From: Gammaproteobacteria bacterium | Lineage (GTDB): Bacteria; Pseudomonadota; Gammaproteobacteria; SZUA-229 | Direction of reading: 5' to 3' | Assembly (NCBI GenBank): GCA_029287435.1 | Contig: JARFRD010000195.1 | Span: 1 to 41,932 of the forward strand | Length of the DNA: 41,932 nucleotides | Shown here: piece after piece, positions 1 through 41,932 of the stretch | Numbering within the stretch: the stretch's first letter is position 1 | Layout of the letters: each line of letters opens with the position of its first letter | Made by a program: the position numbers and the translations under genes | Notes under the pieces: model-generated | Told to the model about the DNA's origin: nothing | Database searches by the model: none | Seen by the model: the letters and a program-made list of their open reading frames with translations, nothing else

Positions 1-122
<122 letters not shown>

Positions 123-892
123 GTGTAGTCCTCACCCACAATCCACTTGGGGCTGTCGAGGTTCATCTCGTCCTTGTTGGCATGGAAAGCGATACCGTGT
201 TTGGATTCCTCGTAGATCTCAATCTGTGGATGGTCCGGACCCATGTGACACTTACCGCAGTTTTCCGGGTTACGCGCCTGGGCAATGGAGAACTTGTGAC
301 GTGAATGACAGGCCGAGCAGGAACCCTCGGAGCCGTCCGGATTGATGCGGCCGATACCGGTGTTAGGCCAGGTGGCCGGATCCAGTTGGCCATCGCCGAT
401 CACCTTGACCTGGGAACCATGGCATTGCCAGCAACCGCTCACAGCTGCAGGCGATACACCATTGGGGAAGGCCGGTGTTTTCAGGGAATTATTACCTTCA
501 ACGACCTCTGCCAGCAGGTTATCCAGAGAGCCGATGATACGTCCACCCTTGGCGTGGTGGGACTCGACAAACTCGGTTGCGGCTTTTTCATGGCAGTTAG
601 CGCAATCCTTGGGGGATACAATAATGGAGATGTGTTTTTTGACCTTCTTGTCGTCATGTATGTAGGCATCAGGATCTTTCGGATCTGCCGCATGACATTC
701 ATAACAACCCACATTAGCGCCGTAATGTGCACTCGAGCCCCACTGCTGGACGATACCCGGGTTGTCCTTTTTATGACATTTGACACATTCCCTGGTTTCT
801 TTGGACATTTCTTTTGGCGGTGCTTTAACAGCAGCGATCGCCACGTTTGATGCAAATAACAGGAACATACCTGCTACGATTATTCTCCACAT
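123..892 (-). CDS. Multiheme cytochrome c, HAO/octaheme-like, 3' truncated
   Basis: This is an exported multiheme c-type cytochrome cut off at its C-terminus by adapter sequence. Residues 1-20 form a signal peptide (positive start, hydrophobic core, ending AIA). Six CxxCH haem sites are visible (CVKCH at 36-40, CYECH at 63-67, then CANCH, CWQCH, CSACH, CGKCH). The opening pattern, CxxCH followed by PGIVQQW-SSAH and a second CxxCH, is characteristic of the hydroxylamine oxidoreductase/octaheme cytochrome superfamily, whose members normally carry eight haems, so about two haems are probably missing. Family members act in the periplasm on hydroxylamine, nitrite or related N or S compounds; the substrate cannot be decided here. 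The start is supported by AAGGGG about 8 nt upstream. The gene lies divergent from ppdK. Octaheme tetrathionate reductase is an alternative family assignment. Confidence 0.85.
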
Positions 893-995
893 GACACTAT
901 CCCCTTATATATGACTGTTTGTTTGATACGTATAAGTAACGATTCATATGCCATGTTCAGGGCTCTGCTGCAAAAACCTTAAACATAGTAGGTGT

Positions 996-1001
996 TTAAT
1001 A
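996..1001 (-). promoter_or_regulatory. Predicted -10 element of the cytochrome promoter
   Basis: Read on the minus strand this is TATTAA, four of six matches to TATAAT. It predicts a transcription start near 989-990, which is about 42 bp from the centre of the palindromic FNR-like box at 1025-1038. That is the spacing of class II FNR/CRP-activated promoters. The element is weak on its own; the geometry is the evidence. Confidence 0.45.
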
Positions 1002-1024
1002 CCATGAATGCCCCCCGGCTTCAC

Positions 1025-1038
1025 TTGACTTAAGTCAA
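1025..1038 (-). promoter_or_regulatory. FNR/DNR-like operator palindrome
   Basis: The core TTGAC-TTAA-GTCAA matches the FNR/ANR/DNR family half-site layout (TTGAY-N4-RTCAA). It lies inside a perfect 20-bp palindrome spanning 1022-1041. It is centred about 139 bp upstream of the cytochrome start codon and about 42 bp upstream of a predicted start site. An oxygen- or NO-responsive CRP/FNR-family activator would fit a cytochrome that acts in anaerobic or nitrogen-oxide respiration. The regulator gene is not in this window. Confidence 0.6.
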
Positions 1039-1659
1039 GTGGCCATATCTGTTTGTTATATATAAGAATTTTAGAATATGCCCTTCCGTTAAAAGGCGTC
1101 ATATTGTCGGAAATCTGATGTCAAAAAGTGATAATGCAAAAATTTATTACTGCACTTTTGGCAGGAAACCTGATGGTATTTCAAGATGGCATATTTAATG
1201 CTTAAAAATTGTAATAACTGGAATCACCAGGCTTCGTTTATCGCTATGGGTAACATTGTAGAGTAATGATTAACACATTTATTTCATCGAAGGTCGATAC
1301 ACTGAAAACAGCAATATCCTTACTCAAAAACCACAGCGCACAATTTCTGGCACTGCATCAGCTACCCATATGGGATAGTGATATTCAATGAATATTGAAC
1401 TCGCCATAGCCAACTACTTTGGTGCATCGCGTTTCCACTTTGGTGCAGCGCATATTCATCCTGCTTTAATTGATGTGTATCAATTTTACGGGTCATATTT
1501 TCGTAATAAATTAAATACTAAAATGCAATATGATCAACTGTGATACGACACAATATAAATACCTATCTCTAGTGTTCGCATACATAATCAGCTACCAGCA
1601 AAAAAGATAAAAAATAAAAAACTATAGACAGTCAGTTACTGACTTGTCAGGAGAGAATA

Positions 1660-4482
1660 ATGGCGGAATCTACGCAGACAACGAATGGACATTATGTTTT
1701 TTCCTTTAAAGAGGGGGACGGAAAAAACAAGAAATTACTTGGAGGTAAAGGCGCAAATCTCTGCGAGATGACACAAATTGGTATTAACGTCCCACCCGGA
1801 TTTGTTATTAGTACCGACGCCTGTCTTGACTATCTGGCTACAGAAAATCGGGATCTGCCAGCTAACCTGATGGACCAGGTACAACAGCAAATCAAAGATC
1901 TGGAAGAAGCAACAGGCAAAGGATTCGGTGATGCTAAAAATATGCTACTGCTTTCTGTACGTTCTGGCTCTGCATTGTCGATGCCCGGCATGATGGACAC
2001 CATCCTCAACCTTGGACTTAACACTGCCACACTCCCCGGTCTTATCAAACTAACGGGAAATGAACGCTTTGCATGGGATGCTTATCGCAGGTTTATTCAG
2101 CTCTTTGGCAAAGTAGCGCTTGGCATTGCCGATGAAAAATTTGACAAGCCTTTTGATGATATTAAGAAACGCGAGGGCGTTACAGCTGATATCGATCTTA
2201 CTGCTGAGCACCTGCATGAGATCAGTGACATCTTCCTCGAGGTTGTTAACAGTGAAACAGGCAAGCCTTTCCCGGAAGATGTATATGAGCAGCTGGAATT
2301 ATCAATCAAGGCTGTATTCAATTCGTGGATGGGTAAGCGCGCCGTTGATTATCGCCGTGAATTTCATATTACATCAGATATGGCCAATGGCACCGCCGTA
2401 AACGTACAGGCCATGGTGTTCGGTAACATGGGTGAAGACTGTGCCACAGGCGTGGGTTTCACTCGCAATCCCGCAACCGGTGAAAATGTCATGTTTGGCG
2501 AATTTCTTGTGAATGCGCAAGGTGAAGATGTCGTTGCAGGTATTCGCACACCCAAACCTGTACATGAGCTTCAAGACATAATGCCGGAAATGTACAAACA
2601 GCTCGTTGCATTACGTGATCGCCTGGAAAATCACTACCATGAAGTACAGGATTATGAATACACCATCGAAAAAGGCACACTGTATTGCCTGCAAACACGT
2701 GATGGGAAAATGAATGCTACCGCGCGCGTACGCACCTCGGTCGAAATGGTCAAAGAAGAGCTGATAGACCGCAAAGACGCCATTATGCGCATCAATCCCG
2801 AAGATCTTGACCAGGTCCTGCATCCAATGCTCGATCCTGATTATAAAACACTCCCTGTCGCGCAAGGTCTACCTGCTTCCCCCGGTGCCGCCTCTGGTCA
2901 TATCGTGTTTGATGCGGATCGAGCAGAACTGGCAAAACAGGAAGGCGAAAAAGTCATTCTGGTACGAGAAGAAACAAAGCCTGAAGATATTCATGGCTTT
3001 TTTGCTGCGGAGGGTGTGTTGACCAGTCGAGGAGGTAAAACATCACATGCTGCTGTCGTCGCGCGAGGCATGGGAAAACCCTGCGTCGCTGGTGCAGAAA
3101 CCATCAAGGTCAATGTGGAGAAACATACCGCACAAGTCGGTGACAACATACTTCACGAAGGCGATATTATTACCATTGATGGCGGCAATGGTCACGTCTA
3201 TCTTGGAGAAATCCCTACGGTACCTCCAAAATTCTCTGATGAATTGCGTACCTTGCTTGGCTGGGCAGATGAATATGCCCGACTCAAGATTATGACCAAT
3301 GCCGATACTATTGACGCAGCCACAAAGGCTTCTGATTATGGCGCTATGGGTATTGGCCTGTGCCGTACAGAACGCATGTTCAATGCCCAGGACAGACTTC
3401 CTATTGTGATCGACATGATCATAGCTACCGATAAGGAAGAGCGCCAGGATGCGCTTGATCGTTTGCGCCCAATACAACGCGGCGATTTCAAGGAAATACT
3501 CAAGATCATGTCACCCAAGCCGGTAACCATTCGCCTGCTGGACCCGCCAATCCATGAGTTTTTACCTAACGAAAAACAACTCGAGTCGGAAATTGAGCAT
3601 CTCAAGCAGTTACGTGCTGCTGTTGAAGGTATGAATGATTTGATGAATACCATGCACCTGTTGAGGCGCAAAGCTGACTTAAAGCAAATGCCCAAGCCTT
3701 TCGCACCGGGTGGACGTGAACTGGTCGATGCCGCCATCGCGAAAAAAACACAAATGCTGCACAAGGTACGTGAACTGTTTGAAGTTAACCCGATGCTGGG
3801 TCACCGCGGCGTAAGATTAGGAATTACTTACCCTGAAATCTACGCCATGCAGGTGCGCGCAATCCTTGAAGCCGCTGCTGAGTGCAACAAGGAAGGTTTT
3901 GAGGTGCATCCGGAAATTATGGTTCCCCAGGTTTGTACAGGACAGGAGCTGCTCTGGGTAAAAGAGATAGTAGACAGGGTACATACTGAGGTTGAAGATG
4001 AGTATGGCGTACAATTGAAATTCAAGTTTGGCACTATGATTGAAGTTGTACGCGCCTGTATGCGTGCTGGCCGACTGGCAGAAATCGCAGAATTCTTTTC
4101 ATTTGGAACCAATGATCTCACGCAAGCCAGTTTTTCATTCTCTCGCGAGGATGCAGAAAACAAGTTCCTGCCGCTTTATGAAGAAGCCAACATTCTGCAA
4201 CATAATCCTTTTGAAGTTCTGGATGTCAAAGGTGTCGGCAGACTTATGGAAATCACCGTTGACTGGGGGCGTAAATCAAGATCAGACTTGCGTGTTGGCA
4301 TATGCGGCGAACAGGGTGGTCATCCCGAGTCAATACGCTTCTGCCATCATGTGGGGCTGAACTATGTCTCTTGCTCTCCTCACCGGGTACCTATTGCAAG
4401 AATTGCAGCAGCACAGGCAAAGTTAACTGAAGACCAGTATACGGCAGAACAGGGATTGAATTTTGAACGCAAGGCTCTTTAA
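1660..4482 (+). CDS. ppdK: Pyruvate, phosphate dikinase
   Basis: PPDK reversibly converts pyruvate, ATP and phosphate into PEP, AMP and pyrophosphate in the cytosol. The 940-residue product has the full family layout: an N-terminal ATP-grasp nucleotide domain (LLGGKGANLCEM near residue 30, SVRSGSALSMPGMMDT near 105), the central swivelling phosphohistidine domain (LTSRGGKTSHAAVVARGMG; the His after TS is the phosphorylated residue), and a C-terminal PEP/pyruvate barrel with GICGEQGGHP and the catalytic Cys in NYVSCSPHRVPIAR. It is slightly longer than the usual 870-900 residues. AGGAGAG lies about 6 nt before the ATG. It is followed 130 bp later by pyruvate:ferredoxin oxidoreductase genes, suggesting joint control of the PEP-pyruvate-acetyl-CoA node. 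PPDK allows either gluconeogenic PEP formation or pyrophosphate-saving glycolysis; sequence does not tell the direction. Confidence 0.97.
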   Translation: MAESTQTTNGHYVFSFKEGDGKNKKLLGGKGANLCEMTQIGINVPPGFVISTDACLDYLATENRDLPANLMDQVQQQIKDLEEATGKGFGDAKNMLLLSVRSGSALSMPGMMDTILNLGLNTATLPGLIKLTGNERFAWDAYRRFIQLFGKVALGIADEKFDKPFDDIKKREGVTADIDLTAEHLHEISDIFLEVVNSETGKPFPEDVYEQLELSIKAVFNSWMGKRAVDYRREFHITSDMANGTAVNVQAMVFGNMGEDCATGVGFTRNPATGENVMFGEFLVNAQGEDVVAGIRTPKPVHELQDIMPEMYKQLVALRDRLENHYHEVQDYEYTIEKGTLYCLQTRDGKMNATARVRTSVEMVKEELIDRKDAIMRINPEDLDQVLHPMLDPDYKTLPVAQGLPASPGAASGHIVFDADRAELAKQEGEKVILVREETKPEDIHGFFAAEGVLTSRGGKTSHAAVVARGMGKPCVAGAETIKVNVEKHTAQVGDNILHEGDIITIDGGNGHVYLGEIPTVPPKFSDELRTLLGWADEYARLKIMTNADTIDAATKASDYGAMGIGLCRTERMFNAQDRLPIVIDMIIATDKEERQDALDRLRPIQRGDFKEILKIMSPKPVTIRLLDPPIHEFLPNEKQLESEIEHLKQLRAAVEGMNDLMNTMHLLRRKADLKQMPKPFAPGGRELVDAAIAKKTQMLHKVRELFEVNPMLGHRGVRLGITYPEIYAMQVRAILEAAAECNKEGFEVHPEIMVPQVCTGQELLWVKEIVDRVHTEVEDEYGVQLKFKFGTMIEVVRACMRAGRLAEIAEFFSFGTNDLTQASFSFSREDAENKFLPLYEEANILQHNPFEVLDVKGVGRLMEITVDWGRKSRSDLRVGICGEQGGHPESIRFCHHVGLNYVSCSPHRVPIARIAAAQAKLTEDQYTAEQGLNFERKAL

Positions 4483-4541
4483 TATTGCCAGCTATCAACC
4501 ATCATTTACGTAGCATCGAAAAGTGTTGAAGAGGCATCGCC

Positions 4542-4619
4542 ATGATGGATAATTTCCCTGACTGCATAGGTTATCTTTTGATGATTAAGACCAGTAAATG
4601 GTTGGCACTGTATGATTGA
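4542..4619 (+). CDS. Possible 25-residue leader peptide before porG
   Basis: A short frame starts ATGATGG about 7 nt after GAAGAGG and ends in a TGA that overlaps the porG start region by 8 nt. porG itself has no clear ribosome binding site. This would allow translational coupling from the small peptide into porG. The peptide has no recognisable domain and the frame may be fortuitous. Confidence 0.3.
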   Translation: MMDNFPDCIGYLLMIKTSKWLALYD

Positions 4620-5187
4620 AGTTCGTATACATGGTCGTGGTGGCCAGGGTAACGTGGTTGCAGCCTACTTGCTCGCAACCGCCGCCATCAATGAAGGCTG
4701 GCATGCCCAGGCATTCCCTGCTTTTGGTGCAGAACGTCGCGGCGCACCGGTAGTTGCATTCGTACGCCTGAATCACACTCCGATCAAGCGACGCAGCCAG
4801 GTTCTGGCGCCGGATTATCTGATAATTCAGGACGAGGCCTTGATGAATGTACCCAGTATTACGGATGGCCTCAAATCAGGTGGCAACATCCTGCTGAATG
4901 CAGCGAACAGTCGTGATCAGTATCCAACTGAAAATAACGTCGATAACAGCAATCTGATCACACTGCCCGCTACGCATCTGGCCCAGCAATATCTCGGACG
5001 CCCGGTACCAAACACAGCACTGTTATCCGCTTTTTTGAAACTCACTGATCTGCTACCTCATTCTTCATTAATTCAATCACTCGAAGAACGTTTCACTGGT
5101 GCAGTACTGGAAAAAAATATCGCTTTGATAGAGGCTGCTGCAGAAACTATTCCTGCCAACCTATGGAAACAAAACGCCAATGCTTAA
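4612..5187 (+). CDS. porG: 2-oxoacid (pyruvate):ferredoxin oxidoreductase, gamma subunit
   Basis: This is the 191-residue gamma subunit of a thiamine-diphosphate-dependent 2-oxoacid:ferredoxin oxidoreductase, which oxidatively decarboxylates pyruvate to acetyl-CoA and CO2 with reduction of ferredoxin (reversible). The N-terminus, IRIHGRGGQG-like (EVRIHGRGGQGNVVAAYLLA) followed by AFPAFGAERRGAPVVAFVR, is the family signature that contributes to CoA binding. It overlaps porA by 8 bp and is translated in the same direction as ppdK. The precise oxoacid (pyruvate versus 2-oxoglutarate or a branched oxoacid) is inferred mainly from the PPDK neighbour and the separate gamma subunit. Confidence 0.9.
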   Translation: MIEVRIHGRGGQGNVVAAYLLATAAINEGWHAQAFPAFGAERRGAPVVAFVRLNHTPIKRRSQVLAPDYLIIQDEALMNVPSITDGLKSGGNILLNAANSRDQYPTENNVDNSNLITLPATHLAQQYLGRPVPNTALLSAFLKLTDLLPHSSLIQSLEERFTGAVLEKNIALIEAAAETIPANLWKQNANA

Positions 5188-6400
5188 AGCACTTGAAGGA
5201 TCACAGGCCATTGCCCAAACGGTAGCGCTATGCCGACCACAGGTCGTGGCGGCCTATCCAATAACACCACAGACCCATATCGTGGAAAACATCGCAAAAC
5301 TCGTAGCCGATGGCAAAATGGATTGTGAACTGGTCAGTGTTGAAAGTGAATTCTCAGCGGCATCACTGGTCCTCGGCGCTGCCAGCGCTGGATCAAGAAC
5401 ATACACGGCAAGTGCATCACAAGGCATTTTATTAATGAGCGAAGTGCTTTATAACATCGCGGGTCTGCGCGTCCCCATGGTACTGACCTGTGCCAACCGG
5501 GCGATATCGGCACCACTATCGATCTGGAATGACCAGCAGGACTCAATGGCTGTACGCGATGCCGGCTGGATTCAGCTTTACTGCGCTGACAACCAGGAAG
5601 CCGTAGACACCACAATCCAGGCATACCGCATTGCCGAGGCTACCGAACTGCCCGTCATGGTGTGTATGGATGGCTTCACACTGACCCATACACTCGAACC
5701 GATTGATATACCAGAGCAGGACATGGTCGACAGCTACTTGCCACCCTTTAATTTCAAGCGTGCACTGGACCCAGCCAACCCAACGAGTGTCGGTACCCTG
5801 GTGTCGCCGGATTTTTATTCCGAAGCACGGCATTCACACCACCATGCCCTTCTCGATGCTGCAGATGAAATCATTGCGGCTGACAACGACTGGAAACAGC
5901 TCAGTGGACGTTCTGCAGGCGGCCTGCTCAGTGTCGACGGGCCAGATGATGCACGTATTGGCATTCTCACCCTGGGTTCGGTTTTTGGCACCCTGAGTGA
6001 AGCACGTGATGAATACACAGAACTGCCCCCAACAAAACTGATCAAATTGCGCAGCTACAGGCCTTTTCCTGTCGATGCACTAAGGCATGCCTGCGCCGGA
6101 CTGACCGAGTTAATCGTACTGGAGCGTGCAATTTCACCGGGTTATGGCGGTATCGTTTCAGCTGAAGTTCAAATGGCACTTTCTGGCAAACCAGACATGC
6201 CCAGGATTCACAGTTTTGCAGTTGGTCTTGGCGGTCGCGATATTCCGCTTGATATCTACCGTAAATTGCACGCTGCTATCAAGGTACCCGAACCACGCGC
6301 GTTCAGCATCATCGATGTGGAACCGGAGAAACTGCCGGTCGAAGATCATGGAATTGAAAGCGCAAACACGGACAGTAACCAGCAAAGGTCTATTTCATGA
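5180..6400 (+). CDS. porA: 2-oxoacid (pyruvate):ferredoxin oxidoreductase, alpha subunit
   Basis: The 406-residue alpha subunit supplies the pyrimidine-binding part of the TPP site and the substrate pocket. Early residues read AAYPITPQTHIVENIAKLV, the conserved PITPQT motif, followed by VESEFSAASLVLGAASAGSRTYTASASQG, where the glutamate activates TPP. VPMVLTCANRAISAPLSIWNDQQDSMAVRDAGWIQLY is typical of pyruvate-type enzymes (PorA) rather than KorA. The C-terminal third is the transketolase-C-like domain. It overlaps porG by 8 bp and porB by 4 bp (ATGA), so the subunits are translationally coupled. Confidence 0.92.
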   Translation: MLKALEGSQAIAQTVALCRPQVVAAYPITPQTHIVENIAKLVADGKMDCELVSVESEFSAASLVLGAASAGSRTYTASASQGILLMSEVLYNIAGLRVPMVLTCANRAISAPLSIWNDQQDSMAVRDAGWIQLYCADNQEAVDTTIQAYRIAEATELPVMVCMDGFTLTHTLEPIDIPEQDMVDSYLPPFNFKRALDPANPTSVGTLVSPDFYSEARHSHHHALLDAADEIIAADNDWKQLSGRSAGGLLSVDGPDDARIGILTLGSVFGTLSEARDEYTELPPTKLIKLRSYRPFPVDALRHACAGLTELIVLERAISPGYGGIVSAEVQMALSGKPDMPRIHSFAVGLGGRDIPLDIYRKLHAAIKVPEPRAFSIIDVEPEKLPVEDHGIESANTDSNQQRSIS

Positions 6401-7404
6401 AAACAAATAAGCGTGCTGTTACAGCAGATATGCTCGTACACCTGCGCAAAAACCAGCCGCGCTTCGAAGGTATCGAATCAGGTCACCGCGCATGCCTGGG
6501 TTGCGGCGAAGCACTTGCCGCCAGACTGGTTACAGAAGCAGCCGGCCCAGAAGTGATGATTGCCAATGCGACAGGCTGCCTGGAAATCTTTACCACACCC
6601 TGGCCCGAGTCGGCCTGGCGCCTGCCATGGATGCATTCACTGTTCGAAAATACCGGTGCTATTGCTGCCGGTATGGAAGCAGCGTTAAAAGCACAGGGTA
6701 AACCGACCAAGGTACTGGCCTTTGGCGGAGACGGTGCAACATTTGATATCGGTTTCCAGGCCCTTTCCGGCATGCTGGAGCGTGGCCATAACGTGCTTTA
6801 TGTCTGCTTTGACAACGAAGCGTATATGAACACCGGTATCCAACGTTCCAGTTCAACCCCCCATGCAGCGATGACAACAACATCGCCGCCAGGTAGTGAA
6901 CGCATGGGTAAACGTCATTTGAAGAAGAACATTCTCACCATTGTTGCAGCACACCAGATACCTTATGCAGCAACCACCTCAGTCGCATACGCTTCTGACC
7001 TACGTAAGAAAGTTCGTCGCGCAATGGAAATCGAAGGCCCTACTTTCCTGCAGATACACAGCCCCTGCCCTCTGGGCTGGGGGCATGATAGCGCCCATAG
7101 CATCAAGGTGGCACGACTGGCCGTGCAGACAGGGCTATTTCCTGTGATCGAGCTCGAACGCAGCGAACTGATTGGCAGCATGCCAATACGCCACCCCAGG
7201 CCGGTGACGGATTACCTGAAACTACAACAGCGTTTTCGTCATCTGTTCAACAAGGATGATGCACGTGCTGTTGAAGAACTTGCGCACATACAGGCACTGG
7301 CTGACCATAACATCAAACATTACTGCCTGGATGGTGAAGGCATGGACGCGCTTGATTCGGATGGTGCCGATACCGTTCGACGTGGTGGCATGCGTTGGGC
7401 ATAG
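6397..7404 (+). CDS. porB: 2-oxoacid (pyruvate):ferredoxin oxidoreductase, beta subunit
   Basis: The 335-residue beta subunit binds the TPP diphosphate and a proximal [4Fe-4S] cluster. The four expected cysteine ligands are present: C33 and C36 (ACLGCGEA), C61 (ATGCLEI) and C224 (SPCPLGW). The TPP/Mg motif runs GDGATFDIG (111-119) through DNEAYMNTG (139-147), as in known PorB proteins. The start ATG overlaps the porA stop by 4 bp. Electrons leaving this cluster would pass to the ferredoxin domain of the next gene product, 24 bp downstream. Confidence 0.93.
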   Translation: MKTNKRAVTADMLVHLRKNQPRFEGIESGHRACLGCGEALAARLVTEAAGPEVMIANATGCLEIFTTPWPESAWRLPWMHSLFENTGAIAAGMEAALKAQGKPTKVLAFGGDGATFDIGFQALSGMLERGHNVLYVCFDNEAYMNTGIQRSSSTPHAAMTTTSPPGSERMGKRHLKKNILTIVAAHQIPYAATTSVAYASDLRKKVRRAMEIEGPTFLQIHSPCPLGWGHDSAHSIKVARLAVQTGLFPVIELERSELIGSMPIRHPRPVTDYLKLQQRFRHLFNKDDARAVEELAHIQALADHNIKHYCLDGEGMDALDSDGADTVRRGGMRWA

Positions 7405-7427
7405 AGAACGGGGAGCAATAGACGACG

Positions 7428-9107
7428 ATGAAACTCACACGTGGCGGCTTTGCCTATCCCGGTACTACACTCGGTTACAAGACCGGTACCTGGCGTATCC
7501 AGCATCCTGAACATGCACACTGGCGTGCGCCTTGTCATGCTGCCTGCCCAGCCGGCGAAGATCCCCAAGCCTACCTGGCCGCACTGGATGAAGGTAATCC
7601 ACGTGACGCCTGGGAAATACTGATCAAGGTCAATCCGTTGCCGGCAATCACCGGGCGCGTGTGCCCACACCCGTGTGAAGCCGGGTGCAACCGCGGGCAG
7701 TACGATGAACCTCTGGCCATTCACAGTATCGAACGCCATCTGGGTGACGAAGCCATTGCACATCAATGGCTATACCCTGTAAACAAACCTTCAGAAAAAG
7801 CGCCACACGTTGCTGTTGTTGGCGCCGGACCCGCCGGTCTGTCCGCAGCTTATCACCTGGTCAGGCAGGGTATTCAGGTAACCATTTTTGATGAAATGTC
7901 TGAACCCGGAGGCACACTGTTCACCATTCCGGATTACCGCCTGCCACGCCAGGTTGTTCGCAGCGAGATCGAGCGACTACTGGATACGGGGATTACTTTA
8001 CAATCCAATCACAAGCTGGGGCGCAATATTCATTTACAGGAGCTGCAGCAGGATTATGCTGCAATCTTCCTGGGTCCCGGCGTAATGAAAAGCCGTGAAT
8101 GGAGTGTAGATGGTGTGACACCCAATGATCTGCATGAGGGTTTGCACCTGCTCAAACGATGGAGTGATGTGAGTAGCGTACCCGACATGAAAAGTGCTGC
8201 TGTTATTGGTGGTGGCAACACGGCCATCGATATTGCACGTATTCTTAAACGCAACGGCGTTGACACCCACATTGTGATCCACAGCAGCCTGCCCGATCCG
8301 AAAAACCCTTCTGAAGATGACATGCGTGCGATACCCAGAGAAATCGAACAGGCACTGGAAGAAGGTGTTCAGATACACGACCATCATGGTATCAAGCGCC
8401 TGATCCTGCGTGGTGAGAAACTGACCGGCATTGAAATTGTTCGCATGCGAAAACTGCGAAACGCTGCAGGGCGCCTGCACCGTGTTGCATTTGAAGGAAC
8501 CGAAAGTATCTTGCATGTTGACCAGGTCATCCCTGCCATTGGCCAGGTGATCGAAGCAACAGGCATGGAAAATCTGCTTAACGGAAGCTCATGGTTCAAA
8601 GTTAATGAATGGGGACAGATTGCAGGTAAAGACAATATCTATGCAGGTGGTGATGCTATCGAAGGTAATGGCGGCACTGTCACTGAGGCTATCGGCAACG
8701 GCAGAATCGCCGCAGAAGCGATAGCAGCAAATCTGAATAAAAATGAGCTACCGACTTTCAATAAAGCGGAGCCGATTTCATTTACCAGCCTCAACATGGA
8801 GTACTTCGAACCTGCGCCACGTGTAGAAGAAGCCATACTGCCCGTTGAAGAGCGTGTGGGTGAGGCAGAAATCGAAAGCGGCCTGACAGGACGTGAAGCT
8901 GCACGTGAAGCCAATCGCTGTTTTGCCTGTGGTAACTGCCTGCGCTGTGACAACTGCTGGACACTCTGCCCTGATAGTGCCGTTTTAAAAACAGATGAAG
9001 TCGCTTTTGACGGTTCCTACTACGTATTCGATTATGACTACTGCAAGGGCTGCGGTTTGTGTGCCAGTGAATGCCCGACGGGTTATATTCGCATGCTGGA
9101 TGAATGA
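7428..9107 (+). CDS. NfnB/GltD-like FAD oxidoreductase fused to two-cluster ferredoxin
   Basis: This 559-residue fusion likely links the oxoacid oxidoreductase to a nicotinamide pool. The N-terminus carries a GltD-type iron-sulfur segment (C36, C40, then C79, C83, C87 in CPHPCEAGC). An FAD Rossmann motif GAGPAG follows at 132-137 and a second dinucleotide motif GGGNTAIDIA near 265. The C-terminal ~60 residues hold ferredoxin motifs CFACGNCLRCDNCWTLCP and CKGCGLCASECP. Where NADPH-specific relatives have YRR-MPA, this protein reads HSSLPDPKNPSEDDMRA, so NAD rather than NADP is possible (inference). A comparable NADP-linked flavoprotein subunit is known in aromatic-degrading betaproteobacterial 2-oxoglutarate oxidoreductase (KorC), and DsrL of sulfur oxidisers has a similar domain order; context favours the former role. 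It is the last gene of the por cluster. Confidence 0.88.
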   Translation: MKLTRGGFAYPGTTLGYKTGTWRIQHPEHAHWRAPCHAACPAGEDPQAYLAALDEGNPRDAWEILIKVNPLPAITGRVCPHPCEAGCNRGQYDEPLAIHSIERHLGDEAIAHQWLYPVNKPSEKAPHVAVVGAGPAGLSAAYHLVRQGIQVTIFDEMSEPGGTLFTIPDYRLPRQVVRSEIERLLDTGITLQSNHKLGRNIHLQELQQDYAAIFLGPGVMKSREWSVDGVTPNDLHEGLHLLKRWSDVSSVPDMKSAAVIGGGNTAIDIARILKRNGVDTHIVIHSSLPDPKNPSEDDMRAIPREIEQALEEGVQIHDHHGIKRLILRGEKLTGIEIVRMRKLRNAAGRLHRVAFEGTESILHVDQVIPAIGQVIEATGMENLLNGSSWFKVNEWGQIAGKDNIYAGGDAIEGNGGTVTEAIGNGRIAAEAIAANLNKNELPTFNKAEPISFTSLNMEYFEPAPRVEEAILPVEERVGEAEIESGLTGREAAREANRCFACGNCLRCDNCWTLCPDSAVLKTDEVAFDGSYYVFDYDYCKGCGLCASECPTGYIRMLDE

Positions 9108-9134
9108 GATGGCGGTTGTTATCGCTAACACTTA

Positions 9135-9791
9135 TTACTCTTTGTTGTTATCCAGCCACTGCTTGCGGATACTTTCACGGTTCAACCTGAACCACTGTAT
9201 CGCAATGATGGGTACCGCCGAATCGATACGACCCGTATCAAGCCACTCGAAAGCCTGTTCACTACTGACCACATGCACCCTGATATCTTCACCTTCTTCA
9301 TCCAGCCCATGAATGCCACCTACGACTGAGGTATCAGTGCGCCCGATAAAGGTGACTATCTGTTCATTGCTACTACCAGGGCTGGAATAATAACGATGCA
9401 CAGGAACAAGGTCCGTCACGGTACAACCCGCCTCTTCCTGTGCTTCACGATGCACCACGGCTTCGGCTGACTCATCAGGCTCCTGAAAACCGGCAATCAC
9501 TTCGATCAGCCAGGGACCGGTTTCGTCCTCACAGGCACCAATACGAAACTGCTCGATAAGAACAACCTCATCCCGCTCCGGATCATATGGCAGCACAGCA
9601 ACCGCATGCCCTCTATCCAGGAGTTCACGTGACAAAACCGGGCTTTCACCGCCGGCGAAGAGTTCATGCTTCAGTTCTATTCCAGTGAGCTTGAAAAACC
9701 CTTTGTAGAGTGATCGTTTGTGAATAAATGACCATTTCATATTGGCAAGCATCTTGCTGTAAATAATTACATTACTCAAATAATAAAACAT
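9135..9791 (-). CDS. nudF: ADP-ribose pyrophosphatase, Nudix family
   Basis: NudF hydrolyses ADP-ribose to AMP and ribose 5-phosphate. The Nudix box is exact: G-x5-E-x7-REAQEEAGC within GFQEPDESAEAVVHREAQEEAGC. Flanking segments RGHAVAVLPYDPERDEVVLIEQFRIGA and GIHGLDEEGEDIRVHVVS align well with Escherichia coli NudF by eye, including the YKGFFKL opening. The start is uncertain: internal ATGs at residues 14 and 18 are possible and none has a good ribosome binding site. It is convergent with the por cluster (27 bp apart) and lies downstream of gnd on the same strand. A link to NAD(P) turnover is plausible but not shown. Confidence 0.9.
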   Translation of the reverse strand: MFYYLSNVIIYSKMLANMKWSFIHKRSLYKGFFKLTGIELKHELFAGGESPVLSRELLDRGHAVAVLPYDPERDEVVLIEQFRIGACEDETGPWLIEVIAGFQEPDESAEAVVHREAQEEAGCTVTDLVPVHRYYSSPGSSNEQIVTFIGRTDTSVVGGIHGLDEEGEDIRVHVVSSEQAFEWLDTGRIDSAVPIIAIQWFRLNRESIRKQWLDNNKE

Positions 9792-9871
9792 CTACGGAAT
9801 GAGATACCGAAATCGATATATCCTTACTTGACGTGAGCTAAACCTGTTCAGCTATTTAGGTCGTTTTTACC

Positions 9872-11323
9872 TTAGACCTCATAAGTCGTGGAGGCGACAT
9901 TGCCGCCATGGCCGGTCCAGTCTGTGTGGAAAAATTCGCCGCGCGGCTTATCAATGCGTTCGTAAGTGTGCGCACCAAAGTAATCTCGCTGAGCCTGTAA
10001 CAGGTTAGCTGGTAATCGTTCGCTGCGATAACCATCAAAATAAGACAATGCGGAAGTAAATGCCGGGGCAGGAATAGCGTGTGACACAGCGAGCAGTACA
10101 GCCTTGCGCCAGCCAGTTTCGGCCATTCTCAGGGCATCAGTAAAAAACGTATCAAGCGCGAGGTTTTCAAGTTGTGGATTTTTGTCAAAAGCATCACGAA
10201 TATTACCCAGGAAGGTACTGCGAATGATGCAACCTCCGCGCCACATTAAAGCAATCTCGCCATAATTCAGGTCCCATCCCTGCTCTTCAGCGGCTTCTCG
10301 CATCAGCATAAAACCCTGGGCATATGAAATAATCTTTGAGGCATAGAGCGCATCATGAAGCGCCTTGATACAGTCATCAACATCTTCGTTTTTTGCCACA
10401 TTCGGTCGTGGCCCGAGTATGCCTGACGCGCGTACACGCTCATCTTTTAATGATGAAAGTATTCGTGCGAACACGGCTTCGCCAATCAGTGTCAGTGGCA
10501 CCCCAAGATCCAGCGCACTGATGCCGGTCCATTTGCCTGTTCCTTTCTGCCCCGCTGTATCGAGAATTTTATCGACCAGTGGCTCTCCATCCACATCCTT
10601 CATCGCCAGAATATCAGCAGTGATTTCAATCAGGTAGGAATCAAGAACGCCTGTATTCCATCGTTTGAACACTTCATGCATATCGTCACAACTCATACCC
10701 AGCGCATTTTCCATGAGCGAATAAGCTTCACAGATCAACTGCATGTCTCCGTACTCGATACCATTGTGCACCATTTTCACGAAATGCCCTGCTCCATCCT
10801 GACCAACCCACTGGCAGCATGGCTCACCATCTACTTTTGCAGCAATAGACTGAAATATTTCCTTAACCAGCGGCCAGGCCTCCGGGTCACCACCTGGCAT
10901 GATTGACGGACCATGGCGCGCCCCCTCTTCTCCACCAGAAATACCCGTGCCGATAAAACGCAAGCCTTTTTCGCGTAGCAAAGCTGTGCGTCGAGTGCTG
11001 TCTGGATAATGGGAATTACCGCCATCAATAATGACATCACCAGGCTCAAGCAGAGGCACAAGCGCATCAATAAAATGATCAACCACTTCTCCAGCCTTGA
11101 CCATCAGCATTACCTTGCGCGGTTTTTCCAGTGACGCAACAAGCTCATCCAAACTGTAAGTACCGATGATGCTTGTACCCCTGGCAGGCCCGTCAAGAAA
11201 ATCATCGACCTTGCTTGTGGTACGGTTGAACACGGCAACACGGTAACCATGATCAGCCATGTTCAGAACCAGGTTTTGCCCCATCACTGCAAGCCCAATC
11301 AGGCCAATATCGGCTTTATCCAT
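9872..11323 (-). CDS. gnd: 6-phosphogluconate dehydrogenase, decarboxylating
   Basis: Gnd oxidises 6-phosphogluconate to ribulose 5-phosphate and CO2, making NADPH in the oxidative pentose phosphate pathway. The 483 residues match the long bacterial homodimeric type. GLAVMGQNL near residue 10 and VFNRTTSKVDDF (NRT typical of NADP-binding Gnd) form the Rossmann domain. The substrate site includes GISGGEEGARHGPSIMPGG and the catalytic region VKMVHNGIEYGDMQ; ILDTAGQKGTGKW is a family signature. The other two pathway genes, zwf and pgl, are 12 kb away in the same window and on the same strand, separated by the ion-pump operon. Confidence 0.97.
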   Translation of the reverse strand: MDKADIGLIGLAVMGQNLVLNMADHGYRVAVFNRTTSKVDDFLDGPARGTSIIGTYSLDELVASLEKPRKVMLMVKAGEVVDHFIDALVPLLEPGDVIIDGGNSHYPDSTRRTALLREKGLRFIGTGISGGEEGARHGPSIMPGGDPEAWPLVKEIFQSIAAKVDGEPCCQWVGQDGAGHFVKMVHNGIEYGDMQLICEAYSLMENALGMSCDDMHEVFKRWNTGVLDSYLIEITADILAMKDVDGEPLVDKILDTAGQKGTGKWTGISALDLGVPLTLIGEAVFARILSSLKDERVRASGILGPRPNVAKNEDVDDCIKALHDALYASKIISYAQGFMLMREAAEEQGWDLNYGEIALMWRGGCIIRSTFLGNIRDAFDKNPQLENLALDTFFTDALRMAETGWRKAVLLAVSHAIPAPAFTSALSYFDGYRSERLPANLLQAQRDYFGAHTYERIDKPRGEFFHTDWTGHGGNVASTTYEV

Positions 11324-11632
11324 AATTAGTGTTCTCGGTTATTGTTGACGGCGGTCTAAGCCGGCTCCAGGCTATGCCTGACAAAAGATTAAACCACCTG
11401 TCAGACGAAATCTAATTGGATTTGTTTGACAACAGCGGCATCATACACCCAGATCCTTATTAGAACATTATTATCAACTGTAAAATCTGCCGACTTTGAG
11501 GGCTGTTGTCACAGATTTTTTTTGATGCACGTCAATAAATTTTCTCATAACTACCCAACTGCGCTGCTGTTAACAATATCGTAGTATTTCAGTACTTTTC
11601 ATTTGAGGTTATAAGAGTACACTCTCAGTTTG
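11324..11632. other. Divergent gap between gnd and the ion-pump operon
   Basis: These 309 bases must carry the promoters for gnd (minus) and the Mrp/complex-I-like operon (plus). I see no ORF, RNA gene or strong hairpin. A T-rich tract lies near 11513-11521 and TTGACAACAGC near 11426 resembles a -35 box, without a convincing -10 partner. Confidence 0.5.
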
Positions 11633-12142
11633 ATGCCTAGCTCAATGAACATACCACTACAATTCCTCAACCTCTGGTTGACGCTGTTGCTCATCTGGTT
11701 AATAGCAAATGGTTCCCTTGCCCAGGAAACGGTAATTACTGGCGCCGTTGTTTCTGCGGTGATTGCACTTGCATTTGCGACATTTTCTCGTGTTTACAGC
11801 GTTGTACGCTGGACACCCAAAGTGATTTTCTTTTATCTGATGTACCTGGGTGTTTTCTTGTTAGAACTGCTCAAGGCTAACCTGAGTGTGATGCGGCTGG
11901 TGTTTTCACCACGTATTGATATCGAACCCGGGATTGTAAAGATCAGTACAGATCTAAAGACTCCCATGGGTCGCCTGGCACTGGCAAACTCCATCACATT
12001 GACACCCGGCACTCTCGTTGTCGATATCAAGGAAGATGCTTTATACGTCCACTGGATCAGCGTCAGCGCCATAGATCCGGTTGCTGCAACTGAAGAAATT
12101 TCTGCGAAATTCGAAAAGTACCTGAAGGTCATTTACGGTTGA
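11633..12142 (+). CDS. mnhE: Mrp antiporter subunit E-like membrane protein
   Basis: This protein opens the operon of a cation-pumping, complex-I-like enzyme. About 169 residues, with hydrophobic segments at roughly 10-50 and 65-90 and a soluble C-terminal half. LFSPRIDIEPGIVKISTDLKTPMGRLALANSITLTPGTLVVDI is the MnhE/MrpE/MbhA family signature (NSITLTPGT). In Mrp and membrane-bound hydrogenase complexes this subunit helps form the Na+/H+ translocating module. ATG at 11633 follows a TTG at 11630; an ATG at 11645 is also possible, and none has a strong ribosome binding site. Confidence 0.9.
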   Translation: MPSSMNIPLQFLNLWLTLLLIWLIANGSLAQETVITGAVVSAVIALAFATFSRVYSVVRWTPKVIFFYLMYLGVFLLELLKANLSVMRLVFSPRIDIEPGIVKISTDLKTPMGRLALANSITLTPGTLVVDIKEDALYVHWISVSAIDPVAATEEISAKFEKYLKVIYG

Positions 12143-12158
12143 GGTTCCACACACTGAC

Positions 12159-12425
12159 ATGGGCATGACTGAAATTACAGTTATCATTTCCGCGTTGCTG
12201 ATTTTTTTCAGTATCGTATTTGGAATTATGCGGCTTGTTATAGGTCCCGACACGGTTGATCGTGTCGTTGCAATCGACCTGTTAACCATTGTCACCATAG
12301 CGCTTATTGCCTTGCTTGCTCACCACTTTGAGCGCTACATATATCTTGATGTAGCACTGGTTTATGGCCTGCTCAGCTTTCTCGGCGTACTTGCAGTTGC
12401 CCGCTACCTGGAAAAAGGTATTTGA
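12159..12425 (+). CDS. mnhF: Mrp antiporter subunit F-like protein
   Basis: An 88-residue protein with three transmembrane segments. The MnhF/MbhB signature VIGPDTVDRVVAIDLLTI (here LVIGPDTVDRVVAIDLLTIVTIALIALLA) sits between helices one and two, and the C-terminus reads DVALVYGLLSFLGVLAVARYL. It begins 16 bp after mnhE and is followed 4 bp later by the next membrane gene. It is part of the Na+/H+ module shared by Mrp antiporters and Mbh/Mbx-type complexes. Confidence 0.92.
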   Translation: MGMTEITVIISALLIFFSIVFGIMRLVIGPDTVDRVVAIDLLTIVTIALIALLAHHFERYIYLDVALVYGLLSFLGVLAVARYLEKGI

Positions 12426-12429
12426 TCAG

Positions 12430-12681
12430 ATGTCGATACCTGTCATTACCCTGCTCACTTTGGTGCTTTGTGCCGGCATCCTGATAGGTGGACTGCTTGC
12501 TGTGCTGCTGGACAATATCGTCAGCGCTGTAATCAGCGCCGGCCTTTCCAGCCTGTTCGCTTCCGTTGTCTATGTTGTTCTGGCTGCTCCCGACGTAGCA
12601 ATGACTGAAGCATCGATAGGGTCAGGCCTGACGACCATGATTTTTCTTTACGCCATTCGCAAGACAAGGAACGGTGACTGA
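12430..12681 (+). CDS. MbhD-like / DUF4040 membrane subunit
   Basis: An 83-residue protein of three helices. The segment SAVISAGLSSLFASVVYVVLAAPDVAMTEASIGSGLTTMIFLYAIRKT is the DUF4040/MbhD motif, with the conserved APDVAxTEA that in larger MrpA proteins forms part of the C-terminal region, related to NuoJ. It is a separate gene here, as in archaeal membrane-bound hydrogenase (Mbh/Mbx) operons and unlike classical Mrp operons, where it is fused to MrpA. The ATG lies in TCAGATG, 5 bp after the mnhF stop. Confidence 0.85.
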   Translation: MSIPVITLLTLVLCAGILIGGLLAVLLDNIVSAVISAGLSSLFASVVYVVLAAPDVAMTEASIGSGLTTMIFLYAIRKTRNGD

Positions 12682-12683
12682 GC

Positions 12684-13052
12684 ATGCTTGAGTCTATTAG
12701 CGAAATCATTGGCAACCTGATGCTGATCTCGGGCTCACTGTTCCTGTTTTCAGCCGGTCTGGGCGTATTACGAATGCCGGACACCTACAATCGAATCCAG
12801 ACCGGCACCAAGGCCACTACGCTTGGCACCATGCTGGTACTGGTTGGTATTGCGTTTCTGCACCCGGCCTGGACATTCAAGCTTTTAATACTGATTTTCT
12901 TTGTCATGTTGACTAACCCCGTATCGTCACATGCACTGGCACGTGCTTCGCATGCCATCGGTATACACGGAACGTCAAGAACCGTGGTTGACCAGCTCGA
13001 GTCCGATAACCGGGCCGACGGTGTTAACTCTGCCAGGGATACTGCGGAATGA
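12684..13052 (+). CDS. mnhG: Mrp antiporter subunit G-like protein
   Basis: A 122-residue protein with three hydrophobic segments and a hydrophilic C-terminal tail. GVLRMPDTYNRIQTGTKATTLGTMLVLVGI is the MnhG/MbhC signature (RxPDxYxRxHxxTKAxTLG). The His normally found after the arginine is Gln here (IQTGTKA). It starts 2 bp after the MbhD-like gene and overlaps the next gene by 4 bp (ATGA). It belongs to the same cation-translocating module. Confidence 0.92.
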   Translation: MLESISEIIGNLMLISGSLFLFSAGLGVLRMPDTYNRIQTGTKATTLGTMLVLVGIAFLHPAWTFKLLILIFFVMLTNPVSSHALARASHAIGIHGTSRTVVDQLESDNRADGVNSARDTAE

Positions 13053-13789
13053 TCAAGCGCCTGTTTATATTCATGATGCTCTTACTGTTGGCATTGATAT
13101 TTTTCAAGCTCGCATCGAACTATACAGAGAACACGCAACTATCCAAACTCGGTCAATACTATGCTGAAAAAGGTCCACAGGAACTGGGCGCACCCAACCT
13201 GGTGACCGCCGTAGTAGTGACTTATCGCGGTCTCGATACACTCGGCGAAGTCACTGTCCTGTTTATTTCAGCAGCGGGTGTCGGCCTGTTATTACGTCGA
13301 ACTCGTCGCAAGCAAGATGATGAGGATCTTGAACAGGGCGATCGCGCTGAAGAAACCGCGGGTGTTCACAAACCCGCGAGTGAAATCGTCGAAACAGCTA
13401 CCGAACTATTATTACCCATGGTGATCCTGTTCGGCATCTATGTATTCCTGAACGGCCATCTGTCACCGGGCGGCGGATTTCAGGGAGGCGCCATCATCGC
13501 CTCCGGTACCATGTTTCTGCTACTGGCCCTGCCCGAATCACATATCAGTCGACTCTTGATCGCAACCATTGAGTCCCTGTCCGGATTTAGCTATGTGGTT
13601 GTGGGTGTACTCGGCGTGATCCTGGCCGGTGGCTTCCTCGACAACCGTATCATGGACCTGGGCACTTATGGCTCACTCTTCAGTGCCGGTGCCATTCCGT
13701 TGATATATGTGTTTGTCGGCCTCAAGGTTGGTTTCGAACTCAGCGCTGTACTCGACCGCTTTCGCAAAGAAGACACTGGCCCATTATGA
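13049..13789 (+). CDS. mnhB: MbhE-MnhB fused membrane subunit
   Basis: A 246-residue fusion. Residues 1 to about 90 resemble MbhE (one helix, then GAPNLVTAVVVTYRGLDTLGEVTVLFISAAGVGLLLRR, including the YRGxDTxGE motif). A charged linker (RRKQDDEDLEQGDRAEETAG) joins it to an MnhB/MbhF domain with LFGIYVFLNGHLSPGGGFQGGAIIASGTMFLLL. In archaeal Mbh these are separate proteins, and in Mrp the MbhE part is the tail of MrpA. The fusion keeps the NuoJ-like part and the B subunit at equal dosage. It overlaps mnhG and mnhC by 4 bp each. Confidence 0.9.
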   Translation: MIKRLFIFMMLLLLALIFFKLASNYTENTQLSKLGQYYAEKGPQELGAPNLVTAVVVTYRGLDTLGEVTVLFISAAGVGLLLRRTRRKQDDEDLEQGDRAEETAGVHKPASEIVETATELLLPMVILFGIYVFLNGHLSPGGGFQGGAIIASGTMFLLLALPESHISRLLIATIESLSGFSYVVVGVLGVILAGGFLDNRIMDLGTYGSLFSAGAIPLIYVFVGLKVGFELSAVLDRFRKEDTGPL

Positions 13790-14166
13790 GTATTATTGCT
13801 GACATTCCGGTTTCTCTCATCGTACTGTGCAGCGGCCTGGGTTTAATCCTGATCGGCCTCTGGGGCATGCTCACGCAGCGCAACATGATACGCATGATCG
13901 TCGGTTTTTCATTAACCGATACCGGTATCCACATGGTCATGGTATCCATTGGGTATGTGACTGGCGGGACGGCACCTATCATCAATGATGCAGTGCCGAT
14001 GGCAGAAGCGGCCAGCCGCATAGTCGACCCGGTACCCTCGGCACTGGTACTTACGGCTATTGTAATCGGCCTCGGTGTTACCGCCGTAATGCTGTCATTT
14101 GCTGTACGCATTTACAAAGCGCGCAAGACCTTGATGATTGATGAGTGCACGGAGTCAAAATGGTGA
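13786..14166 (+). CDS. mnhC: Mrp antiporter subunit C-like (NuoK-like) protein
   Basis: A 126-residue, three-helix protein homologous to complex I NuoK. It shows GLILIGLWGMLTQRNMIRMIVGFSLTDTGIHMVMVSIGYV, followed by DPVPSALVLTAIVIGLGVTAVMLSFAVRIYK, the MnhC signature (DPxPxALVLTAIVI). An aspartate (TDTG) stands where NuoK carries its conserved first glutamate. It overlaps the preceding gene by 4 bp and the following one by 7 bp. Confidence 0.93.
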   Translation: MSIIADIPVSLIVLCSGLGLILIGLWGMLTQRNMIRMIVGFSLTDTGIHMVMVSIGYVTGGTAPIINDAVPMAEAASRIVDPVPSALVLTAIVIGLGVTAVMLSFAVRIYKARKTLMIDECTESKW

Positions 14167-17100
14167 GCACACTCATTAATGATGTATTGCTGCAGCCACT
14201 GGGCATCTATGTCATCGCGCTGGGCGCCGGCTTCCTGGTACCCTTGTTCAACCGTGCACACCGCGGTTCAGCTATTCTGGTTTTCCTTGCCGCACTCGCC
14301 GCCATGGTCGCTATCTCCGGTATTAACCTGATTGCAATTATGAACGGCGCAGCGCCTGTCGATATCGAAACAGCCGGTATTGCCCCGCCTTTTTCTATCA
14401 ACCTGCGATTTGGCCTGTACGAAGGTGGCTTCGTACTTGCTGTGAACACTGCCGCAATACTCGCAGCCCTGCATTTACTGCCGTTACTAAAACAACATGC
14501 ATCCGCATTACTTCTCTACCTGATTCTGGTGATGGGTATCAACGGCATGATCATGACCCGCGACCTGTTCAACCTGTTCATCTTTATCGAAATCACTTCA
14601 ATCGCGACTTATGCATTAATCGGGATCGAGCGAACAGGTAGCGTGCTTGCCGCCGGTTTCAAATACATCATTGCCACCTCGATTGCATCATCATTTTTCC
14701 TGCTGGGTACAATTTTCATCTATTACCAGGCAGGTACATTGAATATTGATGACATCATTGCACATCGTCACCTTGTTCAAGGCCCTGTTGGCTTTATCGC
14801 ATGCCTGTTTGTGCTCACCAGCCTGTTAATCGAACTTAAACCCTATCCAGCTAATGGCTGGGGACTTGATGTTTACGAAACAGCACCCAGTGGCATTGCT
14901 TCGTTAATTTCTGTTGGCGTTTCAGCGGGTGTGTTTTTCGCCGTGTACAAGATACTGCCATTGATGGCTGATTACATGAACAGCATCGCTCTGATCGGCG
15001 GCATTACCTTCCTGGTCTCTAATGTGATCGGTTTAAAACAGATTAACGTCAAACGTCTGCTCGGTTATTCATCTATCGGACAGATGGGCCTGCTTACCCT
15101 GGCACTGGCATTACTCTTACAACTTGATGCCAGTTCTTTACTACCACTCATTGTTGGCGGCCTGTTCATAAACCACCTGCTGGCCAAGGCAGGCCTGTTC
15201 TGGCTGGCGGGCATTATCAATCGTTCAGATATTCATGACTGGTCAGCCATCGCACAACGGCCAGGCCTGTTGTTCTTACTCGGCACCCTGATAGCGGCAT
15301 TAATTGGACTGCCGCCCTTCCCGGGCTTCTGGGCCAAATGGCAACTGGTCATGCTGCTTGCAGACGGCGGAGAGTATGCCTGGATCAGCCTGCTACTGGT
15401 TGGCTCGCTACTTGAGGCGGCCTACCTGTTCCGCTGGTTCAGTCATGCACGTGCTGCAGATGAAAATCATGCGAACATCAGCGTGAATTTCTGGCAAACA
15501 ACGCCTGTATTTATCGCTGCTCTGCTTTTGTTCGGCACTGGTTATGGCATGTCGACTGTTATGCACTTCAATGCCACTTATATGTTCCTGCCAATTGTAG
15601 CCGGGTTTGTTTTATTGCTGATAGACGGTGTACATGGACGTCTCAAGGATCTGCCAATGCTGGTTATTGTTGCTGCCGGTGGCTACTGGCTGACACGTGA
15701 CCTCGAAGGCATTAACAGGTTATTCAGCTACCTGCTGATTGGTGGTGGCCTGCTGGTTAGCATCGCTGCGATGTACCGTAATGATGCGCGCAAGGGCTTT
15801 TATCCGTTACTGGCGATACTGCTGCTGTCACTGGCCACACTGTTGCATTCAAAAACCTCGCTGGAGTTTTTCTTCAGCTGGGAATTGATGACACTGAGTT
15901 CCTACCTGCTGGTAACACTGGGACGTGAAGGGGTAAAACCCGGACTCAGGTATCTGCTGTTTTCGCTCGGCTCAGCCTATTTCATCTTCACTGGATTTGC
16001 AGTGCATTACGCCGCTACTGGCAGCATCGAGATTGCATCACTCGGTGCCAGCGGCGACACGATGGGACTTGTGTTCAGCCTGCTGGCTATCGGCTTCGTT
16101 ATCAAGATGGGTGGTTTTGGTGTTCATGTCTGGCTACCAGATGCCTATGCCGAATCAAACGATGACTTCACCGCTATTCTTTCTGCCGTAATCAGTAAGG
16201 CAGGCGTCTTTGGTCTTATCATCGTTGCAGCCAACCTGGGTGTACGCTCTGATATAGGCCTGGACCCTGCCTACGTACTTGGCTGGATAGGCATACTCAC
16301 CGCGACCTTTGGTGCACTGATGGCGGTTTTCCAGGAAGACATCAAGCGCCTGGTTGCCTATTCCAGTATGGGCCAGCTCGGTTATATCGTCACCGGTATC
16401 GCACTGATGAGCCATCTTGGATGGGTATCGGCACTGTACATGACCGTAAATCACTTTTTATTTAAAGGCATTCTGTTCCTTTCTATTGCCGGTATCATAC
16501 TGCGCACCAATGAGCGACTGATGTACAAGATGGGTGGCCTGATCAAGAATATGCCGGTCACTTTTGTATTCACAATGATTGCAATCATTGCCATGTCCGG
16601 CGTACCACCCCTGACGGGTTTTGGTGGCAAGTGGATGCTGTTCAACGCATTAATGGACAAAGGCTGGCACTGGATTGCCGCCCTTGCGTTCTTCTCCAGC
16701 GCCGTCGCCTTCCTTTATATGTTCCGCCTGTTACAAACCGTATTTCTTGGCCAGCGCAAGCTTGAGCATCGTGAGTTACGCGAAGCACCAATCATTCTGC
16801 TGGTACCGCAGTTTGTAATGATCGTGGCCATAATGATTATCTCCGCTTATCCAAAACTGCTGCTTGATCCGCTTTCTGTCGCAATTGATCCCTGGCTGGC
16901 AAACACCCTGGTGTGGAATGGTGCAGCGCTTCAGACCCACTACGGATACTGGAATGCGCCAATGATAATGATGGTGGTCGGCGGCGTGTGGATGGTGCCT
17001 CTGATTCTGCTGTTGCTGATGTCGCTGACCTTCAGGATACAGAAAGTCGAGCAGTTCAATATCGTCTACGCAGCAGAACGCCCGAATCGCCCCGAAGACA

Positions 17101-17318
17101 CGCATTTTGCCTATAACTTTTTCGCACATTACGATCGCGCGCTTGGCTTCCTCGTCAGGCCGCGTGCGACGGCGTTCTGGAATACGGTCGTCGAATGGAG
17201 CCATACGCTGGGCTCTACACTGCGCGTCTTCTACAACGGCAACGGCCAGACCTACGCTCTGTTCATCCTGATTTACTTTGTCGCAATGTTTCTGCTCAAC
17301 GGAGGACTGGGTCAATGA
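14160..17318 (+). CDS. mnhD: Tandem double antiporter subunit (two NuoM/N/L-like domains)
   Basis: This 1052-residue membrane protein contains two complete proton-antiporter modules in tandem, each related to NuoL/M/N and MrpA/D. Module one (about 1-480) has the transmembrane-5 glutamate E144 (NLFIFIEITSIATYALIG), K227 (IELKPYPANGW) and INVKRLLGYSSIGQMG near 298-310. Module two (about 485-1000) has E575 (FFSWELMTLSSYLLV), K649 (IKMGGFGVHVWLPDAYAE) and EDIKRLVAYSSMGQLG near 727-740. Both also keep the His-x3-Lys segment (NHLLAK, NHFLFK), so both look competent for ion translocation. In known Mrp and Mbx systems the two antiporter subunits are separate genes. ATG 14160 is preferred over the upstream GTG at 14145 because CGGAG lies 5 bp before it. 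It overlaps the next gene by 4 bp. Confidence 0.92.
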   Translation: MVSTLINDVLLQPLGIYVIALGAGFLVPLFNRAHRGSAILVFLAALAAMVAISGINLIAIMNGAAPVDIETAGIAPPFSINLRFGLYEGGFVLAVNTAAILAALHLLPLLKQHASALLLYLILVMGINGMIMTRDLFNLFIFIEITSIATYALIGIERTGSVLAAGFKYIIATSIASSFFLLGTIFIYYQAGTLNIDDIIAHRHLVQGPVGFIACLFVLTSLLIELKPYPANGWGLDVYETAPSGIASLISVGVSAGVFFAVYKILPLMADYMNSIALIGGITFLVSNVIGLKQINVKRLLGYSSIGQMGLLTLALALLLQLDASSLLPLIVGGLFINHLLAKAGLFWLAGIINRSDIHDWSAIAQRPGLLFLLGTLIAALIGLPPFPGFWAKWQLVMLLADGGEYAWISLLLVGSLLEAAYLFRWFSHARAADENHANISVNFWQTTPVFIAALLLFGTGYGMSTVMHFNATYMFLPIVAGFVLLLIDGVHGRLKDLPMLVIVAAGGYWLTRDLEGINRLFSYLLIGGGLLVSIAAMYRNDARKGFYPLLAILLLSLATLLHSKTSLEFFFSWELMTLSSYLLVTLGREGVKPGLRYLLFSLGSAYFIFTGFAVHYAATGSIEIASLGASGDTMGLVFSLLAIGFVIKMGGFGVHVWLPDAYAESNDDFTAILSAVISKAGVFGLIIVAANLGVRSDIGLDPAYVLGWIGILTATFGALMAVFQEDIKRLVAYSSMGQLGYIVTGIALMSHLGWVSALYMTVNHFLFKGILFLSIAGIILRTNERLMYKMGGLIKNMPVTFVFTMIAIIAMSGVPPLTGFGGKWMLFNALMDKGWHWIAALAFFSSAVAFLYMFRLLQTVFLGQRKLEHRELREAPIILLVPQFVMIVAIMIISAYPKLLLDPLSVAIDPWLANTLVWNGAALQTHYGYWNAPMIMMVVGGVWMVPLILLLLMSLTFRIQKVEQFNIVYAAERPNRPEDTHFAYNFFAHYDRALGFLVRPRATAFWNTVVEWSHTLGSTLRVFYNGNGQTYALFILIYFVAMFLLNGGLGQ

Positions 17319-18244
17319 CTGACATCGACTGGTTGAGCAAGGCTGCGTATTTTTCGCTAACGCTGTTGATCGTGACTTTCTACGGCCTCCTGGTCACGGC
17401 GTTCATTTACCGCCTGATAGCCAAGGTGCAGGGCCGTATCGGTATTCCGTACCGTCAACCGTTCATCAACATCCTGAAAAACATTTTCAAACGCACCGCG
17501 ATCAGTCACGGCGTCATGTTTTATCTCGGACCGGTATTCCGCCTTGCCGGAGGCATCGGCACGCTGGCATTTATTCCGGTGATCTACGGCAGCGAGATGT
17601 TCTCCAATTTCAGCATGGCCGGCGATCTGTTCCTGGTCATCTATTTCATGTTCTTCGGTCAGCTTGGCATGGCCCTGGGGGCCGGTGAAAGCGGACATCC
17701 CTATAGCGCGATCGGTATTGCCCGAGGCCTGTCGCAGATGACGGCCTACGAGGTGCCGTTCGTGCTTGCTGTGATAGCGATCGTGATCCAGTACGACACG
17801 CTGTCGCTTACCGAGATTGTCGCTGCACAACAGGGTGGCTGGCAAAACTGGACACTGTTTACCAACTGGCTCGCCGTGCTCGCTGCGATGCTGGCCTTCC
17901 TTGGTATGACTGGCTATTCGCCGTTCGATATTTTTCTCGCCCCGCAGGAAATTCCGATCGGACCGCCGACTGAATTCCATAGCGCCTACCTGTCGATGCT
18001 GCAGACCAACCGCGCGCTGTTCGGCGCGACCAAGCTGATCCTGTTCATGAACCTGTTCTTCGGTGGTGCCACCGGCTGGATTGAGCTGATGATCAAGACA
18101 CTACTGATATACCTGGTCGCCATCATAGTGGGGGTGGCTTTTCCGCGCTTCCGTGTGGAGCAGGCAATCAGATTTTTCTTCAAGATCCCGACCCTGATCG
18201 GGATAATGGCAATTGTGTACGCACAGATGGTATTCGTATCATGA
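17315..18244 (+). CDS. nuoH: Complex-I-like membrane subunit NuoH/MbhM
   Basis: The 309-residue subunit anchors the peripheral arm to the membrane arm. Eight or so hydrophobic helices are visible. Signatures include YRLIAKVQGRIGIPYRQPFINILKNIFKR (the NuoH/HycD loop, with the RxGPxxxGxxGxLQ region altered to GRIGIPYRQP), GAGESGHPYSAIGIARGLSQMTAYEVPF, and SPFDIFLAPQEIPIGPPTEFHSAYLSML, where E-rich NuoH loops interact with the D subunit. It resembles the group 4 hydrogenase/Mbx type rather than respiratory NuoH. Start chosen at ATG 17315, overlapping the previous stop. Its stop codon is followed immediately by a repeat element. Confidence 0.93.
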   Translation: MTDIDWLSKAAYFSLTLLIVTFYGLLVTAFIYRLIAKVQGRIGIPYRQPFINILKNIFKRTAISHGVMFYLGPVFRLAGGIGTLAFIPVIYGSEMFSNFSMAGDLFLVIYFMFFGQLGMALGAGESGHPYSAIGIARGLSQMTAYEVPFVLAVIAIVIQYDTLSLTEIVAAQQGGWQNWTLFTNWLAVLAAMLAFLGMTGYSPFDIFLAPQEIPIGPPTEFHSAYLSMLQTNRALFGATKLILFMNLFFGGATGWIELMIKTLLIYLVAIIVGVAFPRFRVEQAIRFFFKIPTLIGIMAIVYAQMVFVS

Positions 18245-18256
18245 TTTATCAAAAAA

Positions 18257-18541
18257 GATTTGCCACAGAGACACAGAGAACACAGCGGTTTTCTCTATTT
18301 GTCATCTCGAGCAACCCCTTAGACGACGCTCAAGGCAGGCTCAGTGAGTCGAGAGGTCTGCACGTCGAACTAGCTGGATATCTCCCCATTCCGCGGTTAC
18401 CAATGACTTGCTGTAATTCGCCCTCCGGGCCGTCCTTCGTCCGTTCAATTTCGCTCCTTGCAAAATTAGTCAGTCGAGATGACATAACAATAAAACAACA
18501 ACTCCGCATGCTTTGCGCCTCTGCGGTGAAAATAAAATTTC
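18257..18541. repeat. MITE-like nested inverted-repeat element inside the operon
   Basis: The ~320-bp gap between nuoH and nuoB is the only large gap in this otherwise overlapping operon. Its outer ends are an imperfect inverted repeat: CCACAGAGACACAGAG at the left against CCGCAGAGGCGCAAAG on the opposite strand at the right (12 of 16, all mismatches transitions). Nested inside is a perfect 11-bp inverted repeat, TGTCATCTCGA at 18300-18310 and TCGAGATGACA at 18474-18484. It has no transposase. The 109-residue frame across it (18241-18570) is not a credible gene. Confidence 0.75.
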
Positions 18542-18563
18542 CAGATGAGTTGGAGGTTGCAGT

Positions 18564-19214
18564 ATGCTGAAAATCACCGGTGCAGACGACATTCCTGAAC
18601 AGGAAGACGTGCTGGCAAATGATGGCCTGTCTGAAGAAGACAGAAAGTTGTTCAGCAACGCACGTCCGAAGAAATACGAACCCTACCCGATCAAGGCAAT
18701 CGAGGACTTTGCCAATTGGGCGCGTGCGAACTCTTTATGGATACTCGGCTTTGGCACCGGCTGCTGTTCTATCGAACTGCGTCCGCTGATGACCTCGCGT
18801 TTCGACATCAGCCGCTTCGGTGTCGCCGGCCGTCCGACTCCTCGGCAGTCATCCGTATTCGTTATCGGCGGTTATGTCTCGGTGAAAACACTCAAACGCA
18901 TCATCCGCAGTTACGAACAGATGCAGGGTCCAAAGTTCGTTGTTGCTTTGGGGTCCTGCCCGGCAAACGGTGGCATGTACTTTGACAGCTATAACACGAT
19001 CAACCGTCTCGATCTGTATATACCGGTTGATATGTACATCAACGGCTGCATGCCGCGCCCGGAAGCCCTGCTGCACGGCATTATGGAACTACAGAATGAT
19101 ATCAAGGCGGGTAGCTGCGATGGTGCCAATCGCTATGTGGAAAACTTCGACTGGTACAAGGCCAACCAGAAAAAGATCATCAAAAACTGGAATATGCCTG
19201 ACTACAACTGGTGA
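18564..19214 (+). CDS. nuoB: Complex-I-like iron-sulfur subunit NuoB/MbxJ
   Basis: The 216-residue subunit holds the terminal [4Fe-4S] cluster (N2 position). All four ligands are present: the tandem cysteines C67 and C68 (GTGCCSIEL), C132 (LGSCPANGG) and C162 (NGCMPRPEALL). Residues 1-55 are a hydrophilic extension. The PDM-type loop of respiratory NuoB (RYDMERFG) is replaced by MTSRFDISRFGVAGRPTPRQSSVFVIGG. GGAG at 18551-18554 lies 9 bp before the ATG and just outside the repeat. It is the first gene of the peripheral-arm block. Confidence 0.94.
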   Translation: MLKITGADDIPEQEDVLANDGLSEEDRKLFSNARPKKYEPYPIKAIEDFANWARANSLWILGFGTGCCSIELRPLMTSRFDISRFGVAGRPTPRQSSVFVIGGYVSVKTLKRIIRSYEQMQGPKFVVALGSCPANGGMYFDSYNTINRLDLYIPVDMYINGCMPRPEALLHGIMELQNDIKAGSCDGANRYVENFDWYKANQKKIIKNWNMPDYNW

Positions 19215-19219
19215 GTGGA

Positions 19220-19771
19220 ATGGGTAACTTAACAAGCGCATTACTGGAACGACTGGAACGGGATTTCGATATCACCGATATCACCGAACGCCATGAGCGT
19301 CTAACGACATTCAAGGTGACCAGAGATCATGCCGAAACCCTGATCCGCGAACTGCGTGATCGCGAGAAATATACCCACCTGAACTTCATCACCTGTATCG
19401 ACTACATCGAGGATGGCGTTTTCTCTCTGGTATACATGCTGCAGAACTATGTCACCCACACCATGCTTGGTGTACATGTTGATATCGATCGCGACAAGGC
19501 CGAGATGACCTCGATCCACACCCTGTGGGCACAGGCGTGGACCTACCAGCGTGAACTGCGCGAAATGTACGGCATCAACTTTCCCGGCAGCCCGCGTCTC
19601 CACGAGGATTTCATGCTCGAAGGCTGGGATGATATGCCGCCGATGCGACGAGACTTCGACACCGCAGCCTATAGTACCGAGCATTTCGGTCATGTAGACC
19701 GCGAGAGTGAAGAACCCCGGCAATACATGAAAGTGCAGTTTTATCCAAACCGCGGAGGCGATGAGGAATGA
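19220..19771 (+). CDS. nuoC: Complex-I-like subunit NuoC/MbxK
   Basis: A 183-residue subunit of the 30-kDa family, which supports the D subunit in the peripheral arm. The signature WAQAWTYQRELREMYGINFPGSPRLHEDFMLEGWDDMPPMRRDF matches the E-R-E-x-x-D/E-M-(Y/F)-G-I-x-F-x-G-(H/S)-P-x-L motif. It is a stand-alone gene, not fused to nuoD. A GTG at 19211 that overlaps the nuoB stop is an alternative start; ATG 19220, with GAGTGGA just upstream, is preferred. It overlaps nuoD by 4 bp. Confidence 0.92.
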   Translation: MGNLTSALLERLERDFDITDITERHERLTTFKVTRDHAETLIRELRDREKYTHLNFITCIDYIEDGVFSLVYMLQNYVTHTMLGVHVDIDRDKAEMTSIHTLWAQAWTYQRELREMYGINFPGSPRLHEDFMLEGWDDMPPMRRDFDTAAYSTEHFGHVDRESEEPRQYMKVQFYPNRGGDEE

Positions 19772-20937
19772 CACAGTTGACCGGCCATTCCGCCTCACTG
19801 GATTTTTCCCAGCCCGAACCTGTCGACATGTCATCGGGCAAGTACGTCAAGCTGTGGCAGGGGCCGCAGCACCCGGGTATCACCGGCAACATGTCACTCG
19901 AGCTAACACTGGATGGGGACGAAATAATCGAGTGTAAAACCCATGTCGGTTACCTGCACCGCGCCTTCGAAAAACTGATGGAAGGTCGCAACTATATCCA
20001 GAACTTTACCGTTGTGTGCCGTATCGCCGTACCCGAACCGGCCTTCAACGAATACCTGTATGCCGAAGGACTTGAGCAGCTTAGCGGTATCGAAGCGCCT
20101 GAGCGCGCTCAGTGGATCCGCACGCTTAACCTGGAAATGATGCGCCTTGCCAGCTTCATGATGTGGATCGGGGGCCAGAGTGGTGCGTTCGGTCTGTACA
20201 CAGTTCCTAACTGGACCATTGCCTACCGCGACTATGTGCTCGACCTGTTCGAGGAAATGACCGGTGGACGCATCTACCACATGTATATGGTACCCGGTGG
20301 TGTGCGCTTCGATCTGCCGAAAGATTTCGACAAGCGCGTGAAAGAAGTCATGGACGGTGCCGAGAAGTTGCTCGACCAGGTCGAGCGCGTGATGTACAAC
20401 AACGTCGTTTTCAAGGCACGCTCCAAAGGCCTGGGTATTATTACACCGGAGATGGTTGACCCTTACGGTATCGTTGGGCCGAATGCGCGTGCCAGTGGAA
20501 TCAAACGTGACCTGCGCAAAGACGAACCTTATCTTGTTTACGATCAGCTCGATTTCGATATCATCAGCGGTACTGGCGCAGATGCGTATGAACGCGCCTA
20601 CCTGCGTTTGCAGGAGACACGCCAGTGCATCAGTCTGATACGCCAGTGCATGGATCGTATGCCTCGTTCCGGCCCGCTGCAGGCTGAGATGCCGAATGTA
20701 CTGCACTGGAAAATTCCGCCGGGTGAAACATACGTTAAAGCCGAGTGCACACGCGGTGAATATGGATACTTCATGGTGACCGATGGTACCGAGTACATAC
20801 GCCGTGTGTTCGTACGCGGGCCCAGTTACACGCATGCAATCGCGGTGATGGAAAAGCTCGCAGTAGGAACGAACATCGCCGATATCGCCGGCTTGATGGT
20901 TTCGTTACATACTTATCCGCCGGAGATTGAGCGATGA
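19768..20937 (+). CDS. nuoD: NuoD/MbxL-like subunit lacking NiFe and quinone-site residues
   Basis: A 389-residue member of the complex I 49-kDa/NiFe-hydrogenase large-subunit family. GPQHPGITGNMSLELTLDGDEI aligns with the canonical GPQHPxxHG opening, but the second His is Thr. The first hydrogenase motif (RxCGxC) is reduced to one cysteine, C84 (TVVCRIAVPEPAFNEY), and the DxxCxxC motif at the C-terminus is replaced by SLHTYPPEIER, so NiFe ligands are absent. The DY segment carrying the quinone-site tyrosine of NuoD is not recognisable at the matching position either. This pattern resembles Mbx/Mbs-type subunits of Thermococcales, which are not hydrogenases. Overlaps neighbours by 4 bp each side. 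The electron acceptor or donor at this site is unknown. Confidence 0.9.
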   Translation: MTQLTGHSASLDFSQPEPVDMSSGKYVKLWQGPQHPGITGNMSLELTLDGDEIIECKTHVGYLHRAFEKLMEGRNYIQNFTVVCRIAVPEPAFNEYLYAEGLEQLSGIEAPERAQWIRTLNLEMMRLASFMMWIGGQSGAFGLYTVPNWTIAYRDYVLDLFEEMTGGRIYHMYMVPGGVRFDLPKDFDKRVKEVMDGAEKLLDQVERVMYNNVVFKARSKGLGIITPEMVDPYGIVGPNARASGIKRDLRKDEPYLVYDQLDFDIISGTGADAYERAYLRLQETRQCISLIRQCMDRMPRSGPLQAEMPNVLHWKIPPGETYVKAECTRGEYGYFMVTDGTEYIRRVFVRGPSYTHAIAVMEKLAVGTNIADIAGLMVSLHTYPPEIER

Positions 20938-22742
20938 ACCTGAAAGACCTGTTATCGCCCTTCTACGTCTGGCAGCGCGCGTTCGAGAAGCCTTACACCT
21001 CGATGCGACCGATTGAGGAGCGTCCGGGTTCGCCTTCCTATCGCGGTTTTCACATCAATGTCGCTGATACCTGTGTCGGCTGCGGTTGTTGCCACACAAT
21101 CTGTCAGAACGACGCCATCGACATGGTGCCGGTAGAAAAATATAGCGGCAACAAGGGCGACAGCGGCCTGCGCCCGCGTTTCGATTACGGACGCTGCTGC
21201 TGGTGTGCGCTCTGCGTAGACATGTGCACGGCTGGCTCTTTACGTTTGAGCAACGAATACATCTGGACCTCGCGCGAACCTGCCGATTTCATGTTTGTTG
21301 CCGGCGTCGAAGAAAAGCACTGGCAGGATAATGAACTGGGTTACCGCCGCGAAAAATCCTACCACCTTTATCCTCCCAGGCGTATCGAGATGGAAATGCT
21401 CTCACCCGATGAAAGCATTGAAGGCTTTGATGAAGTGGTCAAAGGTTATGATGTCGAACAGGCAAAAAAGGAAGCTGACCGCTGTATTGAATGCGGTATG
21501 TGTGTGGCGACCTGCCCAGCACACATGGATGTGCCTGATTACATCAAGAGCATTCGCGACGGTGATTACGATGAGGGACTGCGCCTGATGTACCGCACGA
21601 ATCCTTTCCCCGCAACCTGTGGCCGCATCTGTACCCGCCGCTGTGAATCGGTGTGCCCGGTTGGCCTTCAGGGTGATTCGATTGCAATACGCTGGCTCAA
21701 GCGTCATATCGTCGACCAGGTTGATGCAAAGGACTACGCGCGCATCCTCAATGACAACATCGAAGAAAATGGCAAGCAGGTTGCCGTCATAGGCGCCGGC
21801 CCGGGCGGTTTGAGCGCGGCCTATTACCTGCGCAAGAAAGGTTATGAAGTCTCTGTTTACGAGGCGCAGGACAAAGCCGGCGGCATGCTGCGCTACGGTG
21901 TACCAGGTTACCGATTACCCGACAGCGGACTCGACAAGGATATTAATTATATCGTTTCACTCGGTGTTGAGATCAGGAACAATACCCGTATAGGCACAGA
22001 CATTAGCTTCGAATCCCTGTTGAATGATTATGACGCTGTATTCCTGTCGACTGGATTATCGGTACCGTCGAGTATGCGTATAAACGGCGAAGATCATCCA
22101 CGCGTACTCTCCGGTTTGCAGGTGCTGGCTGATGCTGCCAGTGGACGTGACCCGGGCATAGGCAACAAGGTGGCTGTCATCGGCGGCGGCAACGTTGCGA
22201 TGGATGCATCACGCGTATCACGGCGCCTCGGTGCAGACGTCACTATTCTGTACCGCCGGCGTATTTCCGACATGCCGGCAGACATTGAAGAAATACACGA
22301 AGCGCAGGAAGAAGCCTGTACCATCGTGACACAAGCGATACCCGTTGAAATAATGGATGCCCCGGACGAAAAACAGGTCATAATCAAATGGGGTGAAGCA
22401 GAGATGGTGCAGGATCCAAAAGGTGGTCGTCCACGCCCGGTACTTCAGGAAGACCGTATGCATGAAGATACCTATGATTGCATTATTTCTGCTATTGGTC
22501 AGGGCAGCAATCTCGACTACCTGTCGAAAGAAGTGCAGGAGCAGCTGGCTATTGAATGGGGCAGATTCACACCAGGCGAGTACCAGCATACCTCCCTGGA
22601 AAAAGTTTTTGTTGGTGGCGATGTCGCCAATCGTACCGCTGATGCAATAAGCGCTATTGAAGATGGTCACCACGCAGCACGCGGCATCGACCGCTTTCTG
22701 AGACCAGAAATGTATACAGAATTAGACCAGGAGATAAGTTGA
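20934..22742 (+). CDS. NuoI-like ferredoxin fused to NfnB/GltD-like NAD(P)H oxidoreductase
   Basis: A 602-residue fusion that appears to combine the complex-I iron-sulfur subunit with its own flavin input module. Residues 47-57 (CVGCGCCHTIC) and 88-98 (CCWCALCVDMC) are the two NuoI-type [4Fe-4S] motifs, unusual in lacking the trailing proline. Then come GltD/NfnB-type clusters: 184-194 (CIECGMCVATC-P) and C229, C233, C237, C241. An FAD motif GAGPGG lies at 287-292 and an NAD(P) motif GGGNVAMDA at 417-425, followed by YRRRISDMPA (440-449), the arginine-rich form typical of NADPH binding. A final GD-A-x-G-like flavin motif (FVGGDVANRTADAISAIEDG) closes the fold. It replaces NuoEFG in this operon. 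It overlaps the nuoD-like gene by 4 bp. Likely reaction: NAD(P)H and ferredoxin or another partner exchange electrons at the peripheral arm. Confidence 0.93.
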   Translation: MNLKDLLSPFYVWQRAFEKPYTSMRPIEERPGSPSYRGFHINVADTCVGCGCCHTICQNDAIDMVPVEKYSGNKGDSGLRPRFDYGRCCWCALCVDMCTAGSLRLSNEYIWTSREPADFMFVAGVEEKHWQDNELGYRREKSYHLYPPRRIEMEMLSPDESIEGFDEVVKGYDVEQAKKEADRCIECGMCVATCPAHMDVPDYIKSIRDGDYDEGLRLMYRTNPFPATCGRICTRRCESVCPVGLQGDSIAIRWLKRHIVDQVDAKDYARILNDNIEENGKQVAVIGAGPGGLSAAYYLRKKGYEVSVYEAQDKAGGMLRYGVPGYRLPDSGLDKDINYIVSLGVEIRNNTRIGTDISFESLLNDYDAVFLSTGLSVPSSMRINGEDHPRVLSGLQVLADAASGRDPGIGNKVAVIGGGNVAMDASRVSRRLGADVTILYRRRISDMPADIEEIHEAQEEACTIVTQAIPVEIMDAPDEKQVIIKWGEAEMVQDPKGGRPRPVLQEDRMHEDTYDCIISAIGQGSNLDYLSKEVQEQLAIEWGRFTPGEYQHTSLEKVFVGGDVANRTADAISAIEDGHHAARGIDRFLRPEMYTELDQEIS

Positions 22743-22743
22743 T

Positions 22744-23190
22744 ATGAATACTATTGATGAAATACTGGACTATGCCATTGACCAGGAACAACAGGCAGCA
22801 GATTTTTATACCAGTCTCGCCGGGCGCGCAGAAAAAGCTGGCATGAAAGAAGTGTTACTCGAATTTGCTGAAGAAGAAAAGCGACACAAGGAACGCTTGC
22901 TCGCAGTTAAAACCGGTGAACATGAACTTACGCCAGAACAGGAGGTGCTGGACTTGAAAATATCAGACTACCTGGTAGAAGTTGATGAAAGCGATGATAT
23001 CTCTTACCAGGATGCTCTTATTATTGCCATGAAACGAGAGCGTGCAGCCTATGAACTCTACAGCGATATGGCCGAGAAAGTGCCTGAAAGCCAGCTCAAA
23101 GAAGTGCTGGCTGGACTCGCCAAGGAAGAAGCCAAGCACAAGTTGTTTTTTGAGTCAGAATACGATGACCGCGTGCTGGTAGATAATTGA
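22744..23190 (+). CDS. Rubrerythrin/ferritin-like diiron protein
   Basis: A 148-residue four-helix diiron protein of the rubrerythrin/erythrin type without a rubredoxin domain. Iron-binding patterns are EQQAADFYTSLA, FAEEEKRHKERLL (EExxH), KRERAAYELY and LAKEEAKHKLFFE (ExxxH). Such proteins reduce peroxide or scavenge oxygen in anaerobic or microaerobic cells. It begins 1 bp after the fusion gene, with GGAGATAAG serving as ribosome binding site, so it is the last gene of the ion-pump operon and probably protects its oxygen-sensitive clusters (inference). Confidence 0.88.
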   Translation: MNTIDEILDYAIDQEQQAADFYTSLAGRAEKAGMKEVLLEFAEEEKRHKERLLAVKTGEHELTPEQEVLDLKISDYLVEVDESDDISYQDALIIAMKRERAAYELYSDMAEKVPESQLKEVLAGLAKEEAKHKLFFESEYDDRVLVDN

Positions 23191-23276
23191 TAACAATAAA
23201 AACATTATGCCTGCGCTAGTAATTTGTTGAAATTATTTTTCAATACCTGCCGCGTGCTTCGTTGTTTTTATTGCGA

Positions 23277-23951
23277 TCAGTGACCTGGTTCATATGCAGC
23301 CCTGTCGACAAACCAGACATCGGGATCAACCATACTTACCGGCAATGACAGCCCATTTCGTATGTTTACCAGGGCCTCGCTTTTATTCGCTCCAGTTGCA
23401 ATTACAATACATATTTCGGCATTCTTTAAGGTAGCCAAACTCAAGGAAATACGTTCAGTCGGTGGCTTGGGGGCATTGTATACCGGAACAACACTGCTTG
23501 AGTCATTTAACGCGGGGTTTTCAGGAAACAGGCTGGCGGTATGACCGTCTTCGCCCATGCCCAGTACCACGATATCTATACCGGCCGTAGCATTTATCCG
23601 CTCGGCAAATCGCTCTGCACCCAGCTCAGGGCCCAGTTCAGCAGGTATTGGGTGAAAATTCACAGTACCGTCTTTTCTGCCATGGAATAACTTATTGAGA
23701 ATCATCGTGTCATTGCGTTCGGCGTGCCCTGCCGGGTAACAGCGCTCATCTCCCGGGTACCAATGGACATGCTTCCACGGCAAAGGCATATCTGCAAGCA
23801 ATTCAAGGCAACGCGCCGGCGTCGTTCCTCCAGGCAAGACGACGTGACACTCCCCTTTCATATCGACGCAATTTTTTATCTGGTTGAAAATGTAGGCGGC
23901 CGCTTCCCTGGCAACGGCTTCTGCATCCGCCAGAACCTTGAAGTTAGTCAT
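23277..23951 (-). CDS. pgl: 6-phosphogluconolactonase
   Basis: Pgl hydrolyses 6-phosphogluconolactone to 6-phosphogluconate, the second step of the oxidative pentose phosphate pathway. HVVLPGGTTPARCLELLADMPLPWKHVHWYPGDERC contains the family motifs (LxGGxTP, W--DER), with ILNKLFHGRK and VLGMGEDGHTASLFPENPAL following. ATG 23951 is preferred: it overlaps the end of zwf by 8 bp and gives 224 residues, starting MTNFKVLADAEAVAREAA. A longer frame to 23978 exists but extends into zwf without added homology. Confidence 0.95.
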   Translation of the reverse strand: MTNFKVLADAEAVAREAAAYIFNQIKNCVDMKGECHVVLPGGTTPARCLELLADMPLPWKHVHWYPGDERCYPAGHAERNDTMILNKLFHGRKDGTVNFHPIPAELGPELGAERFAERINATAGIDIVVLGMGEDGHTASLFPENPALNDSSSVVPVYNAPKPPTERISLSLATLKNAEICIVIATGANKSEALVNIRNGLSLPVSMVDPDVWFVDRAAYEPGH

Positions 23952-25440
23952 AGATTGACGGTTTATGCCAGCCACCAACGCAATCGCTAGTCAACTCATC
24001 CATATCAGGAATATCCCAGGTTCCGGCACGGTATCGTTCAATTGAAACCCTGTCCTTCCAGGCATCCAGTATCGGCTCGACAATCGACCAGGATTCCTCT
24101 ATTTCGTCTGAGCGTGAAAACAGGGTGCGGTCACCGGTAAGCACATCGTGCATCAAAATCTCATACGCATCCGCCACCTCTTCTGCATCAGCGGCATAAG
24201 GTGCGTGCATAACCATTTCTTCATTGTCCGTGGTTAAGCCAGGTTTCTTGGCATTTAAACGCAACACGATACCTCCCTCCGGTTGCAGTCTGAATACCAG
24301 CGCATTAGCTGCAGGAACAGAAGCATGACTATCGAATAGATTGAAAGGAGGCTTGCGAAAACGAATCATTACTTCCGACACTTTTGATTTCATACGCTTG
24401 CCTGACCACAGAATGAATGGCACACCCTGCCATCGCCAGTTGTCTATATAAAACCGTACAGCAGCAAATGTTTCTGTTGCTGAATCAGGCGAAACGTTTT
24501 CCTCTGCAACGTAAGCTGAAACCTGTTCATTGTTAATGGTTCCCGAAGCATACTGTGCCGAGACCGTTTGTTTTTTTATCTGTTCAGGTTCAAAACGGCG
24601 TACAGCTCTGAGTACCTTCATTTTCTCATCACGTACGGCATCTGCAGTAAACTCAACAGGTGGCTCCATCGCAACCAGAGTCATCATCTGCATGAGATGA
24701 CTTTGTATCATGTCGCGTAAGGCTCCAGAATGATCGTAGTATTTGGCACGGTATTCAATACCGAGCGTCTCCGATGCTGAAATCTGTATATGGTCAATGT
24801 AATTACGATTCCATAGAGGCTCCATGATGCTATTGGCAAATCGATAGACCAGTAGATTCTGTACACTTTCCTTACCAAGATAATGATCTATTCTATATAT
24901 CTGGTTCTCATCAAACACGGCTTGAAGCTCTGTGTTCAGTGCAGAGGCGGTCTCGAGGTCGCTGCCAAATGGCTTTTCAATTACCAGTCGACGGTATCCC
25001 TCATCTTCGTGAACCAGGCCTGCATTACGCAAGCCCTTGGCCACCTTGCCATACCATGCTGGTGGTATGGCACAGTAGAACATTGCGTTTTTTGTACCAC
25101 CGAGTGTTTCCAGTGACTCAGCAAGTCGCTGATACATTGTTTCGTCATCCAGATCTCCATCAACGATCTTCAGACATGATGAGAATCTTTGCCACTTGTC
25201 ATCATCCATTTCAATGTGTGGTGAAAATTCCTGTAGTCCGGCACGCAACTGGTCAAGCCATTCCTGCCGGCTACGATTACGCAGAACACCCAGAATACGA
25301 CTATCGCTATGCACCAAACCACAACACATCATACGAACGAGAGCTGGTATGAGCTTACGTTTTGACAAGTCCCCGGCAGCGCCAAAGATAACAATATTGC
25401 TCGGATCGGCTGTTTGTATTGCCTGATCAGCAGTTACCAT
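23944..25440 (-). CDS. zwf: Glucose-6-phosphate 1-dehydrogenase
   Basis: Zwf oxidises glucose 6-phosphate to 6-phosphogluconolactone with NAD(P)+. The N-terminal dinucleotide motif reads FGAAGDLSKRKLIPAL and the active-site signature RIDHYLGKESVQNLLVYRFAN contains the catalytic His and Lys. Length is 498 residues from ATG 25440, preferred over 25458 because GAGG lies upstream at reasonable spacing and the shorter form matches the family. It forms a two-gene operon with pgl. Upstream, a ~210-bp region separates it from a divergent small gene. Confidence 0.96.
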   Translation of the reverse strand: MVTADQAIQTADPSNIVIFGAAGDLSKRKLIPALVRMMCCGLVHSDSRILGVLRNRSRQEWLDQLRAGLQEFSPHIEMDDDKWQRFSSCLKIVDGDLDDETMYQRLAESLETLGGTKNAMFYCAIPPAWYGKVAKGLRNAGLVHEDEGYRRLVIEKPFGSDLETASALNTELQAVFDENQIYRIDHYLGKESVQNLLVYRFANSIMEPLWNRNYIDHIQISASETLGIEYRAKYYDHSGALRDMIQSHLMQMMTLVAMEPPVEFTADAVRDEKMKVLRAVRRFEPEQIKKQTVSAQYASGTINNEQVSAYVAEENVSPDSATETFAAVRFYIDNWRWQGVPFILWSGKRMKSKVSEVMIRFRKPPFNLFDSHASVPAANALVFRLQPEGGIVLRLNAKKPGLTTDNEEMVMHAPYAADAEEVADAYEILMHDVLTGDRTLFSRSDEIEESWSIVEPILDAWKDRVSIERYRAGTWDIPDMDELTSDCVGGWHKPSIYD

Positions 25441-25650
25441 TCTGATAAAACCTCGCATGGCTTTAGTGGTGGATATTTAAAAAGAGAAATCCTGTATGTC
25501 TCGGCTCGCTTATTGTCGAGCAAGGATAAAGTGATAGTCTGGAGCATCCAGATATCCTTACTGGATAGATCATACATATTGGCAAGTATCTTGCAGAATA
25601 TTGCGGTAATTCTCAATCATCATGTTAAGCAAATACTTAACGGGAGGAGG

Positions 25651-25785
25651 ATGATGGAACCTGTTTTTGATACACTGACAATAATCGCAATAATTTCAGT
25701 AACTTGCTTCATCTTGCTGATGCTGGTCCTGCTGAATTGTTGCAAGATGCGAAAAAACCTTAGAGACCTGTTATTTGACAAATGA
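25651..25785 (+). CDS. Small single-helix membrane peptide
   Basis: A 44-residue frame starts at tandem ATGs preceded by an almost ideal ribosome binding site (GGGAGGAGG, 25642-25650). ATG 25654 has the better spacing. The peptide is MEPVFDTLTIIAIISVTCFILLMLVLLNCC, then a basic tail KMRKNLRD, so it has one transmembrane helix with an internal positive end and a Cys pair at the membrane edge. I do not recognise a family. A small inverted repeat, GTTAAG-N6-CTTAAC, lies just upstream (25624-25641). The longer frame from 25414 overlaps zwf and is less likely. Confidence 0.5.
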   Translation: MMEPVFDTLTIIAIISVTCFILLMLVLLNCCKMRKNLRDLLFDK

Positions 25786-26017
25786 GAACCATTGTTGTGC
25801 ATCCCTGTCACTCATGCATCTTTATGGTGCTGAATTATATCTTTATATTACTCACGCCGCGAGCAGAGGAGGATTCACATTATCGTAATATCTGAAGGAT
25901 AACCTGATGAATCAATAAATATCATTCATATGAATCAGATCAAATACAGAGCAGATTTTATTTAGAGACATTACGCAGCCACATACCATCCATGCTGCTA
26001 CACGGGAGCTTATACTT

Positions 26018-26344
26018 ATGGTCAAAAAAAAGAAGACAGCAACTGCCTCATCAAAAAAGAAGGTGAGCAAGAAAAAAGTTACGAAAAAGAAAGTTTCAAA
26101 GAAAAAGATTAGCAAAAAGAAAGTAGCAAAGAAAAAAGTCAGCGCTAAAAAAGCGACTCGAAAAGCGGTTGCAAGCAAAGTGCTCGACGCAAAGAAAAAG
26201 AAAGCTATATCAGAAGATGAAAAACGTATGATGATCGCTGAACATGCCTACTTCATGTGGGAACAAGCCGGCTTTCCTCATGGCGATGATCATTATCACT
26301 GGCTGGAGGCCGAAAAAGATATCAGCGCGATGCTGGACTCCTAG
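26018..26344 (+). CDS. Lysine-rich histone-H1-like protein with DUF2934 domain
   Basis: A 108-residue basic protein. Residues 1-62 are a low-complexity tail of repeated KKKVS/KKKVT/KKKIS units resembling bacterial histone-H1-like or AAKK-type DNA-binding tails. Residues 64-104 (SEDEKRMMIAEHAYFMWEQAGFPHGDDHYHWLEAEKDI) match the DUF2934 motif (A-Y--WE-AG-P-G---HWL-AE). GGGAG lies about 11 nt before the ATG. The tail suggests nucleic-acid or polyphosphate binding, but function is unknown. Convergent with the yjbQ-like gene. Confidence 0.85.
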   Translation: MVKKKKTATASSKKKVSKKKVTKKKVSKKKISKKKVAKKKVSAKKATRKAVASKVLDAKKKKAISEDEKRMMIAEHAYFMWEQAGFPHGDDHYHWLEAEKDISAMLDS

Positions 26345-26359
26345 GTGATCAGGTATTAG

Positions 26360-26773
26360 TTACGAGTTGTCTGCACTGATAACAGTGCAGACAACCCTGC
26401 GATCATTTCTCGGGCCGTCAAATTCACAGAAAAAAATATTCTGCCAGGTAGATAACCCCAGGTTGCCCTCGATCAGCGGAATGGTTTCAGACGGACCAAC
26501 GAGGCCCGACTTCAGGTGTGAATCGCCATTGCCGTCCTGGGCATCATGCAGCCACACGCCTTTGGGTATCATTTTTTTCAGCAAGTTGACCACATCGGTT
26601 TGTACGCTATCATCCCAGTTTTCCTGGATCATGATGCCTGCTGTCGCACCCTGTGCATAAACGTGCACCAGACCATTCTTGATACCGCAGTCTTGCACCA
26701 CGATCTTAACCTGGGGTGTGATATCAACCAGAATTTCACGTTGACTTGTTGTTAAGTTGATTACCTTGCGCAT
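26360..26773 (-). CDS. YjbQ/UPF0047 family protein
   Basis: A 137-residue protein of the YjbQ/UPF0047 family, small trimeric enzymes for which a low thiamine-phosphate synthase activity has been reported; the true role is unclear. The conserved features are GLVHVYAQGATAGIMIQENWDD (usually HTTAAL--NE), GDSHLKSGLVGPSETIPLIEG and GTWQ-like LSTWQNIFFCEFDGPR. The motif His/Thr residues near HVYAQGATAG differ from the usual xHTTAA, so activity could be altered. It stands alone, downstream of the glycogen operon on the same strand. Confidence 0.85.
   Translation of the reverse strand: MRKVINLTTSQREILVDITPQVKIVVQDCGIKNGLVHVYAQGATAGIMIQENWDDSVQTDVVNLLKKMIPKGVWLHDAQDGNGDSHLKSGLVGPSETIPLIEGNLGLSTWQNIFFCEFDGPRNDRRVVCTVISADNS
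26366..26395. terminator. Perfect 13-bp hairpin between convergent genes
   Basis: GTTGTCTGCACTG-ATAA-CAGTGCAGACAAC is a perfect inverted repeat with a four-base loop, lying in the last codons of the yjbQ-like gene and just past the DUF2934 stop. There is no U-tract on either strand, so intrinsic termination is uncertain; it may block read-through or stabilise RNA 3' ends. It encodes VVCTVISADN in the yjbQ frame. Confidence 0.5.
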
Positions 26774-26950
26774 ACTTTCGCTCAGACAGCATCATTGAAA
26801 ACAGAGGGCACTATAATTGCTTTACTGATCTTTGGTGCTTCAACAAGTAACGAGAGCGGTATCACTTCAGCTATGAGGCACCCTGTTAACTGCAATACTA
26901 TTGGTGCAATGTTAGCGAGGTAACCGTTCGTAGAGAGATTCAATACCTGA

Positions 26951-29434
26951 TCAGGATTGCTTTAGTTTCCATATATCCCTGTTATATTCCTGCATGGTTC
27001 TGTCCGTTGAAAAGAAGCCGCTGTTGGCGGTATTCAATACACTCATCTTCAGCCATTTTTCCCTGTCGCGATAAGTCGCTGCTGCCATATCCTGGGCATC
27101 AACATAACTGCGAAAATCTGCCAGGGTCAGCCATGGATCATGCGGGCTTTTCACTGAGCCAATGATGTCGTCAAATATATGTGGTTCAAACAGGTTGAAG
27201 TGCCCGCTTTCGAGAAGCTGTATTACTGCTTTAAGGTCTTCATCATTATCGATAATCGCCTGCGGGTCATACTGGTGGCGTGTCGCTTCGACTTCATCAG
27301 CCTTCAGACCAAACAGGAAGAAGTTTTCTTCACCAACGGCCTCGAGTATTTCGATATTGGCGCCATCATAAGTTCCAATCGTAACCGCGCCGTTCATCAT
27401 AAACTTCATATTACCCGTACCCGATGCCTCCTTGCCTGCTGTTGACACCTGTTCAGACAGATCCGTTCCCGGGCAGATGATTTCCATCTTGGAAACATTG
27501 TAGTCTGGCAGGAACGCAACCTTGAGTCTGTCACCAACATCCGGATCATTATTGATTACATCCGCAACATTATTTACCAGCTTGATAATCAGCTTGGCCA
27601 TATGATACCCAGGTGCAGCTTTACCACCGATTAGAACAGCGCGGTTTGTCCATTCATCCACATCATCCTGTTTGATTCGCCAGTAACAATGGATAACATG
27701 AAGAATATTCAACAGTTGTCTTTTGTATTCATGAATACGCTTGACCTGAACATCGAACATGGAATTCACATCAAACACAACACCGCAGGCATCAACCACA
27801 AGGTCAGCGAGTCGCTGCTTGTTTGCTCGTTTAACATCATCCCATTGTTTAAAAAATGCCTGGTCATTATTGGCAACAAATGATTCCAGGCTCTTGATCT
27901 TACTAAGGTCAGATACCCATTCGTCACCAATTTTGTCGTTTAACAACGCACTCAGCTCCGGATTGGCATAGGCAATCCAGCGGCGTGGCGTAACGCCGTT
28001 TGTCTTGTTATTAAATTTTTCCGGCCAGAGTTCATAAAAATCCCTGAATAACCCTTCGCACAGTAATTTTGAATGTAATGCAGCAACACCGTTCACGGAA
28101 AAGCTGCCCACTATCGCAAGATAAGCCATGCGTACACGCTTCTGCCCATCCTCTGCGATTAATGACATTCTTGCCTGGCGCTCACTATCACCAGGCCATT
28201 TCATCGAGATATCATGCAGGAAGAGTTCATTGATATGAAATATGATTTCCATCAAACGCGGCAACAGACGTTGCATCATATCCACCGGCCATGTTTCTAA
28301 CGCTTCAGGTAATAGCGTATGATTGGTATAAGCCATTGTACTGGTGGTTATCTTCCATGCTTCATCCCATGTAAGACGCTTGTCGTCCATCAGAATACGC
28401 ATCAATTCTGCAACAGCAATGGTCGGATGCGTATCGTTCATCTGAAACACATTAAATTCGGCGAAACAACTGTAATCATCAGCGTGCGTACGTTCCCACA
28501 GGCGCATTACATCCTTGATACTTGCTGATGCGAGAAAATACTGTTGCTTGAGACGCAGCTCTTTACCCGATTCACTAGCGTCATTCGGATAGAGCACCGT
28601 GGTGATATGCTCGGCATCGTTCTTTGCTTCGACGGCTTCCGAGTAACTGCCAGCATTAAAATCAGCCAGGCTGAACAACTCTGTTGCGGTAGCCTTCCAC
28701 AACCTCAGCGTATTGACGTTTTGATTGCGATAACCGGAGATTGGCATATCATAAGGGATAGCAATCACATCCTCTGTATCGACCCAGCGTACATGTTCTA
28801 CACCTTCCTGGTCATGAAAATGTTCGGTACGGCCACCGAAATGGATCGTCTGTTCAAACTCGGGACGTGCTACTTCCCAGGGGTTACCATCACGCAACCA
28901 GTGATCCGGCTCTTCCACCTGAAAGCCCTTTTCGATTAACTGTCGGAACATGCCGTACTCATAACGAATCCCGTAGCCGATGACAGGCAAGTCAAGACTC
29001 GCACAACTATCCATGAAACAGGCAGCCAGACGACCAAGGCCGCCATTACCCAGGCCCGCGTCCGGTTCTTCGTCAATCACATCTTCAAGCTCGACTGAAA
29101 AATCCAGAAGCGCATCGTGTGTCTGATCCTTGATATTGAGGTTGAGTAGATGATTACCCAACGCGCGACCGATAAGAAATTCCAGTGACAGGTAGTAGGC
29201 TTTGCGCGTATCAGGCTGGTTATAGCGCTGCCAGGTCTGATGCCAGGGATACATAATGCGATCACGTACCGTGAGTGCCAGAGCCTCGTACAGATAATAG
29301 GGCACAAAACCCATAAAATGGCCGAGATGGTTTCTAAGGTAGCGATTAAAGCCTTCTGCCATAGAACGCGTGTCAGCAGGCAACGGTTCGATCTCGGAGA
29401 TTGTATTGTCTTCTATCCAGTCTTTATCGTTCAT
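26951..29434 (-). CDS. glgP: Glycogen (maltodextrin) phosphorylase
   Basis: GlgP releases glucose 1-phosphate from the non-reducing ends of glycogen using phosphate and PLP. The 827 residues show the family's N-terminal YYLSLEFLIGRALGNHLLNL and GNGGLGRLAACFMDSCASL, the VKRIHEYKRQLLNILH region, and EASGTGNMKFMMNGAVTIGTYDGANIEI, in which the lysine after NM binds PLP. Length is typical. It is the last gene of the glycogen operon, overlapping glgA by 4 bp. The product feeds zwf or glycolysis after phosphoglucomutase, which is not in the window. Confidence 0.97.
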   Translation of the reverse strand: MNDKDWIEDNTISEIEPLPADTRSMAEGFNRYLRNHLGHFMGFVPYYLYEALALTVRDRIMYPWHQTWQRYNQPDTRKAYYLSLEFLIGRALGNHLLNLNIKDQTHDALLDFSVELEDVIDEEPDAGLGNGGLGRLAACFMDSCASLDLPVIGYGIRYEYGMFRQLIEKGFQVEEPDHWLRDGNPWEVARPEFEQTIHFGGRTEHFHDQEGVEHVRWVDTEDVIAIPYDMPISGYRNQNVNTLRLWKATATELFSLADFNAGSYSEAVEAKNDAEHITTVLYPNDASESGKELRLKQQYFLASASIKDVMRLWERTHADDYSCFAEFNVFQMNDTHPTIAVAELMRILMDDKRLTWDEAWKITTSTMAYTNHTLLPEALETWPVDMMQRLLPRLMEIIFHINELFLHDISMKWPGDSERQARMSLIAEDGQKRVRMAYLAIVGSFSVNGVAALHSKLLCEGLFRDFYELWPEKFNNKTNGVTPRRWIAYANPELSALLNDKIGDEWVSDLSKIKSLESFVANNDQAFFKQWDDVKRANKQRLADLVVDACGVVFDVNSMFDVQVKRIHEYKRQLLNILHVIHCYWRIKQDDVDEWTNRAVLIGGKAAPGYHMAKLIIKLVNNVADVINNDPDVGDRLKVAFLPDYNVSKMEIICPGTDLSEQVSTAGKEASGTGNMKFMMNGAVTIGTYDGANIEILEAVGEENFFLFGLKADEVEATRHQYDPQAIIDNDEDLKAVIQLLESGHFNLFEPHIFDDIIGSVKSPHDPWLTLADFRSYVDAQDMAAATYRDREKWLKMSVLNTANSGFFSTDRTMQEYNRDIWKLKQS

Positions 29435-30918
29435 GCTGTTTTCCTGGTACCACTGCGAGAGGATTTATAAAGTTTACGATAAGCCTGAGCACTGGAATCC
29501 CAACCGAGATCCTGCATCATGGCGCTGATAATCACCTGCTCCCAAAGTGCGCTTTGCTTATAGAGTTCAAGCGCATGCGAAATGGAAACTAACAGCGAGC
29601 CGGCATCATCCGCCTCCATGACAAAACCTGTCGCTGTCTGGTCCTGCAGCGATGCGAATGTGACATTAACGACAGTATCCGTGAGCCCGCCCGTATTGGT
29701 CACAATCGGTAACGCTCCGTAACGCAGGCTATACATCTGGTTCAAACCACAGGGCTCAAACATGGAAGGCATCAGGAACAGGTCACAGCCGGCCTCGATC
29801 TGATGGGCGAGCTCTTCTGAATAACCAATATGAATATGCAGACGATCAGGCCACTCGTCCATCAACTGTATTAATTGAGCTTCATAGTGTTCCTGTCCTG
29901 CACCCAGGATGACGATACTTACATCGGTTTTCTCAAACAGCTCAGGCAAGATCGAAATAATCAGGTCAATGCCTTTCTGCTCGACCAGCCGACCGACAAA
30001 ACCCAGCACAGGTACCTGCTTCTTTGACAACCCGGTGCGCTCGAGCAAGTCCATCTTGTTCGCACGTTTGGCCGCCATCAGGTTGTTTTCATAAGTATAG
30101 TTTTGCTTGATATACGGATCTGTTTCAGGATTCCAGATCTCAAGATCAATACCGTTGAGTATGCCGCTGAATTTGTCACCGAGACTACTCAATACGCCTT
30201 CAAAGCGATTTCCATATTTCTCGGTACAGATCTCCTTCGCATAATTGGGGCTGACTGTTGTTACAGCATCAGAAAACACCAGGCCCGCTTTAAGCATGGA
30301 AAAACCATCATAGAATTCGATGTAGTCCGGTGACCACCATTCTGCGGGAAGGCTCAGCCGGGTAAATTCGTCATAAGAAAAATGACCATCATACGCAAGG
30401 TTATGAATGGTAAATACAGTCGCTGGCGCGTTACCCATCTTGCTCAGAAATGCAGGAACCAGTCCCGTTTGCCAGTCATTACTATGCACGACTTCAGGTA
30501 CCCAGGCCTTACCGCCTTTCAAACCCGGCAGGAACTTCGTCAACAAGGCTACGGCCCGGCTGAACACAACATAACGCTCGGCATTATCCGGCCAGACGAT
30601 ACCGTTAGCATCCACGTAGGGATTGCCTGCACGGTCATACAGTGACGGTATATCGATCAGGTAGACAACGACATCCTGTTTTTTATCATCAACCTGCAAT
30701 ATCCGCATCTTGTGGCGCGTGTTCGCCCCCTGCACGTCCAGGGTTCCAAGCTCAACCACATTGACGCCTTGTTCTAGTATCGATCGATACGCGGGCAGAA
30801 CAATGCGAGCATCATCACCGAGTTTTTGTAATGCTGCTGGCAACGCATGCACAACATCCCCTAAACCACCGGTTTTTATATAGGGGAAGGCTTCGCTTGC
30901 AGCAAAAAGAATATTCAT
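29431..30918 (-). CDS. glgA: Glycogen synthase (ADP-glucose)
   Basis: GlgA adds glucose from ADP-glucose to the growing alpha-1,4 chain. The 495-residue GT5 protein begins MNILFAASEAFPYIKTGGLGDVVHALPAAL with the substrate-binding KTGG at 15-18. FTIHNLAYDGHF and the C-terminal MPSMFEPCGLNQMYSLRYGALPIVTNTGGLTDTV carry the catalytic glutamate and nucleotide-binding region of the GT-B fold. It overlaps glgB and glgP by 4 bp each (ATGA), indicating tight translational coupling. Confidence 0.97.
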   Translation of the reverse strand: MNILFAASEAFPYIKTGGLGDVVHALPAALQKLGDDARIVLPAYRSILEQGVNVVELGTLDVQGANTRHKMRILQVDDKKQDVVVYLIDIPSLYDRAGNPYVDANGIVWPDNAERYVVFSRAVALLTKFLPGLKGGKAWVPEVVHSNDWQTGLVPAFLSKMGNAPATVFTIHNLAYDGHFSYDEFTRLSLPAEWWSPDYIEFYDGFSMLKAGLVFSDAVTTVSPNYAKEICTEKYGNRFEGVLSSLGDKFSGILNGIDLEIWNPETDPYIKQNYTYENNLMAAKRANKMDLLERTGLSKKQVPVLGFVGRLVEQKGIDLIISILPELFEKTDVSIVILGAGQEHYEAQLIQLMDEWPDRLHIHIGYSEELAHQIEAGCDLFLMPSMFEPCGLNQMYSLRYGALPIVTNTGGLTDTVVNVTFASLQDQTATGFVMEADDAGSLLVSISHALELYKQSALWEQVIISAMMQDLGWDSSAQAYRKLYKSSRSGTRKTA

Positions 30919-33083
30919 TCCGATTCCTTGATCAGAAAAATTGCGCCTAATGGCGGTAAAGTTAAAGAAAGAATATGCTCGAATCCGTGTTCATGCTGAT
31001 GATGACTATGCACTTCCCCGGAGTTGCCAACATCAGTGCCTCCGTACCAGGCTGCGTCAGAATTAAACACCTCTTTATAGGGTCCGGGCTCAGGTACACC
31101 AATCACGTAATTTTCTCTCGGTACCGGTGTGAAATTAAACACACAAATCACACGTGCATCATCTGCCTTTCGCATGAAGGCAAGCACGGAATTATCGACG
31201 TCATCGCAGGTAATCCACTGGAAACCGATATTATCGAAGTCATTCACATGCATTGCAGGCTGCGAGGTATAAAGTGTATTGAGATCGCGAATCATGTTAA
31301 CAAGACCAGCATGCTTGTCCATGCCGGAAACAACCCAGTCGATTGACTGACTTTCGTCCCACTCATTCCACTGCCCAAACTCACCGCCCATGAAAAGCAG
31401 TTTCTTACCCGGGTGGGCATACTGGTAGGCATAGATTGCTCGCAAGTTGGCAAATTTTTGCCAGACATCGCCCGGCATCTTGTCCAACATCGCACGTTTC
31501 ATATGCACAACTTCATCGTGTGACAAAGGCAGTACGAAATTCTCACTGTAAGCATAGAGCTGGCTGAAAGTCAGCTGGTTCTGGTGAAACTTGCGGTAAA
31601 CCGGTTCTGTCTGCGCATAACTCAAGGTGTCGTGCATCCAGCCCATATTCCATTTCATGGAAAATCCCAGACCACCTCCTTCTGTCGGCCGCGATACCAT
31701 TGGCCAGTCTGTGCTCTCTTCTGCGATGGTGACCACACCCGGAAACTCTGCATGCACGACTTCATTCAGGTTTTTTATGAAATCGATAGCTTCGAGATGT
31801 TCACGTCCACCATAAACATTTGGCGACCACTGTCCATGCTTGCGCGAGTAATCGAGGTATAACATCGATGCAACGGCATCGACACGCAAGCCATCGATAT
31901 GAAACTCCTCTATCCAGTACACTGCATTGGAAATCAGGAAGTTTCGCACTTCGTTACGACTGTAATTGAAGATCAATGTGCCCCAGTCGAGATGCTCACC
32001 CTTGTTCGGGTCTGCATATTCATAACAGGGTTCACCGGTGAAGCGTGCGAGTGCAAATTCATCACGTGGAAAATGCGCAGGCACCCAGTCGAGGATTACG
32101 CCGATACCGTTTTGATGAGCGACATCGATAAAGTGGCGCAGCTCATCGGGGCTGCCATGACGTGATGTTGGTGCATAATAACCACTCACCTGGTATCCCC
32201 AGGATTCATCAAGCGGGTGTTCGGTCAGCGGTAAAAACTCGATATGGGTGTAGCCCAGATCCTTAACATAAGGGATCAGCTGTTCGGCAAGTTCGGTATA
32301 ACTCAGGAAACCGCCGTCTTCATGACGACGCCATGAACCGGCATGAACTTCATAAATAGACATCGGCGAATGCAACCATTGCCATTGCCTGCGTACATCT
32401 AGCCAGTCACCATCACGCCAATTGTAACTATCAGTCGGCGTGATTCTGCTAGTCGTGTCCGGACGTAATGCCATGGTGCGGGCATAAGGATCGGACTTTT
32501 TCAGGATCTCATCCTGGTGTGTGCGAATTTCAAACTTGTAGTTATCATGCTCATGCAGTCCCGGAATAAACAGTTCCCAGATACCGGAATTACCGCGACT
32601 GCGCATGGGATGACGCAAACCATGCCAACCGTTGAAATCACCCACAACGCTGACGCGTTTCACATTGGGTACCCACACTGCAAACAGACAACCATCAACA
32701 CCATCAACTGTAGCCAGGCGTGATCCAAGAAACCGGTAGGCGTGAAGATGTTTGCCTGCAGAAAACAGGTTCAGGTCAAAATCGCTTAATTGGGGAGAAA
32801 AACTGTACGGCGATACAACACTGTGTGACTCGAGTGTTCCTTTTTCAACCCAGTTCAGTATGTAATGCTCCGGCAGAGATTCTTTAACGGTATTGTTGAT
32901 ATGAATTTCAAACGTATCCGTACCATCGATCCTTTGCATGGGTCCAGCGCCCTGCAACACGACGCTTTCTGCAGAAGGCATAAACGCGCGCACGGCGTAG
33001 CCAGAATCGACAGGATGTAACCCGAGCCATTCAAATGGGTCGTGATGCCAGCCATGTTGTAAGCGTGATAATGCTTCACTCAT
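30915..33083 (-). CDS. glgB: 1,4-alpha-glucan branching enzyme (GH13)
   Basis: GlgB introduces alpha-1,6 branches into glycogen. The 722-residue product has an N-terminal part with DPFEWLGLHPV, a CBM48 domain (CLFAVWVPNVKRVSVVGDFNGW) and the GH13 barrel. The catalytic nucleophile is in GLRVDAVASMLY, the acid/base glutamate in TIAEESTDWP and the transition-state aspartate in LPLSHDEVVH. GGEFGQWNEW is typical of GlgB. Length and order match the family. It sits between malQ and glgA with 4-bp overlaps. Confidence 0.97.
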   Translation of the reverse strand: MSEALSRLQHGWHHDPFEWLGLHPVDSGYAVRAFMPSAESVVLQGAGPMQRIDGTDTFEIHINNTVKESLPEHYILNWVEKGTLESHSVVSPYSFSPQLSDFDLNLFSAGKHLHAYRFLGSRLATVDGVDGCLFAVWVPNVKRVSVVGDFNGWHGLRHPMRSRGNSGIWELFIPGLHEHDNYKFEIRTHQDEILKKSDPYARTMALRPDTTSRITPTDSYNWRDGDWLDVRRQWQWLHSPMSIYEVHAGSWRRHEDGGFLSYTELAEQLIPYVKDLGYTHIEFLPLTEHPLDESWGYQVSGYYAPTSRHGSPDELRHFIDVAHQNGIGVILDWVPAHFPRDEFALARFTGEPCYEYADPNKGEHLDWGTLIFNYSRNEVRNFLISNAVYWIEEFHIDGLRVDAVASMLYLDYSRKHGQWSPNVYGGREHLEAIDFIKNLNEVVHAEFPGVVTIAEESTDWPMVSRPTEGGGLGFSMKWNMGWMHDTLSYAQTEPVYRKFHQNQLTFSQLYAYSENFVLPLSHDEVVHMKRAMLDKMPGDVWQKFANLRAIYAYQYAHPGKKLLFMGGEFGQWNEWDESQSIDWVVSGMDKHAGLVNMIRDLNTLYTSQPAMHVNDFDNIGFQWITCDDVDNSVLAFMRKADDARVICVFNFTPVPRENYVIGVPEPGPYKEVFNSDAAWYGGTDVGNSGEVHSHHQHEHGFEHILSLTLPPLGAIFLIKESE

Positions 33084-34489
33084 TGTTCATTTACCAGCCT
33101 TTGCGATTTCTCGATAATTAATCGCATCTTATCTATATGCTCTGGATTGAGCTGTTCCCACTGAAATTGCCAGTTCCAGTTCCCTGAAACTGTACCGGGG
33201 GTGTTCATCCTCGCTTCCGAGCCAAGTTGCAACCAGTCCTGCATCGGCAGCATGCAAAGCTCAGCCCTGGAGTTCATTGCCTGGGTAACCAGCGCATCAA
33301 CCACAACACGTCCAGCATCGGGTAAATCGTGCCAGCTGTGGCAGTGCTCATTCAATAAACCTAATGACTGCAGCACCTGGTTTTTTACATGATCCTCGAG
33401 GCTATCGAACCACCCTCTGGTTGTATCGTTATCATGTGTTCCGGTATAGGTAATGTTATCCTGTACGATATTGTGGGGCTTGTGTGGATTGTCCTCAAAT
33501 TCATCAAATCCAAACTGGAGAATCGACATCCCGGGAAGCTGATATTTTATCCTGAGTGCGGTGACTTCCGCAGTGATTATGCCCAGGTCTTCAGCAACGA
33601 AAGGCAGGTGTTCCAGCCCGTCAATAAAACTGGATAGCAACGCATCCCCGGGGACCTTCTCCCAGTGACCATCGACGGCCGTTTCACATGCTGCATCGAT
33701 CATCCACACGGCTTCAAGCCCCCGGAAATGATCAATACGCAGTAAATCAAACTGATCGAGATAATGATCAATCCTGGAGTGCCACCACTGAAAGCCACTT
33801 TCCTGCATGGCATCCCAGTTATAGTGAGGATTACCCCATCGCTGTCCGGTTTCTGAAAAATAATCCGGGGGCACACCGGTTACCACGTTCATGCTGCCAT
33901 CGTCGTTCAGCAAAAACCATTCAGGATGTGCCCATACGTCAGTACTGTCATGCCCGACAAAAATCGGCATATCTCCAAAAAGCAGAATACCCTTGTCTGC
34001 AGCTTTCATGCGAATATCCTGCCAGCGCTGATGTATCTGGTATTGCTGCCACTTGAGCACGGTTATGGCGCGTGCGTACTGATCACGCGTCTGCTGTAAC
34101 GCCTGCATATCACGGTATTTCCAGGCATCCGGCCAGTCAAACCAGCTTGCACCATTGAAGTGGACTTTTAATATCTTGAACAGTGCGTAGTCATCGAGCC
34201 AGAATTCGTGATCTCTACAGAATTCGGTAAATGCTGTATCCAGGTCATCAATGGGAGGCAATTCCGGCAGCAGCGCCGGGTTCATTGCGAAGGCAGAACT
34301 GCACTGATACGGTGACAGGCCGACCTGGGGTTCACCCAGGGGCTACACCTGCCACACACTAAAGCCTCTATCGGCTACCAGATGTATCCTGCGTTCAACA
34401 TCTCTGTCCAGCATGCCGGATGGCAATGAAGTCGGATGCAGCAGGATGCCGGCGCGTCGCACATTATTATCAGGGGCCGGAGATGTCAT
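33080..34489 (-). pseudogene. malQ: 4-alpha-glucanotransferase with internal amber codon
   Basis: MalQ transfers alpha-1,4-glucan segments between maltodextrins. The catalytic core looks intact: LRIDHFRGLEAVW (nucleophile), FVAEDLGIITAEV (acid/base) and YTGTHDNDTTRGWF. Following the frame upstream, the family N-terminus is also encoded from ATG 34489 (RRAGILLHPTSLPSG... GFSVWQV), but codon 49 at 34343-34345 is TAG where the family has Leu (WQxLPLG). The frame then continues PLGEPQVGLSPYQCSSAFAMNPALL. ATG 34489 overlaps the GH57 stop by the same 4 bp as other genes in this operon, confirming the ancestral start. The downstream ATG at 34285 would give a 401-residue protein lacking the first barrel strand. 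The segment after NPALL is also shorter than usual. It may be a true mutation, a consensus error or suppressed amber. Confidence 0.85.
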
Positions 34490-36240
34490 CCAACATTTCT
34501 AACCATGGTACCGGCATTTTCTGCATCACCGCCACCGACCGAGAGTGGATCATCAAGATTCGCGGGGATCGGCAGCTTCAACAGGTTATACAGGTTTTTT
34601 AACTGGGTTCGAAACAGCAGATCAAAGTCTCGCACACTGTCCGAGGAATTCTTTTCACCAAACCACCAGAACCAGTCAGAGCCTTCACAGACAGCGAGTT
34701 GCTGTGTCGCGAGTTCGAGTTCTGTTTCATCCAGATTACCTGTCTGGACGACTCCGTCATAAGCCTGCTTGGCTTCAACCAGCCTTTCCCATGCCCGATT
34801 CTTGTCCGGCTCGCCGATCCAGGTCGAAAATGAACCGTAAACCCAGCTGCCGGCGCAAAGCTTGTCGAGGTCATGGGTGATACCGGTGTCTGCCACTTCA
34901 GAAAACGTTGCTGCGTGAATAAGCGGGTGATCGCTAATCGCCTGATACAGGTGATCGAGAAAATAGAAGCCGTTATGTGGGTAATATTCCCAGGCATTCT
35001 CACCATCAAGAATAATTGAAACAACATGATCGTGTGCATTGTCACCGAGAAAATCTGCGATGTTCACGACGTGATGCACAAGGTCATTCGCGGCATCAAC
35101 GGAATTGATTCTGCTGTACTCGAAGCCAACCAGGTCGGAAAGGCCATCATCCCTGAAAAACAGTTTTGGTTTGTAGCCATTCAATTCATATGAATGGAAT
35201 AAGGCTCGCTTGCTGTGAATCTTTTCCGGATCATGCTCATTCAGTTGCATGCTGTTTCGCCAGACGCCTTCACCGGATGCTGTCCACTTAAAGTCGAACT
35301 CCTCTATCAGCGCCACTGCATCTTCAGAGATGGCACCTTCGGAAAGCCAGATACCTTGCGGCCTCAAACCAAAGTAGTGATCAAAGCTTTCGAGACCGCG
35401 CTGGATATGCCAGCGCGAGCGTTCGATACCACCAGGGTAGCCGTCACAATCAGGTACAGGGTCGTCAGGCTGAGCACACTGCATGTTATCCATGTCATTC
35501 AACAACGGAATAATCGGGTGACAGTACGGCGTCATCGATAACTCGATCTGCCCGCTCTCGGCCAGTTTTCGATAGCGCGGTATCAAGTTGCCAATGCAAT
35601 CATGCATGAGTTGCAGCAGTGCCCTGCGATCCTCATGATCGAACATACCACCCTTTTCTATAAGGTTCTTTGATACCTCGGTCTGCTTCAATGTATGGCC
35701 TAGCCAGACCACGTGATACCAGACCAGTACATCGATGAAGTACTGTGAATTCAGGTACTGTAGACATACCGTGTTGTTTTCATGACAGTCACCACCCGGG
35801 AACATAAACTGGAAAGGTTCGAGCAGTTTCTTGAACACCGGATAGGGATCGATCATCTTGGGTGCATGCGCACGCTGACAGTTACACAGGATCAGATAAC
35901 GCTCATGCGGTGATTTAGGAATAGCCGTAACACCAGCCAGCAGGTTCAGCATGGGATCCTTCATGGCCTTACCGGTATCCAGCCATTGTTTCAGCTGCGA
36001 GGCATAGTCATCCAGCTGTTCCAGCAGAATTGGGGCAAAATTAACGACCGCCCGCATTTTCGGGTGCGCCTCAAGGTGCGCCACCATGTCTTCATAATCT
36101 TTTATGGCATGCAGGTACACCCATGGCAATTGATAATCACCGTCTATACCCTGCTGGTACCATGGCTGATGCATATGCCAGCACAATACAAAATTTATCG
36201 CACTGTCTGCGCATTCGCTCAGGCTACTGTCTGATTTCAT
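34486..36240 (-). CDS. Glycoside hydrolase family 57 protein (alpha-amylase/amylopullulanase type)
   Basis: A 584-residue GH57 enzyme acting on alpha-glucans, probably cytosolic as no signal peptide is seen. The family regions are HMHQPWY (22-28, HxHQP), PYCHPIIPLL, GIWLSEGAIS with the catalytic nucleophile glutamate, and IILDGENAWEYY with the acid aspartate. GH57 covers amylases, 4-alpha-glucanotransferases and branching enzymes; the operon already has glgB and malQ, so glycogen or maltodextrin trimming is the likely role. It starts 7 bp after glgC and overlaps malQ by 4 bp. Confidence 0.9.
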   Translation of the reverse strand: MKSDSSLSECADSAINFVLCWHMHQPWYQQGIDGDYQLPWVYLHAIKDYEDMVAHLEAHPKMRAVVNFAPILLEQLDDYASQLKQWLDTGKAMKDPMLNLLAGVTAIPKSPHERYLILCNCQRAHAPKMIDPYPVFKKLLEPFQFMFPGGDCHENNTVCLQYLNSQYFIDVLVWYHVVWLGHTLKQTEVSKNLIEKGGMFDHEDRRALLQLMHDCIGNLIPRYRKLAESGQIELSMTPYCHPIIPLLNDMDNMQCAQPDDPVPDCDGYPGGIERSRWHIQRGLESFDHYFGLRPQGIWLSEGAISEDAVALIEEFDFKWTASGEGVWRNSMQLNEHDPEKIHSKRALFHSYELNGYKPKLFFRDDGLSDLVGFEYSRINSVDAANDLVHHVVNIADFLGDNAHDHVVSIILDGENAWEYYPHNGFYFLDHLYQAISDHPLIHAATFSEVADTGITHDLDKLCAGSWVYGSFSTWIGEPDKNRAWERLVEAKQAYDGVVQTGNLDETELELATQQLAVCEGSDWFWWFGEKNSSDSVRDFDLLFRTQLKNLYNLLKLPIPANLDDPLSVGGGDAENAGTMVRNVG

Positions 36241-36247
36241 TTAGCTC

Positions 36248-37567
36248 TCACGCTGTCAGTTTTTCATCTTCATCAACGGAATACAGGTGTTGATTCAGCA
36301 TTCCCGGGGTGACCAGGACAATCCCCTCCTCGGTCACGTAGAAGCGTTTACGATCTTCCTCGAGGTCTTCCCCAATTACGGTATTATCCTCTATCACGCA
36401 GGCTTTATCGATAACCGCGCGGTTGATGCGACAGTTTTGCCCGATACTCACCTTGGGCAATATCACGCTGTCCTTGACGACAGAACCACGCTCGATTTCG
36501 GTCGCAAAGAAAATCACGGAGCGTTTGACACGCGCGCCGGACAGTATGCAACCACCAGCAACGAGCGAATCAATCGCCTGGCCACGGGCATCTTCATCAT
36601 CGAAGACGAATTTGGCGGGTGGATGTTGGGTCTGGTATGTCCAGATAGGCCATTCACGTGAATACAGGTTCAGTTCGGGTTCAACATCGCACAATTCCAT
36701 GTTGGCACTCCAGTAGGAATCAACCGTACCCACGTCTCGCCAGTAAGCAGGATTTCCATCCTGATCAACGAACGGGTATGCATGCGCGACACAATGTGAA
36801 AGGCTCTTAGGCACGATATCCTTGCCAAAATCGTGTGCTGAATTCGGATCCTCGGCATCAGCAATCAGGCTCGAGTAAAGGTAAGCGGTCGAGAAAATGT
36901 AAATCCCCATGGACGCAAGCGCCATGTCAGGCTTGTCCGGCATAGGTTCGGGGTCGTCGGGTTTCTCGGTAAATTTTGTGATCTGGTAATTCTCGTCGAC
37001 CGACATTACGCCAAAACCGGTTGCTTCTTCACGGGGCACCTCGATGCAGCCAACGGTCAGGTCCGCACCACTGTTGACATGATCAACGAGCATCTTGGAA
37101 TAGTCCATGGTGTAAATGTGATCACCACCAAGCACGATGACATGGTCCGGTGCATGACGACGGATAATATCGATATTCTGGTACAGTGCATCGGCGGTAC
37201 CCCGGTACCAGTCTTCAGAGGCGCGTTGCTGTGCCGGGATCAACTCCACGAACTCGCCAATTTCAGCCCGCATGAATCCCCAGGCTCGCTGCAGGTGCCT
37301 GATTAATGAATGTGCCTTGTACTGGGTCAGCACGCCGATGCGACGCAATCCGGAATTAACACAATTCGATAACGCGAAATCGATAATCCTGTACTTGCCG
37401 CCAAACGGAACAGCCGGCTTGGCTCGCCACTTGGTCAGATCTTTGAGTCGCGAACCCGCTCCGCCTGCAAGGATCAACACCAGCGTTTTACGGGTCAGCT
37501 CAGTCCCGGAATTTGAATCGATGTAATAACGGTATTTACTGGCCTGCTTCTGATTTGTAATAGTCAT
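36248..37567 (-). CDS. glgC: Glucose-1-phosphate adenylyltransferase
   Basis: GlgC makes ADP-glucose from glucose 1-phosphate and ATP, the committed step of glycogen synthesis. The 439-residue protein shows LILAGGAGSRLKDLTKWRAKPAVPFGGKYRIIDFALSNCVNSG, the nucleotidyltransferase signature, followed by VLGGDHIYTMDYSKML and IEVPREEATGFGVM, and a left-handed beta-helix C-terminus (VKDSVILPKVSIGQNCRINRAVIDKACVIEDNTVIGED). Allosteric arginines of the N-terminus (KTLVLILAGG region) are in the usual place. It overlaps glk by 1 bp. Confidence 0.97.
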   Translation of the reverse strand: MTITNQKQASKYRYYIDSNSGTELTRKTLVLILAGGAGSRLKDLTKWRAKPAVPFGGKYRIIDFALSNCVNSGLRRIGVLTQYKAHSLIRHLQRAWGFMRAEIGEFVELIPAQQRASEDWYRGTADALYQNIDIIRRHAPDHVIVLGGDHIYTMDYSKMLVDHVNSGADLTVGCIEVPREEATGFGVMSVDENYQITKFTEKPDDPEPMPDKPDMALASMGIYIFSTAYLYSSLIADAEDPNSAHDFGKDIVPKSLSHCVAHAYPFVDQDGNPAYWRDVGTVDSYWSANMELCDVEPELNLYSREWPIWTYQTQHPPAKFVFDDEDARGQAIDSLVAGGCILSGARVKRSVIFFATEIERGSVVKDSVILPKVSIGQNCRINRAVIDKACVIEDNTVIGEDLEEDRKRFYVTEEGIVLVTPGMLNQHLYSVDEDEKLTA

Positions 37568-38526
37568 TATTTGTTGTCCTGCTGTAACCTGACAGCTTCT
37601 GAAATGGCGCCTATAACGCCTACCCTCTCATTGGTGACAAGAGATACAGCGACCCGCTCAACCACGTGCTGCATTCTACCCTTGAATAAATATGCATTGG
37701 TAAAATCTTCAGAACACATCTGCTCAATCATTTTTGATCCGATGCCACCGCTGATATATATCCCGCCTTCAGGTCTGAACAATAACGCCAGGTTACCCAC
37801 ATAGGCCCCGTAGATTCGCACGAACACCCGCATTGCGTGTTGTGCAATCTCGCTACCCTGCTGTGCTTCCTGATTTACCCAAGCAGCTTTTATGCCACTT
37901 ACGTCCTTACCTGAAAGATATTCATAGATATTTACCAGGCCATCGCCCGATAACAGCCTTTCGTATGATACATGTCCGAATCGATGCGCAAGAAACTGCT
38001 GTAATCCCGCTTGTTCGGTATCTACCGGAGCAAAATCCATATGGCCGCCTTCTGTCGCGTAAGCGACTGATTTACCGGATGAATGATCAACCCAGGAAAC
38101 CCCCAGTCCGGTACCTGCACCAACAACGACACTGATCGCACCAGCTTTGTGCACCCCCTGGTTGATGATTATGCAGTCATTCTCTTCAAGATGCAGTGTG
38201 CCAAGCGCAGAAGCCTGGAAATCATTCATGAAACCGACCTGGCCCACATTATATGTATCCATCAGTTTATTACGGTCGATTACCCATGGCAGGTTAGTCA
38301 GCCGAGCCACATCCCCGCTTACAACGCCCGGCAACGCCAGAAACAGCACGCCGAGCTCCCCTGCTTCGAGGCCACTGTCACTAATGAAACAATCCAGCAG
38401 TGGTTCAAAACTGTCAAAAGCTGTACTGCTGTACCTTGCCTCGAACATTACCTCGGCAGGATTTTCGGAGTTGATCAAGGTCAGGTAAGTTTTTGTCCCG
38501 CCTATGTCACCAGCAATGATATCCAT
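37567..38526 (-). CDS. glk: Glucokinase
   Basis: Glk phosphorylates glucose with ATP. The 319-residue product is of the proteobacterial Glk family rather than ROK: GDIGGTKTYL (7-16), LTNLPWVIDRN, GFMNDFQASALG, GAGTGLGVSWVD and EGGHMDFAP. It is the first gene of the glycogen operon and recycles free glucose released by MalQ and amylase. The promoter should lie in the 206-bp gap 38527-38732, where I see AT-rich sequence but no confident -35/-10 pair. Confidence 0.95.
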   Translation of the reverse strand: MDIIAGDIGGTKTYLTLINSENPAEVMFEARYSSTAFDSFEPLLDCFISDSGLEAGELGVLFLALPGVVSGDVARLTNLPWVIDRNKLMDTYNVGQVGFMNDFQASALGTLHLEENDCIIINQGVHKAGAISVVVGAGTGLGVSWVDHSSGKSVAYATEGGHMDFAPVDTEQAGLQQFLAHRFGHVSYERLLSGDGLVNIYEYLSGKDVSGIKAAWVNQEAQQGSEIAQHAMRVFVRIYGAYVGNLALLFRPEGGIYISGGIGSKMIEQMCSEDFTNAYLFKGRMQHVVERVAVSLVTNERVGVIGAISEAVRLQQDNK

Positions 38527-38732
38527 ATGAATAATTTACGATTTAACCGATGGCTCGGGAGATTAACCTGCGCTTGAATTTGATACAGTAGTTTTTGATG
38601 AAAATTGTTGTAATCAATAAACATTCTCACCCAATTTCAACGAGTCTAATGAGTGAGTGGCCATTTAATCTTGACGTGCATCAACTCAGATATGAAATTC
38701 ATAAATCTGTCATTCGTTGGAGAAATACGATC

Positions 38733-41513
38733 TCAGGCACTTTCCACTGACCGCCCCTGTTGAGGTCCTGGTGTGTTACGCCCACTCCAGTGCAAATAAA
38801 GTTTGTGTATTTCCATGACGGCGGTCACGGTGAGAGCAAGAAGCAACAAATCCAGCCAGTGTTCGATAGAAACAGGTTCGATACGTAATACCTCGTTCAA
38901 CCAGGGTGTATACATCGCACCAATATGAATCAGCTGTGCAGCCGTGGTACCTAGCAACAGGATTCGGTTACGCAGAAGACTATGCCGAAAGATTGATAAC
39001 GTCTCGGAACGGCAGTTAAACACATGAACATTTTCAAACAACACCATCAGCAGCAAGGTGCTGTTACGGGCTTCGTCGACACTGAAACCCCATTCCAGCA
39101 GGGTTTTAAAAAGCATAAATGCAACGATTCCGATAATCAACGCGGAACTGATCACGCGCTCAATCATCAGGCGATTAAAAATCGGCTCCTTCGGAGACCT
39201 CGGTGGCTGGTGCAGTTCATCACCCTCTCCCGGCTCGGCAGCAAGTGCAATATGCTGGATACCATTGGTCACCAGGTTCAGCCAGAGTAGCTGAACAGCA
39301 AGCAACGGCAGTGGTAATCCTGTTAATAATGCCAGGGTGAACAGCACCAGTTCGGAAGCTCCAGTCGAAATCAAAAGGAATATGACTTTTCGCACATTAG
39401 CGTAAGAGATACGGCCTTCCTCTACGCCGGATACGAGGGAATGATAATTATCATCAGTAATAATGATGTCAGCTGTTTCGCGCGCCACATCGGTCCCGCT
39501 TTTACCCATGGCAACACCCACCTGGGCCGCTTTCAATGCAGGCGCATCATTCGCACCATCACCACTCACCGCAACAAAATGTCCATTGCGTTGTAGCGAG
39601 TGCACGATATCCAGTTTCTGTGAGGGCTCAACGCGTGCGAAGACATGGGCTCGCTGCGTCATCTGATCAATTTCTTCAGTGCTCGATGCCGATCGCAATT
39701 CAGGGCCCGTCACAATATGATCTTCATGCTCAGCCAGCCCCAGCTCCCGGGCAATAGCCAATGCTGTTGCCGGGTGATCGCCCGTGACCATTGCTACTTC
39801 GATACCGGCGGTGTGGCATTTTTCCACGGCCTCTTTCGATTCCGGTCTTAAAGGATCGATCATGCCCACAAGCCCGAGCATGGTCAGACCATGCATATGC
39901 TGCTCTCCAAATTCCTCACCCGCCGGCGGTTCATTATCCCTGGTTGCAAGGGCGAGTACGCGATAGCCCTGGCAGGCGAGCGCGTTGGCCTGCAGTTCCA
40001 GCTTGGAACGATCGATTGCAACATCTTTACCAGGCAATGCCATGGTGTCGCACATCGGTAGCAGTTTCTCGAAAGCGCCTTTAACAAAGCTACAACGCCG
40101 GTTACCGGCAAGGTTGAGGCTGGCCGAGTAGAGGCGTTCTGATTCAAACGGAATCGTACCAAGCTCGGGAAAGACATTGATGGTTTGCGCTTTTACAATG
40201 CCAGCCTTGTGTGCCATCACCAGTAAAGAAACATCAACCGCATCACCGTGATGTGTCCATTCGCCATCATGCCTGCCAAGAAATCCATCATTGGTCAGTA
40301 TCGCACTCAGGCACAGACGCTCCAGCAGTGCCTGTTCATCCTTGGATGGTGACTCGTGCGTCGCTATGATCTCTCCGGTTGGCTCCATGCCTTCGCCGGT
40401 GATTTCCCACATATCGCCATTCGGAAACTGGATACGGCGCGCAGTCAGTTCGTTTACCGTCAGGGTGCCCGTCTTGTCAGTTGCGATATAGGTGCATGAC
40501 CCCAGTGACTCAACCGCCATCAGGCGACGGATAATGACATTCCGCTTTGCCATACGTCGCATACCGATAGCGAGTGCCACGGTCAAAGCAACCGGCAGGC
40601 CTTCAGGAATTACGGATACAGCCAGTGCCACAGCAAGCATGAAGATCTCAGCTATTGGCATGCCCCTGGACAAAGATACAGCTGCCATTAGCAAGGTTGC
40701 GATACCAACAATGATTGCGATTCGGCGCGTGAAGCGCTCCATGCGCACGAGTAATGGCGGTTTTGCTGCCTCGCCGAGAATGACCTCGGACGCAATCGTA
40801 CCCAACTCTGTTTGCATTGCTGTGGCTACAACAACGCCACTACCCCGACCACGATTAACCATGGTGCCGGCGAACGCCATGTTAGTGCGGTCACCAAGGA
40901 ATGCGTCCTCATCCAGAACATTATCGTCTTTCTTCAATACCGCCAGCGATTCCCCTGTGAGCAGAGATTCATCGATTTCAAGATCATGGCTGGAAAGCAG
41001 GCGTATATCGGCCGGTACTTTTTCACCGGATTCGAGCAGCAGAATATCGCCAGGCACCAGCTGCTCGGAGTTGATTTCGCATGCATCACCATCACGCAGC
41101 ACCCGACTTTGCGTTGGTACTAATTGCTGTAAAGCTGTTGCTGCACGTTGTGCAGAATATTCCTGTATGGTGCCGATGATGGCATTGATCATCAATACGC
41201 CGGTGATAAATGCTGCATCAGACCATTCCTCGATCAACAGCGCAAAGATAGCTGCAGCCACCAGTATGTAAATCAACGGACTTACAAACTGACGTAAAAA
41301 GATCTTGAATAGCGCAGGTGGTTGTGCGCGAGGCAGGCTGTTAGGTCCAAATTGCTGCAAGCGTGCATGAGCTTCTTCTGTTGAAATGCCCTGTCGCGTT
41401 GAATTCAGTTGCTCAATGAGACTGTGTGTAGGAACCGCATGCGGATTTTCGGGAAAAGCGAGACTTCCCCGTTCAACTGGCTTGCTGTTTTGCTTTGACT
41501 CAGAAGCGCTCAT
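38733..41513 (-). CDS. P2-type cation-translocating ATPase
   Basis: A 926-residue P-type ATPase of the SERCA/PacL-like group. An N-terminal cation ATPase domain precedes LLTGES (actuator) and VIPEGLPVALTVALAIGMRRMAKRNVIIR (helix M4 PEGL). The phosphorylation site is CTYIATDKTGTLT, the nucleotide domain carries KGAFEKLL and the hinge is VAVSGDGANDAPALKAAQVGVAM. In helices M5-M6 the sequence is TGASELVLFTLA and LLWLNLVTNGIQHIAL: the glutamate is kept, but the SERCA asparagine in M5 and aspartate in M6 (NLVTDG) are changed (Gly and Asn), so Ca2+ specificity is not safe to claim. It stands alone, between the glk promoter region and a terminator belonging to the upstream partial gene. Confidence 0.93.
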   Translation of the reverse strand: MSASESKQNSKPVERGSLAFPENPHAVPTHSLIEQLNSTRQGISTEEAHARLQQFGPNSLPRAQPPALFKIFLRQFVSPLIYILVAAAIFALLIEEWSDAAFITGVLMINAIIGTIQEYSAQRAATALQQLVPTQSRVLRDGDACEINSEQLVPGDILLLESGEKVPADIRLLSSHDLEIDESLLTGESLAVLKKDDNVLDEDAFLGDRTNMAFAGTMVNRGRGSGVVVATAMQTELGTIASEVILGEAAKPPLLVRMERFTRRIAIIVGIATLLMAAVSLSRGMPIAEIFMLAVALAVSVIPEGLPVALTVALAIGMRRMAKRNVIIRRLMAVESLGSCTYIATDKTGTLTVNELTARRIQFPNGDMWEITGEGMEPTGEIIATHESPSKDEQALLERLCLSAILTNDGFLGRHDGEWTHHGDAVDVSLLVMAHKAGIVKAQTINVFPELGTIPFESERLYSASLNLAGNRRCSFVKGAFEKLLPMCDTMALPGKDVAIDRSKLELQANALACQGYRVLALATRDNEPPAGEEFGEQHMHGLTMLGLVGMIDPLRPESKEAVEKCHTAGIEVAMVTGDHPATALAIARELGLAEHEDHIVTGPELRSASSTEEIDQMTQRAHVFARVEPSQKLDIVHSLQRNGHFVAVSGDGANDAPALKAAQVGVAMGKSGTDVARETADIIITDDNYHSLVSGVEEGRISYANVRKVIFLLISTGASELVLFTLALLTGLPLPLLAVQLLWLNLVTNGIQHIALAAEPGEGDELHQPPRSPKEPIFNRLMIERVISSALIIGIVAFMLFKTLLEWGFSVDEARNSTLLLMVLFENVHVFNCRSETLSIFRHSLLRNRILLLGTTAAQLIHIGAMYTPWLNEVLRIEPVSIEHWLDLLLLALTVTAVMEIHKLYLHWSGRNTPGPQQGRSVESA

Positions 41514-41629
41514 GCAGTGGTGTTGTTTTTGGGTTGATAATCGTGAATGCCATTCTACCGAATGCTCTGATAGTTGCAGCTGGAATTCATGACAAATGAC
41601 AATTTATCCGCATACTTTGCACAGACAAT

Positions 41630-41657
41630 AAAAAAGCCCCTCACCGAAGTGAGGGGC
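41630..41657 (-). terminator. Rho-independent terminator of the partial gene
   Basis: On the minus strand a perfect 9-bp stem GCCCCTCAC, loop TTCG, GTGAGGGGC is followed directly by TTTTTT. It lies 30 bp beyond the stop of the partial gene at 41687. The stable TTCG tetraloop and U-run make this the clearest intrinsic terminator in the window. Confidence 0.95.
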
Positions 41658-41686
41658 CACCACTGACAAACCCTGTGGAGAGAGGT

Positions 41687-41827
41687 TTAGTCGTCGTCTT
41701 TATCGTGGTGATGACCGCGGCCGCGACCATGATCGTCATCTCCTTCGATGGTCACTTCCTTGCTAAATACCTCGAAGATCGCCAGTTTTTTCTTCGTAGG
41801 TAATGGTAGAGTGGTATCGAAGAAGCC
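41687..41827 (-). CDS. 3' end of unknown gene with His/Asp-rich tail
   Basis: Only about 46 C-terminal codons are present before the adapter. The frame reads DTTLPLPTKKKLAIFEVFSKEVTIEGDDDH and ends in a tail rich in Gly, Arg, His and Asp (HGRGRGHHHDKDDD) before TAA. Good ribosome and domain evidence is missing because the start is lost. The strong terminator just downstream supports a real gene. The tail could bind metal ions; no family is recognised. Confidence 0.6.
   Translation of the reverse strand, partial: GFFDTTLPLPTKKKLAIFEVFSKEVTIEGDDDHGRGRGHHHDKDDD

Positions 41828-41932
<105 letters not shown>

Follow-up and report, generated by a model that had tools for sequence, protein, structure and literature searches.

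The closest solved relative of the complex described here is the membrane-bound sulfane reductase (MBS, formerly Mbx) of Pyrococcus furiosus (PDB 6u8y), with which it shares a Mrp-type membrane arm and the absence of both a NiFe site and the quinone-binding His/Tyr pair. MBS has so far been regarded as a ferredoxin-dependent enzyme of hyperthermophiles, and in the papers found, both Mbx of T. maritima and Mrp-Mbx of Endoriftia are interpreted by analogy with it. In Endoriftia, the “putative Mrp-Mbx complex” shares coexpression neighbors with the rTCA genes, and S0 reduction was assigned to it by analogy (PMC11636981). Other described systems resemble the locus through their GltD module. In NfnL/NfnB (PDB 5jca, 5jfc, and 4ylf), this fold holds two [4Fe-4S] clusters, FAD, and an NADP(H) site. 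AegA and YgfT of Escherichia coli place a ferredoxin-type domain in front of a GltD module, as the protein described below does, but their N terminus is HydN-like rather than NuoI-like, and they are not known to belong to a membrane complex operon. In StnC and the NfnABC large subunit (PDB 8oh5, 9bov, and 9n5u), the GltD module is wired to complex-I-type Fe-S domains; that of StnC is reported to feed in electrons from NADPH without bifurcating them and carries K170 at its FAD-proximal cluster (PMC10482914). The partners of StnC are soluble NuoG- and HydB-like subunits, whereas those of the protein described here would form a membrane pump.

In the window, i.e., the whole 41,932-nucleotide stretch of gammaproteobacterial DNA that we analyzed, an operon on the + strand encodes such a combination. 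Its Mrp-type membrane arm comprises MnhE-like (11630..12142; Pfam MNHE), MrpF-like (12159..12425, with an uncertain start; Pfam MrpF_PhaF), MbhD-like (12364..12681), MnhG-like (12684..13052), MbhE plus MnhB-like (13049..13789), and MnhC/NuoK-like (13786..14166) proteins, the last four likewise assigned by Pfam. They are followed by a double-length antiporter-like subunit (14145..17318), in which a NuoN-like and a NuoM-like unit are joined in one chain of 1057 amino acids (two Proton_antipo_M stretches in Pfam, and NCBIfam), in place of the two antiporter-like subunits of MBS. The NuoH/MbsM-like membrane anchor (17315..18244; Pfam NADHdh) was given an inferred start at the ATG overlapping the stop of the preceding gene, its relatives being 302 to 312 amino acids long. 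The hydrophilic part consists of NuoB/MbsJ-like (18564..19214; best solved relative, 6u8y_J), NuoC/MbsK-like (19211..19771; Pfam Complex1_30kDa), and NuoD/MbsL-like (19768..20937; best solved relative, 6u8y_L) subunits and of a fusion protein (20934..22742). The last gene of the operon encodes a rubrerythrin-like protein (22744..23190), and many relatives have it behind the fusion gene as well.

The fusion gene is an uninterrupted open reading frame, running from the ATG at 20934 to the stop at 22742. A sequence-only reading had described its 602-residue product as a NuoI subunit fused to a complete NfnB/GltD-like NAD(P)H dehydrogenase, and Pfam, NCBIfam, and a structural model compared with NfnL all agree with this description, with every motif it had named lying where it was placed. 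The NuoI/MbsN-like N-terminal domain (approximately residues 1 to 140; 20934..21353) matches the NuoI and FpoI models and has the MBS chain 6u8y_N as its best solved relative; MbsN itself is a small ferredoxin-accepting subunit; its counterpart here continues into an entire NfnL module. The two NuoI-type [4Fe-4S] motifs of this domain, C47/50/53/57 (21072..21104) and C88/91/94/98 (21195..21227), are invariant in the 81 rows of relatives on which all residue counts for the fusion are based. As had been noted, the prolines that usually trail these motifs are absent: position 58 is proline in 1/81 relatives, and position 99 is proline in 42/81 and threonine in 37/81. The GltD-type module (residues 144 to 594; 21363..22715) contains the cysteines C184/C187/C190/C194 (21483..21515), invariant as well, and C229/C233/C237/C241 (21618..21656), among which the only deviation is an X at position 229 in one relative, with cysteine in the other 80. 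It further contains the FAD dinucleotide-binding motif GxGPGG (residues 287 to 292; 21792..21809), seen in the translation, in Pfam, and in the alignment of relatives, and an NADP(H) site, GGGN...YRRR (residues 417 to 443; 22182..22262), of which YRRR is found in 71/81 relatives. Pfam assigned Fer4_7 (46 to 101), Fer4_20 (163 to 266), and Pyr_redox_2 (282 to 578), all above the curated cutoffs. The AlphaFold2 model aligned with NfnL 5jfc_L over residues 144 to 591 (Z score of 47.2; root mean square deviation of 1.8 over 438 residues). Because only residues 157 to 597 were well covered in a second structural comparison, the assignment of the NuoI part is sequence based; the first 185 residues, folded alone and without an alignment, reached a pLDDT of only 31, and no structural statement draws on that model.

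A frameshift artifact joining two genes would have been a simple explanation for such a chain, but the same fused product is encoded a second time in this genome, by a copy that lies in its own operon and is 79% identical, and also by three close relatives (75 to 81% identity) and by 80 loci of other genomes. Moreover, the fusion is already in the databases: NCBIfam PRK13984 (NF010590), a “putative oxidoreductase” without assigned function, spans it from end to end. PRK13984 has the same length and architecture, was matched by all 44 fusion members scanned, and was the best family for the window's protein (590 residues covered; E value of 3.6e-205). The latter scores 683 bits, below the curated cutoff of 946, and is a more distant branch with the same architecture. 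The fusion and its operon are conserved across at least eight phyla and dozens of contigs, at the same place in a Mrp-NuoBCDH-type operon, and the carriers often come from phyla of fermenters (Spirochaetota and Cloacimonadota). This NADPH-type variant of an MBS-like machine is widespread and, apparently, uncharacterized. A literature search limited to open-licence papers yielded no mention of a GltD subunit or of NADPH in Mbx, a silence that carries little weight given that scope. TM1217, with which the T. maritima mbx locus ends, presumably carries the annotation of a glutamate synthase beta subunit.

The sequence-only reading had also put a flavin/nicotinamide site directly on a complex-I-like wire. 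The fusion does place such a site on the Fe-S wire of a complex I superfamily enzyme, but the host complex is, judged by its sequence relationships, of the MBS/Mbx type and not complex I. The MBS structure 6u8y was the top solved relative for the NuoI domain, NuoB, and NuoD alike, and the NuoD-like subunit scored 317 bits against 6u8y_L versus 228 bits against complex I. In complex I, H38 and Y87 of Nqo4 hold the quinone. In the NuoD-like subunits these residues are replaced by T39 (83/85) and V88 (85/85), the same two positions to which the MBS paper points (PMC7684303). The four-Cys NiFe site is absent from the NuoD-like subunit too, with the two cysteines that MbsL retains, C85 and C385, changed to Ala and Tyr, respectively. 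With MBS as the closest relative of its subunits, no quinone His/Tyr, and none of NuoE, NuoF, and NuoG encoded in the operon, membership in complex I was rejected; canonical complex I parts (NuoF and NuoI) are encoded elsewhere in the same genome.

The terminal cluster deserves separate consideration. C67, C132, and C162 of NuoB align with C28, C93, and C123 of MbsJ, the ligands of the catalytic site-differentiated cluster, and in 65/70 relatives position 68 is glycine, leaving only the three cysteines of MBS. As in complex I, an additional cysteine (C68) stands in tandem with C67 in the NuoB of the window, in the second copy, and in loci L015 to L017, and it may act as a fourth ligand that makes the cluster fully ligated. 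For the window's copy, the MBS mechanism therefore lacks direct support, and the acceptor is less certain. It is tempting to speculate that this lineage represents an enzyme in its own right, intermediate between MBS and complex I: an NADPH-fed ion pump whose substrate chamber is MBS-like but whose tandem-Cys terminal cluster is fully ligated, as in complex I, and which therefore has an acceptor or coupling mode described for neither; we regard this as a doubtful, though real, possibility. Close relatives without the extra cysteine provide a natural control for the tandem-Cys lineage.

On balance, we think that the complex is probably, though by no means surely, an ion-pumping NADPH:sulfane oxidoreductase, a form of MBS in which NADPH replaces or supplements ferredoxin as the electron input, with the fusion protein as the NADPH-input subunit. 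The predicted NADPH module speaks for a donor other than ferredoxin, and such a built-in NADPH-oxidizing unit suggests that NADPH is burnt against sulfur instead of ferredoxin being used. NADPH would reduce the FAD bound in the C-terminal NfnL/GltD module. Electrons would then leave the flavin singly, crossing first the pair of [4Fe-4S] clusters of that module, of which the FAD-proximal one is Lys ligated, and next the pair in the fused NuoI/MbsN domain, before reaching the terminal cluster of NuoB. The most likely event at this last cluster is the reduction of a sulfane substrate (polysulfide or a different S-S compound), which would drive the movement of protons or sodium ions through the Mrp-like arm in the membrane. 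The subunits present, the cluster ligands, the flavin and NADP motifs, the lack of quinone and NiFe sites, and the conservation of the operon can be read from the sequence, whereas the electron path between the two halves, its direction, the sulfur acceptor, and the pumping are inferred. For the organism of the window, the NADPH probably derives from glycogen via the oxidative pentose phosphate pathway: the operon is flanked by zwf, pgl, gnd, glucokinase, and glycogen genes, including those for 6-phosphogluconolactonase and glucose-6-phosphate dehydrogenase (23277..25458, − strand) and for 6-phosphogluconate dehydrogenase (9872..11323, − strand), all three of them NADPH-source neighbors, and it sits between pentose phosphate, glycogen, and pyruvate oxidoreductase genes. 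zwf or gnd also adjoins the operon in five other gammaproteobacterial loci, three of which show a different arrangement. Among Gammaproteobacteria, moreover, the complex co-occurs with dsrA, present in 13/13 carrier genomes versus a background of 90/274 (P = 2.8e-7). What counts against an NADPH:sulfane oxidoreductase is the small potential gap between NADPH and polysulfide, together with the tandem cysteines of the window's NuoB. In addition, dsrA goes with anaerobic traits generally, being found in 31/48 PFOR-positive genomes, within which its association with the operon is weak (7/7; P = 0.036).

Alternatively, the GltD flavin might bifurcate or confurcate electrons as in Nfn, a possibility raised by the sequence-only reading and favored by the completeness of the NfnL fold and by R327, the counterpart of the NfnL Arg touching flavin N5, which is kept in 81/81 relatives. 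Yet, unlike NfnL, the module is attached to a NuoI domain and sits in a membrane complex, and we found no NfnS partner, i.e., no second flavin subunit, among the annotated open reading frames of the operon and its neighbors. In addition, by the alignments to solved chains, the place of the Glu that ligates the FAD-proximal cluster in NfnL is taken by K256 (21699..21701), which is Lys in 81/81 relatives, and StnC, in which both this Lys (K170) and the Arg recur, is described as nonbifurcating; bifurcation is therefore very improbable. We consider it just as improbable that the complex is an NADPH:quinone oxidoreductase and a genuine variant of complex I, even if only in the window's tandem-Cys lineage: the tandem cysteines would fit, but the quinone-site residues are replaced, all three hydrophilic subunits compared are closest to MBS, and the genome has canonical complex I parts elsewhere.

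Two further readings keep the MBS-like frame and change the direction or the partner of electron flow. In one of them, which we hold to be unlikely, the complex is a ferredoxin:NADP+ oxidoreductase. Ferredoxin would dock, as it does in MBS, at the NuoI domain, and electrons would be taken up or given off by the GltD module, so that either NADPH is made from ferredoxin or the gradient drives the formation of reduced ferredoxin for pyruvate/2-oxoglutarate synthase. An earlier proposal made Mbx a ferredoxin:NADP oxidoreductase (cited in PMC6349859). Bacteria with the reductive TCA cycle need reduced ferredoxin, and both copies in the genome have a 2-oxoacid:ferredoxin oxidoreductase upstream. The one in the window, however, is a three-subunit enzyme with a GltD-Fer4 fusion (4612..9107, + strand) and hence its own GltD module, and electrons going from ferredoxin to the flavin of the GltD module would skip the terminal NuoB cluster, thought to be the site of pump coupling in the superfamily. 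Slightly less probable in our view is reverse operation, in which sulfide or persulfide would be oxidized at the terminal cluster and the gradient would lift electrons to NADP+, yielding NADPH for CO2 fixation in sulfur oxidizers. The chemistry is near equilibrium, and, like sulfur oxidizers, the gammaproteobacterial carriers, including the host, have dsrA. On the other hand, the adjoining pentose phosphate and glycogen genes already make NADPH, and numerous carriers belong to the fermenter phyla.

If the NADPH:sulfane reading is true, MBS would exist in an NADPH-fed form in many bacteria that are mesophilic, among them symbionts and Gammaproteobacteria that store sulfur, and there would be a concrete enzyme for an oxygen-free, energy-conserving metabolism of glycogen plus sulfur. 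This variant would also allow a direct comparison of the mechanisms of MBS and complex I, because the number of terminal-cluster cysteines varies naturally among close relatives.

The reading frame at positions 20934-22742 of the forward strand is uninterrupted and encodes 602 residues, and each motif that the sequence-only reading had placed in this chain was found at its position in the translation. Pfam recognizes Fer4_7 (residues 46-101), Fer4_20 (163-266), and Pyr_redox_2 (282-578), while NCBIfam assigns NuoI-type models to residues 1-120 and GltD-type ones to the remainder. A single NCBIfam model, PRK13984 ("putative oxidoreductase"), spans residues 2-591 and matches 44/44 relatives scanned, so the architecture is already known to annotation pipelines. 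A frameshift or assembly artefact was ruled out by the same fusion in a second operon copy of this genome (L009; contig C187, 1-20000; 79% protein identity), in three relatives from the genus and family (75-81% identity), and in 80 further loci, mostly metagenome bins, kept after bacterial and archaeal genomes were scanned. These loci belong to Gammaproteobacteria, Spirochaetota, Cloacimonadota, Bacteroidota, Chlorobiota, Neomarinimicrobiota, Aminicenantes, and, in one case, Campylobacterota. The fusion is real, conserved, and partly known already. The fusion protein of L017, from an Arenicellales bin, differs little from that of the second copy.

When the NuoD, NuoB, and NuoI-domain sequences were each set against all solved chains, the membrane-bound sulfane reductase of Pyrococcus furiosus (MBS, formerly Mbx) scored highest: 317 bits for NuoD (complex I, 228; MBH, 134), 212 for NuoB (141 and 98), and 66 for the NuoI domain (complex I, 39). 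The quinone-binding residues H38 and Y87 of complex I Nqo4, picked out in the MBS paper's chamber comparison (PMC7684303), align with T39 and V88 of the window's NuoD, positions that are T in 83/85 and V in 85/85 relatives; the solved MBS sequence has no counterparts of this His and Tyr. Nearly all loci with sufficient upstream DNA share the gene order Mrp subunits, double antiporter-like subunit, NuoH, NuoB, NuoC, NuoD, and fusion, often followed by a rubrerythrin, which is the operon's last gene in many relatives (in the window, at 22744-23190, the rubrerythrin-like product has 148 residues and no obvious rubredoxin domain). The window's NuoH-NuoB gap holds an extra stretch with a 109-amino-acid ORF (18250-18565), absent from every related operon; pieces of it recur at 16 other sites in the genome, and it is a dispersed-repeat insertion. 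The fusion complex belongs to the MBS/Mbx kind, as a widespread variant in which the NuoI-like subunit bears an NfnL-type NADPH port. Searches of the open-licence literature found no description of an MBS-type complex with an NADPH module, and the Mbx of T. maritima has been modelled as ferredoxin-dependent (PMC9431562).

An AlphaFold2 model of the fusion, built from a 44-sequence alignment, was confident (pLDDT 86.9, pTM 0.82), and its residues 144-591 matched NfnL best (5jfc_L; 438 residues aligned, 1.8 A, Z 47.2), followed by the large subunits of NfnABC and StnC, GltD, and DPD. The NADP motif YRRR is kept in 71/81 fusion relatives; the other ten (L005, L013, L082, L083, L085, and L089-L093), which sit deeper in the drawn tree, carry, e.g., SLESED or ALEPGD and may be NADH-preferring versions. 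The sequence-only reading had also raised Nfn-like electron bifurcation, which is unlikely, because position 256 is Lys in 81/81 relatives and the operon holds no NfnS-type subunit. NfnL has Glu at this position, whereas the StnC counterpart, Lys170 (assigned by an ungapped offset, 189 to 103, also valid for the printed 9bov alignment), is a ligand of the FAD-adjacent cluster; replacing it with Ala or Cys severely impairs the enzyme, whose GltD module was concluded to relay NADPH electrons without bifurcating (PMC10482914). R327, the flavin N5-contacting Arg, is conserved in the fusion but does not discriminate, since StnC has such an Arg too.

Electrons would run from NADPH through FAD to the proximal and then the distal GltD cluster, and on, by a junction of the GltD and NuoI halves that we infer, through two NuoI-type clusters to the NuoB terminal cluster. 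The motifs and cluster ligands of this wire are present in the sequences. A sulfane substrate, the putative acceptor, would be reduced at the terminal cluster, and the Mrp-like arm would move protons and sodium. Ferredoxin may also retain an entry point on the NuoI domain.

The terminal cluster of MBS has only MbsJ C28, C93, and C123 as ligands, which leaves a free iron as the catalytic site. The counterparts in the window's NuoB (C67, C132, and C162) do not vary among 70 relatives, 65 of which have Gly at position 68, so the family overall fits the MBS mechanism. In contrast, the window's NuoB, its second copy, and those of L015-L017, and only these, carry a tandem C67-C68 (window 18762-18767) and a change from I/V to A at position 134. 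As complex I likewise has a tandem Cys at its terminal cluster, that of the window's lineage may be fully ligated.

The fusion occurs in 13/274 gammaproteobacterial genomes, all from different families, and dsrA in 13/13 of these vs 90/274 overall (hypergeometric P 2.8e-7, with genomes not independent; P 5.8e-6 by strict count, as one dsrA is partial and below the curated cut-off). Enrichment for dsrA is likewise seen with PFOR, which marks anaerobes in general (31/48 PFOR-positive genomes), and among these the fusion's association with dsrA is weak (7/7, P 0.036). For these reasons, the link to sulfur is supportive, not proof. In Endoriftia, S0 reduction was assigned by analogy to a "putative Mrp-Mbx complex" grouped under the reductive TCA module, and oxygen limitation raised ppdk, a PFOR, and malQ (PMC11636981).

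On one side of the operon lies gnd (9872-11323), on the other pgl and zwf (23277-25458). Further downstream (26951-38526) lie genes for glycogen phosphorylase, starch synthase, branching enzyme, 4-alpha-glucanotransferase, a GH57 enzyme, glucokinase, and a nucleotidyl transferase of the ADP-glucose pyrophosphorylase type. Upstream are a PEP synthase/PPDK and a three-subunit 2-oxoacid:ferredoxin oxidoreductase followed by a GltD-Fer4 fusion (4612-9107), in which Glu rather than Lys occupies the proximal-cluster position and which is possibly a second GltD-based NADPH port. This oxidoreductase system adjoins both operon copies. The NADPH-making neighbourhood recurs in two arrangements, with gnd upstream in L014 and L029 and both zwf and gnd downstream in L023-L025, and the gene neighbourhood fits a route from glycogen through NADPH to sulfur.
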